Shown in pieces: positions 1-64,000 of a stretch of DNA of 64,000 nucleotides. The first letter of the stretch is position 1, and every line of letters begins with the position of its first letter. The notes beneath the pieces were generated by a model, which was not told the origin of the DNA, ran no database searches, and worked only from the letters and a program-made list of their open reading frames with translations. Source of the DNA: Alkalimarinus coralli (GTDB lineage Bacteria; Pseudomonadota; Gammaproteobacteria; Pseudomonadales; Oleiphilaceae); the NCBI RefSeq assembly GCF_023650515.1, contig NZ_CP096016.1:4404001-4468000 (forward strand), written 5' to 3'. The position numbers were made by a program, and so were the translations under genes.

Positions 1-1
1 T

Positions 2-2788
2 ATGAAAAATGGAGTCATTCTTGCCACTTACTGGTTATTGCTTGCGTATTCGCTTGTGAGTTTCGCACAGGAAAGTCTGGGGTCTTTAGATGCAGGTATT
101 ACAAAAAGCCCTTTTGATACACGTGCATATGAATTCATGGTGCTACCTAATAAACTTGAGGTGTTGATAATATCAGACCAGCAAGTTGAAAAGTCAGCAG
201 TATCATTGATAGTCGACTCAGGAAATTCCAGCGACCCCGTTAAATTCCCTGGCATTGCTCACCTGTTAGAGCATATAGTGTCACTTGGCTCAAACAGGGC
301 CCCCCCGCCTGAGGGTTTTATACCTTTTGTCATGTCACATGGAGGTAACTATAACGCGCATACTGCACTAGACTACACGCTTTTTTCTTTTGATGTATCA
401 TCCAGTCACTTACAGCCTACACTTCAACGCTTTGGTGAAAATATCACAGAGCCTTTGCTGCAGCCTTACTACATAAATAGTGAAATAGATGCTATTAATG
501 CAGAATTTGAACTCCTGAGACATAACGAGGGCTGGATAGACTTGGCTTTTCTGAGGAGGGTTATGACCCCCTTGCATGATTATAGTAAGTTTGATGTTGG
601 GAACTCGAAAACTTTGAAGCAGGCAGGAGTCGGAGAGGCGTTAGCTGAATTTTATCAAACGAATTATTCGGCAGACCGGATGAAAATGGTCGTTGTAAGT
701 AACCTTTCTGTGGAGGATATAAAAAGTGCAGTGACATCTGCATTATCAATATTACCTGTCAGAAACTCTAATTATGATAAAAAAATGGGAGAGGTGCTTT
801 TTGCTCCAGAAAATTTACCGATGCGAATGGATATTGAGACGCCTAATGAGCACCCGGTAATGATGCTTACATTTTCAGTACCTCCTCATCATGCTGAATA
901 CAAAACGAAAGCCGGTGAGTACATTGCCAACTTGCTTATGAGGCGTGGGAAAGGAAGTCTTATCGGGTTGCTAAAGGGGAAAAGCTGGGCTTCTGATATA
1001 TTGGTTGGTACAAGGGTAGACGGCAACAAAAATGCGACATTTGATATTCGGATTGACCTAACGAATGAAGGTGCGTTTCAGTTTGATGCCGTGGCGCAGT
1101 CTGTATTTCAGTATCTAAACCTTATTCGATCAAAGGGAGTAGACGAAAGTTTTTATCTGGAAATGAGCAAATTAGTACATAGTCAATTCATCTATCAAGA
1201 GCGCTTGCCTGCACGAAAATACGTTAATACCCTTGCTCAAAATATGCTTCGTTATCCTGTTAGTGATTTGTTATCAGGCCCCATTTTATTTGAAGACTTT
1301 AATGCACCTGCAATTTACCGGTACTTGTCATACCTTGCACCAGAAAAAGTGCTTTTGACAATGAGTGGGGTCAGCAACCCACTAACCAAGACTGAAGGGT
1401 GGTCAGGAAGAAAATACAGCGTTAATAAGCTAGACAGGAAGCTTCTGGAAAAATGGCAGTCCCCCGGTCAAAATGACGGTTTAGTTATTCATTTGGATAA
1501 AAACAAATTTGTACCAGGAGAAAAAAATCTTAAGCCAATAGCTTTTAAAATGAAGAAGCCTGTGTTGATTGATCAGTCTGCTAATTACAGTCTCTGGTAT
1601 AAGCAGGATATTGAATACAGTACCCCGAAATCAGATTTGTACTTTTTGCTACAGTGGCGTGGCGCGGGTATGTCTATTAAAGAAAGAGTGCTTGCAGAGT
1701 TATTTTCATTGCTGGTCAAAGAAAAGCTTTACTCAGAATCGGTCAAAATTGCTGAAGCGGGATTGACTTATGATATTTATACTAATGCATATGGAATCAC
1801 CATTAATATTGGTGGATTCACTGACAAACAGTCACTGCTGTTAGCTGAGATAATGAAGTCATTCAATATTAGTTCAGCTATAAGCAAAGAGGCGTTTTTG
1901 AGCGCTAAAAAATCTCTCCAAAAGAAGTATCAAGAGTATTTGTCTTTACAACCCTACGAGCGATTGCTTAATGAAATATATGTAGAACTTCAAGATAGGA
2001 GCTGGCCTGTCAGTCAATGTAATGAGTATCTGGGGAGGCTTACGATGGAGGAACTATCGCAGTTTGGGGTAAAGCTTCAGCGGTCATTACAGGTAAGGGG
2101 ATTGATTCATGGTAATTTACAAAAAACTGATGCACTAGCACTTGGTGATATTGTTAAGGAACATTTCGCCGTTTCTGCTAGAGAACCGGTTTCTATTGTG
2201 GAGTTAAAGACCAAAAGCCTAAAAGAGAAAGCTACCAAATTACGGTTAGTCAGTATGGATCGACCTGACTCTGCAATAGTTAACTATTTTCAGGCTCGAG
2301 GGCTTGCGGCTGAGGCTAGAGCTAAGGTTTTATTGCTACTGCAAAAAATAAACCCTTTCTTGTTACAAGAACTGAGAGTTAAACGAAAGCTAGGGTATGT
2401 CGTACAGGCTATGATGGTACCGTTATATGGTGTGGAGGGAATAGCTATAGTTCTTCAGTCACCAATGGAAAATGAAGCTGTACTGCAAGAGGCGCTTGAT
2501 GAGGTGTTAATTGATTTTATCAAGAGCTTGGAAAATATTAGCGAGCAGGACTTTGAAAAAAGTAAAAACACCCTGATTGAGCAGGTATCTTCAAGACCTC
2601 CAAGCTTGAACATAAAATCGTACTACTACTGGGTACAACTTAGCCAGGGAAGGCTTGACTTTGATGAGGCGGAGCGGGTGGAAAGTGCTCTAAGAAGGGT
2701 GGATAAATCTGCTTTCTTGAAGTTTAGCCAAGACTTCTTGTCACCTAAAATAAATGGACGCCTAATTTTACAAACCGCTACAAATTAA
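2..2788 (+). CDS. Secreted M16 (pitrilysin/insulinase-like) zinc metallopeptidase
   Basis: A 928-residue protein with an N-terminal hydrophobic signal (residues about 5-22, ending near FAQ), so it is probably periplasmic or secreted. The inverted zinc motif HLLEH lies at residues 87-91 (H87, E90, H91), and the third ligand fits E168, 77 residues after H91, as in the M16 family. M16 enzymes degrade peptides inside a clam-shell built from repeated alpha/beta domains, and the length suits a full four-domain member. The ATG sits one base from the window edge, but the signal peptide directly after it suggests the true start. It runs convergently toward the small-peptide operon next door. A role in peptide turnover or maturation of the microcin-like locus is inferred, not shown. 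Confidence 0.88.
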   Translation: MKNGVILATYWLLLAYSLVSFAQESLGSLDAGITKSPFDTRAYEFMVLPNKLEVLIISDQQVEKSAVSLIVDSGNSSDPVKFPGIAHLLEHIVSLGSNRAPPPEGFIPFVMSHGGNYNAHTALDYTLFSFDVSSSHLQPTLQRFGENITEPLLQPYYINSEIDAINAEFELLRHNEGWIDLAFLRRVMTPLHDYSKFDVGNSKTLKQAGVGEALAEFYQTNYSADRMKMVVVSNLSVEDIKSAVTSALSILPVRNSNYDKKMGEVLFAPENLPMRMDIETPNEHPVMMLTFSVPPHHAEYKTKAGEYIANLLMRRGKGSLIGLLKGKSWASDILVGTRVDGNKNATFDIRIDLTNEGAFQFDAVAQSVFQYLNLIRSKGVDESFYLEMSKLVHSQFIYQERLPARKYVNTLAQNMLRYPVSDLLSGPILFEDFNAPAIYRYLSYLAPEKVLLTMSGVSNPLTKTEGWSGRKYSVNKLDRKLLEKWQSPGQNDGLVIHLDKNKFVPGEKNLKPIAFKMKKPVLIDQSANYSLWYKQDIEYSTPKSDLYFLLQWRGAGMSIKERVLAELFSLLVKEKLYSESVKIAEAGLTYDIYTNAYGITINIGGFTDKQSLLLAEIMKSFNISSAISKEAFLSAKKSLQKKYQEYLSLQPYERLLNEIYVELQDRSWPVSQCNEYLGRLTMEELSQFGVKLQRSLQVRGLIHGNLQKTDALALGDIVKEHFAVSAREPVSIVELKTKSLKEKATKLRLVSMDRPDSAIVNYFQARGLAAEARAKVLLLLQKINPFLLQELRVKRKLGYVVQAMMVPLYGVEGIAIVLQSPMENEAVLQEALDEVLIDFIKSLENISEQDFEKSKNTLIEQVSSRPPSLNIKSYYYWVQLSQGRLDFDEAERVESALRRVDKSAFLKFSQDFLSPKINGRLILQTATN

Positions 2789-2823
2789 GTTGCTAGACTG
2801 GATTGGATGCCCCTGCTTTAAGT

Positions 2824-2964
2824 CTAAATTGTTGGAAGTGCGCCACCAAACACAATTATAGAGCCTCCAACCAATGCGGCACCATCAACATATTCACCGT
2901 GATTAATGTCAATTAGCCCCATGACGGAGAGTAAAGAAGAAAATGGAATTAGAAAAATAGCCAT
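2824..2964 (-). CDS. Small hydrophobic protein (46 aa), possible immunity-type membrane peptide
   Basis: A 46-codon frame beginning MAIFLIPFSSLLSVMG and ending GGALPTI. It has two hydrophobic stretches (about residues 2-17 and 29-45) around a polar DINHGEYVDG turn. It starts 15 bases after the stop of the 98-aa membrane gene on the same strand, so it would be the last gene of the peptide operon. No strong Shine-Dalgarno is visible, so translation would have to be coupled. I do not recognise a family. Small membrane proteins behind a double-glycine peptide gene are often immunity proteins, which is the inference here. It could also be chance open sequence. Confidence 0.45.
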   Translation of the reverse strand: MAIFLIPFSSLLSVMGLIDINHGEYVDGAALVGGSIIVFGGALPTI

Positions 2965-2979
2965 AAGTTAGGTGAAAAA

Positions 2980-3276
2980 TTAGAGGGCTCCTGTTTTAAA
3001 ATACCCGAGTAGTGAAATGGCTCCCGGTACTATCATTAGTGCTAAGCCTAGGTAGAAATTTGGGTCTTTTTGCAGCTCAGGAATAAACTGATCTATTTCA
3101 TCTGCACTTTTTATTAGTAATAATTTAGGTGTTTTGAATAGCACATATGACATGAGCGCACCTCCCAATAGCAAAGCCGCGAACATAGGCTTGTTTTCGT
3201 AAAAAAAATAGATAGACAAGATGAATGAAATAATACCGCCACCGGCAACTAATTTTGATGCTGTCAAAGCTGTCAT
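2980..3276 (-). CDS. Small membrane protein in the peptide operon (98 aa), candidate immunity protein
   Basis: A 98-residue protein with three predicted membrane segments: residues about 8-26, 30-47 and 74-92. A charged loop (KSADEIDQFIPELQKDPN) separates the second and third. An AAGG ribosome site lies 7 bases before the ATG. It follows the 83-aa membrane gene by 35 bases on the same strand, downstream of the double-glycine peptide gene. No family was recognised. Size, topology and position fit bacteriocin immunity proteins, which block the peptide at the membrane. That function is an inference from context. Confidence 0.7.
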   Translation of the reverse strand: MTALTASKLVAGGGIISFILSIYFFYENKPMFAALLLGGALMSYVLFKTPKLLLIKSADEIDQFIPELQKDPNFYLGLALMIVPGAISLLGYFKTGAL

Positions 3277-3311
3277 TGATATACCTTGAATGAAGTGACT
3301 AATCGTGAGCT

Positions 3312-3563
3312 TCAGTTCTTTTCTTGTTCAATTAGTTTGCTTTCAATTCTAGCTAAGGCTTGTACACAAAACATATTTATAGATCCTGAAAACACCACAA
3401 TCAAAAAGACAATGAAAATAAGTTTCTGGTTATCCTGCAGCTGAGGGGTATCAAATAGTGTTACGGATAACAGTGTAGCGACAAAAGCGAAGTACGCGAC
3501 AGGAATCCATCTATAAGTTTTGGTTAGAGACTTATCTACATTGGTTGTGAAGAAATTATTCAT
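3312..3563 (-). CDS. Small two-helix membrane protein (83 aa), candidate immunity protein
   Basis: An 83-residue protein with two membrane helices (residues about 17-37 and 48-69) and a charged C-terminus (ARIESKLIEQEKN). Its start has an AAGGA ribosome site 9 bases upstream. It lies directly behind the double-glycine peptide gene, separated from it by a strong stem-loop, and ahead of the 98-aa membrane gene. Position and topology suggest an immunity protein. I do not recognise the family from sequence alone. Confidence 0.7.
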   Translation of the reverse strand: MNNFFTTNVDKSLTKTYRWIPVAYFAFVATLLSVTLFDTPQLQDNQKLIFIVFLIVVFSGSINMFCVQALARIESKLIEQEKN

Positions 3564-3619
3564 GTGATTAGGTCCTTACTAAAATAAAGGTATGTATCAA
3601 GGTAGCTAATTAGCAGCCC

Positions 3620-3657
3620 TTTACCTGCTACTCTTTGGCGTACAGATAAAGGGCCTT
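3620..3657. terminator. Stem-loop just downstream of the double-glycine peptide gene
   Basis: GCCCTTTA and TAAAGGGC form 8 pairs, extended by CTG/CAG after one mismatch. The loop is about 15 bases. It begins a few bases past the peptide stop codon, between the peptide gene and the candidate immunity genes. There is no long T-run on the minus strand, so it may act as a partial terminator or 3' mRNA stabiliser, giving more peptide message than immunity message. That arrangement is common in bacteriocin operons. Confidence 0.5.
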
Positions 3658-3663
3658 TTGACC

Positions 3664-3840
3664 TTACCAATAACTATAGAAACTGCCTAGCGCAAACATT
3701 GCTCCGCCAATAGGAAGGCCAAAGGCTGCTGTGACAGGGCTGTAAAGTGATAAGCCCATTACAGCTAAGCCACCGTTTTGCCAGTCATTAAAGTCTCCAC
3801 CACTTACATTTTCAACTTCTTGCATAGATAATTCTTTCAT
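3664..3840 (-). CDS. Double-glycine leader peptide, class II microcin/bacteriocin-like precursor (58 aa)
   Basis: The precursor is 58 residues with a 15-residue leader MKELSMQEVENVSGG. This matches the LSxxEl-x-x-v-x-GG signal cut by C39 peptidases. The predicted mature peptide is 43 residues (D16-W58). It is Gly- and aromatic-rich, lacks Cys, has a GxxxG motif (GLPIG, residues 41-45), and ends FYSYW. The longer open frame upstream is rejected: AAGGA lies 8 bases before the chosen ATG at 3840. The gene is divergent from the HlyD/C39-ABC/TolC exporter genes, which would cleave and export it. Class II microcins and class IIb-type pore formers have this layout. Antibacterial activity is inferred; a signalling peptide is the alternative. 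Confidence 0.82.
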   Translation of the reverse strand: MKELSMQEVENVSGGDFNDWQNGGLAVMGLSLYSPVTAAFGLPIGGAMFALGSFYSYW

Positions 3841-4025
3841 TTTTATCATCCTTAATTGATTTATGTACCTAACAAACGCCATCTTTGAGGCTTCCTCAGA
3901 TGGCCAAAATATCCTACAAGAAAGTTTCAAGTCTAATAACTGTCACTTCTGACAGTTACCTTCCCCTTTTCTCTCAATCATAATTGCTCCCAAAGAATGT
4001 TGTTCATAGATTTAATAGGGAAGTT
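3841..4025. promoter_or_regulatory. Divergent promoter region between the peptide gene and exporter operon
   Basis: 185 AT-rich bases separate the peptide precursor (minus strand) from the HlyD gene (plus strand). It must hold both promoters and the leader-peptide ribosome site. Near its right side is a small near-palindrome around ACTGTCACTTCTGACAGT (about 3939-3956, arms ACTGTCA/TGACAGT), a candidate operator. No recognisable Fur box or other named site was seen. Confidence 0.4.
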
Positions 4026-5273
4026 ATGTCTGATTCGTTGTTCAGGAAAGAAGTGATTGAAAATCAGCGAGAGCGCTTATGGGGTGACTTAGTTATTTCC
4101 CAGCCGCTTTCTTATTATGTGCTGAGTGCCGTTGCGATTTTGTTTGCTATTTTATTGATAACCCTCCTATTTATGGGGAGTTATGCTCGTAAAGAGTCGG
4201 TAAAAGGATATTTAGCTCCCGATCTTGGCTTGGTCAAACTCTACGCACCGAGAGAGGGTGTTTATGCTCAGGTTCATATTAAACAGGGACAGAAGGTAGA
4301 GGAAGGACAAATACTGTTTACGGTGGTTGATGAAACTGTATTAAGCAGTGGTGATGATATTGACTCTGTTATTCTGCAACAATTGAACAAGGAGGAGGCG
4401 GTAATTGATGCACGTATTGAGCGGGAAACGCTACGGGTAAGCTCTGAAGAAAAGCGTCTAAAAGCCCTTATTCAAGGCGCGCATGGAGAAATTAAACAGC
4501 TTATTGAGCAACAACGTATTCAAAAAGAGCGGCTGCTGCTATCAGAAAAGCAGTATAAAGCGATGAAGTTATTGGCCGATGATGCGCTTGTTTCTGAAAC
4601 CCGTTATCAGGAACAATATGAACGGCATTTAACAGATCGCCAGCAAGCGGCAGATATTTCTCGTCAGCTACTCAGTCGACAGAATGATTTGAGGGTAACT
4701 GAGTTTGAGCTGGAGCAGCTGCCCGAAAATAGTGCAGAGCGTGTTGCTGAGCTAGAAACCAGAAAGATTGACTTGGTTAAACGACGGACTGAAATTGATG
4801 GGCGGCGCAGTTTTACTGTTCGAGCGCCCGTTAATGGACGGATTTCCAGCCTGCAAATATCAGCTGGTCAAGCTGTTGTGCCTAATAAACCGATATTGGA
4901 TATTTTACCTGAAGGGGCACAGTTACAGGCTGAGTTGTTTGTACCGAGCCGTGCGATTGGTTTTATATCTACACAGCAATCAGTGAAGTTGCAGTATCAG
5001 GCCTTTCCTTATCAGCGCTTTGGGATTTACGATGGTACTGTGATGAAAGTCACCGAATCCATTCTCTCGCCTTCTGATATTCCCTCGCTTTTAAGGTTGC
5101 AAGAGCCGGTTTACAGAATCTCTGTAGAGCTGGACGAGCAGACGGTCTCTGCTTACGGCAAGGCATTACCATTACAGGCCGGCATGCTACTTGATGCTGA
5201 TATTATTGTTGATAGCCGAACGCTGGTTGAATGGATTCTTGACCCGCTGTACAGCCTGCAAGGAGTGTTGTAA
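4026..5273 (+). CDS. HlyD/CvaA-family membrane fusion protein of the peptide exporter
   Basis: About 415 residues. The periplasmic adaptor links the C39 ABC exporter to the outer-membrane channel in type I secretion. It has a short cytoplasmic N-terminus (SLFRKEVIENQRERLWGD), one membrane helix at residues about 32-54, and a biotinyl-lipoyl-like half (GVYAQVHIKQGQKVEEGQ). A long coiled coil rich in E, K, Q and R follows, then the second lipoyl half (FTVRAPVNGRISSLQIS). I use ATG 4026 over the in-frame TTG at 3984: the family usually begins just before SLFRKEV, and AGGGA precedes this ATG. The stop overlaps the ABC gene start by one base (TAATG), so the two are translationally coupled. Confidence 0.92.
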   Translation: MSDSLFRKEVIENQRERLWGDLVISQPLSYYVLSAVAILFAILLITLLFMGSYARKESVKGYLAPDLGLVKLYAPREGVYAQVHIKQGQKVEEGQILFTVVDETVLSSGDDIDSVILQQLNKEEAVIDARIERETLRVSSEEKRLKALIQGAHGEIKQLIEQQRIQKERLLLSEKQYKAMKLLADDALVSETRYQEQYERHLTDRQQAADISRQLLSRQNDLRVTEFELEQLPENSAERVAELETRKIDLVKRRTEIDGRRSFTVRAPVNGRISSLQISAGQAVVPNKPILDILPEGAQLQAELFVPSRAIGFISTQQSVKLQYQAFPYQRFGIYDGTVMKVTESILSPSDIPSLLRLQEPVYRISVELDEQTVSAYGKALPLQAGMLLDADIIVDSRTLVEWILDPLYSLQGVL

Positions 5274-7450
5274 TGAGCGCTTCTTTGAGTTTATTGAATT
5301 TTACCGGCCGAAAAACGCTACCGGTAACCTTGCAAACAGAGATGGCTGAGTGTGGGCTGGCATGTTTGTCTATGGTGGCAGCTTACCATGGGTACGAGGC
5401 TGATTTAACGAGTTTACGGCACAAATACCCGGTCTCGCTAAAAGGCGTTACGCTCAAAAGTTTGATGGATATTTCTGACAAAATGGGCATGGCATCTCGA
5501 GCGCTGCGCCTGGAAATTGGGGATATGCATAAACTGCAACGCCCCGCAGTGTTGCACTGGGATATGAATCACTTTGTGGTATTAAAGTCTGTAGGCAACC
5601 AAAAAATTACCATTCACGACCCCGCTCAGGGTGAAAGGGTTTTGAACTTTGAAGAGGTATCAAAACACTTTACGGGTGTAGCATTGGAACTAACACCCAC
5701 GCGTTCTTTTGAGCCTAAAGTAGAGCAGCAACGCCTGCACTTGAGTGACTTCTGGCGAAATGCTTCTGGCCTCAAACGTGGTTTAATTCAGCTTTTGTTG
5801 CTATCCGTTGTTTTACAGATTTTTGCACTTATTTCCCCGTTTTATATGCAGCTAGTGGTTGATGAGGTGATTGTTAGCTATGACGCCGACTTGCTCAAGG
5901 TACTTGCATGGGGCTTTTTACTGCTGGCGTTGATTAAATTGAGCACTGATGCGCTTCGCTCTTATGTTATTTTGCATATCAGTAACATGCTGAGTTTTCA
6001 AATGGGCGTTAACCTGTTTCGGCACCTTGTTCGATTGCCGATGGATTTTTTTGAAAAGCGCCACATTGGTGACGTGATGTCTAGATTCGGCTCGCTTAAC
6101 CAGGTGCAAGAACTGTTAACTACGGGGGTGGTTACAGCGATTGTGGATGGAGTAATGGCGATTACCACCCTGGTGATGATGGTTATCTATGCGCCAATAT
6201 TGGCTGTAGTTGTAACAGTGGTTGTGTTGATCTATGGAATTATTCGTTACGCGTTATATCGACCTTTACGTCAGCTAACAGAAGAAGAAATTGTTGCCAA
6301 GGCAAAAGAAGATTCAAACTTTATGGAGAGCGTCAGAGGTATACAGAGTATCAAGATTTTCGGACGAGAGGCTGATCGTCAAACACTTTGGCAAAACCGC
6401 TATGCGGAGGTGATTAACACCGGAATTCGTCTGGGTAAAGTAAATATTGCTTATAGCACCATCAACAACCTGTTGTTTGGGCTTGAGAACGTATTGGTAA
6501 TTTATCTAGGCGCTCAGTTGGTATTGGATAATGCATTCTCTGTGGGCATGTTATATGCGTTCATTTCTTATAAAGGCCAGTTCACCGACAAAACGGTTGC
6601 GCTGATTGAAAAGTTAATTGAATTCAAAATGTTGGGGTTGCATCTTAATCGTATTGCAGATATTGCACTAACCAAAAAAGAAAAAGCCCTGGAAGTTGAG
6701 AGTGTTCAGAGTGAGTTAATCGAAGGTAACTTAGAGCTTAAGAATATCAGTTACCGTTACTCTGATTCTGAGCCTTGTATTTTTGAAAATGTCAGCATGA
6801 GTGTGGCACAGGGCGAGTCCGTGGCGATTATCGGGCCCTCTGGTTGCGGTAAAACAACACTGATTAAAGTCATGATGGGCTTATTTGAAGCATCTTCAGG
6901 TGCCCTTCTGGTTGACGGGAAAGTGCTTGATAGCGCTAGTGTTCGAGGCTTTCGGTCTCAGGTGGCGGCTGTGATGCAGGATGACCAACTTCTATCAGGG
7001 ACAGTGGCAGACAATATCTGCTTTTTTGACTCCTCGCCAGATCATGAAAGAATTGAATATTGTGGCCAGTTAGCTGCTATCCATCATGATATAGAAGCGA
7101 TGCCCATGCGGTATAACAGTTTAGTGGGGGATATGGGGACAACCTTATCTGGAGGACAAAAACAACGCTTGCTATTGGCTCGAGCGCTTTATCGCAAGCC
7201 TAAAATTCTGTTTCTGGATGAGGCGACCAGCCACCTGGACACTCAATTAGAGTACTTTGTCAATGAGGCTGTTAAAAAGCTGGACGTTACGCGTATTATC
7301 ATTGCTCATCGACCAGAAACCATCCAGTCAGCAGATAGAGTGTTAGTTTTTGAACAAGGACGGCTGATCGATGTAACCGAACAGGTTGCTTCAGCTAATC
7401 ACCAAGATGGAATGCCTGCGCGGCAAGGGCAAAAACCCAGGGAAGAGTAG
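5273..7450 (+). CDS. Peptidase-containing (C39) ABC exporter of double-glycine peptides
   Basis: A 725-residue bifunctional exporter. The N-terminal C39 cysteine peptidase keeps Q21, catalytic C27 (in QTEMAECGLAC), H100 (MNHFVVL) and D116 (IHDPAQG), so leader cleavage after GG should work. A six-helix ABC membrane domain follows at about residues 160-450. The nucleotide-binding domain has Walker A GPSGCGKTT (about 520-528), signature LSGGQKQR (about 625) and Walker B ILFLDEAT (about 645). It resembles CvaB-type microcin exporters. It sits between the HlyD and TolC genes in one operon, with the matching substrate gene divergent at 3664-3840. Confidence 0.95.
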   Translation: MSASLSLLNFTGRKTLPVTLQTEMAECGLACLSMVAAYHGYEADLTSLRHKYPVSLKGVTLKSLMDISDKMGMASRALRLEIGDMHKLQRPAVLHWDMNHFVVLKSVGNQKITIHDPAQGERVLNFEEVSKHFTGVALELTPTRSFEPKVEQQRLHLSDFWRNASGLKRGLIQLLLLSVVLQIFALISPFYMQLVVDEVIVSYDADLLKVLAWGFLLLALIKLSTDALRSYVILHISNMLSFQMGVNLFRHLVRLPMDFFEKRHIGDVMSRFGSLNQVQELLTTGVVTAIVDGVMAITTLVMMVIYAPILAVVVTVVVLIYGIIRYALYRPLRQLTEEEIVAKAKEDSNFMESVRGIQSIKIFGREADRQTLWQNRYAEVINTGIRLGKVNIAYSTINNLLFGLENVLVIYLGAQLVLDNAFSVGMLYAFISYKGQFTDKTVALIEKLIEFKMLGLHLNRIADIALTKKEKALEVESVQSELIEGNLELKNISYRYSDSEPCIFENVSMSVAQGESVAIIGPSGCGKTTLIKVMMGLFEASSGALLVDGKVLDSASVRGFRSQVAAVMQDDQLLSGTVADNICFFDSSPDHERIEYCGQLAAIHHDIEAMPMRYNSLVGDMGTTLSGGQKQRLLLARALYRKPKILFLDEATSHLDTQLEYFVNEAVKKLDVTRIIIAHRPETIQSADRVLVFEQGRLIDVTEQVASANHQDGMPARQGQKPREE

Positions 7451-7456
7451 CTGTAA

Positions 7457-8863
7457 ATGAAAAGGACTTTATTAAAGGCTGAACTTTTAAAAGCAACGAT
7501 CTTAAATGTGGTGGCATTAACGCCTCTAACGTTCGTTTTTGGTGTTGTTTTGTGGTTGTTAGCACCGCATGCTAGTGCACATACGTTACTTGAAATTTAT
7601 GACATGGCTCGTAGCCATGACCCTGCTTTTAAGACGCAGGAACTGTCTATTATGGCGGCGAAAGAGGTGTTACCGCAGTCGAGGGCTGCATTACTGCCAA
7701 CATTATCTGTTAGTGGGAATACCCGTAAAGTTCACACTTCAAATGAAGATGCCTTTATAGGCAACACACTTGGCCCAGCAGGTGTGTTGGCGCCTGTTAC
7801 AGGGCAAGTATCTAACGATTATAATGCTATTGGTTACTCTGCGGAACTCAATCAACCGTTGTTTGATCCTCAAAAATGGTATCGCTATAAGCAAGGACAG
7901 GCACTTTTTAATCAGCAGGAGTGGGAGCAGGTTAAAGCAGAGCAAGACCTGATTACTCGTGTGACTACAAGTTATTTTAATGTTTTGCGTGAAATGAATG
8001 AGCTAACAAGTTTGCAAGCAGAAAAACGTGCAGTAAAAAAACAGTCTGAGCAGTTGCAACGTCATTTTGAAGCAGGTTTGGTTGATATGACTGACGTTTA
8101 TGAAGTCAAAGCGGCACTGGATCGCATTCGGGTGAGAATTATTCAGGCCAATAACCGCTTGCAAGCAAGGCGTGAAGAGTTGATTGGCTTGACAGGGAGA
8201 GGGGATATTGAGGTTCAGCCCGTATTTGACTCGCTAATCGTTGAAGAAATTAAGCCTGGAAATGAAAAGTTTTGGAAAGACTTAGCGATGCAAAACAATG
8301 CAGAAATAAAAGTGGCCAACATAGAGATTGCAGCAGCAAAAGAAAATAAAAATGCCGCGAGGTCTGAACACATGCCAACAATCAGTATTTCTGCGTCTTA
8401 CTTTGCTGATGATAGCGGTGTAGGTGGGTATGGGAAGGCAATGTCAGATACATCAACACTTTCTTTGAATCTTAATATGAAACTGTTTCAGGGGGGCGCT
8501 GCTAGCTCTAGAAGCAGAGAAGCAGCGCTACGTTTAGACGAGTCAAAGCTAAGGTATCTGGATAAGATTCGAGAGATTGAGCAAAATACTGCCACACTAT
8601 TCAGAACAATTCATGCAGATGTGGCGTCGGTGAATATGCTTAAGCTGACGGTTAACTCTCATGAAGAAGCGCTAAAGGCTGTAAAAGCTGGGTATCGAAT
8701 GGGCATCAGAAACGCCGTGGATGTATTGCAGGCCCAAAAAGCCATGTTTCTGGCAAAAAGGACGCTTATAGATGCTACTTATGATTATGTTAGTAATATC
8801 ATTGAGTTAAAGCGCCTGGTAGGGGTTGTGGACAGGGATAGCTTGGTGTTTAGTGATGGATAA
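7457..8863 (+). CDS. TolC-family outer-membrane channel of the peptide exporter
   Basis: A 468-residue TolC-type protein. It has an N-terminal signal ending near HASA (about residue 41), then two structurally repeated halves starting LLEIYDMARSHDPAFK and FWKDLAMQNNAEIKVAN, with long helices between short strands. In trimers this family forms the outer-membrane beta-barrel and periplasmic tunnel for type I secretion. It starts 6 bases after the ABC exporter stop, completing a dedicated three-gene export operon. A private TolC inside the locus means the system need not use the housekeeping channel. Confidence 0.92.
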   Translation: MKRTLLKAELLKATILNVVALTPLTFVFGVVLWLLAPHASAHTLLEIYDMARSHDPAFKTQELSIMAAKEVLPQSRAALLPTLSVSGNTRKVHTSNEDAFIGNTLGPAGVLAPVTGQVSNDYNAIGYSAELNQPLFDPQKWYRYKQGQALFNQQEWEQVKAEQDLITRVTTSYFNVLREMNELTSLQAEKRAVKKQSEQLQRHFEAGLVDMTDVYEVKAALDRIRVRIIQANNRLQARREELIGLTGRGDIEVQPVFDSLIVEEIKPGNEKFWKDLAMQNNAEIKVANIEIAAAKENKNAARSEHMPTISISASYFADDSGVGGYGKAMSDTSTLSLNLNMKLFQGGAASSRSREAALRLDESKLRYLDKIREIEQNTATLFRTIHADVASVNMLKLTVNSHEEALKAVKAGYRMGIRNAVDVLQAQKAMFLAKRTLIDATYDYVSNIIELKRLVGVVDRDSLVFSDG

Positions 8864-8994
8864 TAATATCTAGTAGCTAAAACTTGACCTGACCATTACT
8901 CCGCTAGTTTCCCTCGCCAATATGGTGATGACGGGCCTGCCTTTTATTGTGTATCATTACCTCCGTAAGCGTTTAGCAGCAAATGGAGGTGCAT

Positions 8995-9486
8995 ATGAAA
9001 CGTCTTGTCATGCTGAGCCAGCTATTCTTGCTGAGTTCATGCTCTCTTGTAGAGCAAGCCCACTTAGATATCCCTGCCGTCACTGGGCAGTATGAACTCC
9101 CTCTAAAAGTTACCGAGCAAGATAAATTGCTGATAGGCGACTTTATGTTGGTCCGAAATACCGAAGGCTATACAAGCTTGGTGGTTGCCTCAAGTCTTGA
9201 GGAAGCCAAGTTATACGGCTTAGATGCTGTCAGCTTGGTCAAGCAACTTTATGGTTTTGATACCCCTAAAAATGAGGAGATTGCACGTGCCAGAAAAGCA
9301 GTGCTTGCAGGTGTATCTGAGCATAGGGCTATTGCACACGAGGAGCTTATTGCATTTTATCTTAAGGATAACTCAGGGGTTGAACGGATATACTATGCTG
9401 AGCCAGAGTCGGCAACCACGTATTACCTAATTGAATCTGAGGGTGGTGATGCAGAGAGTATCTTTAAAGGAATAAGGAGAAGGTAA
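8995..9486 (+). CDS. Small predicted lipoprotein (163 aa), unknown function
   Basis: It begins MKRLVMLSQLFLLSSCSL, a lipoprotein signal with lipobox LSSC (Cys near residue 16), so it is probably lipid-anchored in the envelope. The start at 8995 is preferred over the ATG at 8983 because GGAGGT lies 4 bases upstream of it. The rest is acidic and soluble with no recognised domain. It lies 131 bases after the TolC-like gene on the same strand and ends at a strong terminator. It may belong to the export locus, for example as a self-protection or assembly lipoprotein, but nothing in the sequence proves this. Confidence 0.75.
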   Translation: MKRLVMLSQLFLLSSCSLVEQAHLDIPAVTGQYELPLKVTEQDKLLIGDFMLVRNTEGYTSLVVASSLEEAKLYGLDAVSLVKQLYGFDTPKNEEIARARKAVLAGVSEHRAIAHEELIAFYLKDNSGVERIYYAEPESATTYYLIESEGGDAESIFKGIRRR

Positions 9487-9519
9487 TGTCAGATTATCCA
9501 GAGATTACGCTTCATAAAT

Positions 9520-9549
9520 AAAAAAGAGGCGAGTCAGCCTCTTTTTTAT
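9520..9549. terminator. Bidirectional intrinsic terminator
   Basis: AAAAAGAGGC and GCCTCTTTTT form a 10-bp stem around loop GAGTCA, with A- and T-runs on either side. It lies between the lipoprotein gene (plus) and rph (minus), which converge, so it can end both transcripts. Confidence 0.88.
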
Positions 9550-9574
9550 TTGCATCTCTGGTAGTCGGAGATTA

Positions 9575-10291
9575 TTACTCCGCCAGCGCTGCCTGCTGAA
9601 GCTCAAATAACTCTTCAATGCCTTTTTTGGCCAGCGTCAGCATGGCATCAAACTCTTCCTGATTGAATGACTCGCCTTCTGCGGTGCCTTGTACTTCAAT
9701 AAATCCACCTTTATCGGTCATCACAACGTTCATGTCTGTTTCTGCCGCAGAATCTTCCGGGTAATCAAGGTCTAACACCGGGTGGCCTTCATAGATGCCG
9801 ACAGATACTGCGCCTATCATCTGCTTGAGTGGAGACTTATCCAGCTTCCCTTTTTCAACCAACCCTTGAAGAGCATCTGCAAGTGCAACGCAGCCACCGG
9901 TAATCGAGGCTGTTCGAGTGCCGCCGTCTGCCTGAATAACATCACAATCGATAGAGATTTGTCGTTCGCCAAGGGCTTCCAGATCTACCGCGGCTCTAAG
10001 TGAGCGGCCAATGAGTCGCTGGATTTCAACGGTTCGTCCGGTTTGCTTTCCACGTGCAGCCTCACGAGACATGCGCGAACCGGTTGAGCGAGGAAGCATG
10101 CCATATTCAGCCGTTACCCAGCCTTTGCCTTGCCCTCTCAGAAAACGAGGAACAGACTCGTCAACACTGGCGGTACAAATGACCTTGGTGTCACCAAACT
10201 CGATAAGCACTGAACCTTCAGCGTGCTTGGTGTAATTGCGGGTGATTTTGATGTCTCTGGCTTGTTCTGGCGCGCGTCCGCTCGGTCTCAT
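9575..10291 (-). CDS. rph: Ribonuclease PH
   Basis: A 238-residue RNase PH, the same length as the E. coli enzyme when the start MRPSGR at 10291 is used. The longer frame upstream is non-homologous. This phosphate-dependent 3'-to-5' exoribonuclease trims tRNA 3' ends and works as a ring hexamer. Signature stretches present are [19 protein letters not shown], the [15 protein letters not shown] loop with the phosphate-binding region [16 protein letters not shown], and [18 protein letters not shown]. It is divergent from yicC, the usual arrangement in this bacterial group. Confidence 0.97.
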
Positions 10292-10537
10292 TCGTTGTAT
10301 CCTAATACAAAAGGTTGATATCACACCTATAATTCATAGGTGTGATAGGGAAGGGTTTGACGTTGATGAGCATTTTAGCATTTAACGTTGCAAAGTAATG
10401 AAAAAAATAACCGCGTTGCCGGGTCAACGGATGCTATCGAGTGATAGAGGTGGGTTTCTGGTGATTAACTGGGTAAAATAAATTCAGAATTACCGGTCGA
10501 GGCCGGATAACCCATGCAGCAGTTTGAGGAAAAGTGA
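10292..10537. promoter_or_regulatory. Divergent rph/yicC promoter region
   Basis: 246 bases hold the promoters for both genes. A short palindrome CACCTATAATTCATAGGTG (10323-10341) near the rph start has arms CACCTAT/ATAGGTG and is a candidate operator or hairpin. GAGGA before ATG 10538 is the yicC ribosome site. Confidence 0.45.
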
Positions 10538-11404
10538 ATGATTCAGAGTATGACAGCCTTTGCCCGCGAGACATCACAGGGTGACTGGGGGACGTTGACG
10601 TGGGAAATAAGATCAGTCAACCATCGTTATCTCGAACCGCACTTCAAGCTGCCTGAAAATTTACGTGAGATTGAGCCGGGTTTGCGTGAAGGCTTGCGCA
10701 AGCATCTTAATCGCGGAAAGGTCGAGTGTGCTTTGCGGTGGCAGCCAGCAGAGCAGAGCGGCGAAGGCTTTGATCTCAATATAGAGCTGGTTAAAGATAT
10801 CAACCAAGCGGCTAATCAGGTAAATCGCATTCTCGATAACCCCGCTCACCTCAATGCCTTAGAACTGCTCCAGTGGCCGGGCGTGATGAAAACGGCACAG
10901 GTTGATGCCGCGCCGATAAAAACGTCAGCGTTGGCGTTATTTGATCAGGCACTAAAAACCTTGGTTGCGACTCGCAAACGTGAAGGAGAGCAGTTGAAAC
11001 CTTTGTTTGATCAGCGACTTGATGCGACCAGTGCGATTGTGGCAGAAGTGAGAGGAAAACTTCCTGAAATACTGGCGGCGCAGCGAGAGAATATTTTGGC
11101 CCGTTTTGAAGACGCCAAGCTAGAGCTTGATGCCGCGAGAGTCGAGCAAGAGATGGTGCTGTTGGCGCAAAAAACAGATGTCGCTGAAGAGTTGGATCGA
11201 CTCGATGCACATGTAAAGGAAGTTCGCTCAGTGCTTGGCAAAAAGGGAGCAATTGGACGTCGTCTAGACTTCTTGATGCAAGAGCTTAACCGGGAAGCAA
11301 ATACCCTTTCGTCAAAGTCTATTGTGACCGATACCACGAATGCCGCGGTAGAGCTCAAAGTGCTGATCGAGCAGATGCGAGAGCAAGTGCAAAACGTTGA
11401 GTGA
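10538..11404 (+). CDS. yicC: YicC-family endoribonuclease
   Basis: A 288-residue protein of the YicC/YloC family. It starts MIQSMTAFARET, has the typical WEIRSVNHRYLEP segment near residue 25, and ends with the conserved block GRRLDFLMQELNREANTLSSKS. E. coli YicC is an RNase affecting sRNA stability, and members are usually encoded beside rph and just upstream of gmk. Here gmk is 24 kb away, which marks the left edge of an inserted region. The SD GAGGA is well placed. Confidence 0.95.
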   Translation: MIQSMTAFARETSQGDWGTLTWEIRSVNHRYLEPHFKLPENLREIEPGLREGLRKHLNRGKVECALRWQPAEQSGEGFDLNIELVKDINQAANQVNRILDNPAHLNALELLQWPGVMKTAQVDAAPIKTSALALFDQALKTLVATRKREGEQLKPLFDQRLDATSAIVAEVRGKLPEILAAQRENILARFEDAKLELDAARVEQEMVLLAQKTDVAEELDRLDAHVKEVRSVLGKKGAIGRRLDFLMQELNREANTLSSKSIVTDTTNAAVELKVLIEQMREQVQNVE

Positions 11405-11492
11405 GACTTTATGAACTTTATAAAAAAATTAATGATATAAGTCAGTTGTAAGTTTCGTGGCCTTTCTTTCGGTTGCTTAGGATTGCATTTTT

Positions 11493-11554
11493 ATGGTGAC
11501 AGAATTGGTGGCAAATAAAATGGCTATATCCATATTTTCATCATCTGTCACCAT
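11493..11554. repeat. 11-bp perfect inverted repeat just past yicC
   Basis: ATGGTGACAGA at 11493-11503 and TCTGTCACCAT at 11544-11554 are exact reverse complements with 40 bases between. They lie in the intergenic stretch 11405-11692, at the left edge of the accessory region. The spacing is too wide for a terminator. It could be paired recombinase or regulator binding sites. The rest of this stretch contains a short unassigned frame (about 11571-11682) but no clear gene. Confidence 0.45.
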
Positions 11555-11665
11555 ATGGGCACTTAGGGGTGAATGATGAACAAATCAAAGCCAAGCTAAA
11601 AGCGGGCGTTACATCTAAAGTCAGAATAATCTCAATGACAAAAGTAAAGTCATTTGTTAAAATAA

Positions 11666-11682
11666 TTAACCTGATGGGTTAA
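11666..11682. promoter_or_regulatory. Palindromic operator before the toxin-antitoxin pair
   Basis: TTAACC-tgatg-GGTTAA is a perfect 6-bp-arm palindrome ending 10 bases before the toxin ATG. HigA-type antitoxins repress their own operon from such sites. This one is placed where repressor would cover the promoter or ribosome site. Confidence 0.6.
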
Positions 11683-11692
11683 TAAAAAATAT

Positions 11693-12037
11693 ATGGATAT
11701 TGCGTTTTCCAGCAAGAAGCTAAAAAAGCAGCTCAGTGAAGCGAAGGTAATGGCTAAAACCCATGGCCCCAGACGCACTGCACTCTTAAAAGTCATTATG
11801 ACCCAGTTAAGGGCTGCGCCCAATCTGGGAATTTTCGCTCCACCTTATAGTCCGCCTCGCCGCTGTCATGAACTGAAAGGTAATAAAAAGGGGCAATTAT
11901 CAGTGGATTTGGATCATCCGTATAGACTTCTATTTAAACCGATAAACGACCCCGTACCAATGAGACCAGAAGGTGGTTTGGATTGGGATCAAGTTACAGC
12001 AATAGAAATTATAGGTGTGGAGGATACCCATGGTTGA
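11693..12037 (+). CDS. RelE/HigB-superfamily toxin
   Basis: A 114-residue basic protein with a RelE-fold look. Helices dominate the first half (SKKLKKQLSEAKVMAKTHG). The conserved YRLLFKP strand and the final strand VTAIEIIGVEDTHG form the beta-sheet core. It resembles the plasmid-maintenance/HigB-like killer proteins encoded upstream of HigA-type antitoxins with an ImmA/IrrE tail. Such toxins usually cleave mRNA on the ribosome. Its stop overlaps the antitoxin start by 8 bases, a toxin-first order typical of higBA. Catalytic residues were not assigned. Confidence 0.82.
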   Translation: MDIAFSSKKLKKQLSEAKVMAKTHGPRRTALLKVIMTQLRAAPNLGIFAPPYSPPRRCHELKGNKKGQLSVDLDHPYRLLFKPINDPVPMRPEGGLDWDQVTAIEIIGVEDTHG

Positions 12038-13118
12038 TATACAGAATGAGTTTCAGCCCGATTATGCGGTCTCCCCTGGTGAAGTTCTCAGTGTTGAGTT
12101 AGAGCTAAGGGGTATGACCCAGCAGGAGTTGGCTAAACGTACAGGCATTACACCAAAACACATTATCTCAATACTAAAAGCCAAGTCAGTTATCACTCCA
12201 GAAACGGCGATTAAGTTTGAACGGGCATTAGGTATGCCAGTGGATTACTGGTTGAATCTTGAAGCTCATTATCAGGAGATACTGGCACGTCAGGCTGAGG
12301 AAGAGAGGCTTGAACGAGACTTGGATTGGCTAACTCGTATTCCGGTTAATTCGATGGCCAAAATGAACTGGATTGAGAAGGTCAAAGATAAGAAGCAGCA
12401 GCTTGTAGAAGTGCTGCGTTTTTTTGGCATAGCCAATGTTGAGCAATGGGATGATATGTGGCCTAACCTCAATGTTGCTTATCGCCAAAACCAAACACAC
12501 GAGGTATTTCCTGAAGCCGTGTCAGCTTGGTTAAGGCAGGGTGAATTGGAAGCCGCTGACATTAACTGTGCACCGTATAACAAAGCTAAGTTCAGAGAAT
12601 CACTTGATCAAATTAGAGCTTTGACAACAGAAGACCCTGCGCACTTTGTACCAGCGATGCGAGAGCATTGTGCTATGGCTGGCGTTGCGGTTGTGTTCGT
12701 ACCAGCATTACCAAAAACAGGCGTTAGTGGCGCAACACGTTGGTTAAATAAAGACAAAGCAATTATTCAGTTGAGTCTTCGTTATAAAACTGACGATCAT
12801 CTTTGGTTTACATTCTTTCATGCGGCTGGGCACATACTTCTGCATGGAAAGAAAGAGTTATTCCTAGAAGGCACGAATGGCTTAGATCAAGAAAAAGAAC
12901 ACGAGGCGAATACTTTTGCCGAGCATGAACTTATTCCGCAAAAAGTGTTTGCCAAATTTATTTCTGACAGAGACTTTAAAAAGACTTCTATATCAGCTTT
13001 TGCCAAATCAGTTGGCATCGCTCCAGGGATTGTTGTAGGGCAGCTCCAGCACAAGGGGTTACTTAACGTAAAATTCTGCAATGACTTGAAGCAGCGTTTT
13101 AAGTGGGCGCATGAGTGA
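12030..13118 (+). CDS. XRE/HigA-type antitoxin fused to a degenerate ImmA/IrrE metallopeptidase domain
   Basis: About 362 residues. The N-terminal HTH (residues about 15-70, MTQQELAKRTGITPKHIISI) is a HigA/XRE DNA-binding domain. After a helical linker, the C-terminal part (about 205-330) looks like ImmA/IrrE: FFHAAGHILLHG followed by EHEANTFAEHELIP. The usual zinc-protease motif is HExxH. Here it reads HAAGH, so the catalytic Glu is Ala and proteolysis is doubtful. The ATG at 12030 follows a GGAGG-type site inside the toxin's end. It should neutralise the toxin and repress the operon through the palindrome at 11666-11682. Confidence 0.85.
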   Translation: MVDIQNEFQPDYAVSPGEVLSVELELRGMTQQELAKRTGITPKHIISILKAKSVITPETAIKFERALGMPVDYWLNLEAHYQEILARQAEEERLERDLDWLTRIPVNSMAKMNWIEKVKDKKQQLVEVLRFFGIANVEQWDDMWPNLNVAYRQNQTHEVFPEAVSAWLRQGELEAADINCAPYNKAKFRESLDQIRALTTEDPAHFVPAMREHCAMAGVAVVFVPALPKTGVSGATRWLNKDKAIIQLSLRYKTDDHLWFTFFHAAGHILLHGKKELFLEGTNGLDQEKEHEANTFAEHELIPQKVFAKFISDRDFKKTSISAFAKSVGIAPGIVVGQLQHKGLLNVKFCNDLKQRFKWAHE

Positions 13119-13199
13119 GTAAAGGAATAATATCCAGTACTTATTCTCAATACATATGGATAAACACCTAAACCGGAAGCTATTCGCAAAGAGGGATAA

Positions 13200-13719
13200 A
13201 TGCTTAAAACATTTATCATAAGCACAGCTCTAGTAGCAGTACTATTTTTTGGCTGCTTTTGATGCGCCCCATGCTAAAGATATTGCCAATCAAGAGCTTC
13301 AAAAATTCACCTTCGAACCTCTAACATATTTACTAATATTTTGTACTGGTTCTCTGTGCTTAACGCCGGATCGCTTTAGAGGGAAAATAAGCCTTTTTTT
13401 TGAAAAACACTCCCCTAAAGTCAGAGCAACTTACGAGGGATGTGCGGGGTCTGTGCTTGGTTGGGGGATTGGTTCAGGTGCTGCGACAGTTTTGAAAAAT
13501 GGAATGGCCATGCTTCCGGTAGTCGTTGTTGTCTGCTGTATATTTCTCATTCTTGCAATGGGGCCCTTATGGGCTAACGAATCGGTCGGCGGTTTAGCCA
13601 CTAAGTACAAAGAGTTCATGGTTGCTGAAAGAAAAGGGAAGTTAGCTCTTCAACTTTGCGGTGTTGGTCTGATAATCATCGCTTCATGGGGCTTAGTTCA
13701 ATGGTGGCATAATGGCTAG
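13200..13719 (+). pseudogene. Membrane protein gene with a +1 frameshift in a T6 run
   Basis: A good start (ATG 13200 with AGAGG upstream) opens a signal-like frame, MLKTFIISTALVAVLFF, that stops at 13260. The adjoining frame continues as AAFDAPHAKDIANQEL and runs 150 more residues with three membrane helices (roughly LTYLLIFCTGSLCLT, AMLPVVVVVCCIFLILAMG and ALQLCGVGLIIIASWG). Losing one T from the six-T run 13245-13250 joins them in frame. The downstream frame alone could only start at TTG 13249, without a ribosome site. Either the gene is broken, the tract is phase-variable, or the base is a sequencing error. No family recognised. Confidence 0.6.
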
Positions 13720-14086
13720 TAAGCCAGCTAGCCGTGTTATTGGTCTTTCACAACAAGTCAAAAGCAAATTAAGGCGGTCTTGGTCGATTGATTGAGTGCT
13801 GGTAAAAAATTATCCCGCGCCCATCGCTTCAACGAGCTTACTCCTCACTTTTTGCTGCCATTCTTGTACCCAAGACAAAACGTAGTTTTCAGTTCCTTCC
13901 ACGCTCATCATTGGGTCAGCAAAGCCGAACCCAGAAAACATTCAGGTGATGAAGGGCTGTATTTCTGTGTGGGCAAACAAGGTTCACCTTATTGAACGAT
14001 CCGCTACACAGTGACCAAAGGAAAGGTTATGGATATAGCTTGAGTGGCTAAGCGCTTGCCAATACTGATTCAAATGCCAAACACAC
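13720..14086. other. Gene-poor stretch with integrase remnant
   Basis: No intact gene is seen between the membrane-protein pseudogene and the DUF4143 operators. It holds the integrase-like fragment at 13936-13995. On the minus strand it also holds a 43-codon open frame (13810-13941, MFSGFGFADPMMSVEGTENY...) of uncertain status. Confidence 0.5.
13936..13995 (+). pseudogene. Remnant of a phage-type integrase N-terminal (arm-binding, DUF4102) domain
   Basis: The frame reads KHSGDEGLYFCVGKQGSPY and then stops. DUF4102 domains of P4-type integrases carry a (K)LSDG-x-GLYLxVxxSG-x-K core, and this fragment fits it. A second, clearly related fragment (KKYSDGNDLYFCVRKSGVP) lies at 16159-16239. Both are too short to function, so they look like leftovers of integration modules. 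The assignment is by pattern only. Confidence 0.45.
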
Positions 14087-14140
14087 TTTTATGCGCATAT
14101 AAATGATAAAAATTACACTTTTATGCGCATAAAAATGTAA
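14087..14140. promoter_or_regulatory. Two palindromic operators before the DUF4143 ATPase gene
   Basis: TTTTATGCGCATAAAA at 14119-14134 is a perfect 16-bp palindrome. With flanking TTACA(C)/(A)TGTAA it extends to a near-perfect 28-bp palindrome (14113-14140). A second copy with one change, TTTTATGCGCATATAA, lies at 14087-14102, exactly 32 bp away (three helical turns). Such paired sites suggest cooperative binding by a dimeric repressor. No regulator gene is adjacent, so the binding protein is unknown. Confidence 0.6.
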
Positions 14141-14187
14141 TTTGGGTTATAGTATTGACCAGCTAACGATCTTACAGGCAGGACAAG

Positions 14188-15504
14188 ATGATGCAGCGCA
14201 CCTTACTCAACGCCTTGATGGCATGGAAAAACAAATCCATGCGCAAGCCCTTATTAATCGATGGCGCGAGGCAAACGGGTAAAACCTATTTACTGCAAGA
14301 GTTGTTTGGTAGCAGCTTTACCAACATCCTTCGTATCGACTTTCTGGAAAACCCGGCTTACAAAGAAGCATTCGATGGTTCACTGTCACCTGACGAACTG
14401 TTGATGAATATTGAGCTGCTGACCAATCAGGTGTTCAACCCGGAAACGGATCTGCTGATTTTGGATGAGATTGGTGAGTGTGAACGGGCGGTTACCTCGC
14501 TAAAGTATTTTGCCGAAAAAGCACCGACCTATTTTGTCGCGGCCAGTGGCTCGAACATTGGTTTGTTAAATGCTTTCCCTGTTGGCAAGGTGGAGCAATA
14601 CAATTTACGGCCATTAACCTTCCAGGAATTTATTTACGCATCAAAGGAACAGGCGCTGATCAAAGCCTTTGATAGCCAAGCAAGCACACCGGCAGTACAC
14701 ACTAGGTTGATGGATAAACTGACGGACTACTTTTTTACCGGTGGTATGCCTGAAGCGGTTGCTGCTTGGTATCAATATAAAGAATCGAGCATTTTAGAGC
14801 GTGTTGAAAAGGTTTATAAAATTCATGCTGATTTAGTCGAAGGCTATCGCCGCGATTTTGGCAAGTATGCGGGTAAGGTCGATGCGACACTGATTGAATC
14901 GGTGTTCAATAGTATTCCGTCACAATTATCACTTGTGAGCGATGAGTCTGTTAAACGTTTTAAATTTAGACATGTACATGAGCGCAAGTCTCGCTACAGC
15001 GATTTTGAAACCGCAATCCATTGGCTTACCTGTTGCCGCCTAGCCTTGCCGAACTATCCTGTTGAAGGGTTGCCGAAGTCGCCTCTGGCGGCCTATAAAA
15101 AAGAGAATATGGTCAAGTTGTTTCTGTTTGATGTGGGCCTGCTCAATCATATGCTGGGTAGCAGTTACAAGGAGATCAAGCAGCAAAGCTACGAATACAA
15201 GGGTTACGTTGCAGAAAACTTTGTCCAACAAGAGCTTACTGCCATCGGTGTTGACCCTAGTTACTCGTGGCACGACGCACGCGCTGAAATTGAATTTATT
15301 CTGGCAACAGATAAAGGTGATATCGTTCCAGTCGAAGTAAAGAGCGGAAAACGCACGCGAGCTAAATCGCTGACCTCCTATATTGAAAAGTGCACGCCGA
15401 GCAAAACATTCAAGTTAACTGGCACACAGGGTTCTTCCGCGCTAGAGCAAACCAATATCGTCATGCCCTTGTACTTTGCTCAGTATTTGCCGTTGAAGTG
15501 GTGA
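14188..15504 (+). CDS. AAA/P-loop ATPase with DUF4143 domain
   Basis: A 438-residue protein of the AAA_14/DUF4143 family. Walker A GARQTGKT lies near residue 27 and Walker B LLILDEIGE near 93, followed by a sensor-like FVAASGSNIG. The C-terminal DUF4143 part includes YVAENFVQQELTAIG, then SWHDARAEIEFILATDKGDIVPVEVKSG. That last block (E-x-D/E...E-V-K) resembles a PD-(D/E)XK nuclease core. These proteins are common in mobile and accessory DNA and their function is poorly known. AGGA lies 4 bases before ATG 14188. It stands alone with its own palindromic operators, so control by an unlinked regulator is likely. Confidence 0.87.
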   Translation: MMQRTLLNALMAWKNKSMRKPLLIDGARQTGKTYLLQELFGSSFTNILRIDFLENPAYKEAFDGSLSPDELLMNIELLTNQVFNPETDLLILDEIGECERAVTSLKYFAEKAPTYFVAASGSNIGLLNAFPVGKVEQYNLRPLTFQEFIYASKEQALIKAFDSQASTPAVHTRLMDKLTDYFFTGGMPEAVAAWYQYKESSILERVEKVYKIHADLVEGYRRDFGKYAGKVDATLIESVFNSIPSQLSLVSDESVKRFKFRHVHERKSRYSDFETAIHWLTCCRLALPNYPVEGLPKSPLAAYKKENMVKLFLFDVGLLNHMLGSSYKEIKQQSYEYKGYVAENFVQQELTAIGVDPSYSWHDARAEIEFILATDKGDIVPVEVKSGKRTRAKSLTSYIEKCTPSKTFKLTGTQGSSALEQTNIVMPLYFAQYLPLKW

Positions 15505-16290
15505 CCGTTTTTTTCCCATCACATTAAGGTCTGCTCACAGTTACTTTATTGGCAACAATCTGTAGATCTGTTAAGTCAGAGGAGCCGCCGCTTATTTGTC
15601 TGGTACTCGGGCTAACTAAGAACTCCATGATGTCCATTCTGAGCCTTTTTCTATAGAATGGGATACGATGATATCCATCTCAAATGAGTGTGCCTTTCCA
15701 TTGGCTTTTAGCTACCTCAAAGCACATGCAAAAGAATGGCAAAACTCTGCTCGATAAAGCCTTTCAAAGCTGCTATTTTTCAACCCTAACAGCAGCGTAA
15801 AAGCGGCGCTGTTTCTCCATGCTTCATCGCTAAGAAGCACCACTACGACTCAGTAAAAGCCTAAGGCAAGTGGTGGGCCGCTTGGTGGGGGAGCAGGTAT
15901 TTTTGAACGGTTTCTTTTCGATAACTCGTTGAGTTTGTTAGGTTCTAGGCCGCTACTCAATGAGCAGATCCAAAACATCGAATAGCTTCCTTGGTAGAAA
16001 GTTACCCATCCAAGAATGTCTTAGAAGCTCTGTATTACCTTGTGAAGAGTATTGAAAATACAGGGCTTTTTAATTTCCCCGTCCAAATCGGTTTACAGAT
16101 GTCCGTTACCAGTTGCTGTTTAAGTGATGGGTAAAATGATGGGCAAGCCCTGTTTTTTGACTCAATAGCAAACAAAAAATACAGTGATGGTAATGACCTA
16201 TATTTTTGCGTAAGAAAATCTGGTGTACCAAAGACTTAAATCGCCAATATGACCGACGCCTCTGCATTTTTGTACGCGTCGGTTCTCGTT
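15505..16290. other. 786-base stretch without intact genes
   Basis: It contains a copy of a 21-bp dispersed repeat (TGCTCGATAAAGCCTTTCAAA, 15748-15768) and an integrase-like fragment at 16159-16239. Several short frames are all interrupted. It reads as decayed mobile DNA between the DUF4143 gene and the first HipBA pair. Confidence 0.55.
16159..16239 (+). pseudogene. Second integrase N-terminal (DUF4102-like) remnant
   Basis: The frame reads SIANKKYSDGNDLYFCVRKSG and then VPKT-stop. The KKYSDG-x-x-LYxxVxxSG pattern is the core of the DUF4102 arm-binding domain of tyrosine integrases. It shares LYFCVxKxGxP with the fragment at 13936-13995. Nothing resembling the catalytic domain follows, because the hipA gene of the next module begins on the other strand. 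Confidence 0.5.
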
Positions 16291-17520
16291 TTAGCGTAGC
16301 GGTATATTTCGTAAGTGCGTTTCAATTGCTTTAATCATCTGTTTGGTAAGCGGTAAATGCGACTTTTCTTTCGCCCATACCTCATGAAAGCCTGCTACGG
16401 TTTGCTTGGCAGTATCTAAGACCAATTTTTCTGGCAGCATGGCTTTAGCCGCTAAGTGTGATAACTCATCCAGCGTGAAATCACTGAATTTTTTGCTACG
16501 GCTAACCTTTAACGACGTACTATCATCGGGGATATAAGGGATGGTTGAGACAAAATCATAAGCGGGCGCAATGGATGCAGTGCGCTTGTCTTTGTAGATC
16601 ACAGACCAATTTTTCAAATGCATATCTGCATTGCCAATCAGGGTATTGAACACCAATCTGCGAGTAAATTCTGCGATGTCTTCTTCTTGGCCTTCGATGC
16701 CGATAACCTGAGCAATATTGCGCATACTGGCTTTTTTATACTTATCTTGAGGATAGACACCAAACACTTGCGCAAAATCTTCAATGTGTACGGCTTGATC
16801 ACCTGCACGATCAAAGCGCTTGATCACAAAGGCCTGAGCATTTTTAAAAGCATCACCAAACTGTCCAACGCCTTGTGGAACATTAGCAATCTGACTAATG
16901 GGAAGTAGCTGAGTTTCCGGCACATCCATTCCCAACATTCGAGCCAGTTCCATCATCGAATATTCATTCTCTGGCACAGCGTCAAATCGAGACGATGGCA
17001 ATTTCACAATCCAAGAGCCACCCTTACCTGTCGCTGGAATCGTCAAGCCACCGTTCGCCTGTTGTACGGCTGAAAACTTCAACTGTACACCCGCTAACGA
17101 AAACCGCATTGGGGCTTCAATTTTCGTTTCATCGTCAATGTCTTGATGCGCGTTAGGCGGCAGCGCTTCACCATCGGCTGGTTCAACCGTAATCGCGCCT
17201 GCTAAATCCTGCCCTAATACCCACAATAGAAAAAACTCCCGCGCAGGGTTCACACCGGCACGCTCTGCTAGGTAATGACGCATTGCTTCTTCTGGCAAAA
17301 GGTTGGAGAAAAACGGAGTTAACTTGGTCTGGATAGGTTTAAAGTTGGTCAGCAAACTACCTAACGAATCTTTAAAGCCAAGCCCTAAAACAGGTCGTGA
17401 TTCATCATTAATATACGAATCCATAAAGGCAAAAAGCGTTCTGTCATTGCCCACGTTAGTGATCGTTGCGATGGGTTCGCCATAGAGCAAAACGTTGAGC
17501 GTAGAGACATGATTAGTCAT
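16291..17520 (-). CDS. HipA-family serine/threonine kinase toxin (module 1)
   Basis: A 409-residue HipA-like kinase. The N-terminal Couple_hipA domain covers residues about 1-105. The kinase core follows with ATP-site loop SLAGVQLKFSA, catalytic loop NADMHLKNWS (D and N present) and metal-binding APAYDFV. E. coli HipA phosphorylates glutamyl-tRNA synthetase and drives persistence; targets of other HipA families differ. Length is close to E. coli HipA (440). The start overlaps the end of the HipB-like gene by 8 bases, so the pair is one operon. All key kinase residues seem intact, so it is probably active when released. Confidence 0.92.
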   Translation of the reverse strand: MTNHVSTLNVLLYGEPIATITNVGNDRTLFAFMDSYINDESRPVLGLGFKDSLGSLLTNFKPIQTKLTPFFSNLLPEEAMRHYLAERAGVNPAREFFLLWVLGQDLAGAITVEPADGEALPPNAHQDIDDETKIEAPMRFSLAGVQLKFSAVQQANGGLTIPATGKGGSWIVKLPSSRFDAVPENEYSMMELARMLGMDVPETQLLPISQIANVPQGVGQFGDAFKNAQAFVIKRFDRAGDQAVHIEDFAQVFGVYPQDKYKKASMRNIAQVIGIEGQEEDIAEFTRRLVFNTLIGNADMHLKNWSVIYKDKRTASIAPAYDFVSTIPYIPDDSTSLKVSRSKKFSDFTLDELSHLAAKAMLPEKLVLDTAKQTVAGFHEVWAKEKSHLPLTKQMIKAIETHLRNIPLR

Positions 17521-17854
17521 CGTCGTCTGCCTCTAACTGATATGCGGGCGACATTTGCTCAGCTTCATCGTTGATGCCGTTATTGTTTGACCCATTGTGA
17601 TAAGTACCTTGGCCACTTCGAATAATCGACTTGATAGCTGGCACAGACTTTTTAGGCGCAACAAATAGCTCTAGGTCGAGCACGCGGGCCAAAGCAATCA
17701 AACTGGACATTCTTAAATCAACGCCGCCAGACTCGATTTTCGAAATATGGCTTTGAGGCACACCCGAGCGAGCACTTAACTCTCTCTGGCTAAGCCCCTT
17801 TCGCCCCCGAGCGTCTCGAAGACTTTCTATTATCTGCTCTGTGACATAGCTCAT
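17513..17854 (-). CDS. HipB-like XRE antitoxin (module 1)
   Basis: A 113-residue protein with an XRE HTH at residues about 8-62 (RGRKGLSQRELSARSGVPQSHISKIE). The start MSYVTEQ at 17854 is chosen over the longer upstream frame because TAAGG lies 9 bases before it and the extension is unlike the family. The acidic tail (EAEQMSPAYQLEADDDD) may contact the kinase. It should repress its own operon and inhibit the HipA encoded next to it. Confidence 0.88.
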   Translation of the reverse strand: MSYVTEQIIESLRDARGRKGLSQRELSARSGVPQSHISKIESGGVDLRMSSLIALARVLDLELFVAPKKSVPAIKSIIRSGQGTYHNGSNNNGINDEAEQMSPAYQLEADDDD

Positions 17855-17908
17855 TTCGATACGCCTTAATGGATTATTTAAGAATAAATATATACAAAAA
17901 CATATCAT

Positions 17909-18180
17909 CCTAATCCCAATATCACAAGACTGATTAGTTATTGCATATCGTTGAGTTTGTATTGATATATAAATATAGATATAAAATAACGCATGCGCTC
18001 ATTTACTGTGGGGCAAATTGGACAATGGGGCAGTAATTAGAATAGCTCTCTTACAAAAAACCGTACCCAGTTTTAAGTTAAATCAACAGCCGCCACACAC
18101 TTTTCCATACCTTTACCCCCATACGCCAAACGGATAGTGGTCCATTTACTGTTTGGCGTCTCGATTTTCTGCACGGGCTA
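17909..18180. other. Intergenic region upstream of hipB module 1
   Basis: An AT-rich stretch with the hipBA promoter. It also holds a 9-bp inverted repeat, ACGCCAAAC (18123-18131) and GTTTGGCGT (18151-18159), with 19 bases between. No gene is seen. The function of the inverted repeat is unknown. Confidence 0.5.
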
Positions 18181-18237
18181 AATCCCACAAAAAAGCCCTG
18201 TCACTTGGTTGTAAGTGCAGGGCTTTTTTGTGGGATT
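18181..18237. terminator. Very long perfect hairpin terminator
   Basis: AATCCCACAAAAAAGCCCTG pairs exactly with CAGGGCTTTTTTGTGGGATT. After one bulged T the stem extends through CACTT/AAGTG to a six-base loop, giving a stem of about 25 bp. The T-run inside the stem makes it a terminator. It lies just past the isomerase gene (minus strand). The length and near-perfection are unusual for a simple terminator. Confidence 0.8.
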
Positions 18238-18276
18238 ACTTAAAAACAGCCTAGCTAGGCTAGCCTTCACCCCACA

Positions 18277-19083
18277 TCACCACCAATATTGACGCTTTAC
18301 GAAAGGTTTGTTCGGGTCTTTGCGGTTTCGAATGTCCATGATGCGCCAGTTCTTACTGATAAGCTGAGCGATTTGATAAAGGGTTTCACGCGCTAGTAAA
18401 GCCCTTGTTGATCCGTTCCAGCTTTTTTGATTGGTAAACTTAATCGCTGCGGTTGCATCGGGTGATCGTGCTTTTAGCTTTTCAGCCATCGCCAATGCTT
18501 CGGCCATGGGGTCTTCAACTACGCGAGTCACCAAGCCATACTCAAGGGCTTTATCTGCGGTAATCGGGTCACCGGTCATGATGAGTTCGTTGGCGACATC
18601 TTGCGAGATCGTGCTTCGAATGGTTTGTAGCCCCGCCATATCGGGAACCATACCCCACTTCGCTTCCATGATGGCAAGCTCCGTGTCAGGGCGTGCATAA
18701 CGCATATCGGCGCCTAGTGCTAAGGTCATCGCCATGCCGTAACTGATACCATGCATGACACAGATAACGGGTACGGGAAGGCGGTGCCAACCAATACAAA
18801 AGCGTTGCGCCATGTTGGTACCAAAAGGGTTTAACTTCCAACCAATTTTAAAAAATTGAATAGGCTGACCCATGATGCTTTTAATGTCTATACCCGAACT
18901 AAAGTGCTCACCCTTGCCTGAGATAATGACAACGCGGATATCACGGTCTTTTTTGATCACTTTTTGCACGTTGACGATGTCGCACATTAAGTCGAAATTA
19001 AACGCGTTGTACTTCTCAGGTCGGTTGAGGATAACGTGTGCGATGCCGTCTTCGACCTTGTAGATAATGTGATTAAATTTCAT
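18277..19083 (-). CDS. Crotonase-superfamily isomerase/hydratase, dienoyl-CoA isomerase-like
   Basis: A 268-residue crotonase-fold enzyme. Oxyanion-hole segments are HFSSGIDIKSI (about 60-70) and HGISYGMAM (111-119). The acidic pair E140 and D148 (IMEAKWGMVPDMAG) is spaced as in delta3,5-delta2,4-dienoyl-CoA isomerase, where the second residue is Asp rather than the Gly of simple hydratases. It follows fadH by 97 bases on the same strand. A dienoyl-CoA isomerase beside a 2,4-dienoyl-CoA reductase would complete breakdown of unsaturated fatty acids. Another isomerase subtype, such as a PaaG-like one, cannot be excluded. Confidence 0.85.
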   Translation of the reverse strand: MKFNHIIYKVEDGIAHVILNRPEKYNAFNFDLMCDIVNVQKVIKKDRDIRVVIISGKGEHFSSGIDIKSIMGQPIQFFKIGWKLNPFGTNMAQRFCIGWHRLPVPVICVMHGISYGMAMTLALGADMRYARPDTELAIMEAKWGMVPDMAGLQTIRSTISQDVANELIMTGDPITADKALEYGLVTRVVEDPMAEALAMAEKLKARSPDATAAIKFTNQKSWNGSTRALLARETLYQIAQLISKNWRIMDIRNRKDPNKPFVKRQYWW

Positions 19084-19180
19084 GACGTCCAGTTCTAGTT
19101 ATTTATTGTTTTAGAGATAGTGCGTTAAGCGTGAGAGCCGAAGCCCTCACAATTTTTTAGTGCTATGCGCTAGCTAGGTA

Positions 19181-21229
<2,049 letters not shown>

Positions 21230-21304
21230 TCATAAGTCGCCTCCCTCGCCGAGGCATCCAGAGGTATACTCGAGAGGGCTTACACTCAACAAAGGAGACG
21301 GCTT

Positions 21305-22321
21305 ATGCAACTTTACTGCGGAATCGATCTTCATAGCAACAATAGCGTTGTATCGTTAATCAACGATAACGATACTATTGTTCAAGAAAAGCGTTTAGAT
21401 AATGATCTCAATGATATCTCTAAACTACTAGCACCCTACCAATCAGACATTTTCGGAATAGTTGTTGAATCGACATACAATTGGTATTGGCTTGTTGATG
21501 GTCTAATGGATGAAGGCTATCCAGTTCATCTAGCTAATACGCTTGCCATTCAACAATACAGCGGATTGAAATACACGAATGATTTAACGGATGCGCGTTA
21601 TTTAGCTCACCTACTAAGATTAGGCATACTTCCTACGGGATATATTTACCCTAAAGCTTTACGTGCTATTCGCGATCTACTAAGGAGAAGGCTCTTGCTG
21701 GTTAAGCAACGAACCGCTCATCACCTTAGTTTACAAAGCATGATTAACCGGCACACAGGTGAGAGGCTTAATGCGAATAAGATAAAACATCTTACAGAAG
21801 CAGAACTGAAAGCTCACTTTTCAACAAGCGCAGCGCAACTAACTGCGTTGACTGAGTGGCATATGATGAAAAAACTCTCTCAGCAAATTACTACGATAGA
21901 AAATTTTGTTCTCAGAGAATGCCAGCAAGGGGAATTGTATTCAATTCTACTTAGTATCCCTGGCGTTGGAAAAATACTGGCGATGACCATTTTGCTTGAG
22001 ACTGGACCAATTGAGCGTTTTCCTCGTGTTGGAAATTATTCATCTTATGCTCGTTGTGTGCCTTCCGATAAGGTCAGCAATGGTAAATCAAAAGGGAAAG
22101 GAAATACGAAGAACGGAAATAGATATTTAGCAATGGCTTTTGTTGAAGCAGCACATTATGCATCTATCTGGAATACTGATATAAAACGAGCCTATCAACG
22201 CAGGCTGAAGAAATCACCAACAATGGTTGCCAAGAAAGCGATAGCCAATAAATTAACGAGAGCGTGTTATCACATGCTCAAGGAGAAAACGATGTTTGAT
22301 ATTAAACTCGCATTTGGTTAA
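21305..22321 (+). CDS. IS110/IS1111-family transposase
   Basis: A 338-residue DEDD recombinase. The N-terminal RuvC-like domain has CGIDLHSNN, the acidic FGIVVESTYNWYW, and the DLTDARYLAHLL pair. The C-terminal Transposase_20 part has SIPGVGKILAMTILLETG and NYSSYARCVPSD with the family's conserved serine. IS110 transposases act with a bridge RNA that pairs donor and target DNA. AAAGGAGAC before the ATG is a strong ribosome site. The gene looks intact. Confidence 0.95.
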   Translation: MQLYCGIDLHSNNSVVSLINDNDTIVQEKRLDNDLNDISKLLAPYQSDIFGIVVESTYNWYWLVDGLMDEGYPVHLANTLAIQQYSGLKYTNDLTDARYLAHLLRLGILPTGYIYPKALRAIRDLLRRRLLLVKQRTAHHLSLQSMINRHTGERLNANKIKHLTEAELKAHFSTSAAQLTALTEWHMMKKLSQQITTIENFVLRECQQGELYSILLSIPGVGKILAMTILLETGPIERFPRVGNYSSYARCVPSDKVSNGKSKGKGNTKNGNRYLAMAFVEAAHYASIWNTDIKRAYQRRLKKSPTMVAKKAIANKLTRACYHMLKEKTMFDIKLAFG

Positions 22322-22702
22322 ACAGCTTTTCAGGCGATGAGATCAAAAGGGGTATGGTTAACCTAGGGCTCTGAATATCCTTCGCCTGAACCTAATTTGG
22401 TTTAATGGAGTGCCCTCTGCATAAGCTCTCCGGAGACTGACTTCGAGTCTTTAACTCTGTACCAATTAGCTATGCAGGGGTACTGATTATTTAATGGGGT
22501 ATGAATATACCAGGGGTAAGCGGCTTTGCGCGTTATGGGGCTCAGCCGTTTAGCCTTGATCCTGATGGGTGACTGAAGCACTTCATTTTGAAGTAGCACA
22601 ACACAACTAAAATCAGGTGTACTTCATGACAGCCAAAACAGTTTATATTTAGGCATGGGTGCCACGACGCGCTTCGTTCAAACTCGTGCTATTGACAAAC
22701 TA
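22322..22702 (+). ncRNA. Probable bridge RNA region of the IS1111-type element
   Basis: About 380 non-coding bases lie between the transposase stop and the right inverted repeat, while the left end has only about 65. In the IS1111 group the bridge RNA comes from the end downstream of the transposase, so this is where it should lie. Several short self-complementary stretches are visible, for example CTCTCCGGAGA around 22427. I did not fold it, so exact RNA limits and guide loops are not assigned. Confidence 0.4.
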
Positions 22703-22749
22703 GCGACTTATGGGTGACCTCTTATGTTTTCAAAAACGTGTATACTAAC

Positions 22750-22788
22750 TTGACTGTGTCAAGATAGCAGTTATTTTGACAGTGTCAA
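22750..22788. promoter_or_regulatory. Twin TetR operators and promoter
   Basis: TTGAC-tgt-GTCAA (22750-22762) and TTGAC-agt-GTCAA (22776-22788) are palindromes 26 bp apart, just before the TetR gene. A likely -10 TATACT is at 22741-22746, so the sites would cover transcription start. The regulator next door is the obvious ligand, giving autorepression. They probably once also controlled fadH on the other side. Confidence 0.72.
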
Positions 22789-22811
22789 GATTAGTTTGGT
22801 ATGGTCAGAGC

Positions 22812-23426
22812 ATGAGAAAGAACATAAATAAAACCTATCACCATCAGAATTTACGTCATACCTTACTAGAAAATGCTGAAAAGCTTTTGAGTGAACGCGG
22901 TATCGACGGGCTGACATTGCGCGAACTGGCTGAGCGTTCGAATGTATCTCGGCAAGCGCCTTATCATCATTTTTCATCTAAACACGCGTTGTTGTGTGCG
23001 GTTGCTGAACGTTCTTTTGATGACTTAAATGACCTGCTTGATCAAGCGGGGATCAATGACGCGACATCCATTCAAGAGCGGCTAAAGGACTATGTCATCG
23101 CTTATGTGCGCTACGCGGCAGAAAACCCCGAGAAGTATGAACTGATGTTTGGCGCGGTCACCTGGCGCAACGAACCATCGGCCGAACTGACTGAAAAAGG
23201 GCATGCGACATTTCGCCGTTATACCCACATTATACGTCAGCTCAAAGAGCACGGTGATATGCCAGACTACTTTGACGAAATCCGCATGTCACAAATCACC
23301 TGGGCAACTCTGCATGGTTTGTGTCGCTTAAAAACAGACGGTGTCTTCGTGAGCCTTGAAGCGGTAGAAGAAATGTCACTGTATGCTGCAGAGATGATTC
23401 TTTCGGTATTGAAAGGCCAGAAATAG
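22812..23426 (+). CDS. TetR/AcrR-family transcriptional regulator
   Basis: A 204-residue TetR protein. The HTH lies at residues about 12-60 (LLENAEKLLSERGIDGLTLRELAERSNVSRQAPYHHFSSKHALLCAV). The ligand-binding half (YAAENPEKYELMFGAVTW) is like regulators with WHG-type C-terminal domains. ATG 22812 is preferred: the earlier TTG at 22776 lies inside an operator. The operators upstream suggest autorepression. It likely controlled the divergent fadH-isomerase operon, making it a fatty-acid-degradation regulator, before the IS110-type insertion. Part of its 3' end is duplicated at 24969-25080. Confidence 0.9.
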   Translation: MRKNINKTYHHQNLRHTLLENAEKLLSERGIDGLTLRELAERSNVSRQAPYHHFSSKHALLCAVAERSFDDLNDLLDQAGINDATSIQERLKDYVIAYVRYAAENPEKYELMFGAVTWRNEPSAELTEKGHATFRRYTHIIRQLKEHGDMPDYFDEIRMSQITWATLHGLCRLKTDGVFVSLEAVEEMSLYAAEMILSVLKGQK

Positions 23427-23470
23427 GGTTGGTAGACGTGGTTAAAAATAAATCGTTACGACCCCTTTAT
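23315..23470 (+). repeat. Direct repeat copy 1 (tetR 3' end and downstream)
   Basis: This 156-base stretch, the last 112 bases of tetR plus 44 beyond, recurs at 24969-25123 with only scattered changes inside the coding part. The two copies flank the Fic gene, as if its insertion duplicated or recombined at this site. Confidence 0.85.
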
Positions 23471-23512
23471 CTTCCGAAAGGTTATGACCCCGAAAAATTA
23501 TTAGAGTCTTGA

Positions 23513-23632
23513 TATGTCGATTGTATCGACACAGAAAAATGTTATGTCGAAAAAATTGAAAAATATCGACATATGAAATTGATATGTCGATCCAATCGAC
23601 ATAAACTGAACCAATAGTTCATTTATGTCGAT
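23513..23632. promoter_or_regulatory. Operator array of ATGTCGAT palindromes before fic
   Basis: Site at 23583-23603: TATGTCGAT-cca-ATCGACATA, a perfect 9-bp-arm palindrome. Site at 23513-23533: the same arms with one mismatch and spacer tgt. Between them are half-sites TATGTCGA (23543-23550) and ATCGACATA (23565-23573). A last half-site TATGTCGAT lies at 23624-23632, 20 bases before the Fic ATG. Six near-identical arms in 120 bases suggest cooperative repression. The Fic protein's own C-terminal winged helix is a plausible binder. Confidence 0.72.
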
Positions 23633-23651
23633 TTAGACTGGAAATTTAAAC

Positions 23652-24755
23652 ATGACCAGGCAAGCAGAGCAGCCTTACAACCAATTACCCACATTGCCAC
23701 CAAATCTAGATTTCATAGAAACTAGATCCGTACTGAAAGCCTGTATTTCTGCACGTGCCGCTGTAGCAGAGTTAAAAAAGGCTGGGGAACTCATACCTAA
23801 CCAAAGCATGCTAATTAACTTACTGCCTTTGTTAGAAGCAAAAGACAGTTCAGAAATTGAAAATATTGTTACAACTACCGATAAGCTTTTTCAGTATGCA
23901 CTAGAGGATAAAGGTGCCGATCATGCAACAAAAGAAGCTTTACGCTACAGAACAGCGTTACACCAAGGCTACATTCAGCTTGAAAGAAAACCGCTTTGCA
24001 CAGCGACTGCTATCGAAGTATGCAGCACGTTAAAGCACGCTGAAATGGAAATTCGTAAAGTGCCGGGGACTTTTATAGGTAATCAGAAGACTGGAGACAT
24101 TATCTATACACCGCCTGCTGGAGAAAACGTTATCCGCGACTTGCTAGCTAACTGGGAGCGCTTTCTTCATGATGACGATGATATAGATCCTCTGATAAAA
24201 ATGGCAGTTAGCCATTATCAATTTGAAGCCATACACCCATTTTATGACGGCAATGGCCGAACCGGTCGTATTTTAAACGTTTTGTACCTTATTGAATGTG
24301 GCCTTTTAACGCTACCTATTTTGTACTTAAGTCGTTTCATCGTTCATAACAAACAAGATTATTATCGCCTGTTGAACCAAGTAACCAACGATCAGAATTG
24401 GGAAGATTGGCTGTTATTTATGCTTAAAGGTGTTGAGCAAACGGCCATATGGACTTGCGATAAAATCACAGCGATTAGAGCTCTTATGGAAAGTACAACC
24501 GATTACATAAAAACACAGCTACCTAAAATATATAGCTACGAGCTTGTTCAGCTTATTTTTGAGCAACCCTATTGTCGTATCAGTAATCTTGTTGAACGTG
24601 ATATTGCAAAACGCCAAACGGCTTCAACGTATTTAAAGCAGTTAGCGGATATTGGTGTGCTGCAAGAACTCGATTCAGGAAAGGAAAAATTATTTGTACA
24701 CCCACGATTGATGACGTTAATGACAAAAGACAGTAATAGTATCAGCGCCTTCTGA
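23652..24755 (+). CDS. Fic-family AMPylase-like protein with C-terminal winged helix
   Basis: A 367-residue Fic protein. The Fic core motif [12 protein letters not shown] (about residues 196-207) has all catalytic and phosphate-binding residues. The N-terminal part has an inhibitory-helix motif S-xxx-E-N in DSSEIENIV (about 60-68), as in self-inhibited class II Fic proteins. The C-terminus (about 290-355, [34 protein letters not shown]) is a winged-helix DNA-binding module. The layout matches SoFic-type proteins. Fic enzymes usually transfer AMP to target hydroxyls; the target here is unknown. It is a lone gene behind an operator array, between two copies of the tetR 3' end. Confidence 0.92.
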
Positions 24756-24968
24756 ACGTGAAAAATATTCCCCTAGCCCTCAGCAAAGTAGAACAGATGA
24801 CGAGAGGAAAAGGTCTTAACTAAAATGAGACAGAGTTTCGCTGCCTGACTCATACCTGTTACGAAAAAATGGTCAAACTATGCTTACAAAAATCGTGCTC
24901 GATAAAGCCTTTCAAAACGTCGAATAGACGTCTGAGTATAAGAAATTTTACTCTGACCCCCATAGTTG
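24756..24968. other. Non-coding stretch after fic with dispersed repeat
   Basis: It holds a copy of the dispersed repeat (24870-24916, including the 21 bases TGCTCGATAAAGCCTTTCAAA-1 found exactly at 15748) and then AAATTTTACTCTGACCCCC. The complement of that (GGGGTCAGAGTAAAATTT) resembles sequences near REP/RAYT elements. No gene is seen. Confidence 0.4.
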
Positions 24969-25080
24969 TGGTTTGTGCCGCTTAAAAACAGACGGTGTAT
25001 TCGTGAGCCTTGAAGCAGTAGAAGAAATGTCACTTTATGCTGCAGAGATGATTCTTTCGGTGTTGAAAGGTCAGAAATAG
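24969..25080 (+). pseudogene. Duplicated 3' fragment of the TetR gene
   Basis: These bases match the last 112 bases of the intact tetR (23315-23426), including the stop, with six or so substitutions. Similarity continues about 43 bases past the stop, to 25123. There is no start or DNA-binding part. It is the second arm of a direct repeat around the Fic cassette. Confidence 0.85.
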
Positions 25081-25231
25081 AGTGGGCAGGGTTGGTTAAA
25101 AATAAATCGTTACGACCCCTTTAACTCTTCAGAAAACAGAGTCTAGTGCTCAAGACGGATTAAAATTTTGAGCTTTATCGAGTTTTTCATGGGGCTGTTC
25201 AGTAGGTGCTGCCCTCACGATAGCAAAGAAC

Positions 25232-25544
25232 CTACTCATCTAAGACAGCAACAAACTCACCAACTATACGCATGTTTTCACAATCATCTTCATGAAGAAC
25301 TATATCTTTGAAATTGGGGTCAGTAGAGTTGGGCCTTAATAAAATAACAGAATGCTCCCACTCTCCATCTTCAGTTGCTCTTTTTTCACTCGCATATGTT
25401 TTAACTGTAAATGATGAATTATATTCCTCGTCATTCTTACCATAGTTTTCAACTAGTACTATTTTACCGTTACGTGAGCCACCTAAAGATTCTCTGAATA
25501 TACAAATTGCACCATTTTTGATTCTGCGGTTCATAGACTCCCCA
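25232..25544 (-). pseudogene. Severed C-terminal LexA/S24-like domain of the PLD-helicase gene
   Basis: The frame is open from the IS66 edge. It reads LGESMNRRIKNGAICIFRE and continues for 100 residues after the Met. It contains the S24 peptidase features: serine in G-E-S-M and a lysine in SFTVKTY. Removing the IS66 element and one copy of the 8-bp repeat joins it in frame to the helicase fragment ending HFCCRVL, giving an ancestral protein of about 1135 residues. Alone it has no ribosome site of note, so it is probably not expressed as a working protein. Confidence 0.85.
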
Positions 25545-25552
25545 AGTACTCT
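25545..25552. repeat. IS66 target-site duplication, left copy
   Basis: AGTACTCT directly borders the left IS66 terminus (GTAAGCG...). The same 8 bases follow the right terminus at 28049-28056. IS66 elements make 8-bp duplications. Confidence 0.93.
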
Positions 25553-25635
25553 GTAAGCGATGTTAAATCAGCACCTTTTAATCTTCCAGCGACTACTTGA
25601 AAATTTCTCCTAACCACACACGCGGGAGAAAAGAC

Positions 25636-25965
25636 ATGGAAAACAGCCAACTTGATCAATTAAACACCTACTGGATGCAGCAGGTTACCGCCTGGAAAGC
25701 ATCCGGGCTGCCTCAAACCACATTTTGTAAAAAACATGACCTCATTTACCACCGCTTCATCTATTGGAAACTGAAGTTCGAAGGTACTTCTCAATCGTCA
25801 CCGTCAGTCACTCAAGGTAGCGAATTTGTTAAAGTACTCCCCGGAGGCTTCGGTTTTCAGCAAGCGTCAGGTCTAACAATTAATTTCCCAAATGGGATGA
25901 CTGTTGACGGCCTCTCGGACACTAACTTTGATTTGGTGTGCCAGCTCATTAAGCGTCTATCATGA
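25636..25965 (+). CDS. tnpA: IS66 accessory protein TnpA
   Basis: 109 residues from ATG 25636, which follows GGAG by 7 bases. The longer frame begins earlier without a ribosome site. It contains the IS66 orfA helix-turn-helix-like start (QLNTYWMQQVTAWKASGLPQTTFCKKHDL... YHRFIYWKLK). It is needed for transposition with TnpB and TnpC. The stop overlaps the tnpB start by 4 bases (ATGA). Confidence 0.92.
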   Translation: MENSQLDQLNTYWMQQVTAWKASGLPQTTFCKKHDLIYHRFIYWKLKFEGTSQSSPSVTQGSEFVKVLPGGFGFQQASGLTINFPNGMTVDGLSDTNFDLVCQLIKRLS

Positions 25966-26327
25966 CGCACTACTTTCGCCCCAGTTACGAGATGCCCGCC
26001 ATTTTTCTGTATCGCGATCCCGTTGATTTCCGGAAAAGCATACGAGGGCTTTCAGCACTTGTCGAACAGGAGTTGGCGCATAATCCATTTGACGGTGCGC
26101 TTTATGCGTTTACCAACCGACAGCGCAATAAAATCAAATGCCTTTTCTGGGAGAATAATGGTTTTGTGCTCTATTACAAATCCCTTGCTGAAGAAAAGTT
26201 TCGTTGGCCTCGCCATGGTGAAGACGTCATTTCTCTTTCCGGTCAACAGATTAACTGGCTGCTTGATGGTTATGACATTAGCCTGATGAAAGGGCATAAA
26301 AAACTGCATTATGAATCAGTGTTTTAG
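25962..26327 (+). CDS. tnpB: IS66 accessory protein TnpB
   Basis: A 121-residue IS66 Orf2 protein. It shows the family core IFLYRDPVDFRKSIRGLSALVEQEL, then ALYAFTNRQRNKIKCLFWENNGFVLYYKSLAEEKFRWP. This is not the RNA-guided TnpB nuclease of IS605/IS607; only the name is shared. It overlaps tnpA by 4 bases and precedes tnpC by 35. It looks intact. Confidence 0.96.
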   Translation: MTHYFRPSYEMPAIFLYRDPVDFRKSIRGLSALVEQELAHNPFDGALYAFTNRQRNKIKCLFWENNGFVLYYKSLAEEKFRWPRHGEDVISLSGQQINWLLDGYDISLMKGHKKLHYESVF

Positions 26328-26362
26328 CGTCTTTTTATCGCTCGTATGCTATAATTCGCGCT

Positions 26363-28018
26363 ATGAAAAAGGCGATAAAAACTCAGCAAAATCAACGCAA
26401 TGACGCGGCTCCAACTGTTCAGGAGCTGCTTGCGTTGTTAGCCGAAAAGAATCAAAAAATTGAGGAGCAAGATCGCCAACTCGAAGAAAAAGACACCCTC
26501 CTCAACGCCCAGCAAAAACACCTGGGCGACAAAGAAAAACTCATCAACAAGCAGCAAAAGACTATCCAGCTAATGGAAGAACAATTGCGTCTGGCCACCT
26601 TGAGAAAGTTTGCTGCCAGCAGTGAAAAGATGCCCTGGCAGGGAGACTTCTTCGATGAGGTCGAACTGGAAGAAGCGCTTGTTGAGTTGGAAGATGACGT
26701 TCCCGAAGAAGATCGGGTGATTCCACGTAAGAAAAAGCGAAACCGTGGCTTTTCCGACAAACTCCCCCGTGAGCAGATCTTTCTGCGTCTGTCCGATGAA
26801 GACAAAGCGGATGCTATCAAAACCTTCTTCACTAAAGTGAAAGAAGAGCTGGAGTTTATTCCTGCTCAGTTGAAGGTCCTCGAATTTTGGCAGGAGAAGG
26901 CCGTCTTCGAGGATGATGGCGAGGAATCCATCATCGCGGCCCAACGACCAACTCACCCATTGGGAAAGTGTTTTGCTACCCCTTCTTTACTTGCTCACAT
27001 TGTAACAGCCAAGTATGCCGATGGCTTACCACTGTATCGTACCGAAAACATCTTAAAACGGTATGGTGCCGATGTGAGTCGTACCAATATGGCTAACTGG
27101 GTAATCCGTCTGGAGAATGTATTCAAGCCGTTGATCAACCTGATGCGGGAAGTCCAACTTGAAAGCGATTACCTGCAAGCTGATGAAAGCCGAATACAAG
27201 TACTGAAAGAAAGCGGGAAACCCGCCACCTCTGATAAGTGGATGTGGGTGGTCAGAGGTGGGCCACCCGATACCCCGGTAGTGTTATTTGAATATGATAC
27301 ATCGCGTTCCGGTGACGTGCCTGTTCGACTGTTGGAAGGTTTTTGTGGTTTCCTGCAGACAGATGGTTATGCAGGCTACAACAAAGTGTGCGAAGAAAAT
27401 GACATTATCCGCATTGGTTGCTGGGACCATTGCCGGAGAAAATTTGTTGAAGCTGTTCGTGCAGCGCCCACAAAAAAGAAAGGCGCCAAACGAAGTAAGG
27501 CAGAACAAGCCGTGTTGCAAATACGAAAGCTTTATGCCGTTGAGAAGTCCATAAAAGAGTTGGATGTATCAGAGAAAAATCGTATCCGGCAGGAAAAGAG
27601 TTTACCCTTGCTTGAAGAGTTCAAGCTGTGGCTGAAGCAGAACAAAGGCAAAGTGCTAAAAGACAGCCAAACATACACCGCCATCAATTACTGCTTAAAT
27701 CAATGGGATTATCTAATCGCTTATTGTGAAGATGGTCGTCTTAATATCAGCAATGCATTGGCAGAAAATGCTATCAGACCTTTTGCCGTAGGAAGAAGAG
27801 CCTGGCTTTTTGCCGATACGCCTAAAGGTGCTTGCGCAAGTGCAGCCTGTTACAGCCTGGTAGAAACAGCAAAGGCAAACGGGCTGGAGCCATATGCCTA
27901 CATACGACACGTACTATTGAACATTGCCGATGCTGATACCGTAGAGAAATTAGAAGCACTCTTGCCTTGGAATGTTGACCAGGAGCCTTTTTCAAAAAAT
28001 GTGCCGCAGTATGGTTAG
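26363..28018 (+). CDS. tnpC: IS66 transposase TnpC
   Basis: A 551-residue DDE transposase. The N-terminal coiled coil (residues about 18-85) is rich in Q, K and E. Then comes the region before the catalytic core (FATPSLLAHIVTAKYADGLPLYR), first Asp in YLQADESRIQV, then LQTDGYAGYNKVC with CWDHCRRKF, and the final Glu region NALAENAIRPFAVGRRAWLF. Length suits the family. It probably catalysed the insertion into the helicase gene. Confidence 0.95.
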   Translation: MKKAIKTQQNQRNDAAPTVQELLALLAEKNQKIEEQDRQLEEKDTLLNAQQKHLGDKEKLINKQQKTIQLMEEQLRLATLRKFAASSEKMPWQGDFFDEVELEEALVELEDDVPEEDRVIPRKKKRNRGFSDKLPREQIFLRLSDEDKADAIKTFFTKVKEELEFIPAQLKVLEFWQEKAVFEDDGEESIIAAQRPTHPLGKCFATPSLLAHIVTAKYADGLPLYRTENILKRYGADVSRTNMANWVIRLENVFKPLINLMREVQLESDYLQADESRIQVLKESGKPATSDKWMWVVRGGPPDTPVVLFEYDTSRSGDVPVRLLEGFCGFLQTDGYAGYNKVCEENDIIRIGCWDHCRRKFVEAVRAAPTKKKGAKRSKAEQAVLQIRKLYAVEKSIKELDVSEKNRIRQEKSLPLLEEFKLWLKQNKGKVLKDSQTYTAINYCLNQWDYLIAYCEDGRLNISNALAENAIRPFAVGRRAWLFADTPKGACASAACYSLVETAKANGLEPYAYIRHVLLNIADADTVEKLEALLPWNVDQEPFSKNVPQYG

Positions 28019-28044
28019 GGGTTAGTAGGCGGATTTATTGGCGC

Positions 28045-31000
28045 TTACAGTACTCTGCAACAAAAGTGCTTTTGATCTTTGGAGTATTTTTCTGGTACTG
28101 CAATTTTGTCAAAATCTTTATTTTCCTGCATTTCACTGAATGAGCCAGCAGCGGCATAAAAATCATAAAACGGTATATAATTTTTCTCATTTGCGGCATC
28201 CTCATTTTTATTGATAAGAGGAGGCTCGGTTTCTAGTGCTTCTTTTTCTTTCAGATATTGATACATTTCGTCTGTAACAGGGGGGGACAAACTGAAAACA
28301 AAGTTAACCACTGAAACAACTTTCCCATTGTCAGTATTCATTGAGGTTTGCTTAACTTTATCTTTTTCGGGCTCAACTTCACCCATGTAGTAAAATTCAA
28401 TGCCTTCATCGTTATTTTTTTTAATAAATAAGGGCAACCTAATTCTTCCCTTATTGCCAAGTATCGATTGGACATCGTTACTTTCTAGCTTCCTGTTCGA
28501 TTTAGACATCCATGAAAACTCTTTATTATTAATAAATTCATCTTCATATTTAGTTGATTCTGAAATATCTTCGTCTTTATGATAATTTACAAAGATGGGG
28601 CAATGAGAGTTATCAGGGCTAACAAGATAGCCACCAACATTTTGTGCTACTGGGTTTGTGTCTACATTTAATATTCTAAAAACATCTTTTCTTGAATACT
28701 TCTCATACAAAACAAAACCATTATGAAAACTGTTATGTTTATTAATTTCATTAAATTTGTTGATTGAGTAATTGATAGTGTCTTGGAAATACTGCTGAAA
28801 TATATTGTTATTAAGCAATAGTTTAAACTCAGCGGTTAACTGAAAAGAGCCTTTATTAAGGTTTAATATATTGATGCCGTGAATTTCATTAAGGGTGAGT
28901 AGCTTTCCTTTACTTTTTTCACGTATGAATTTTAAGTTAATATTATTTAGGCATGACTGAATAGTTTGATCTGAAACTTCATAACCATACTTATCAGCTA
29001 CGATATTCTTTATTTCTTTAATCGTGCAAGTCTCACGCTTTAACAACGCATTTAGAATTAAACTTTCTTCAACTCGTTTGCCGTTGTTTACTTCAACAGA
29101 AAAGAACTCAAGTAATTTCAGTCCTTTATCAGATATTGAATGAGAGAAGTCATTTTCAACTTTAATTATAAAATTTAGAAATGATTTTGAGTATTCTATG
29201 TAAAGAAACGGGTCGCGCGCGCCATGCTTAACAAAATCCATCATTAGTGGCACTCGGCCAAGCTTATACTTTAAAAGAAAATAATCCTTTTTTAAGTCTG
29301 TAAGCATTTTCATATTTGCAGAGTCGATTGAAGCAAAAATTCTATTTTTTGAAATAGCATCAAAATTGATTGTGGAGCTTCCAGGTATAAGTTTGCTACC
29401 ACTTGCAATTGATCTTCGTAAAACATCTTTGTTATAAGATGTATTGCCATATAGAGCGACTGGGATAAGGTAATTATTGTTATAGTTACCAATAAAATCT
29501 ATTACTGTTAGGTATCCTTTTCCGCCACTTTTGCGCAATCCTCTTCCTAACTGCTGAACAAAAATTATTGCTGACTCAGTAGGGCGAATCATTATAATTT
29601 GATTTACTTTCGGTATATCGATCCCTTCATTAAAAATGTCGACAGTGAAAATATAATCCAGTTTTTCTGATAAATTATCGGACTCTAATAACTGAATAGC
29701 ATTAGCTCTTTCATCTTCCGAATTATCACCAGACAAAGCAATTGAGCGAAAGCCATTCTTATTAAACATCTCTGCTAAATTCTTAGATTCGTCATTACGA
29801 GAACAAAAAACGAGGCCTCTTGTTATGCCGTTATCAGTGCCATAAAACCTAGCATTATCAATAATATGATTAACTCTTTCTTCTGAGGATAAGAATGCAA
29901 AGTTTCGTTTATCTTCTAGCTCTTTTCCATCAACAAATAGGTCGGTCACACCGTAATAATGGAAGCTGCTTAGCATGTCCTCTTCCATTGCTCTATTTAA
30001 ACGAATCTCATAAGCAATATTATGATCAAATAAGCTAAATATATCCTCTCCATCAGTTCTTTCAGGTGTCGCTGTCATTCCTAATAAAAAATTTGGTGTG
30101 AAATGATTTAATAGTCGTTTATAAGAGCTAGCACCTGACCGATGAGATTCATCAATTACAATATAGTCGAAATGATCGTGCAGAAAGTTTTCTAGGTTGG
30201 TTTGTTTTGAAATAGTTTGTACAGTTGCAAATAAAAAATCACGTTCTAAATCTTTTTGGGAACCCGAATATATCCCCACTGTTTTATCAGTACCAAAAAT
30301 ATTCTTAAATGTTTCCATCGATTTTTCAGCAATAGTCCGTCGATGTACCACAAATAATAAACGCTTTGGCTTAAATGCTAATACATCAAAGGCCGATAAA
30401 TAGGTTTTACCTGTTCCTGTAGCTGAGATAAGAAGTGCTTTTGTTGCGCCATTGCGTCTTAACTGTTTAATATTTTTAAGCGCTTCTTTTTGCATGGAAT
30501 TGGGAGAAATTTCAATGCTTAATATGTGATCATCATACTTTTTTCTCAGTAGCTTTTGTTTATCATACGTACTCTGGTATTCCTCAATAAATGCGCTTGT
30601 AACAGGTGTCCCGCTTTTGAAGTCAAGGTTAAATTCATCAATAACTGTTTCAACGATTCTACTTCCATGCAGGGCAGAAACTTGAAGGTTCCACTCTTTA
30701 TTTGTCGTTAGTGCTGATGAGGTAAGATTGCTACTTCCTATGATGAGGTTGTGGTAGTCCGTTCTTTTGAACAAATAACCTTTTGAATGCGAGTTTTCTT
30801 TGGTGGCAATCCGAAGATCAATATTGGTAAATCTAAGAAGCTTTCTAAGTGCTTCAGGATCCGTAAAGTTTAAATATTGAGAAACAACTATTTTTCCTTG
30901 AATACCTCGACTTTCAAGCTCTTTCAATGTATTCATTAAAACTGCAACACCACTAGTTGTAACAAATGCAACTGAGATAAAAAATTCATCGCAAGACAAC

Positions 31001-31143
31001 AACTCACTTAAAATGGATGGTAGAATTTTTTGTGGTGGGTTCTTTTTATTAACCAATAGCGTTGGTTGATATAGTTCTTCCGAATTTATTTCTTTATCTA
31101 TAAATCCGGTTTGTAAACTTTGATGCAGTTTATCTAATATCAT
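28045..31143 (-). pseudogene. PLD nuclease-SF2 helicase-DUF3427 protein, C-terminal LexA-like domain cut off by IS66
   Basis: 1032 residues remain. Order: a PLD-like nuclease domain (H119-x-K121 and IIGSSNLT at 134-141), the SF2 helicase with ATGTGKT (241-247), DESH (331-334), TATPERTDG and the arginine-finger region VQQLGRGLRK, then DUF3427 (FRILNVDTNP... PIFVNYHKDEDISESTKYEDEF). Near the end is FYDFYAAAGSFSEM, a LexA/UmuD-like Ala-Gly cleavage site (A999-G1000). The last codons and stop come from the IS66 end. The serine/lysine half of the LexA-like domain lies beyond the element at 25232-25544. It is coupled to a Nudix gene 13 bases upstream. Codon use is strikingly AT-rich. Such genes sit in defence islands, but the role is inferred. 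Confidence 0.88.
28049..28056. repeat. IS66 target-site duplication, right copy
   Basis: AGTACTCT follows the right IS66 terminus (...GCGCTTAC), identical to the left copy at 25545-25552. Confidence 0.93.
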
Positions 31144-31156
31144 TTAGATTAGACTC

Positions 31157-31555
31157 TTATATGGTATGTTTTTGCAGTTGTTTAACTATTGGAATATCAG
31201 CTGCAGCCCAATCAAGCTTCCCTAATTCTTCTACCTTAAGCCACTTATGATCAATATGTTCCGTTAGGACTACCTCTTTACTGTCAACTAAACAGATATA
31301 GGAGTGCATCGTTATGAAAAAATCAGGGTATTGGTAATTAACTGTATGGAAAAATTTTGGTTCAACAATATTGAGTTTTAATTCTTCTTTAATCTCTCTG
31401 ATTATTGCATCTTCTTTAGTTTCTTTAATTTCAATCTTTCCGCCAGGAAATTCATATTTATCTGAAATGTATTCAAACTTTGCTGCCCCTCGCTGTACGC
31501 ACAGTATTTCATCACCGCACTTTATAATTGCGGCAACCACATCAATTTCTTTCAA
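31157..31555 (-). CDS. Nudix (MutT-like) hydrolase upstream of the helicase
   Basis: A 132-residue Nudix protein with the full box G-x5-E-x7-R-E-I-x-E-E-L (GGKIEIKETKEDAIIREIKEEL, residues about 40-61 in three runs). It resembles 8-oxo-dGTP-type pyrophosphohydrolases, which cleave nucleoside diphosphates linked to X. The start is TTG at 31555, supported by AGGTGA 4 bases upstream. It is the first gene of a two-gene operon with the PLD-helicase, 13 bases apart. The pairing suggests it supplies or removes a nucleotide for the same system; this is inference. Confidence 0.9.
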   Translation of the reverse strand: MKEIDVVAAIIKCGDEILCVQRGAAKFEYISDKYEFPGGKIEIKETKEDAIIREIKEELKLNIVEPKFFHTVNYQYPDFFITMHSYICLVDSKEVVLTEHIDHKWLKVEELGKLDWAAADIPIVKQLQKHTI

Positions 31556-32244
31556 AATATCACCTATGTATATGAAGTAAATGGGGATTATAGCAAATAA
31601 TAGTCATTATTATTTTTTGTCCAAAACTTCTTTTTAGTAGTTTTGCAATAGCTTTCCTACGTTTTCTTTGAGTTTCTCGGGCGTACCTAAATCTATATAA
31701 AATAAAACTGACTATCAGTTGCATAGCTTGTAACCACTGGTCAATTAGCGCTGCAAAGTCACTGTCTTGTGGCACATGTGCAAGTGCTGGGGCTTAATAA
31801 TTTCTTCTGCTTGTAGAAAGACGTTGGATTTATTGTTCATCATTCGCTACTAAAATTCTTGTTAAGGAGAGTCAGAAAAGCTGCTTTTATTCCATCCCCT
31901 GACAAGGGGGTGGCTAGGAGTGGATTTGAGTTGTCTAAAAAACGCTAATACTAACAGTCAGGTTTGAACAATATATGCATCAAGAGAGAGATTTTAAAGG
32001 TTCGTATTGCTAATGAATCAAACACAGTAGGCAGATAAATGCCCAGATCATGCAGCTTTCTGAGGGTGTCTGTAACAATTTGTCCCAGAGTTTACATGGT
32101 GACCTAAGTAATCAATGTAGTATGGGCAGGATTGGTGAGTGGCTAAATGGTGCAATACAGCAAACGAAGTGTGAGGCAAAGAATGAATGTGAACTTATAA
32201 CCCCTTTATATATTGGAAAATAAAAATATAGTTTCTCTGAAACA
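31556..32244. other. Intergenic stretch between the Nudix gene and hipA module 2
   Basis: About 690 bases. On the minus strand a 71-codon GTG-started frame (31560-31775) reads DFAALIDQWLQAMQ then a basic tail, but I see no homology signal and no good ribosome site, so I do not call it. The rest shows only stop-rich frames. It includes the Nudix promoter region. Confidence 0.4.
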
Positions 32245-33495
32245 TTAAACATTAAACGCTGATTGTTTCATGGCTTGCTCGGCTCGGCTGATCCCGAGGC
32301 GCTTAGCAACGGCTTGCCATTGTTTAACCGCCATTAATACTTCATCGTAAATTTGCGTGGCTTGGGGTTGAGAAAGTCGGAAGAAGTCTTTTACGTCAAA
32401 GGCTAATGGGTAGTCTAGAGCGTTGTCTGTATCGGTAATATTTAGATGCAGGCCGTGTTTACCCACTATCGGGTTTAAATCATAAGCGGGTGATAACTTC
32501 CAACCATTCTTTGTTAATAAAAAACCATGATTACGCAGGTGGTCATCCGTATTGGACACCGCAATATTAAACACGATGCGACGCCATAACTGTGCTAAAT
32601 CTGCTTCTGTTTGTGCACCTTGAGTAGAAAGGAATTCAGCAATCTCTAAGTAGCTGGCACCTTGAGATTGTTCACCATCATAGTATTGAAGCTGTGTCAT
32701 GGCCGATGAGAAATGCAGTCGTTGATCACCGTCGCGGTCAAAGCGTTTTGTTAAAAAGGTATGATGCCGAGAGGAAAACTGCCTAATCTCACTTGGAAAC
32801 ATGTCAACACCTGCCGCCAAAGCCAATTCATAACAGACCATCTCCCACGCCCCTACATCATGGGTATCATTTAGATTGGGAAACTTAGCAATCCACAATT
32901 GGCCTTGTTCATCTGTCACACAAGCCTTGGGCCTTGCACCACCTAATGATGAGCCTGGAGAAATCAGCATCTTCAACCAGTGATAATACTCGTCACTGTC
33001 GATGTTATCATCTTTTTCAATCTGCATTGCAGCGTGCTCCAACTCTCGCAGAGAAGCCATTGGCGGCGCAGCAAATTCGGCATTATTGTCTAAAAAAGCA
33101 TCCGACCCTACTCGCTTAAATCGAATACCACCCATCCGGTAAGAGTCATGTACGCCTAGCAGGTAATCTAGCTCGTTTAATCGACTTGTTGCTCGAATGC
33201 CTTTGCGCGCTTCAACGGCCGCACGCCGCTGCATTAGAATACGTCCCCATCTATCAGGCGATGAATCAAGAAATGCACGGAAGTTTTTATCGGCTTCGTC
33301 ATTGTAGAGGTCACCGGAGTGAAGCGTCAGGATTGGGTCAATTTGCAAGCGATAGGCTGAGGTTAAAAACGCTTTATCGTAGGCAAAGCTAAACACGCCA
33401 CCTCGGCTTGAATCGCTGTAAGAAAGCTGCCCTATTAGCAAAGGCACTTCAATTGGCTGCCAGTCGGCATAGACTTCGACAATTTCACGGCTCAT
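32245..33495 (-). CDS. HipA-family kinase toxin (module 2)
   Basis: 416 residues. The kinase shows the phosphate-binding stretch PGSSLGGARPKACV, catalytic loop NTDDHLRNHGFLL and metal-binding SPAYDLNP. The N-terminal part is the HipA coupling domain. It is only distantly like module 1 at 16291-17520; this version has the SLGGARPK motif typical of the second large HipA branch. All catalytic residues are present. The start overlaps the HTH gene by 4 bases, making one operon. Confidence 0.92.
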   Translation of the reverse strand: MSREIVEVYADWQPIEVPLLIGQLSYSDSSRGGVFSFAYDKAFLTSAYRLQIDPILTLHSGDLYNDEADKNFRAFLDSSPDRWGRILMQRRAAVEARKGIRATSRLNELDYLLGVHDSYRMGGIRFKRVGSDAFLDNNAEFAAPPMASLRELEHAAMQIEKDDNIDSDEYYHWLKMLISPGSSLGGARPKACVTDEQGQLWIAKFPNLNDTHDVGAWEMVCYELALAAGVDMFPSEIRQFSSRHHTFLTKRFDRDGDQRLHFSSAMTQLQYYDGEQSQGASYLEIAEFLSTQGAQTEADLAQLWRRIVFNIAVSNTDDHLRNHGFLLTKNGWKLSPAYDLNPIVGKHGLHLNITDTDNALDYPLAFDVKDFFRLSQPQATQIYDEVLMAVKQWQAVAKRLGISRAEQAMKQSAFNV

Positions 33496-33797
33496 CTTGA
33501 ACCTTCTAGCAATTTTATATTTTGCAGTTTGATACCAACTTCATCATGAGCGGCCATTTCTGCAAAATTACTTTCCATACCGAGGACGGCCATAACCTTT
33601 AAGTAAGTGCCTATGGCAACGCCCGGATCACCAGCGAAGACTTTGTTTACGGTTTTATGATCAAAGCCCGTACGTTCACACAGCAGCTTTTTTGTATAAC
33701 CTCGTCGTTTCATCGCCAACAACAAGTCCTCACCAAAATGAGTCAGGATCTTGCGCTGCTTTGGAAACAACACATTGTGCAAATTACGCTTAGCCAT
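33492..33797 (-). CDS. HTH antitoxin partner of HipA (module 2)
   Basis: A 101-residue XRE-type protein with HTH at about 27-65 (LLLAMKRRGYTKKLLCERTGFDHKTVNKVFAG). It probably binds the TATTCCC/GGGAATA palindromes just upstream and restrains the kinase. Overlap of its stop with the hipA start (ATGA) suggests coupled translation. It differs from the HipB of module 1 in sequence and operator, so cross-talk is unlikely. Confidence 0.86.
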   Translation of the reverse strand: MAKRNLHNVLFPKQRKILTHFGEDLLLAMKRRGYTKKLLCERTGFDHKTVNKVFAGDPGVAIGTYLKVMAVLGMESNFAEMAAHDEVGIKLQNIKLLEGSR

Positions 33798-33811
33798 ATC
33801 ACCAACCTAAG

Positions 33812-33936
33812 GGGCTATATTCCCATTATTCAAGCATTAATAGGAATATAGTCCAACCCTGAAGTCCAAGCAACTCTAAAATATAAAATAAGGGACTATA
33901 TTCCCGTTTTGCTGATTATTATTGGAATAATATCCC
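33812..33936. promoter_or_regulatory. Operator array upstream of hipBA module 2
   Basis: Four related sites: GGGCTATATTCCC (33812-33824), GGAATATAGTCC (33843-33854), GGGACTATATTCCC (33892-33905) and GGAATAATATCCC (33924-33936). Each is roughly palindromic with the same core, and orientations alternate. They lie directly before the HTH gene, as expected for cooperative autorepression by a HipB-type dimer. Confidence 0.72.
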
Positions 33937-33959
33937 TCTTTTAGGTTTTGTTTGCGCGT

Positions 33960-34003
33960 TGGCCAAGCTATGTTGACGGAAATCGTGCTCGATACAGCTT
34001 TTC
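33960..34003. repeat. Dispersed repeat copy at the right edge of the island
   Basis: This stretch and 24870-24913 share a 44-base pattern (CTATG...AAATCGTGCTCGATA-x-AGC-x-TTTC) at about 80% identity. A shorter exact 21-base part is shared by 15748-15768 and 24896-24916. The copies stand between functional modules. It may be the remnant of one mobile or recombination unit. Confidence 0.6.
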
Positions 34004-34987
34004 TCAATATGCTGCTATATGATACTGGTTTCGACCGTTCTGTTTGGCGGCATAAAGTGCTTTATCCGCTTTAGTTAGTATATTCTCTGGAGATGTTTGT
34101 GTCGAAGAGACACCAATGCTTATGGTCAGTGTTTTGTTGAATTGAGAGTAGTCATGCTTAATCTTGAGTTTTATGATTGCCTGCAATAGCTTTGTACAGA
34201 CCGTCTTAGCTTCATGGGGGGTTGTGAATGGTAAAAGTACGACGAACTCTTCACCTCCATAGCGTGCAACGAAGTCTGTTTTGCGGCTAAGGGTTGATTG
34301 AATGCATTTTGCTATCGTTTGAATAACTAGATCTCCCTGCTCATGGCCATATAAATCGTTATATTGTTTGAAGTGATCTATATCGATCATGAGCAAAGAT
34401 AGAGTTTTGTCTTCTCTTCTAGCGACTGAAAGTTCAGAGATGAGTCTTTCGTCATACGCTCTACGATTTGCTATTCGAGACAGAGGGTCGATGCGAACGA
34501 GGGTTTCTAACTCTTTATTGGCATTTTTGAGAAGGTCTTGGGTGTTTTTGAGTTCTGTAATATCGAGGTGGGTTCCTATCATCCTTTTCGGAACGCCTTT
34601 GCTTTCCCACTCGATGACTCTGCCGGTATCGTAAACCCAGATCCATTGACCGCTTTTATGCTTCATCCGAGATTCGCAAATATAGTAATCTGTTTTACCT
34701 GACCAATGATCATTTAATAAACGCTCAGACTCTTTCAGATCTTCCGGGTGGGCGTACTTTAACCAAGTATCAATGCTAACAGGGGATAGCTCTTCAAGTG
34801 TGTAGCCTATAATGTTGGCCCAACGCTCATTAAATATCGTTTCGTTAGTTTGAACATACCAATCCCAGATACCAACACCTGTGGCGGCCATAATTAGCTC
34901 TAGTTGTGCTTCATGTGATTTAAGCTCGGTGATTTCCTGTTGGAGCGCTTTAACTTCAGCTTTAAGTGACGCTATTGTGTCTGGCAT
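34004..34987 (-). CDS. PAS-GGDEF diguanylate cyclase
   Basis: 327 residues from MPDTIASLK at 34987; the longer upstream frame lacks family likeness. Domains: an N-terminal coiled coil (about 5-28), a PAS/PAC sensor (about 30-150, GVGIWDWYVQTNETIFNERW to GTHLDITELK) and a GGDEF domain (about 170-325). The active site is GGEEF within RYGGEEFVVLLPF. An RKTD inhibitory I-site precedes it by the usual five residues. It should make cyclic di-GMP under feedback control. No membrane segment, so it is cytosolic. It is divergent from gmk. Confidence 0.93.
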   Translation of the reverse strand: MPDTIASLKAEVKALQQEITELKSHEAQLELIMAATGVGIWDWYVQTNETIFNERWANIIGYTLEELSPVSIDTWLKYAHPEDLKESERLLNDHWSGKTDYYICESRMKHKSGQWIWVYDTGRVIEWESKGVPKRMIGTHLDITELKNTQDLLKNANKELETLVRIDPLSRIANRRAYDERLISELSVARREDKTLSLLMIDIDHFKQYNDLYGHEQGDLVIQTIAKCIQSTLSRKTDFVARYGGEEFVVLLPFTTPHEAKTVCTKLLQAIIKLKIKHDYSQFNKTLTISIGVSSTQTSPENILTKADKALYAAKQNGRNQYHIAAY

Positions 34988-35101
34988 GCTTAACTTACCA
35001 TGATCCCTTGGGACATTAATGGCTCGATGTAGATATTTGGATATGCTTGAAAAACAGACCCTATAAGGTAGAACGATAGTAGGGGGTGTTTGATATGGCA
35101 A

Positions 35102-36048
<947 letters not shown>

Positions 36049-36116
36049 GTGGGCATAGTTAGGTAAACTAGCCCGTTAATTTTTTGGTAATTAAGTATTT
36101 TAACCGGGGTTCCCTG

Positions 36117-36329
36117 ATGGCAAGAGTAACTGTAGAAGATTGTCTAGAAAACGTAGAAAATCGCTTTGAATTGATTATGGTCTCTACAAAAAGAGCTCGT
36201 CAGCTCGCAACGGGTGGAAAAGACCCTATGGTTGAGTGGGAAAACGACAAACCGACCGTGGTTGCGTTAAGAGAGATTGCAGAAGGGTTTATCGATAAGT
36301 CGATTCTGGATGATCACGAAGTCGATTAA
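36117..36329 (+). CDS. rpoZ: RNA polymerase omega subunit
   Basis: 70 residues beginning [30 protein letters not shown], the family signature. The longer upstream frame is rejected by length and homology. Omega helps fold the beta' subunit and forms part of a ppGpp site in RNA polymerase. It is followed by a strong terminator, so spoT must have its own promoter. Confidence 0.97.
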
Positions 36330-36386
36330 TTTTTATTTGAAAAAACATGTAGTGTAATTATAGTATTCACTATATGGAGCGTTTAT

Positions 36387-36421
36387 AAAAAAACCCGAAT
36401 GTTCCCCATTCGGGTTTTTTT
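36387..36421. terminator. Intrinsic terminator after rpoZ
   Basis: AAAAAACCCGAATG and CATTCGGGTTTTTT form a 14-bp stem around ttccc, with a T-run. It ends the gmk-rpoZ transcript. The remaining 190 bases up to spoT are AT-rich and should hold the spoT promoter. Confidence 0.92.
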
Positions 36422-36613
36422 GTCTGGATGTATTGTTCTCAAGTAGATATAGTTCTGGAACAGATATCGTTTATTATTAGATATAGTGATCCAATATATA
36501 TAGGTAGTCCTCAATTAAATACCTCGAAAGCTGTTATTTTTCGGTGTGGTGCCTCAGATGGTTTTCGGGAATTGTCGTTAGTTTTTTGTTGAGCCCAAAG
36601 GGCAGGAGTCTGT

Positions 36614-38758
36614 GTGCCAGAGATTGATGCTTTTACTGAAGGATTGAAAGAATATCTGGATGATCAGGCAGTCAATTTGGTTAGGCAGGCGTATATTTGC
36701 GCTGAAAAAGCTCATGAAGGACAGTTCCGCAGAAGCGGCGAGCCCTATATTATCCACCCTTTAGCGGTGGCAAAAATTCTCGCTGGCCTGCGGATGGACT
36801 CCCAAACGCTGATGGCCGCACTACTCCATGATGTCATCGAAGATACCGATGTTGCCAAAGAAGAGCTGGCTGCACAGTTTGGTGATGTGGTTGCGGAGCT
36901 TGTCGACGGGGTCAGCAAGTTAACTCAGATAGAGTTCAAGTCTAAAGCTGAAGCGCAAGCCGAGAACTTCAGGAAAATGACCTTGGCCATGGCCAAGGAT
37001 ATTCGCGTTATTTTGGTCAAGCTGGCAGACCGTCTTCATAACATGAGAACGTTAGGGCCTTTACACCCAGAAAAACGCCGCCGGATAGCCACAGAAACCC
37101 TCGATATCTATGCGCCTATTGCCAACCGGCTTGGTATCAATAGCATTCGTATTGAACTGGAAGATCTTGGCTTTGCTGCACTGTATCCCATGCGGGCAAA
37201 ATATATCCGTAAAGCGGTGCAAAACTTAAGGGGCAACCATCAAGAGATTATCGGTGAAATAAAGCGACGGCTAGAGGAGCGGCTTTCTGAGCGAGACCTT
37301 GAAGGCGTTATTATCGGGCGGGAAAAACACCTTAATAGCATCTATCAGAAGATGAAGTACAAGCATAAGTCATTTCATGAAATCATGGATGTTTATGCGT
37401 TCCGGATAGTGACCGACAATGAAGATAGCTGCTACCGAATTCTCGGCGCGGTACATAGCCTGTATAAACCTCTTCCCGGCCGTTTTAAAGATTATATTGC
37501 GATGCCAAAAGCGAACGGCTATCAGTCGTTGCATACAACGCTATTTGGCATGCACGTCAATATCGAAATTCAGATTAGAACGACCGAAATGGAAGCGTTG
37601 GCGAACAACGGTATTGCTGCCCATTGGCTGTATAAGTCAAGCTCGCCGGATGTTGCTGCAGCCAGCCAGGTTAGAGTTGACCGCTGGGTTAAAGGCTTGA
37701 TGGAGATGAGGGAGCGCTCTGACGACTCAATGGAGTTCATTGAGGATGTTAAAATAGACCTGTTTCCAGATGAAATTTACGTCTTTACCCCAAAAGGAAA
37801 AATACTGGAACTGCCCGCCGGTGCAACGCCTGTCGACTTTGCGTATAGCATTCATACCGATATTGGCAATGCCTGTGTCGCATGCCGAGTTAATAAGGTC
37901 CTCTCTCCACTCAGTGCGCCATTGCAAAGCGGGCAAACCATCGAAATAGTGACGGCGCCGGGTGCCAAGCCGAGTATGTCCTGGTTGAGTTTTGTGGTGA
38001 CGGGTAAGGCCAAGAGTGGCATCAGGCACTTTTTGAAAGAGCAAAAACAGAGCGAGTCATCTGAGCTGGGCCGCCTGCTGCTGAAAAAATCACTCAACAG
38101 CTTCGGCAAAAAGTTATCTGACATCCCGAAAGAACAGATTAAACGTGTTGTTAAGCACAATAAAGTGAGCAGCTTTGACGACATCTTGGAAGAGATCGGG
38201 TTGGGCAGTCGAATGTCTTACATTGTTGCTCGGCAGCTTGTGCCGCTGGATGATGAGCAGGTTGAAGCTTCAGAAGTGGGACAGGATGAAGATTCATCGA
38301 CTCTCACGATTAAAGGTGCGGAGGGTTTGCTGGTTAGTTTTGCTCACTGCTGTAAGCCTATTCCTGGAGACCCGATTGTGGGTGTTATGGGAAGCGGCAG
38401 TGGCCTGATGATTCACACTGAAAACTGTAGCAAGTTGAACGCAAAAGGCCGTAGCAAACAGAGTGGAAGTGAGCAGGGAGGTTTAATCGCGCTTGATTGG
38501 GCCAAGGATATTACTGATGAATTCTCGGTTGTGCTTAAAGTTGAACTTGAGCGTCAAAGAGGCATTATTGCTGAACTCGCATCGGCGGTGACCATCGCAG
38601 ATGGCAATATAGAAAAAATTAATGTTGAAGAGCAGAGTGCCAAGCATAGCGTTATCAGTTTGGTTATACATGTTCAGGGTAGACAGCACCTTGCTCGTGT
38701 AATGAGACGAATAAGAAATATGAGGGCTGTTATCAGTATTGCCCGAGTTAAAAATTGA
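36614..38758 (+). CDS. spoT: Bifunctional (p)ppGpp synthetase/hydrolase
   Basis: 714 residues starting at GTG 36614, 5 bases after AGGAG. The HD hydrolase is intact: H48 (IIHPL), H72-D73 and E76-D77 (LLHDVIEDTDV). The synthetase region includes YAFRIVTDNEDSCYRILG and GRFKDYIAMPKANGYQSLHT. A TGS domain (IYVFTPKGKILELPAGATPVDFAYSIH) and a C-terminal ACT domain follow. The order and length match SpoT rather than RelA, whose HD site is dead. It sets the stringent alarmone level. Confidence 0.97.
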   Translation: MPEIDAFTEGLKEYLDDQAVNLVRQAYICAEKAHEGQFRRSGEPYIIHPLAVAKILAGLRMDSQTLMAALLHDVIEDTDVAKEELAAQFGDVVAELVDGVSKLTQIEFKSKAEAQAENFRKMTLAMAKDIRVILVKLADRLHNMRTLGPLHPEKRRRIATETLDIYAPIANRLGINSIRIELEDLGFAALYPMRAKYIRKAVQNLRGNHQEIIGEIKRRLEERLSERDLEGVIIGREKHLNSIYQKMKYKHKSFHEIMDVYAFRIVTDNEDSCYRILGAVHSLYKPLPGRFKDYIAMPKANGYQSLHTTLFGMHVNIEIQIRTTEMEALANNGIAAHWLYKSSSPDVAAASQVRVDRWVKGLMEMRERSDDSMEFIEDVKIDLFPDEIYVFTPKGKILELPAGATPVDFAYSIHTDIGNACVACRVNKVLSPLSAPLQSGQTIEIVTAPGAKPSMSWLSFVVTGKAKSGIRHFLKEQKQSESSELGRLLLKKSLNSFGKKLSDIPKEQIKRVVKHNKVSSFDDILEEIGLGSRMSYIVARQLVPLDDEQVEASEVGQDEDSSTLTIKGAEGLLVSFAHCCKPIPGDPIVGVMGSGSGLMIHTENCSKLNAKGRSKQSGSEQGGLIALDWAKDITDEFSVVLKVELERQRGIIAELASAVTIADGNIEKINVEEQSAKHSVISLVIHVQGRQHLARVMRRIRNMRAVISIARVKN

Positions 38759-38847
38759 TACGAGCCTGCTATAACTTCGCGTGACTAAGCGGACGTCGTG
38801 CGAATTAACTTTAAAGATAATGATGAAAAAGGATCTTGGGGATCACT

Positions 38848-39234
38848 ATGAGCAATAAATCCATTATTCAGACAGATGACGCACCGAAGGCAATTGGCAC
38901 ATACTCACAGGCGGTGAAAGTGGGGCAGACTGTTTATTTGTCGGGCCAGATTCCGCTTGACCCTGCTTCAATGGAGCTGGTTCAGGGTGACATTTCTGTT
39001 CAAATACGACAAGTATTTGATAACCTCCAAGCTGTATGTAAAGCCGCTGGCGGCGATTTGAAGGATATTGTGAAGCTGAATATCTTTTTGACCGACCTTG
39101 GCAATTTTGCAACGGTTAACGAAATCATGGCGACCTACTTTCCAGAGCCATACCCTGCCAGAGCGGCGGTAGAAGTGGCTGGCCTGCCGAAAGGTTCTCA
39201 GGTAGAAATGGATGCGATTATGATCGTCGGTTAA
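38848..39234 (+). CDS. ridA: RidA/YjgF-family imine/enamine deaminase
   Basis: 128 residues from [17 protein letters not shown], with GGGGA 5 bases before the ATG. The family signature [25 protein letters not shown] and the C-terminal [22 protein letters not shown], with the substrate-binding Arg, are present. RidA clears reactive 2-aminoacrylate made by PLP enzymes. It follows spoT by 89 bases, the common order. Confidence 0.97.
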
Positions 39235-39317
39235 TAGGTCAGAAGTCGTGAGTTAATCAGGTTTCAGCTACGCTCACGGCGGATACAGATCGCCAATAAA
39301 AAAGAAGATAGCTTTGA

Positions 39318-40190
39318 TCAAGCCTCTTCTTTTTTTATGCGGGCAATCATCTCACCATACCCCTCTCTATACGTTGGGTACTTAAATTCAAACCCGCTAT
39401 CTATTAGGCGTTTGTTGCTGCACTGTTTGCTGCCCGCTCGCCTTTTACCCTTACTGGCGGGTTTATTTTCTGAGCTAGCAGATATATTAAGCTCTTTTGT
39501 CATCCAGCTAATGAGATCCTTCATTCTAACAGGCTCTGAGTCACTTGCCAGATAGCATGCTTCAACGTTTTTGCCGCTAATATCCTGCTCGATTAGGTGC
39601 TTCAAGACTCTGACGCAGTCATCTTCATGAATTCGGTTGGTGTAGGCTTGAGAGTTTGCGTTTGCACTTCCGTTTTTAACCTGCTGCAACAGCCGAGTTC
39701 GGTGGCCCCCATATATGCCGGAAAAGCGAACGTTGGTGGCAGGTATCCCGCTGTCGAGCGCAACTTGTTCGGCCTCAAGCAGACGTTTCCCTGAAAAGCC
39801 ACTGGGCTCAACCGGGCTATCTTCATTAACCCACTGATCGTCATCTTGATGGTAAACACTGCTGCTGGAAACAAAGAAAAGTCTTTTAGGTGATATGGAT
39901 GACTGTTTCAGCTCATTAATCAGGTTGGTTAAGCCGTCAACGTAAATTTGCCTGTATGCTTCGTCGTTAAATGTGCCTGCTGTGAGGCAATACACAACAT
40001 AGTCGATAGATGAGGGCAGCTTGCCTTCCAGGCTCGCAGGGTCTGTAACATCTGCTGAGATACCTTTTATTTCGGGAGGTAACAGAGAGGCATTTCTTTT
40101 TAGCCCATAAACCTCATAGTGTGAAGAGAGCGCCTGCGCGAGTTTAAGTCCTATATTACCGCAGCCGGCAATCATAATATTATTGGGCAT
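39318..40190 (-). CDS. NAD-dependent epimerase/dehydratase (SDR), YeeZ-like
   Basis: About 290 residues. The Rossmann nucleotide motif MIAGCGNIGLKLA opens the protein. The SDR core shows DYVVYCLTAG and FFVSSSSVYHQDDD, with Tyr in SSVYHQ and no clear YxxxK pair, as in the YeeZ-like extended SDR group. I use the start at 40190 (GGAG 9 bases upstream); ATGs at 40217 and 40205 remain possible. Substrate unknown. It is divergent from oxyR. Confidence 0.85.
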   Translation of the reverse strand: MPNNIMIAGCGNIGLKLAQALSSHYEVYGLKRNASLLPPEIKGISADVTDPASLEGKLPSSIDYVVYCLTAGTFNDEAYRQIYVDGLTNLINELKQSSISPKRLFFVSSSSVYHQDDDQWVNEDSPVEPSGFSGKRLLEAEQVALDSGIPATNVRFSGIYGGHRTRLLQQVKNGSANANSQAYTNRIHEDDCVRVLKHLIEQDISGKNVEACYLASDSEPVRMKDLISWMTKELNISASSENKPASKGKRRAGSKQCSNKRLIDSGFEFKYPTYREGYGEMIARIKKEEA

Positions 40191-40266
40191 TCGTTTATTC
40201 TCCATTGCACTTGTCATGTTCTGGAATTATCCTTGAAGCCAAAATAAGCCCCTTGTGAATAGGATT

Positions 40267-41214
40267 ATGACACTCACAGAACTCAAATATATTGTCACAT
40301 TAGCCGCAGAAAAGCACTTTGGAAGAGCCGCCGAAAAGTGTTTTGTTAGCCAGCCAACACTGAGTGTTGCGGTAAAAAAATTAGAAGAAGAACTCGGTGT
40401 CACGCTGTTTGAGCGAAGCAAGGGGCATATTACGGTAACTGAGTTGGGCCAGAAGCTGGTGCAGCAATCACAGAAAGTTCTTGATCAGGCTGGGCTGATA
40501 AAAGATATCGCGCAAGAAGGTAAAAACCAGCTGGCCGCACCGCTAAGAGTTGGCGCGATCTATACTATCGGGCCATACCTGTTTCCCCATCTGATGCCTG
40601 AATTGCGACGTGCTGCGCCATCAATGCCGTTATATATCGAAGAAAACTACACGCAAGTATTACGTGAAAAGTTAAGGCACTCAAATCTGGACGTGATTTT
40701 GGTCGCGCTTCCGTTTGAAGAACCGGAAGTTGTGACGCTACCGCTGTATGATGAGCCTTTTGTAGTGCTGCTGCCTAAAGGGCACCCCTTGACCCGGTTC
40801 AGTGAATTAAGCAGCAAGCAGCTATTAAGCGATAACTTATTGCTGTTAGGGCCGGGGAACTGCTTTCGCGACCAAGTGCTTGAAAGTTGTCCTGAGTTGA
40901 TGAACGCTGTCAGTGTTTCGGCTCAGTCAGGTGAAGGTGCCCCCAAACTTATAACAGAGGGCAGTTCGCTTGAAACCATTCGTCATATGGTGGCGTCTGG
41001 GTTAGGCATTACTGTTTTACCGCTATCCGCCGCATCCGTCGGGCAGTATGCCAGTGAAATGATGGAGACACGACCTTTTGTCGCGCCCGTGCCATACAGA
41101 ACTGTTGGCTTGGCTTGGCGGGTAACGTTTCCTCGGCCAAAGGCTATTGATATTGTTGCGATGGCGGCGGGGCAGTGTCGAGTTGCTGAGCAGGTGTTAA
41201 GCGAAACGGCCTGA
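40267..41214 (+). CDS. oxyR: OxyR, hydrogen peroxide-sensing LysR regulator
   Basis: 315 residues from MTLTELKYIVTLAAEKHFGRAA. With this start the redox cysteines fall at C199 and C208 (GNCFRDQVLESC), exactly the E. coli numbering; this supports ATG 40267 over the GTG at 40255. The N-terminal HTH covers about 1-60 and the LysR effector domain the rest. Peroxide forms the C199-C208 disulfide, which switches on peroxidase and related genes. It is followed by recG, a frequent pairing. Confidence 0.96.
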   Translation: MTLTELKYIVTLAAEKHFGRAAEKCFVSQPTLSVAVKKLEEELGVTLFERSKGHITVTELGQKLVQQSQKVLDQAGLIKDIAQEGKNQLAAPLRVGAIYTIGPYLFPHLMPELRRAAPSMPLYIEENYTQVLREKLRHSNLDVILVALPFEEPEVVTLPLYDEPFVVLLPKGHPLTRFSELSSKQLLSDNLLLLGPGNCFRDQVLESCPELMNAVSVSAQSGEGAPKLITEGSSLETIRHMVASGLGITVLPLSAASVGQYASEMMETRPFVAPVPYRTVGLAWRVTFPRPKAIDIVAMAAGQCRVAEQVLSETA

Positions 41215-41321
41215 TACCTTTATTGATGGAAGATGTCATTATTAATAGGTGATACTCTCGGATGAGAATACAGGGCGGCATGAGAATAGTGGGTGAGTAG
41301 CATAAAGGGTGATAAAAATAG

Positions 41322-43397
41322 ATGGCAACACTCGATGATGTCTCGGTAACCGCTCTAAAGGGCGTTGGCGCGAGCCTGGCTGGCACGTTGGCTAAGCTGG
41401 GTATTGTCTCGGTGCAAGACCTATTGTTTCATCTACCACACCGGTATCAGGATCGAACACGCATCTTGCCGGTTGCCAGCTTGCGGGTTGGAGATCAGGG
41501 GGTGATTGAGGGGGAGGTCACAGACAGTAAAGTTGTTATGGGCCGAAGACGCAGTTTGCAGGTTTCTCTAAGAGACGGCAGCGGTTTGATTGCGTTACGT
41601 TTTTTTCACTTTAATGCGGCGCAGAAACAGCAGATGTCAGTGGGCACTAGACTGCGCTGCTTTGGTGAAGTTCGGCGAGGCCGAGCTGGGCTGGAAATAT
41701 ATCATCCTGAGTATAAAGTGGTGTCCGGTGAGGCGCTAATGCCTGTTGACGATATGCTAACGCCGGTATATCCACTGACTGAAGGCATCCAACAAAACCG
41801 TATCCGCAGTCTATGCCAACAAGCGTTGAGCTTGCTTGATCGTTACGAAATAAAAGACTGGATACCCGAATCTGTTCGCCAAGAGTACCAGTTCCTAAAT
41901 ATTAACGATGCCATACGTTTTTTACATCACCCTCCTGTCGACGCGAATCAGCATCAATTGTTGGACGGCAGCCACCCCTGCCAGCAGCGGCTGATTTTTG
42001 AAGAGCTATTAGCGCATCATTTCAGTTTGCTGCGTCTCAGGCGGGAGATGCAATCCCACAAAGCGATACCACTCCCGCCAGCAGATGATCTTGAATCAGC
42101 CCTATTGGCGCCGTTACCTTTTACGTTAACCGATGCGCAGTTGCATGTATCGGCAGAAATCAAGTCAGACATCCAGCAGATGATCCCCATGTTGCGACTG
42201 GTGCAAGGTGATGTTGGCTCTGGAAAGACGATTGTTGCCGCTATTGCCGCACTTCAGGCGGTAGGTAGCCACTGCCAGGTGGCGCTGATGGCACCTACCG
42301 AGATTTTAGCCGAGCAGCACTGGATCAACTTTCAGCAGTGGTTGCAGCCAATGGGCATATCGATGGCGTGGCTATCTGGCAAAAGCAAAGGAAAACAACG
42401 TGTCGAAGCTCTTGAACGAATCGCTAGCGGTGAAGCTCAAGTGGTGATAGGCACCCATGCACTATTTCAGCCAGACGTCAGGTTTCATAAATTGGCATTG
42501 GTGATTATTGATGAGCAGCACCGCTTTGGCGTGCATCAGCGTTTGGCGCTGAAAGACAAAGGCGCTTCAGGCGGATTCGTTCCGCATCAGCTTATTATGA
42601 CCGCTACACCCATCCCCAGAACGCTGGCGATGAGCGCCTATGCAGACTTGGATACCTCGGTTATTGATGAGCTACCACCAGGAAGGCAGCCGATTGAAAC
42701 GGTTGTCATTGCCGATACCCGTCGTGATCAGGTCATCAGCCGAGTCCGAGAGGCCTGCCTGGAAGGCCGTCAGGCCTACTGGGTTTGCACCCTGGTTGAA
42801 GAGTCAGAGGCCTTGCAGTGTCAAGCAGCAGAAGTGGCAGCGGCTATGTTAACCGAACAATTGCCTGACTTAAAAGTGGGGCTGGTGCATGGGCGAATGA
42901 AGGCCAACGAAAAATCAGCGGTGATGGATGCGTTTAAAGAGGGGCATTTAGACCTGTTGGTCGCCACGACGGTCATAGAGGTGGGCGTTGACGTGCCCAA
43001 TGCCTCGTTGATTATTATTGAAAACCCTGAACGACTGGGGTTGGCGCAGCTACACCAACTGCGAGGCCGGGTTGGGCGAGGCAGTACCGCCAGTTATTGT
43101 GTCTTGATGTATCACCCGCCGCTGTCGCAAAATGGTAAAGAGCGGTTGAAAGTCATGCGAGAAAGCAACAATGGCTTTGTCATTGCAGAGAAAGACCTCG
43201 AACTGAGAGGCCCAGGCGAAGTACTAGGAACCCGTCAAACCGGTCTGATGCAATTCAGGTTGGCGGAATTAGAGCGAGACAAACAGTGGTTGCCTGAGGT
43301 TAAAGCACTCGCGCCATCACTGATGAACAACCATGTTATTGTCAACGCGTTGATAGAACGCTGGTTAGGGAATAACGTGCAATATGGAGCGGTTTAG
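41322..43397 (+). CDS. recG: ATP-dependent DNA helicase RecG
   Basis: 691 residues. The N-terminal wedge/OB part begins with LPHRYQDRTRI. Helicase motifs are GDVGSGKTIVA (about 302), DEQHRFG (about 396), TATPIPRTLA, and the QLRGRVGRG motif VI (about 575). A TRG-like ELRGPGEVLGTRQTG follows. RecG remodels stalled forks and Holliday junctions. It is full length (E. coli 693). The start at 41322 gives MATLDDVSVTALKGVG, typical of the family. Confidence 0.97.
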   Translation: MATLDDVSVTALKGVGASLAGTLAKLGIVSVQDLLFHLPHRYQDRTRILPVASLRVGDQGVIEGEVTDSKVVMGRRRSLQVSLRDGSGLIALRFFHFNAAQKQQMSVGTRLRCFGEVRRGRAGLEIYHPEYKVVSGEALMPVDDMLTPVYPLTEGIQQNRIRSLCQQALSLLDRYEIKDWIPESVRQEYQFLNINDAIRFLHHPPVDANQHQLLDGSHPCQQRLIFEELLAHHFSLLRLRREMQSHKAIPLPPADDLESALLAPLPFTLTDAQLHVSAEIKSDIQQMIPMLRLVQGDVGSGKTIVAAIAALQAVGSHCQVALMAPTEILAEQHWINFQQWLQPMGISMAWLSGKSKGKQRVEALERIASGEAQVVIGTHALFQPDVRFHKLALVIIDEQHRFGVHQRLALKDKGASGGFVPHQLIMTATPIPRTLAMSAYADLDTSVIDELPPGRQPIETVVIADTRRDQVISRVREACLEGRQAYWVCTLVEESEALQCQAAEVAAAMLTEQLPDLKVGLVHGRMKANEKSAVMDAFKEGHLDLLVATTVIEVGVDVPNASLIIIENPERLGLAQLHQLRGRVGRGSTASYCVLMYHPPLSQNGKERLKVMRESNNGFVIAEKDLELRGPGEVLGTRQTGLMQFRLAELERDKQWLPEVKALAPSLMNNHVIVNALIERWLGNNVQYGAV

Positions 43398-43514
43398 CTA
43401 TAGTTGATCTAAACTAAAACAAAGAGCCACTCTCTTCGGCAAATTAGATCTTTCAGGCATAGCATTTTAACGGGATGCCAATTTTCGTGAGACAAAACAA
43501 GAGCAAAATATAAG

Positions 43515-44906
43515 ATGATTCCCAGTGCAGTGAGTAACATAATCGAAAATACTAACCGTGAGTCCGGTGCACCGGCCAATGCAACGCCATTAACACTGGT
43601 TGAGCCACAGCAAGCCCCTCAGGATAAAGTTGTTAAAATGGTGCTGATGCATGATGTGTTAGGGCGCATGCAAGTTATTCTTCCAGCCACCAGTTTACTT
43701 GACGTTGATAGCTTAAATACACGTCTGGGTAGGGACTTAGTCGCGCTGGCGCCAGACGATCTTGATAGTTTACGAGCAAAATACAGTTTAAGTTCGCTTC
43801 CCGCACTGCCAGGCATCACAGGGCTGCCTGCAGTGGTGGACGAAACCGTTTTATCAATGGACGTGGTTTATCTGGAGTCCGGTGAGCAGGGTCAAATGAT
43901 TAAACTGGATCAGCAGGTGTTTGCTGACCTTCTGACTGATGCCAGGCAGGAGTCATTCTCAGTCCCCATTGCAAGCATTGATCTTAACCGTAGCGATACC
44001 TCGCAAGATCTTGAGCAAATCCACGATGCGATTAAAAAATTCACCTATCTTCGCATACAGCAGCGCCTTGAAGACACGTTAGAAGTCCCCCCATTACCGC
44101 AGACCGCGCAACGAATCATCCATCTAAGGGTCGACCCTGAAGCGGGCATTAATGACCTGGCTGATATTGTTGAGGCAGATCCAAGCTTGTCTGCGCAGGT
44201 TGTGAGCTGGGCTTCATCTTCGTTCTATTCAGCGCCGGGTAAAATAAAGTCGGTGCATGACGCCATTATGAGAGTGCTAGGTTTCGATTTGGTCATGAAT
44301 TTGTCGATGGGCTTAGCGCTGGGGCGCACACTCCAGTTACCGAAAGAGCAGCCGGAGGGGTATACCCCATACTGGCAACAGTCTATGTGGATGGCGACGG
44401 CAACGGGTGCGTTAATTAATATGATACCCCGAGAGCATCGCCCTGGTTTTGGCTTGGCGTACCTATCCGGCCTGTTACACAATTTTGGCTATCTGGTATT
44501 GGCTCATGTATTTCCGCCGCACTTCTCGCTGATGTGTCGCTACATAGAAGCAAACCCTCATGTGGACTCGTCGTACGTTGAGCACTTTTTGCTTGGCATT
44601 ACCCGAGAGCAAGTGGGCAGCAAGCTCATGGCGGTATGGAATATGCCGGAAGAGGTTATCGTTGCCTTAAGGCATCAGAAGAATGCAGGGTTTGACGGTG
44701 TTAATTCTGATTATTCCAATATTCTTTTTATTGCACGTAACCTGCTAAGCGAACGAGGCTTGTGGGTCGGGCCGACACAGCCGATTCCCGATGAACTATT
44801 TGAGCGTTTGCAGCTTGACCCTGAAAAGGCCAATGAAGCGATTGATGAGCTGATCGCAGCCAAAGATGAAATTTTGAAAATGGCAGGGATGTTGGAAGAG
44901 GGGTGA
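43515..44906 (+). CDS. HDOD-domain protein with N-terminal YbaK/deacylase-like domain
   Basis: 463 residues. The C-terminal half (about 190-400) is an HDOD domain (LEVPPLPQTAQRIIHLRVDPEAGINDLADIVEADPSLSAQVVSW), a degenerate HD fold used in signalling. The N-terminal part (about 35-165, KVVKMVLMHDVLGRMQVILPATSLLDVDSL) looks like the YbaK/ProX aminoacyl-tRNA deacylase fold, without a proven active site. The combination occurs beside recG in related bacteria. Function unknown; a signalling or tRNA-quality role is speculative. Confidence 0.85.
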   Translation: MIPSAVSNIIENTNRESGAPANATPLTLVEPQQAPQDKVVKMVLMHDVLGRMQVILPATSLLDVDSLNTRLGRDLVALAPDDLDSLRAKYSLSSLPALPGITGLPAVVDETVLSMDVVYLESGEQGQMIKLDQQVFADLLTDARQESFSVPIASIDLNRSDTSQDLEQIHDAIKKFTYLRIQQRLEDTLEVPPLPQTAQRIIHLRVDPEAGINDLADIVEADPSLSAQVVSWASSSFYSAPGKIKSVHDAIMRVLGFDLVMNLSMGLALGRTLQLPKEQPEGYTPYWQQSMWMATATGALINMIPREHRPGFGLAYLSGLLHNFGYLVLAHVFPPHFSLMCRYIEANPHVDSSYVEHFLLGITREQVGSKLMAVWNMPEEVIVALRHQKNAGFDGVNSDYSNILFIARNLLSERGLWVGPTQPIPDELFERLQLDPEKANEAIDELIAAKDEILKMAGMLEEG

Positions 44907-45057
44907 CATCGATATGAGCGCTGTTTACTAGATAATTAGCTGTAGCAGCCAAGACTTGACCTGGCAGATTTGAGTGGAGTCTCGATCTTGCTTGGCAATA
45001 ATGGCTCTTTGGAAGCATGGTCAAACAAGATTTCTCCACTACATTCCAGGTTACTAA

Positions 45058-45087
45058 ATAGTCATTCCCGCGAAGGCGGGAATCCAT
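45058..45087. repeat. 30-bp inverted repeat, left copy (REP-like)
   Basis: The core ATTCCCGCGAAGGCGGGAAT is itself a hairpin (8-bp arms, GAAG loop). The whole 30 bases are the exact reverse complement of 45435-45464. The two copies flank a GIY-YIG gene. The hairpin resembles widespread REP-like elements. Confidence 0.85.
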
Positions 45088-45102
45088 GCAATGCCCTCTT
45101 GA

Positions 45103-45396
45103 TTACCCTATGACTTGCTCCCAAAGGTCAGTCCAGCTAGGATTTTGTTGATTTATTAAATTTAATTTCCATTCTCTGCGCCACTTCTTCAGTTGCTTTT
45201 CTCTTAAGATTGCGCCGTGAATATCTGAATGAATTTCATAGTAAACCAATTTATCCAAGCCATACTTGCTTGAAAAACCTTGAGTTGCTTTGGTTTTGTG
45301 TAGCCAGACTCGCTGGATTAAATTTGAAGTTACTCCGATATAGAGAGTGCCGTTTTTCTTGTTCGTGAGAATATAGGTTGCTGGTTGGTGTGCCAT
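45103..45396 (-). CDS. GIY-YIG nuclease domain protein (97 aa)
   Basis: 97 residues. The N-terminal motif reads YILTNKKNGTLYIGVTSNLIQRVWLHK, with the GIY equivalent ATY and YIG as YIG; the conserved Arg (LIQR) follows. The C-terminal part has YYEIHSDIHGAILREKQLKKWRREWK with the conserved Glu. It resembles the stand-alone UPF0213/YhbQ-like group common in genomes and often found with REP-like palindromes. It lies exactly between the 30-bp inverted repeats. It may be a REP-spreading or repair nuclease. Confidence 0.93.
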   Translation of the reverse strand: MAHQPATYILTNKKNGTLYIGVTSNLIQRVWLHKTKATQGFSSKYGLDKLVYYEIHSDIHGAILREKQLKKWRREWKLNLINQQNPSWTDLWEQVIG

Positions 45397-45434
45397 CCTT
45401 GGCCTCCGAGTTATATTTGAGGCATAGGAGTTTA

Positions 45435-45464
45435 ATGGATTCCCGCCTTCGCGGGAATGACTAT
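45435..45464. repeat. 30-bp inverted repeat, right copy (REP-like)
   Basis: Exact reverse complement of 45058-45087, with core ATTCCCGCCTTCGCGGGAAT. The two copies enclose about 350 bases containing only the GIY-YIG gene. Confidence 0.85.
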
Positions 45465-45709
45465 GGAGCCTAGGGAATAGCTATAGGGCCTGGGGAATAA
45501 CTAAAGAGCCAGATGAACCACCCCTCAATTTTCTTCCATATCTTTTCATTTGCTAATGGTTTAACCGCCTTTTTTTGACTATCTTTAAGGTGAGAGCTTT
45601 GCACAATTACTGAGCTTTTTAGTCATTCTTTGCCTTGTCTTTGTTTAGCTCGCAATGTTGTGAAAAGCCCTTAAGGTGTAATATGAGCCATTTGCGGGAG
45701 GGTGTGATA
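45465..45709. other. Intergenic stretch before the 84-aa gene
   Basis: No gene seen. Right after the inverted repeat there are imperfect GGGAATA-ct repeats (GGGAATAGCTATAGGGCCT, GGGGAATAACTAAAGAGCC). The rest is AT-rich and should hold the promoter of the following gene. Confidence 0.45.
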
Positions 45710-45964
45710 ATGGATAAGCTGATATTTAATCAGGCAAGCATTTTCCATCTACAGCAGTTAGAGTTTCAATATAGAAAGCGGTTTGGCAAGCGGTACCGGT
45801 TGGCTGATGAAGCATCAAGAAACGAATTAATTAATGCCTCTTCAGAGTCAAATGACCGAATTATCCAGAAGTACTTTCGGCAGTTTTGCCACGAGCTTGA
45901 GCCTTCGCTAGTCGAGGAGTTAATCGTGCGCGGAGTGGTTAAAACGCCAGCGTTAAAGCACTGA
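45710..45964 (+). CDS. Small conserved-looking protein (84 aa), unknown function
   Basis: 84 residues from MDKLIFNQASIFHLQQLEFQYRKRFGKRYRLADEA. GGGAGGG lies 7 bases before this ATG. An earlier in-frame ATG at 45683 with AAGG is an alternative. It is basic and helical, with no signal or membrane segment. I do not recognise the family. The mixture of aromatic and charged residues looks like a genuine protein rather than chance. Confidence 0.65.
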   Translation: MDKLIFNQASIFHLQQLEFQYRKRFGKRYRLADEASRNELINASSESNDRIIQKYFRQFCHELEPSLVEELIVRGVVKTPALKH

Positions 45965-46049
45965 GCCTGCGTTTAGCAAAGCGTTTTTTACCGCTGTCTT
46001 GGCTGTTCAAGCAACTAAAAATACCGCCGCGATGTTGCCGGAGGGCTGT

Positions 46050-46526
46050 TTAGTGCTGGGTTTTGTTGGTGCCAAACGGGTAATCGCGAATCGCTTTTGA
46101 GGCGTCTATAATCTCTTGCTTGAAGCTTTTTTCCAGCTCAAAGCGCTCAGCATCCAGCTTACGTATCAATGCCTTGTCTGCCTGTTTTCTGGCTTCGTGG
46201 GTCGGCATATGTTCGGTGGCGTTGTACATCATTGAAAAAACATTGAACGGTGCCTGGTCATGAAGCTCTGGAGCGACATGGTCGAGTAGCACTTTTATGC
46301 GGATGCAGCCTTCAGAAAGCTCGACCTGCTCTTCAATCATGCAGAGCGCTATAATCTTAATGCTCTCGACAGCTTTCTTTTGTTTCTCTAGCTGCTCTTC
46401 TTCCTGAGCCTTCTTAGCAGCCTCCACTTGTTTGATGAATTTCCATTTTTTTATGATGAAAAGTACCAGTGCGGTCGCAATCAGCGCGCCGATAACAATA
46501 CCGCCCCATATAATACCGTTGTTCAT
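46050..46526 (-). CDS. DUF2489-family membrane-anchored protein
   Basis: 158 residues with a single N-terminal membrane helix (about 4-25, IIWGGIVIGALIATALVLFII). A short coiled coil rich in Q, E and K follows (about 35-55), then a soluble helical domain (IALCMIEEQVELSEGCIRIKVLLDHVAP). This matches DUF2489-type proteins of unknown role. It lies on the opposite strand to both neighbours. Confidence 0.8.
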   Translation of the reverse strand: MNNGIIWGGIVIGALIATALVLFIIKKWKFIKQVEAAKKAQEEEQLEKQKKAVESIKIIALCMIEEQVELSEGCIRIKVLLDHVAPELHDQAPFNVFSMMYNATEHMPTHEARKQADKALIRKLDAERFELEKSFKQEIIDASKAIRDYPFGTNKTQH

Positions 46527-46699
46527 TTGATGTCTCGCCAGTTGTTAGTCAGGAATAGTCGGATTGTAATCGTAAAGGTGTCTTGTATGAAAGGCACCCT
46601 ATGGAAGCATCTGAGGCCAAATGGTAACAGGGATTGCCTGTAAATTCCGAAGCATTCGCGACATGAATAAGAATTATTCGCATTTATTTAATAGTCTGG

Positions 46700-46733
46700 T
46701 ATGATGCGCACATCGTTATTGATAATCATTATT
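46700..46733 (+). promoter_or_regulatory. Promoter with Fur-box-like operator
   Basis: GTTATTGATAATCATTATT (46715-46733) matches the 19-base Fur consensus GATAATGATAATCATTATC at 16 of 19 positions. A likely -10 TATGAT is at 46700-46705. Fur bound here would cover the transcription start of the gene at 46755, so iron should repress it. Confidence 0.72.
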
Positions 46734-46754
46734 ATTTAAAATGTGAGGAATCTG

Positions 46755-48797
46755 ATGTTTCGTCGATCCAAAGTGTTTACCGGTGTGGTTGCGGCGGTTG
46801 CAGCCATGTCATCGCTGCCTGCTTTAGTCAGTGCATCACCGACTGTAGAAGTAACCGACTACCGCTTTAATTCAGGCGCCAGTATGCTGGCATATACCGA
46901 GTTTGAGTTATCGGGTGAGCCGCTGGCAGAAAGCCTGGGCTTGGATTTGGATGTTTTAGACCCATCGACGCTTAATCAGCCAACACGCTTTGATTATGTA
47001 GCTGGCATCGAGAGCTACGAGTACTCGGAAGAAGCCATGTATGCGCTCAATTATCAGTCCAGAATGGGGCCGCACTTGGTTAATGGGCCGCTAAACAAAG
47101 CGCGTGGCGGTAAAATGGAAAATCTTGGCAGTCGTTTCGTTGAGCTGGCAAAGTCCGTAGCGTACCCGCCTGAAGAAATTCCTTTAAATCTATACCCTAT
47201 CTCTCTTCCTTACCGAAGTGGTTTGCCTGAACTGGCAGAAGCGGTTGATATGACCACTGTAAACAAAGACGAGCTTGAGCTGACGGATGCCAATGGAAAA
47301 ACCTTAAAAACCACCGCTCTAATCCCTGCATATTACCGTGACTATAAAACACTTGGCTGGGTAAAAAGTGAGCGAGAGCTGGTAATTGAGCCTGCGGCAG
47401 TCGGCGGAATTCTGTTAAAAGAGGTAATGTGGTCGCAGGATTTCTTAGGCGGCATGCACGTCATCGAAAGTGATGAGGAAGTGGAAGCTGAATCTGCAAA
47501 AATGGATCAGGACGGCAAGCACGCGCTGGGTGTTTCGGCAGTTGATGGCATGAACGGTGTAATTCTGACCGAAATGTCTGTTGATAAAATGCTGATGTTG
47601 CAAGACCAGTTGGGCTTCGATGGCAAGCAGTTAGGGGTTAAAGTAACGCCTGACTACGACCCAACCAAACAGCCTGTGTGGTTCCCGCATGCGATTAAGG
47701 TTGATGAAACCGAGCAGAACGGTGTTAATGCGCTTGGCAAGCTTTCAGTAACGGCTTCAGAATCAACACTCCGTGATACCTGGATGCTATTGTGGCCAAC
47801 CAGCGAATACTTTGCATTTACCGATCAGCGTAGTGCGAATACCGGTCAAAACCCGGCATTCCGCGCCGTATTTGATGGTCAGCCTTTCGCCGCGGCGCCA
47901 GCGAAGAATGTTGATGCCAGCAGTGGCAACGATGTTGCGGCAGCGGATGGGTTTTCATTAGCCAGCAATCTCTCTTCAATGCTGTTCAAGAATATTGATG
48001 CGTTGCACTTTAACAACAAGGCAGGCACCTTCGTTGACCGTTTCGATGGCAAACAAGGTGACCACGTTACGACCTATGATGCGGCCTACTCAATTGTTGC
48101 GTTATCAATTTTCCAGCGCGCGCAGGATGCACTTCCTGTTGGTTATGCGTCAGCTGAGGCCAGTGACCTTGATCTAAAAACCGCGCAAGGTAAGCGCGCG
48201 ATAGAGATGATTCAACGTCAGGCTGAATTTATTGTTTCGAAACTGAGAGCCAGCAACGGGTTGGTGGCCGATGGTGCGACCGTATCGGGCAAGCAGGATA
48301 AAGCTCAATCACTGGACGCTCAGTTTGCCGCTATTCGTGGTCTGTCTGCTGCCTTTATTGCAACGGGTGATACACGCTACAGAGACGAAGCCCGGGCATT
48401 ATATGTGGCAGTAGAGAAAACATACTTTGATGCCGAACTGGGTACTTGGAGCTTGAAAGGTGGTGTAACCGAGCAGACGCCATGGACTGCGGCGGCAATA
48501 TCAGGCGCACTGCGTGAAACGATGTTGCACCTAAAAAACAGCGAGGGCGAAAAAGAGGCCTCTCTGGAGCTAGCCACGCTGGTTGAGCGTTATACCACAT
48601 GGTTCCGCACCGTAATTAACGGTAACAGCACAGAGCAAGGGTTGCAGTTGGCTGAGTGGATAGGTGACTCAGGTGAAAACGTAATCGAAGGCAAAGGCGG
48701 TGATACTGACGCAGATAATGTGCCTCAAGTGACTGCTGCAGGCGGGAAGCATGGTCGTGCAATGGTCTTTGCTGGAAAGGTTCGCGTTTCTAAATAA
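46755..48797 (+). CDS. Exported protein with C-terminal helical-toroid-like region, iron-regulated by context
   Basis: 680 residues from MFRRSKVFTGVVAAVAAMSSLPALVSASP, a clear signal peptide (cleavage near ALVSA). GAGGA precedes this ATG; the earlier GTG is rejected. The C-terminal third (about 420-620) has paired helices (ALSIFQRAQDALPVG, LDAQFAAIRGLSAAFIATGDTRYRDEARALY) like alpha/alpha-toroid folds. No catalytic motif is clear. It has no Cys, hence no haem c. A Fur-like box stands in front of it and a terminator behind. With the cytochromes downstream it may serve redox or iron handling; that is a guess. Confidence 0.75.
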   Translation: MFRRSKVFTGVVAAVAAMSSLPALVSASPTVEVTDYRFNSGASMLAYTEFELSGEPLAESLGLDLDVLDPSTLNQPTRFDYVAGIESYEYSEEAMYALNYQSRMGPHLVNGPLNKARGGKMENLGSRFVELAKSVAYPPEEIPLNLYPISLPYRSGLPELAEAVDMTTVNKDELELTDANGKTLKTTALIPAYYRDYKTLGWVKSERELVIEPAAVGGILLKEVMWSQDFLGGMHVIESDEEVEAESAKMDQDGKHALGVSAVDGMNGVILTEMSVDKMLMLQDQLGFDGKQLGVKVTPDYDPTKQPVWFPHAIKVDETEQNGVNALGKLSVTASESTLRDTWMLLWPTSEYFAFTDQRSANTGQNPAFRAVFDGQPFAAAPAKNVDASSGNDVAAADGFSLASNLSSMLFKNIDALHFNNKAGTFVDRFDGKQGDHVTTYDAAYSIVALSIFQRAQDALPVGYASAEASDLDLKTAQGKRAIEMIQRQAEFIVSKLRASNGLVADGATVSGKQDKAQSLDAQFAAIRGLSAAFIATGDTRYRDEARALYVAVEKTYFDAELGTWSLKGGVTEQTPWTAAAISGALRETMLHLKNSEGEKEASLELATLVERYTTWFRTVINGNSTEQGLQLAEWIGDSGENVIEGKGGDTDADNVPQVTAAGGKHGRAMVFAGKVRVSK

Positions 48798-48841
48798 CGC
48801 ATGAGATGACAGCAGCTTAGATACTTAAGGCTGTAATCGCT

Positions 48842-48874
48842 ACGGTGAGCATGGAAGTGCTCGCCGTTTTGTTG
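48842..48874 (+). terminator. Intrinsic terminator after the 680-aa exported protein
   Basis: CGGTGAGC and GCTCGCCG pair (one G-T) around atggaagt, followed by TTTTGTTG. It lies 45 bases past the stop at 48797, so the cytochrome genes need a separate promoter in 48875-49075. Confidence 0.78.
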
Positions 48875-49075
48875 TTTATGGCGTGTCGTTTTTATCTCTG
48901 TTTAATGGCGGACGATAGAAATAGCACGGAGAAAGCGGCAATAACCTGAATGCTGGTTGATGGTTATCAAGATAGTGAAACTAATATCAGGGATAATGTA
49001 AATGAGACGTGTACTCATTTAGACCTGTCAGTTAATTGTTTGATGCCTGTTAAATTTATGATGGTAACGTAAACC

Positions 49076-49588
49076 ATGAAAGAAGCCGTTGTGGAACAGC
49101 CAGATCAGCGCATTGTTGATGCACTTTCTGTATGGTGGCAACAGCTGTCATACCGTAATCAGGCTGCTGAGTGGTCACTCTATTTTATGTTTCTGACAGG
49201 GATATTCCTATGGAACCAAATTCCTGTACCATGGCAGCTGGAGCGCCTTCTACTGGTTATACATGTGGTAGCAAGCCTGGTGCTATTCCCTGTTACGGTG
49301 GTTCCTTTTTGGTTATCTCATCGCCGGTTGTTAAAACGCTCGAAAAAGAAATTGTTAAAAGTGACAGGGCAGCTGATAGATTATATTTTATTGGGCTGTG
49401 CGCTGTCGGGCATCTATTTGTTGATATTAGGCAATAGGGGCGACGACCTCGGCTGGGTTATCTACATGGTTCACTTGGTCACCGCCTTGCTGGTCGTGCC
49501 TATTCTCATCAGGCACGCGGCAAAATGGTCGGTATTAAAGCCGCTTTGGTCATGGTGCTTACCTAAGGCAAATAGCTCTGATTTATAG
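49076..49588 (+). CDS. Small cytochrome b-like four-helix membrane protein
   Basis: 170 residues with four membrane helices (about 31-48, 58-80, 98-118, 122-145). Histidines sit within helices 2 and 4 (VIHVVASL, MVHLVTALLVVPILIRHAAKW), spaced as for two b-haems. It resembles small cytochrome b561/prokaryotic b-type membrane units that pass electrons across the inner membrane. It directly precedes the six-haem cytochrome c gene, so it may feed electrons to it. Haem binding is inferred. Confidence 0.75.
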   Translation: MKEAVVEQPDQRIVDALSVWWQQLSYRNQAAEWSLYFMFLTGIFLWNQIPVPWQLERLLLVIHVVASLVLFPVTVVPFWLSHRRLLKRSKKKLLKVTGQLIDYILLGCALSGIYLLILGNRGDDLGWVIYMVHLVTALLVVPILIRHAAKWSVLKPLWSWCLPKANSSDL

Positions 49589-49638
49589 GGTGTGCTCGCG
49601 CACCAAAGATTCCGAGATCGGTGCGCAAGCACCCTATA
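49584..49638. terminator. Imperfect long hairpin between the two cytochrome genes
   Basis: TATAGGGTG...CGCGCACC pairs with GGTGCGC...CACCCTATA around a 15-base loop, with small internal mismatches. It starts over the stop codon of the cytochrome b gene. No long T-run follows, so it may be an mRNA-stability or attenuation structure or a REP-like repeat. Confidence 0.5.
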
Positions 49639-49686
49639 ATGTTTAGAGATCATCAACCCATTTTCATTAATTATTTGGAGTGAGCT

Positions 49687-52644
49687 ATTAATACGTATTT
49701 TGGCATCCTGAGTCGATGGGTGATTGTTCTGCTTACAATGTGCCTGCTGGCTAATACGGTGCAGGCTAATGTAGCGGCTGCGGGCTCGGTTGCAAGCAGC
49801 TCAATTGTCTATGCCGAAAAGTCTGGTCAGCTGTTTACCGCTAACTTTGATGCCGGAAGCGTTACCCGTGCCCAGCTGTCTGATGGCAGCAAACGGCTGG
49901 AGCGCCCGCTGGGGCGTGATGTCAGAAGACTTGCGTTAGGGGTTGATGAAAAACAGCTGCTTGCGACCGATACGTTATCGGGGCAGCTCTTCTGGTTGAA
50001 CACAGCGACGCTTGAGATAGAGCACCAGCTTAAGGTTGGCGGGCGCCCATTCGGGGTTATTTTTGATCGCTCACGTTCGCTGTATTGGGTCACGCTGTTT
50101 GAATCGAGCAAGTTACTGGGGGTGAATAGCCGTGGTGAGGTGGTGGTAGAGGTTGAGACGCCTGAAACACCCAGAGGGCTGGCGTTAACAGCTGACGGCC
50201 GTTTGCTGATAACCCATGCGATGACAGGCCAACTTTCGGTTTGGTCGTTTGCTGATACGGCTCCTACAGATACGGCCCCGAAACTCGCTAAGCTGATAAC
50301 GCTTGAAGAGACCTCCAACAATGATGAGTTTATCTCTCAGGGATTGCCACGCCTGCTGGATGATATCGCCATCTCCCCTGATGGAAAAGAAGCCTGGCTT
50401 CCGCATGTGCTATGGAATTTTGACCACCCGTTCCAGTTTCAATCAACCATCTTCCCCGCGGTTTCGATCGTATCGCTGACACCGGGCGAAGAAGCGGAAA
50501 AGATCGGCTATCGAAAGCAGTTATTTCAGCAAATAAACATTATTGATAATGGCAACCGCACGCGAATAGTTTCCAACCCCCACGATGCGGAGTTCTCGCC
50601 AGATGGGAAAAAGGTCTATGTGACCTTGGCGGGCAGTGAAGATTTGATGGTGTTTGATCGCTCGCGAGCCAATACCGGTAAGAAAAAACGCAGTAAACGG
50701 CGAAAAGGTAAACTGCCTCAAGGGGGCGCTAAGGTTAATCAGATTTTGAGGCCTATTCCCGGTGACAACCCGCGCGGCCTGTTGCTTAATGGCGATAGTC
50801 TATACGTACAAAATGCCATGAGCCAAGACGTTGTTAAACTGAGCAGAGGCGGGGAGTCACCCTTTGCTCGGGTAAAAGTTGAAGAAGCACCGTTCTACAA
50901 AACGGTAAGCAATGATCCTTTGCCCTCTGACTTAAGGCGTGGAGTGACGCTGTTTAACCAGGCTAATACCGGAGAGGCTCAAGAGCACCCCATGACGGGC
51001 GATTTCTGGATGAGTTGTAACAGCTGTCACCTTGATGGATTCAACTTCACCAACCGCTATCTGGTTGAAGGCCGTAAGGAGAACAAAAAAGACAATGCCG
51101 TATTGGGGCATGCAAACCTCAATAAGATGGTCGCGGGCGACTTCCTTAGTGACTATATTCGGATGATTCAAGACACCCAAGGGGGGTTAGGGCATGACGA
51201 CCGTGACGGTGCAAAAGCGGTTGACCCCGCAGCCCCCGATAGTGACGTATTGGCATTGATGAATGACTTGCACCGTTATGTGATTGCCCCGAACAACTTG
51301 CCATACCTGGCCACTTGGCTTCGTTTGGAAGATGGCGAGCGTCGTACCGCCCATCAGGAAGAGTGGATAAACTCCGCTGCATGTGAAAGCTGCCACTCTG
51401 ATATGTTCGAGCAGTGGGTGGACTCCAACCACCGGTTAATGTCTGAATCAAACCCGTATTATCGCGTCATGGAAGACTTGGCGGGCGCGACAGAAGGAGA
51501 GGCCTTCAGAGGTTGGTGCTCCGGGTGTCACAACCCTGAAAGAGTACTTAGTGGCTTGCCATTTCGAGGGCATGGTAATGACATGTTTGAAAAACAGGGC
51601 GCATCATTAAAAGCTGAGCTTGCTAAGGGCAAACACGGCCCCAAAGAAGGTACCGGGTGTTTATTTTGCCATCGAATTACTCGCCTGGAAGACGCGGGCG
51701 GTAACGCAGCGATGACTGTAAACCTAAAAGACCGTGAGCAGTATGTATTTGAGAATAGTAACAATGCGGTGCTCAACTGGTTAGGCGAAAGCCAGATTAA
51801 CGCTAAACCAGAGGTGCACAAGCAGTCTTACTCGCAGCCATTTTATAAAGACGAGCAGTACTGTAAGTCATGTCACAATGAGTTTTCGCCTGGCTTTGGC
51901 GCGATGATTGTCGACACTTGGGGCGAGTGGGAGAAATCCTCTTTTAACAACCCGGAAAACCCGGATAAGCATCGCGGCTGCATTGCTTGTCATATGCACG
52001 GCGATATCTCAAAAATAGGCGAAAATATACCGGGTATTTCGACGGATGGTGGCCGCGTAAAAGAGAACGTGGTGACTCATCAGTTTACCGGCGCCAATCA
52101 CTTTCTGGTGGGGCTAAGAAACCCTGAACTGGAAAAAATGAGTATCGAGCTACTCAAAAGTTCGGCCAGCCTGGAGCAGTCGCTATCGGACAATCAGTTA
52201 ACGGTAAGGGTTAATAACATTGGCGCAGGTCATGCGTTGCCGACTGGCGTGGCAGACTTCAGAGAGTTCTGGTTACAGGTTAAAGTGGTTGATGCGACCG
52301 GCCGGGAAGTATTTAAAAGTGGCTATCTGGATGAAGAAGGCAACGTAGAACCCGATGCCAGAATGTTTATGAAAGTGTTTGGCGATAAAGAAGGGAAGCC
52401 GGTAGGGCTGATCTTTTGGCGTTACGAGAAACTGTTGTCTGATACTCGAATTCCTGCCGATGGATATCGAGACGAAAGCTATAGTTTGCCCGATGATGCT
52501 GTTTACCCGCTCTCAGTTGAATCAAAATTAATGTATCGGCTCTATCCGCAATGGGTGACCAATGCCGTTAAGGCTAAGGTGCCAGAATTGACCGACCCGC
52601 CGGTGCTGGAACTAAACCGGATAGAAAGCCAGTTTGTGCGTTAA
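49687..52644 (+). CDS. Periplasmic beta-propeller/six-haem cytochrome c fusion protein
   Basis: About 985 residues. The N-terminal half is a YVTN/NHL-type beta-propeller (repeats such as GRPFGVIFDRSRSLYWVTL and PRGLALTADGRLLITHA). The second half has six CxxCH haem sites: CNSCH, CESCH, CSGCH, CLFCH, CKSCH, CIACH. A final beta domain has GHALPTGVADFREFWL, seen in other multihaem cytochromes. The only SD-like site (GGAG, 6 bases upstream) points to ATT 49687, giving a signal peptide with a positive residue (SRWVIVLLTMCLLANTVQAN). The usual alternative is GTG 49720. The role is probably periplasmic electron transfer with the cytochrome b upstream. Confidence 0.88.
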   Translation: MNTYFGILSRWVIVLLTMCLLANTVQANVAAAGSVASSSIVYAEKSGQLFTANFDAGSVTRAQLSDGSKRLERPLGRDVRRLALGVDEKQLLATDTLSGQLFWLNTATLEIEHQLKVGGRPFGVIFDRSRSLYWVTLFESSKLLGVNSRGEVVVEVETPETPRGLALTADGRLLITHAMTGQLSVWSFADTAPTDTAPKLAKLITLEETSNNDEFISQGLPRLLDDIAISPDGKEAWLPHVLWNFDHPFQFQSTIFPAVSIVSLTPGEEAEKIGYRKQLFQQINIIDNGNRTRIVSNPHDAEFSPDGKKVYVTLAGSEDLMVFDRSRANTGKKKRSKRRKGKLPQGGAKVNQILRPIPGDNPRGLLLNGDSLYVQNAMSQDVVKLSRGGESPFARVKVEEAPFYKTVSNDPLPSDLRRGVTLFNQANTGEAQEHPMTGDFWMSCNSCHLDGFNFTNRYLVEGRKENKKDNAVLGHANLNKMVAGDFLSDYIRMIQDTQGGLGHDDRDGAKAVDPAAPDSDVLALMNDLHRYVIAPNNLPYLATWLRLEDGERRTAHQEEWINSAACESCHSDMFEQWVDSNHRLMSESNPYYRVMEDLAGATEGEAFRGWCSGCHNPERVLSGLPFRGHGNDMFEKQGASLKAELAKGKHGPKEGTGCLFCHRITRLEDAGGNAAMTVNLKDREQYVFENSNNAVLNWLGESQINAKPEVHKQSYSQPFYKDEQYCKSCHNEFSPGFGAMIVDTWGEWEKSSFNNPENPDKHRGCIACHMHGDISKIGENIPGISTDGGRVKENVVTHQFTGANHFLVGLRNPELEKMSIELLKSSASLEQSLSDNQLTVRVNNIGAGHALPTGVADFREFWLQVKVVDATGREVFKSGYLDEEGNVEPDARMFMKVFGDKEGKPVGLIFWRYEKLLSDTRIPADGYRDESYSLPDDAVYPLSVESKLMYRLYPQWVTNAVKAKVPELTDPPVLELNRIESQFVR

Positions 52645-52746
52645 TGTGCAGCGCTCACAAGGTAATATCTAACGAAATAACTCTTAGGCGGGTTGGTTGT
52701 TTTATTGAGCCACCGTCATATCTATTATCAAATAAGTGGGATTTTA

Positions 52747-54171
52747 GTGGAACTAAGTAAAAAAGGTCATCGGGTAGCAGTACTAGGCGCGGGGCCTTCG
52801 GGCCTTATGGCCGCGTGGGAGCTTCAAAAGGCGGGTTTTACCGTCACTGTTTTGGAGGCCGATGAGCGTGTCGGAGGGTTGGCAGCCACCCATGTATTTG
52901 AAGGCAAAGGGGGAACCTATCGTTTTGATTTTGGTGGCCACCGTTTTATTACCCACAACCCGGAACTGCTGGCGTTTATTGAAGAGCTGATGGAAGATGA
53001 TCTGCTGCACTCCATTCGCAGTAGTGTTATTCGTTATCGTGACCGAACTTATGACTATCCGTTAGCGCTGGGAAATATTCTTAAAAATGCGCCGTGGAGT
53101 TTACTGACCGGTGTCGCCAAAGACCTGTTGTTTGTGTTGCCGTTTACCAAAGCGGTCGATGACCGGGAGAGTGCAAGTTTTGCTGACTGGATAGAGTCTC
53201 GGTTTGGCTCGACCTTATATCGTCACTTCTTTGAAGGCTATACCGGCAAGCTGTGGGGAATTGACCCAAAGGACTTGTCTGCTGATTGGGCTGCGCAGCG
53301 TATCAGTCTGATCGACCTGAAAGAGGTCGCACGACGACTGCTTCCCCGCAACGCCAATACCCCCCGAACCTATGCCAGGAGCTATCGGTATCCCAAATAT
53401 GGGTTCGGTGCGATATTTGACCGTTTGAAAACGCGGCTAGAGGCGAATGGTGCAAAGGTGTTGCTGAATGCACCGGTCACGGGGGTAACCAGCGAGAACG
53501 GGCACATTAAGTCGGTGTCGTTTCAGCAGCAAGGGCAGGCCATGGAACTAGATACCGATTATGTGGTGTCGACCCTGCCGATGCCACTGATGATGCACTT
53601 TTTAGGCGAGCAGAGTCAGCTTAAATTCAGAGCGCTTCGATTTTTGAATATGCCGATGGATATGGAGAATATATCGACCAATACATGGCAGTATCTCTCT
53701 GACCCCGATATTTTGGCCACGCGTTTGCAAGAGCCGCGGCGGCGCTCGCCGTTTATGGCGCCGCAAGGTAAAACCTCGATGATGCTTGAGATTCCGTGCT
53801 GGAAAGGGGATGAACTATGGTCGATGGATGATCAGCGCTTATTCGAGCGGGCCAGGCAAGACATGACCCGCCTGGGGGTTGATATGAAAAAAGCCACCGG
53901 CGAGTGCTTTTCAAGTTATGCCGAGTATGCTTACCCATTGATGAATAAAGGTTATCAGCGTGAGCGCAATAAAAATGCCGCGTTGTTAAACCAATACAAT
54001 AACTTGGTTATGTGCGGCAGGCAGGGCACGTTCCGTTACATATTTACCGATACGGCGATGGAAATGGGCCAGTTAGCGGCAAAATCACTGATCGACCAGC
54101 AAGATTATCGAACGAAAATATTTGAGTTTCGAAATGAAAAAACAGTGATTGAAACCCAAAGTGTGGCATAG
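52747..54171 (+). CDS. FAD-dependent amine oxidase/UDP-galactopyranose-mutase-like oxidoreductase
   Basis: 474 residues from GTG 52747 (GGGA upstream). FAD Rossmann motif [39 protein letters not shown] is at the N-terminus. The following [14 protein letters not shown] and [14 protein letters not shown] suit the protoporphyrinogen oxidase/UDP-galactopyranose mutase group of NAD(P)-binding-Rossmann FAD proteins. The C-terminal FAD contact is [16 protein letters not shown]. Substrate unknown; the GT-C-like gene two places downstream hints at a glycan role. Not clearly HemG or HemY. Confidence 0.85.
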
Positions 54172-54294
54172 CGGGGTCGGTTTTAACGCTGAGTTTATCA
54201 GCGCAGTACTCATGCAAAGGTCTCACAGAATATTTCAGGTTAGGCGGTTTTGAAACGTTTGAGTGACCTTGAAAGATTGTTAGGAGAAGAACGA

Positions 54295-54897
54295 ATGATA
54301 AGCAAACAAAGCGTTGCCGCGGTAAACCGGCTCATTGGAATATGGCTAATGCTGATATTCTCAAGCCAGGTTGCCGCGTACTCTTATTCTGAGGCGGGTA
54401 AAGAACCTTTTATAGAAGGACGTGAAGCGTTGATTGGTGCAATGCTGGCTGGCGATCAAAAAGCCGCACAGGGTGTGGTAGACGGACTTGAAAAAGAGCT
54501 GACTGAACTAGAGCACGCGATGTCTATAAAGGTTGTTGGTCCACTGAGAGAAGGGGTTAGAAATAATCAACGATCCACGGTTATTTCAGCTATGAATTCG
54601 GTGTTTGCGGCAGAAATAAAACGCCGTTTAAATATGGCTGAAGCCAATATTAACGACTATCAGAAATCCAAAGTACTCGTCGCCAAGAGTAAACGTTTCT
54701 TGGATACGATTGTTGTCGAGCTGGACGATGATGAAGCGGAAACCGCTGAGCAGTCGATCAAACGATGCCTCAAGTCTATCGGCAACCCCGGGGTTTTTGG
54801 TGCGGGGGCCGTGCCAGCCGATATTGAGCAGTTTAAGAAAGCTAAGCGGTCGTTGTTTGACTCACTTAGCACATTTGATCTGAGCAGAACAAAATAG
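54295..54897 (+). CDS. Exported helical protein (200 aa), unknown function
   Basis: 200 residues from MISKQSVAAVNRLIGIWLMLIFSSQVAAYSYSEA, with a signal peptide cut near VAA. AGGAG 8 bases before ATG 54295 decides the start against the TTG at 54250. The mature part is charged and helical, with no recognised motif. It ends 2 bases before the GTG of the next gene, so they are translationally linked. Confidence 0.7.
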   Translation: MISKQSVAAVNRLIGIWLMLIFSSQVAAYSYSEAGKEPFIEGREALIGAMLAGDQKAAQGVVDGLEKELTELEHAMSIKVVGPLREGVRNNQRSTVISAMNSVFAAEIKRRLNMAEANINDYQKSKVLVAKSKRFLDTIVVELDDDEAETAEQSIKRCLKSIGNPGVFGAGAVPADIEQFKKAKRSLFDSLSTFDLSRTK

Positions 54898-54899
54898 TT

Positions 54900-56297
54900 G
54901 TGGGGGCGACCTCGATCATTCGGGCCGCCCATCGGTCTTACCTCAATCAGCCTGCTGAACGATGGGTGAGCGATGTTCTGTTATTAGCGCTTTCGCTGAC
55001 CACCTTCTACTACTGGATGCAGTTTCCTGCATTGCCCGCTAATGACGATGCCCTTTTCCTAAGCCGGGGTGTTGGGCATTTTAGTGTTATCGAGTTTTCG
55101 CCTCACTTCCCCGGTTATGCGGGCCTTGTTCTTTTTGTAAAATCCCTGCGCTGGTTATTTTCGAGCGATTATCATGCGTTGCATGTCGTGGTATTGGGCA
55201 TGACGGTGATGATTCCCATTGTGGTCTATTGGGTGCTCATTCAGCTCCAGGTGGCACGCTTCATCTCATTGGCCTGCGCCGTCGTTTTATACTTCCAGCC
55301 ATTACTCATATCGGTTGCGTTGAGCGGCCTGTCAGATGGGCCGGGCCTGCTAATATGGCTGTTGGCACTGTTACTGCTGTTAAAAGGCAATGCCGTGTTG
55401 GCAGCACTATTTGCCGGATTTATGCTAACCGTCAGGCCTTCTTACCTGTTGCTTCTGTTACCGTTAGTTGTGTTTTTGGTCTGGCAAAATCGTCATCAGC
55501 TAAATCGGGTTGTGTGGGCCATTGCTCTGCCTTTGCTATTGAGTTTCTTATACATGTATTCAAAAGATGGTGTTGCTTTATTTGAAGAAGCATTTCGCTT
55601 TGTCCGGGGGCACTTTCTGGTATGGGGTAATACTAGCCTGACCGAAGCGACGGGAGATTCCTGGTGGGATGTAGCGTCCGATTATGTTGGAAGTGATTGG
55701 CTGCTGGCAGGGGTATCTATCTTATTATTGTTCAGCTGTGGGCAGTTATGGATCAGGCCATCGGCGGCGCGTTGTCTGGTTGTTAGCTTTATCGTTGTTT
55801 TGCTGTGGACACTCTTTTTTCAGAACCCTGATAATCTCCGTCACCTACTGCCAGTGATTGTCTTGGGAGTGCTGATAGTGACACTTGCTTTAGCGCCGTT
55901 CATCGCGCCATATCGAAGCGTAGCAGCTGTGATCGCTATCGTCGCGATAGCTAGCGTGTTGCTTCTGACGACCAAACTCAATCACTCGCCTCCAGCATTT
56001 CAACAAGCGCTAATATGGTTAAATGCACAGACAGGCAAGGGTCGCTATGAGCGTGTGCTCGTGACTAACGAAGGTGTTGAAGTCGCAAGGGCATATCAAA
56101 GCAAGCGGCGTGTCGCAGATGCCTGGTATCGGCAGCAGGCAGAGTGGCTTTGGGCTGGGGGGGCGTGGCGCATGAGCTACACACCTATTGAAAGGTACGG
56201 GCAACCTATTATCGCGTTTCCCCGGCGCTTCGCGGGGGAACACTCCGCTTACTTATACCGTTTGACCCATGTCGGTGTGAATGAGGTTATGTTTTAA
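54900..56297 (+). CDS. Polytopic GT-C-like membrane glycosyltransferase
   Basis: 465 residues with about ten hydrophobic helices. After the first helix comes the acidic [25 protein letters not shown], and the loop then has SPHFPGYAG; an early DD in the first periplasmic loop fits the GT-C layout of GT39/PMT-like and dolichyl/undecaprenyl-phosphate-sugar transferases. A late soluble C-terminal part follows. The true donor and acceptor are unknown. It follows the exported helical protein directly and overlaps the chemoreceptor gene's end by 11 bases on the other strand. Confidence 0.7.
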
Positions 56298-57912
56298 ACC
56301 GCTTACTGAGTTCTGCTGTATTTCTGGCAAGGCTGGATAGGTGATCCGCTGTATCACGTGTGCTTTCAGCTATTTTAACTGTTTGTTCCGTGAGTTCTGC
56401 TACTTCAGTAACGTTCTGCGTAATCTCCTCAGAGGTGCTGGTCTGCTCTTCTGCTGCCGTTGCAACCTGTTCGTTAAGAGAGGTAATCTCAGAAATGCTG
56501 CTCGATATCTGCTCCAACTTTTCGGCTGCCTGATTAAACAGCGTTGCGCTCTCTGTTGTGACTGAGCGGCTGCTGTCCATCACCGTCACCATATTCTTGG
56601 CGCTACTTTGAACACTATCAATAATAGCTTCAATTTCGGTTGTCGACTCCTGTGTCCGCTGGGCAAGCGTTCTTACTTCATCTGCCACGACCGCAAAGCC
56701 TCGACCTTGCTCACCGGCCCGTGCAGCTTCAATTGCTGCGTTGAGTGCGAGTAAGTTTGTTTGCTCCGCAATGCCTCGAATAACACCCAGAACGGCACCC
56801 ACATTGTTGGTCTGCTCGGCCAACTTGTTTACGGTTTCAACGTTGTCTTCAACCTGTTCTGCCAGCCGGTTAATAGAGCTTTGCGCCTGATGCATGGTAT
56901 CGAGCCCATCACTGGATGCGGTGTCTGCATCAACCGTGAGCCCGGCTGCTGTGCTGGCGTGGCTTGCAACTTCTTGTGCTGTTGCCGTCATCTCTTGCAT
57001 GGCTGCTGCAATCTGATCGGTTCTGGAGTGCCCTTGATGCGCATTTTCGGACACTGTTACGCACGCTTCAGTAAGTGTCTCGGACGCTTTGTTTGAGCCA
57101 TCTGTGGCTTCTTTAAGCTGAGCTGCGATGTCAGATAGAAAATCCTGAAGCTTTCTTGATGCGTCTGCGAGTGTACCTAGCTCATCCTGACGTCGGATAG
57201 AAATGTCATTATTGATATAACCATTACTAAGATTATCGATAACTCTAGCCAGCTCCTGGCTAGGTTTCACCAATGCGATATTAACGGTATAAAGGGATAT
57301 TCCTGCAAAAATCAAAATTGTTCCAAAGAGCAAGGTCGCTGCAATAACCGTTGCTGAGCCGACTTCAGCACCAATTTTCTCAGAGCGTGCAACGGCACTT
57401 TCCTGTATCGACTTAACGGCACTTGCCAGCAACTTGCTGGGCTCCCTATCGATACCCTTAACGGCCCTGTCACCTGCTGATACGTCAAAATTAGCTGATT
57501 TAAAATCCTCTAGCCCTGTTCTATAGTCCTGGCCCATTTGTTTGTGTGCGGTTAGAAATCGAGTGACCAAGTCAATCTCTTCCGGGTTGCTAAGTCTTTT
57601 GGCTAACGCCTCTCCCATGGACTGAATTTTGGCTTCCTGCTTTTCAAAGCGGCCCCAATATTTGTCGAGGTTACTTGGGTCTGAGCCACGAATAAGTACG
57701 TTCTTCCACTCTTGAACTTGCCCTTTAAACTCAGACAGCATGCCTGAGACCTGAATGGCATTGTAGTCGTCAACACTAATAACAGACTGATAGTCGGAGA
57801 TGCCAGAAGAAGCCTTGCTAAAGTAGAACAGGGCAGCAAATGCGATTACAAGACAACCCCCGCCAATAATGGCGAGCAGCTTGTTAAATATGCTCTTGTT
57901 AAGCCAACTCAT
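56287..57912 (-). CDS. Methyl-accepting chemotaxis protein
   Basis: 541 residues. Membrane helix 1 (about 10-30) and helix 2 (about 188-212) flank a periplasmic helical sensor with many charged residues, perhaps a four-helix-bundle type. A HAMP domain follows ([40 protein letters not shown]). The signalling tip [35 protein letters not shown] is intact. No CheR pentapeptide at the C-terminus. Ligand unknown. Its 3' end overlaps the convergent GT-C-like gene by 11 bases. Confidence 0.95.
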
Positions 57913-58077
57913 AGTACCCTCTGTTTCCTAGATTATTGTTTTAAAAAGTATAGTTTAAAAATGGGCTAATGCATGTTTGGGGTGAAATAACCCACTGCCG
58001 GGGATATATGGTTTTAGGGCGTGGGTGAGGTGCTTTTTAGGACGTGGTTGCTGGGCTAGACGCTTGAAGGGGAGAGT

Positions 58078-59805
58078 TTATTCATTGAGCCACTTTTCCA
58101 GCCTACCGAGTACTTTTTTAACTTTATCGCTCTCTTTTAGCTCTTGGAGTTTTTGCTTAGCTTTGTCTTTTCGCTCAGGGTCTTCAGCCAGCAATAGGGC
58201 GCTAATCCCCATCTGTTTTATATTGATTGAGCAGTCCCCTTTACCATCGAGCTGTTTCGCGCAGGTTAGTGGCCACTCAACTGCAGTAAGCGCCCGAGGC
58301 AGTCTGCACAAGGCCCACTCTTCCTTGTTAATTTTTACATTCATGACAAGCTTAAGCATTTGTTCCTGTGACAGGTTCCCCTGACCATTGATCTCTGCGC
58401 CATCAAGTTCACTGTTAAAATAGGGGATGTTAAGGTGCCCATTCTCTTCACTAACCTTAACCGTCAAACGTCTAAAAGCTGTTGTTGTCGAGTCGGTTAC
58501 AACCACGCCTTTTACCTGAGTGCAGAGCTCTTTTTCCAAATTGAATAATTCGGTTTTCCCGTCACTGATCACCACTTCACCGTTTATGGTGTGATATTTG
58601 AGTTGATGACTTTCAAACGCGCCTTCTCCGCTGAGGCTGATATCTCCTTTGCCATATACCTGAGGGTTTTGTTTAAACGCTCGCAAAAGCTGCTCTATAT
58701 TTATGCTTTGTCCACCCAGGTTGAAGTGCCAGTGGTTTGAAGCAAGCTGGTAGCTTCCGTCAAGGTTGATGTCACCTCCTACTGCCTTTGCAGTTGCTTT
58801 GTTGATGAGGATCTCACTATCAGCAAAACGCCAATCAAGGTTGATATTTTTCAATGTTTGTTGGTGGCTGGTTAAGCTGTCTATTTGTAGTGTGTTCTCT
58901 CCTGGAATCATCATTAAGGCAATGAGGTCATAGCAGCTGGAACGGTTTAAGTTGTAAGGTTTCTCGAAGCACGCCAGTGGGATCGTCACCCGCTTGCTAT
59001 GGAGTTGATTGGTGATAGATGCGTTTTCACGCTGCCAAACAGAATGGCCAGACAAAGTCATATTTGGCGTTGATAGCTGCTTAAGCAGAAGTGATACCCT
59101 GTTCCCAGAGATGTCTAACTCACCATTAGCGGACGCAGAAAATGTGTCAGCTGAAAACCTGAGGTCAAAAAGATGCCTGCCTGCGCCAGTGTTGTTGGAG
59201 AGGTTTAGTGTGAAGTGGCTGTTCTTCAACAGGCCTGTGTTCGACGGGCTTGTTGAGTGATTGTCGTTTTTGGTGATCTCTCCGTCGACTTGATACCGGC
59301 CAGAGGCCAAATGTTTAATGTTGCCCTTAATATTTACTGCCTGTTTACCACCCTGACTACTGTGCGCTAGTGGTCGGTGAAGAAAAAAGTTGAATGCGCT
59401 GGGGCGTGCTCCCGACTCGTCAAAACTGACTGTTAGGTCGTCTAGCAGAATGTTCGTTGTTAGGTTGGAGATTGACGTGATTCGTTCGGCCTGTATGTGA
59501 GCGGGAGCGGCTTTTAGCAAAAGTAAGTCCAGCCCGCTAAACGAAATACTAACCCCTTCCAGCGCAACATCAGACTGAGTTGCAACAACTCGTTCGGCAA
59601 ACAGGCTTGGCCATGGTGAGAGATACCATTCAAGTTCGTCAATGATCTCCATCGGTTGCCCGGTTATTGCGGTTAAACGCTGTGAGATTTGTTGGCGATA
59701 GTCATCAGCAGGGAACAACAGCTTAACGATGGATAGCAATACGATGAAAGCCAGAAAGAGTATTAGGAGTAAATTCGATGCTCGTGAAGAGAGACTCTTG
59801 TCCAT
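58078..59805 (-). CDS. AsmA-family envelope protein
   Basis: 575 residues from MDKSLSSRASN at 59805 (the longer upstream frame is not family-like). One N-terminal membrane helix (about 12-32) is followed by long beta-rich AsmA-like stretches (PMEIIDELEWYLSPWPSLFAERV; QKLVM-type strands; the C-terminal block GDISLSGEGAFESHQLKYHTINGEVVISDGKTELF). AsmA proteins help lipid transport or assembly of the outer membrane. The C-terminus has a charged helix (PERKDKAKQKLQELKESDKVKKVL). Confidence 0.88.
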   Translation of the reverse strand: MDKSLSSRASNLLLILFLAFIVLLSIVKLLFPADDYRQQISQRLTAITGQPMEIIDELEWYLSPWPSLFAERVVATQSDVALEGVSISFSGLDLLLLKAAPAHIQAERITSISNLTTNILLDDLTVSFDESGARPSAFNFFLHRPLAHSSQGGKQAVNIKGNIKHLASGRYQVDGEITKNDNHSTSPSNTGLLKNSHFTLNLSNNTGAGRHLFDLRFSADTFSASANGELDISGNRVSLLLKQLSTPNMTLSGHSVWQRENASITNQLHSKRVTIPLACFEKPYNLNRSSCYDLIALMMIPGENTLQIDSLTSHQQTLKNINLDWRFADSEILINKATAKAVGGDINLDGSYQLASNHWHFNLGGQSINIEQLLRAFKQNPQVYGKGDISLSGEGAFESHQLKYHTINGEVVISDGKTELFNLEKELCTQVKGVVVTDSTTTAFRRLTVKVSEENGHLNIPYFNSELDGAEINGQGNLSQEQMLKLVMNVKINKEEWALCRLPRALTAVEWPLTCAKQLDGKGDCSINIKQMGISALLLAEDPERKDKAKQKLQELKESDKVKKVLGRLEKWLNE

Positions 59806-60263
59806 ATCACTACCGGATTCCGCATTGCGTGTTTTATTGATATCAGGGCTATAATTTCTACAGGTCGGGGCTATAATTTTGCTGTAGATTGAAGCGCCAA
59901 ACAATAGTAAACGAGCTAGAGCAATAGAGCTAGTTATCGTGCTTTAATTTAAATTTAAAACAGATTTTGATGGCATGATATAGCAAATTTGTGACGTTTT
60001 TCGACAAGTTGTTTATAGCGATGTGTGTAGATAATAAGCAGATCGCTTACGTCTTAGAGGCTAGACCTCAAACGGTAAAGAGAGAGTCAAATGGTCGTAA
60101 AAACATGCCGCAAACCCACACCAAACTTGACCCGGTTAAACCCTGATAAGAGTCGTGTTGGTGCAGGTGTTTAAGTTTTTGTTGCCGCGAACGTGGATGG
60201 TTACATTGCCACTCTGAATGACTGTGTGAACCGGCTTTAATCGCCCCTTTAGTCACCTGTTAC
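59806..60263. other. Non-coding stretch between the AsmA gene and the 248-aa gene
   Basis: About 460 bases. Two copies of GGGCTATAATTT (near 59849 and 59869) form a short direct repeat, which could be promoter elements of the AsmA gene. A 62-codon minus-strand frame (60068-60256) is compositionally odd and is not called. Nothing else is recognised. Confidence 0.45.
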
Positions 60264-61010
60264 CTAATTCATCGCCGCCAGCCGGGGTAAGCGGTGCCCT
60301 TCTCGGCTGAGATAGTAGGTCATCAGTACACCGCCGTTCATATCAATCTCTCGTGTATAAAACGCTTCAGTATCTGCAAACCCTGCTACGGCATTTATCT
60401 CGCTGAGAAATGCGGTTTCAGCCTCTTGATTGGCGTGTGCAATGTCAATGCGGCACATCGTTGCTCGACAGCTGAGATTCGCGAGCGAACTTTGACTAAA
60501 TAGTTCACTCTCTAGCGCCGAGTGAATAGCGTCCTCCGCTTGTGGGTACCAGCTTGTATCATCCTCCTGACGACTGAGTTCTCGCTCAAGGTGCCAGACA
60601 ATATTCTGCATCTGCTCTAACTCATTCTGCTTGGAATCAGCTGCTTCTGTGATTTGGTCGTCTGTTAATTGGTAGACAACATCTGCAACGCCCTGTTCCG
60701 TTCTGACTGTTACAGGCTCATCTACAACCGGCAAGGTGTTGCTCTCATGATGTTCAGTTTGGGGTTCTGAGCGCAGTTTTTGGCTCTCTTTAGAGACTGC
60801 TGGTGCAGCGTTTCGAGGTTGAGTTTCAGTATGTTTGATCGCATGGACGAGTTCTTCCAGCTTTTGGTTAATGGCTGCCATATCATTTTTGTACGTGTTT
60901 GCGCTAACGAACGGTTGGCTGTTATCTGTCTGACTTATTAATATCCAACTGATTAGCATGCCACTCGCGACCAGCGTCGCAGTGAGACAGTGATGGGGTT
61001 TAATGTTCAT
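60264..61010 (-). CDS. Membrane-anchored protein of unknown function (248 aa)
   Basis: 248 residues from MNIKPHHCLTATLV at 61010, with AGGAGG 5 bases upstream deciding the start. A signal anchor spans about residues 8-26. Then comes a charged helical part (KLEELVHAIKHTETQPR, DEVE-type stretches) and a globular C-terminal part with Cys-containing SNLSCRATMCRIDIAHAN-like segment and an acidic core. No family recognised. It may be an envelope accessory protein. Confidence 0.7.
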   Translation of the reverse strand: MNIKPHHCLTATLVASGMLISWILISQTDNSQPFVSANTYKNDMAAINQKLEELVHAIKHTETQPRNAAPAVSKESQKLRSEPQTEHHESNTLPVVDEPVTVRTEQGVADVVYQLTDDQITEAADSKQNELEQMQNIVWHLERELSRQEDDTSWYPQAEDAIHSALESELFSQSSLANLSCRATMCRIDIAHANQEAETAFLSEINAVAGFADTEAFYTREIDMNGGVLMTYYLSREGHRLPRLAAMN

Positions 61011-61140
61011 ATGGTCCTCCTGAATTGGCATCGGTAAGTGATGTTATTTTGTGTAGGGCGCGACAGCACCAGAAAAAGAGGGGGAGCTAACCTTGGCGCC
61101 AACACTGTTGATGCCCGTAAAGGTCTCGCTCCCTGTGAGA

Positions 61141-61632
61141 CTAGTTTTCATCCATGCGGTATGAAATCAGTCTGGATTTTGCACCATTGGTCGAGGGGGC
61201 TATTGCACACCAGAAATAGTAATGGCCACCATTAACATCCGATATTGGTGTGTAAGATAGCGTTTTGTAGCCGCTACCTGAGGCAGATTTATATTGTGAA
61301 TAGCCGTATGTGCCATAAATACTTCTGGCATTTAGCGTGCAGGCAGACGTAGACGAGCTGGCATTGTACAGCCTGACATAGGCATCATTGATGCCGCCAT
61401 AAATGCTGTCTCTTACGATAGGGCACTCCGCCGTTAAAGACCCGGTTGTTGAGTCATTTCTAAGCGCGCCACCACCCACAGACCCGACACCCAGTGATTT
61501 TTGGCAGGCAATGCCTGCAATCACCTTACCGTCTTCTGCATGGGCTGGCGTCAGCAATGCAGGTGCAAAGCACAATAAGGCTATCGCGAATAACGGGGTC
61601 ATCCACTCATTCATTTTATGATTGATCGACAT
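61141..61632 (-). CDS. Secreted small Cys-containing protein (163 aa), unknown function
   Basis: 163 residues with a signal peptide ending LLTPAHA near residue 32; AGGAAC lies 5 bases before the ATG. The mature protein is Ser/Gly/Tyr-rich (YGTYGYSQYKSASGSGYKTLSYTPI) with Cys in IACQKS, LTAECP, SACTLN and FWCAIA, allowing two disulfides. No family recognised. It is likely secreted or surface-exposed. It has its own promoter region upstream. Confidence 0.72.
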   Translation of the reverse strand: MSINHKMNEWMTPLFAIALLCFAPALLTPAHAEDGKVIAGIACQKSLGVGSVGGGALRNDSTTGSLTAECPIVRDSIYGGINDAYVRLYNASSSTSACTLNARSIYGTYGYSQYKSASGSGYKTLSYTPISDVNGGHYYFWCAIAPSTNGAKSRLISYRMDEN

Positions 61633-61938
61633 AACTTGTTCCTCAGTAAAGATAATTAATGTGTTTGTTGTAGCCTGTCAGGGCTAGCAAGGTAGGCTTT
61701 TGCACAGCATGTGCCAGAACAATGTGGCTTGTCTCAATGTTTCTATATTGCTGTTTTATAGGTAATAAAAATTATTCGAGACGAGGCCAGAGATTAATTT
61801 TGTTGGTGTCTTTTTAACAAAATTTAAGATTGTATTTGTCGTAGCAAACACTTTTCTAACGAGTCGTTGTGAGCTAGAGAATAAATATGGAGAGAGGGGC
61901 CCAATTGCATGGGCGTAAAGTACTGATACTTGAAGCGC
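61633..61938. promoter_or_regulatory. Upstream region of the secreted protein gene
   Basis: About 305 AT-rich bases between the secreted protein gene (minus) and the end of the AraC gene (minus). It must hold the promoter of the former. I see no named operator and no terminator clear enough to call. Confidence 0.4.
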
Positions 61939-62958
61939 TTAGGTGGGTAAGCGCAATGATTCCTGCATCAAGGGGGCAGCGCGGTATTCTCCAACGGTCA
62001 TTCCTGTTTGTTTTTTAAAAAATTGGCGGAAGCTATGTGCATTTACAAATCCTAACTCCGCAGAGATATCTTCCAGGTTGTTGTATCCTTGCTCAAAATG
62101 TTCTTTTGCGCGCTGGATGCGCACCGAATTTTTCAGCAAACTAAAGGTCAGCCCAAAGTCTTTCAGTTTGCGCTGCAAGGAGCGAGGGCTCATATGCATG
62201 TGTGAAGCAAGATCTTCAATACCAAAGTCTTCGTTATCCAACTGGGTACTTAACTGTACGCTCACTTCGGCGACGAAGTTTGATGAGTTCTTAGTCTTTT
62301 CTGCCGCTTTTTGCTGGAGTGCCAGGCTGGCTTCGCGGTCGTGAGTCTTGAAGGGGGCATATAACACGTCAGTCGATATAAAAATGGCATCGGTATCGCA
62401 GTCATGAATAACCGGACAGCCAAAGTATTCGTTATATTTATCATGGTGCGGGGTTATACCATGACGAAAATGAATTTTGATTGGCGTGAATTCCAGCCCG
62501 GTTACATCCCGCACTCGATGCAGGATGCAACTAAACAGTCCCTCCGCATAGAAATATTTGTCCCCGATGGGAAAGCCGTCCCGACTTTGGTATTTAATCG
62601 CCGCAACATCGCCTTGTTCAGATACTGCGAGGTCTACCGAGGGATGCAATATCCATTTATTAATTGAGAGTAGTTCTACCGCATTGTTCAAATTTTCGGC
62701 GGTATAGGCGAGTGTTAAGTAATCATCGATGGATTCCGGGATAAATGTTCTGGCAAAAATAATGGCTAAGTCGGTTCTGCCTGTACCTTTCTCCATCGCC
62801 TCCATCAATCGCTCGATGTCATCTGGTGTTACCCCTTGCTTTTTCACTAACTGTTCAAATAGCTGGATGTTCTTCGGTAAGTCTTTAAAAGATAGCCCGA
62901 CTGACATTGCCGACTCAATAATAAGTTTTACTACCTGCCATGGAAATTTTGGCGCCAT
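61939..62958 (-). CDS. AraC-family transcriptional regulator with N-terminal arabinose-binding-like domain
   Basis: 339 residues from MAPKFPWQVVKLIIESAMS at 62958 (AGAGGT 6 bases upstream; the GTG at 62976 is rejected). The N-terminal half (about 25-205) is the PF12625-type domain seen in OruR/ArgR-like and lipid-metabolism regulators. The C-terminal AraC HTH pair is complete (FGIEDLASHMHMSPRSLQRKLKDFG; LEDISAELGFVNAHSFRQFFKKQTGMTVGEYR). In this regulator class, neighbours are often fatty acid or hydrocarbon genes. The partial gene on its left strand side may be its target. Confidence 0.92.
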   Translation of the reverse strand: MAPKFPWQVVKLIIESAMSVGLSFKDLPKNIQLFEQLVKKQGVTPDDIERLMEAMEKGTGRTDLAIIFARTFIPESIDDYLTLAYTAENLNNAVELLSINKWILHPSVDLAVSEQGDVAAIKYQSRDGFPIGDKYFYAEGLFSCILHRVRDVTGLEFTPIKIHFRHGITPHHDKYNEYFGCPVIHDCDTDAIFISTDVLYAPFKTHDREASLALQQKAAEKTKNSSNFVAEVSVQLSTQLDNEDFGIEDLASHMHMSPRSLQRKLKDFGLTFSLLKNSVRIQRAKEHFEQGYNNLEDISAELGFVNAHSFRQFFKKQTGMTVGEYRAAPLMQESLRLPT

Positions 62959-63112
62959 TCTTATACCTCTGAGCACATCAGATGGCAGCCTGTTATTATT
63001 GTTTTCTTATCGCTTTGCGGTTTGATTACACCGACTGGCTGCCTAATAGTTGATTAAATTGGTCAACTATTATAGCCGTTCTAATGTAAAAAACCGTGCA
63101 CCTGTACATAAA
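62959..63112. promoter_or_regulatory. Promoter region of the AraC-type regulator
   Basis: A short stretch with imperfect repeats GTTGATTAAATTGGTCAACTATT (63050-63072, arms GTTGA/TCAAC) before the regulator gene. The partial gene ends at 63113 on the same strand, so this is its trailer too. Confidence 0.35.
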
Positions 63113-64000
63113 TCAAAACAAACCATTTCCGCGATCGATGTATTCGGTTCTTGCTCTTGGGGTTCCCTGTGTAGCGCTGAGTGTGTCCATCTCAAGCACC
63201 CCGGCAGGCACGTTTAAGAAAGCACCTTTGACGGTCTGCATGTAGGACTCTTCGGTATTGCCGGCTCTATAATTTTGATTCCACTCTAGCGGCCGAGTCT
63301 GAAACGATAGAAACATACCGTCAGCAGGCCCTGCCAGGTTACCATTCTCGTCTCTAGCGCCAACCCACAGCGACTGAAACTGGGTCAGCGGAAAGCAGAC
63401 ATCGGCCGCTGCGACCATGCAATTCTGAGCGGGTAGTTCAACCGCTGCCAGGCCCGTGTCGGCGCGCATGCTCTCACCGTTTTTGATACCTGTATACATT
63501 GCCCGGGCTTCATCAATTTCACCCACGAGTGATGAGGGGGATGTGTCTTCGCCATAGACTAAATCAGCACCGTTGACGACTTCAACTGATCCCAATAAAG
63601 GTGACAACGCTAACTGCGTGCATAAATCCTCGGCCAGCTCGCATGTTCCCAGCTGGTTTGCAACATAGTCTAGGTTTGTTCGAATCGTGCTATGTACAGC
63701 GCCGGTAAGACTCAGGATATTGCCAGACATCATCCCTTCTGCCTTACCGTAACCGATGCGCAAGCCGATGGGGGTTGGTTTACCGTCAATCTCTTCTAGT
63801 GCAAATTCAATATAGGGGTCAAGCATCCGGAAAGGAACAAGTTCTCCGTTCTTATAGGCAGAACCGTCCGGCTTCACCGGTTTGGGCATCAAAGGGTTCA
63901 ATGAATAGTAAGCTTCGTCATAGATATGCCCCATAGAAAAGTTCTCTATCAGGATGTCCGCTGCCTGAACCTCCCAGTCATTTCGTTTTTCATCCCAGCG
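63113..64000 (-). CDS. Partial exported/surface-type protein, C-terminal part only
   Basis: 295 codons are visible and the frame stays open to the window edge; the ATG at 63934 is internal, since 22 further sense codons precede it (ending ADILIENFS). The visible part is rich in small and polar residues, with strands such as TPIGLRIGYGKAEGMMSGN and SLWVGARDENGNLAGPADGMFLSFQTRPLEW. It has Cys pairs (GTCELAEDLCTQ; NCMVAAADVCF) that suit an exported, disulfide-bearing protein. No family recognised. Confidence 0.75.
   Translation of the reverse strand, partial: RWDEKRNDWEVQAADILIENFSMGHIYDEAYYSLNPLMPKPVKPDGSAYKNGELVPFRMLDPYIEFALEEIDGKPTPIGLRIGYGKAEGMMSGNILSLTGAVHSTIRTNLDYVANQLGTCELAEDLCTQLALSPLLGSVEVVNGADLVYGEDTSPSSLVGEIDEARAMYTGIKNGESMRADTGLAAVELPAQNCMVAAADVCFPLTQFQSLWVGARDENGNLAGPADGMFLSFQTRPLEWNQNYRAGNTEESYMQTVKGAFLNVPAGVLEMDTLSATQGTPRARTEYIDRGNGLF

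Follow-up and report, generated by a model that had tools for sequence, protein, structure and literature searches.

An IS66 insertion in the predicted LexA-like tail of a SauUSI-like type IV restriction gene

The interrupted gene and the IS66 element

The window, a stretch of 64,000 nucleotides of Alkalimarinus coralli DNA, carries on its reverse strand an interrupted gene (25232-31143) which, with its flanks joined, would encode a SauUSI-like type IV restriction enzyme of 1135 aa with a C-terminal LexA-like S24 domain. The larger piece (28045-31143, reverse strand; 1032 aa, about 118 kDa) comprises a PLD nuclease, an SF2 helicase, the DUF3427 region, a linker and the first part of the S24 domain, and a small remnant ORF (25232-25534, reverse strand; 100 aa) holds the remaining S24 domain with its Lys. 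Between them lies an IS66-family insertion sequence of 2496 bp (25553-28048, forward strand), and directly upstream of the large fragment, on the same strand and across a gap of 13 nt, is a gene for a MutT/NudG-like NUDIX hydrolase (31157-31555), which is the PADLOC candidate PDC-S07.

The element encodes, all on the forward strand, TnpA (25597-25965; NF047593), TnpB (25962-26327; PF05717) and the DDE transposase TnpC (26363-28018; PF03050), and this gene set is complete by the NCBIfam models (NF047593, 73.8 bits against a cut-off of 28; NF033819, 115.9 against 50; NF033517, 383 against 180). Both ends start with GTAAGCG, and inverted arms of 22 nt (25551-25572 and 28029-28050), which take in two bases of the target duplication per side, show 77% complementarity. 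A perfect 8-bp duplication at the two ends, claimed in the original prediction, is indeed present as AGTACTCT at 25545-25552 (left copy) and 28049-28056 (right copy). The window contains this 8-mer four times, where 1.17 would be expected, but exact copies abutting both ends by chance would be a coincidence of about 4^-8. A second copy of the element, at G000:C1:2031011-2033506, is 100% identical over the 2496 bp and is flanked by its own perfect 8-bp duplication GGATCATA, which argues that the ends have been correctly placed. The element thus shows the two hallmarks of the family, namely terminal inverted repeats and an 8-bp target duplication, along with the tnpA/tnpB/tnpC genes and GTAAGCG ends shared with other IS66 members. 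Nothing about it is unusual for the family, and taken purely as an insertion the event is ordinary.

Joining the flanks and removing one copy of the duplication yields a single frame of 1135 aa, in agreement with the in-frame product of about that length in the original prediction. The TAA stop of the 1032-aa fragment is formed by bases 2-4 of the IS66 end. On the other side, a Ser codon (25535-25537) stands immediately upstream of the remnant ATG, such that the remnant starts one codon past this Ser; its upstream in-frame stop, at 25570, lies within IS66, and the region from this stop to the remnant ATG is devoid of ATG, GTG or TTG. Both pieces align head-to-tail with five homologous loci which are continuous across the insertion site, four of them full length (L003, L004 from Psychromonas arctica, L005 and L007 from Psychrosphaera sp. 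B3R10) and one represented by its C-terminal part (L011), and the uninterrupted homologues are 1127-1154 aa long. The small piece shares 82-84% identity with L003, L004 and L007, and most of the changes between them affect the third base of a codon. Comparison of the large fragment with the homologues revealed no further frameshift or stop. A search for an empty site in a sister strain found none, as four same-genus genomes gave weak helicase-type matches only (best E 6.4e-21), and the empty site was reconstructed solely from the homologues and the joined flanks. Nothing was found that speaks against the insertion itself. The perfect duplication, the in-frame rejoining and the uninterrupted homologues together support the claim that a single gene was split. 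The intact frames, the lack of visible decay and the identity of the second IS66 copy suggest that the event is recent.

The restriction core and its NUDIX neighbour

In the large fragment the PLD nuclease spans approximately residues 68-172, the SF2 helicase approximately 212-538, and DUF3427, which corresponds to the coupler and target-recognition domain, 680-964. Residues 4-951 of the 953 residues of SauUSI (PDB: 7clg) align with residues 2-964 of the fragment (E 1.3e-222), and the PADLOC model mREase_IV matches it with an E-value of 2.4e-232. A PLD nuclease, an SF2 helicase and DUF3427 in this order, in an alignment of full length, are the sequence features by which a SauUSI-type enzyme is recognized, its characteristic activity being ATP-dependent cutting of 5mC/5hmC DNA, and on this sequence evidence we classify the interrupted gene as that of a SauUSI-like type IV restriction enzyme. 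It shares with SauUSI the nuclease, the SF2 ATPase, the helical coupler and the SRA-fold target-recognition domain, all arranged alike, but differs from it in possessing an additional C-terminal LexA-like domain and an upstream NUDIX gene; the accessible portion of the SauUSI paper mentions neither LexA nor S24, and neither NUDIX nor MutT. SauUSI-like enzymes lacking an S24 domain, with lengths of 914-981 aa, account for 10 of the 15 rows in the tree of the core. The original description of a helicase gene split by IS66 is correct, with the amendment that the helicase itself is spared: the domains of the restriction enzyme are all upstream of the stop created by the insertion. Judged from the alignments, the helicase, nuclease and target-recognition parts are intact and it is the catalytic half of the LexA-like tail that is broken; these points, like the SauUSI-like identity of the gene, had been missed in the original prediction.

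A NUDIX gene is situated directly upstream in 11 of the 16 SauUSI-like loci checked, across at least three phyla. This set leaves out L009 and L011, with too little upstream sequence, L056, a partial gene without a NUDIX match, and L010, the second contig of the L006 assembly, as well as a match on an S. aureus plasmid and distant, partly aligned enzymes. A weak, partial NUDIX match (E 8e-5) was seen upstream at L077. The restriction gene at L093 was matched in three pieces without a listed CDS and may be broken. The idea that NUDIX accompanies DUF3427 proteins in general was rejected, given that the strict NUDIX motif is absent from all 17 loci of the other set (L072-L075 belong to both this and the 16-locus set). 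The closest solved relative of the window's NUDIX protein is a putative CTP pyrophosphohydrolase (PDB: 3gwy; E 5.4e-36), and it also matches the E. coli CTP pyrophosphohydrolase (PDB: 2rrk; E 2.8e-10). It shares the NUDIX domain with NudG (Orf135) and MutT but falls below the NCBIfam equivalog cut-offs for both MutT (TIGR00586, 79.3 against 97.9 bits) and the pyrimidine-nucleotide model (NF007834, 75.8 against 156). The restriction gene is probably the second gene of a NUDIX-restriction operon.

The LexA-like tail and its relatives

The insertion falls between the Ala-Gly site motif, which is left on the enzyme, and the Ser-Lys dyad. The large fragment retains the AAAG/S motif, with the Gly at residue 1000, followed by 32 residues; neither the Ser nor the Lys is encoded in the large ORF, and the small ORF as called contains the Lys only. 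Peptidase_S24 (PF00717) scores above the Pfam cut-off in all four full-length SauUSI-like homologues (26.1-36.3 bits against 23.3). A predicted model of the S24 module, taken from an intact homologue rather than from the pieces in the window (pLDDT 78.9), matches the LexA C-domain (PDB: 1jhe) with a VIA-align Z of 13.9 and 2.4 A over 120 residues and RecA-bound LexA with Z of 13.3-13.5, and its best Foldseek match is 3k2z (E 8.7e-6). The tail is accordingly predicted from this model to adopt the LexA C-domain fold. This likeness was settled by the fold search and not by the sequence search of the PDB with the S24 profile, in which no match reached E 0.01 and a threshold of E 10 brought up only three small chance matches of the defensin type. 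The model of full-length L007 (pLDDT 57.7) was too poor to be used for placing the tail.

All 14 modules of the C-terminal-tail alignment (A6) have Ala-Ala-Gly, Ser and Lys without exception, although the Ala-Ala-Gly count is partly circular because module starts were located by a pattern requiring A-A/C-G; the decayed match L043 was left out of the set. Gly and Ser are separated by 35-39 residues in these modules against 34 in the host LexA, the Ser-to-Lys spacing is 45 in each of the 14 against 37, and MAFFT places the tail Gly one column off that of LexA. The tails hence share with the C-terminal autoprotease of LexA, UmuD and lambda CI (PF00717; MEROPS S24) the predicted fold, the dyad and an Ala-Gly upstream of the Ser. 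They differ in this longer Ser-to-Lys spacing and in being located at the C-terminus of a restriction enzyme instead of on a DNA-binding or polymerase-accessory protein. Where a SauUSI-like enzyme carries its S24-like domain internally, the Lys is replaced by Arg in 8/8 cases (five aligned, three read by eye), and L053 has A-T in place of A-G at its site, suggesting that some domains of this kind may work without cleavage.

Related S24 tails are found on HsdR-like, type III, Schlafen-helicase and HNH proteins, with the site and dyad mostly conserved; the presence of such tails on several kinds of restriction enzyme is less ordinary than the insertion. Plasmids yielded no match to a 45-residue query spanning the insertion site, and a query with the S24 module recovered two plasmid records, a LexA-family regulator and an unannotated one from Halomonas (L092). 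The same module recovered 26 phage records, with no fusion among the listed names; one is called hypothetical, and the other 25 carry the names of repressors, regulators, S24-like peptidase or UmuD-like proteins. A candidate stand-alone module, L042, was rejected as its gene is cut by a contig end. Among the matches listed from the open-licence literature we found no report of a LexA-like domain on a restriction enzyme or of a NUDIX-SauUSI pairing, and the accessible portions of PMC7913695, PMC3874153, PMC7159879 and PMC5389931 name neither; this is weak evidence of absence.

Consequences of the insertion

Taken together, the observations are best explained by a recent IS66 hit in the S24 tail of a SauUSI-like gene that would have left the enzyme tail-less, with the tail proposed to be a RecA-triggered switch, a reading to which we assign a probability of about 0.8. 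IS66 transposed into the tail between the cleavage-site motif and the dyad. The 1032-aa piece would still be made, given that the insertion leaves the promoter side unaltered and provides a stop, and by analogy with the natural S24-less relatives it is probably an active tail-less enzyme; the small ORF we infer to be dead. In the intact enzyme the tail might act as an autoprotease triggered by the RecA filament, cutting at the Ala-Gly and parting itself from the enzyme, and such self-cleavage would couple restriction to DNA damage. The insertion might then have frozen this copy near the cleaved form. Speaking against the switch, a LexA-box of the form CTGT-N8-ACAG is absent from the vicinity of the operon and occurs once in the window, at 3940, against 0.80 expected.

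The reading of the two ORFs as naturally separate genes with IS66 merely lying between them could appeal to each having its own start and stop codons, but is exceedingly improbable: IS66 contains both the stop of the large ORF and the in-frame stop that precedes the small one, the five homologous loci are continuous, and a stand-alone gene starting at the remnant Met was present in none of the loci examined. Homologues ending at CCRVL and accompanied by a separate small S24 gene were likewise not encountered, and those devoid of S24 end soon after DUF3427. The possibility that the insertion is a simple knock-out, with the truncated enzyme and its half tail misfolding or being degraded and type IV restriction being lost, deserves some credence. 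The fragment extends 68 residues past the SauUSI-equivalent end, including the incomplete S24 domain, and loss of the tail could destabilise the enzyme, with 32 residues of the half-domain remaining. Against this, the catalytic and DNA-recognition domains are all complete and in frame, the fragment is otherwise free of frameshifts and stops, and tail-less enzymes predominate in the core tree. It is rather unlikely that the tail, instead of being a working protease, serves in a LexA-like manner for docking or dimerisation and keeps the dyad as inherited baggage; the Arg of the internal domains and the missing site Gly of L053 would fit such a role, but Ser and Lys are invariant in the C-terminal tails despite a mean column identity of 55%, and three modules from viral contigs, added later, also keep both residues.

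Beyond this locus, we tentatively propose that one subfamily of S24 domains forms a transferable tail which senses RecA, cleaves itself and has been mounted on SauUSI type IV, HsdR-like type I and type III enzymes, Schlafen-group helicases and an HNH protein, by which DNA damage or phage replication might switch restriction on or off after synthesis. In SauUSI-like operons the paired NUDIX protein might keep 5-methyl-dCTP out of host DNA, and the IS66 allele would represent a natural uncoupled mutant. The locus also carries a warning for annotation. S24 was called in neither fragment by the three protein-family libraries used (Pfam, PADLOC and NCBIfam), and the ORF at 25232, with no match in any of them at E 0.01, would pass as a hypothetical gene just as had been anticipated. 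If the proposal is true, restriction enzymes with a LexA-type self-cleaving domain would be tied to the SOS signal through the protein itself, which bears on restriction alleviation, by which cells spare their own damaged DNA, and on the timing of defence.

The IS66 insertion and its genomic setting

The IS66 element occupies positions 25553-28048 (2496 bp), starts at both ends with GTAAGCG and carries three IS66 genes, and the target-site duplication AGTACTCT adjoins both of its ends (25545-25552 and 28049-28056), so that the boundaries and 8-bp duplication of the original prediction are upheld. The inverted arms show 77% complementarity over 22 nt, including two nucleotides of the duplication. 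Removal of the element and one copy of AGTACTCT yields a single 1135-aa frame from the flanks, as had been anticipated at about 1135 residues. The genome (one contig, 4.83 Mb) contains one further match to the element (E ≤ 0.001), bordered by its own 8-bp duplication GGATCATA; the 100% identity of the two copies points to recent movement.

The proposed comparison with uninterrupted homologues drew on nine loci from a scan of genome contigs. Four of these, from Neptunomonas (L003), Psychromonas (L004), a Sphingobacteriia MAG (L005) and Psychrosphaera (L007), are full length and continuous over the site, and the homologue of a Colwellia MAG (L011), present as its C-terminal third only, is unbroken there. 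L006, L008 and L010 end shortly past DUF3427 without the S24 tail, as does L009, the start of which is cut off; L006 and L010 are contigs from one assembly. Given the five continuous loci and the four without a tail, the sequences show that the interrupted gene (25232-31143, minus strand) was formerly one gene and that tail-less relatives exist. Against L003, L004 and L007, the small piece (25232-25534) shows 82-84% identity and the large piece (28045-31143) 65-78%; both are open frames without decay, with differences mostly at third positions. The insertion is close to the 3' end of the gene, and therefore the promoter side is untouched; the large product is probably still made and may be active.

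The probable operon of the interrupted gene and the NUDIX gene upstream of it lies within a 24-kb block (11404-35404) bounded by the core genes yicC (10538-11404) and gmk (35404-36048). Measured between match ends, this gap spans 16.5, 1.6 and 10.5 kb in three same-genus genomes and about 10 bp in a fourth, and this variation in length identifies it as a variable insertion hotspot able to carry defence genes. The block contains a plus-strand gene for an HTH and M78-peptidase protein (12015-13118) resembling PADLOC PD-Lambda-2_B (E 4e-34), two HipA-like genes (16291-17520 and 32245-33495), a DUF4143 ATPase gene (PDC-S01) and a SoFic-like gene. The corresponding block of the same-genus genome G001 contains an AbiEii homologue and matches the window at 98% over the stretch 15962-21226. 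A Fic gene (23652-24755) lies between the two copies of a 158-nt direct repeat (92%; 23315-23472 and 24969-25126) that corresponds to a TetR 3' end, and an extra partial copy of the same TetR region is seen in G001, as if cassettes had been added at this region with the gene end regenerated. In the window an IS110-type transposase gene (21305-22321) separates the FMN-oxidoreductase gene from the TetR gene; the two adjoin directly in G001.

The enzyme core and its NUDIX neighbor

While a gene is indeed split, as originally predicted, its helicase is intact. The large piece contains PLDc_2, ResIII/Helicase_C and DUF3427 domains, matches PADLOC mREase_IV (E 2.4e-232), and aligns over residues 2-964 with residues 4-951 of the 953 of SauUSI (PDB: 7clg; E 1.3e-222). 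The published layout of SauUSI (PMC7913695) comprises a nuclease, an SF2 ATPase, a coupler (618-805) and an SRA-fold target-recognition domain (806-953). This layout, taken together with the alignment, identifies the large piece by sequence as a complete SauUSI equivalent with 68 more residues. In a tree of 15 SauUSI-like cores, the five with a tail cluster together (94/96; recovered in 90% of 200 bootstrap trees), which is consistent with a single gain of the tail among these cores; the branch leading to L072 is long. The alignments distinguish two target-recognition versions in the C-terminal part of DUF3427: NPVAQNVGGY... is found in the window, L003, L007 and the tail-less L006, and STVYGY... 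in L004, L005, L011 and the tail-less L008 and L009. The spread of both versions over tailed and tail-less enzymes suggests that specificity domains have been swapped between enzymes.

A MutT/NudG-like NUDIX gene (31157-31555, minus strand) lies directly upstream of the SauUSI-like gene on the same strand. This arrangement recurs in 11 of the 16 SauUSI-like records checked (the window, L003-L008, L089-L091 and L093) and was not found in the other five (L072-L075 and L094). The named records with the pair come from Pseudomonadota, Bacteroidota and Bacillota, and the NUDIX gene accompanies enzymes both with and without the S24 tail. The closest solved relative of its product is a putative CTP pyrophosphohydrolase (PDB: 3gwy). 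Our guess is that it acts as a sanitiser barring methylated cytosine from host DNA, which would suit an m5C-dependent nuclease. On two lactobacillus plasmids (L090 and L093) a gene annotated as nucleotide pyrophosphohydrolase is also present downstream, so that the SauUSI-like gene is bracketed by two nucleotide pyrophosphatases.

The LexA-like module and its distribution

The tail exceeds the Pfam cut-off for Peptidase_S24 in all four full-length uninterrupted homologues. The L007 module was modelled with AlphaFold2 from 8 sequences (pLDDT 78.9), and the model has LexA as its first match (Foldseek E 8.7e-6). In VIA-align comparisons it obtains Z 13.9 with LexA (PDB: 1jhe; rmsd 2.4, 120 aligned), 13.3-13.5 with RecA-bound LexA, 12.9 with RecA-bound lambda repressor and 9.7 with UmuD, the best rows outside LexA, UmuD and phage repressors reaching 6.5 (signal peptidase, Raf1). 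The sole other PF00717 match in the genome is the host LexA, to which the tail profile aligned from residue 32 onward only (probability 93). In a separate alignment with this LexA, the G-E-S-M of the tail is placed opposite G-M-S-M and its F-T-I/V-K opposite V-T-V-K, with the A-A-G motifs offset by one column; the Gly-to-Ser distance is 34 residues in the host LexA versus 35-39 in the tails.

The element inserted after "...CCRVL", between the cleavage-site motif and the Ser. The large piece retains the site motif, its stop codon being formed by bases 2-4 of the IS66 end. The small ORF is preceded by an in-frame stop at 25570 inside the element, has no usual start codon upstream of the ATG at 25534, and the Ser codon immediately precedes this ATG. 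Barring use of an unusual start codon, neither product contains the Ser-Lys dyad.

Nine of the 369 genomes surveyed from the window's own class, which on gene content is probably Gammaproteobacteria, gave tail-profile matches (E ≤ 1e-10), its own genome among them, and a wider profile matched in 5 of 398 genomes of the phylum, including the own genome and two already found. The carrier list also draws on loci from a further scan and three from viral contigs; it leaves out matches in genomes G023 and G034 and on a Halomonas record (L092). The tail is C-terminal on SauUSI-like enzymes (L003, L004, L005, L007, L011), Schlafen-group-3 helicases (L020, L035, L037, L039, L048 and L050 by Pfam, L021 by similarity), HsdR-like proteins (L040, L041, L054), a type III-like enzyme (L053; PADLOC REase_III E 2.2e-143) and an HNH protein (L038), the Pfam scan having covered the carriers other than L011 and L021. 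Other matches are L042, truncated by the end of its contig, the decayed copy L043 and the phage-type repressor L055. Ala-Ala-Gly, Ser and Lys are invariant in all 14 modules aligned, the A-A-G count being partly circular, as module starts were found by a pattern requiring A-A/C-G and L043 was left out. The modules that joined the set subsequently read A-A-G in L048, L050 and L054, A-T in L053 and S-A-G in L055. A tree of 20 modules unites the SauUSI (93/99) and HsdR (98/96) modules into one group each; the Schlafen modules do not form one group, and few branches are strong.

A distinct arrangement is seen in L013-L017, SauUSI-like loci with an S24-like domain lying internally, between the coupler and the target-recognition domain (Pfam on L013 and L014). 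All five read Cys-Gly at the site motif, with Arg replacing the catalytic Lys, as do the three internal domains of L076, L081 and L082 (by eye). DUF3427 occurs in 15 of the 369 genomes of the class, and a pattern search of the 14 DUF3427 enzymes from other genomes recovered an internal S24 domain in three and none in 11. L013 also has an N-terminal methyltransferase domain (Pfam); L095 has a methyltransferase encoded separately, in the gene immediately upstream.

A proposed DNA-damage gate

LexA, UmuD and CI self-cleave on binding RecA filaments, and the fold matches of the L007 module model include each of them in RecA-bound form. A cut at the Ala-Gly of the tail would remove about 136 of 1135 residues, leaving an enzyme that resembles those naturally lacking the tail. 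On the strength of this analogy and of the expected cleavage product, we propose that the tail gates the restriction enzyme in response to DNA damage. Such a gate could be an off-switch, a form of restriction alleviation, or an on-switch that would arm the enzyme once phage replication exposes single-stranded DNA. With IS66 inserted, the large product would come within about 33 residues of the cleaved form. Judging from L053 and the enzymes with Arg in place of Lys, some such S24 domains may work without cleavage. The insertion itself is ordinary, and a tailed restriction enzyme is a variant of a known enzyme type; what deserves following up is that the tail recurs on several restriction-like enzymes.
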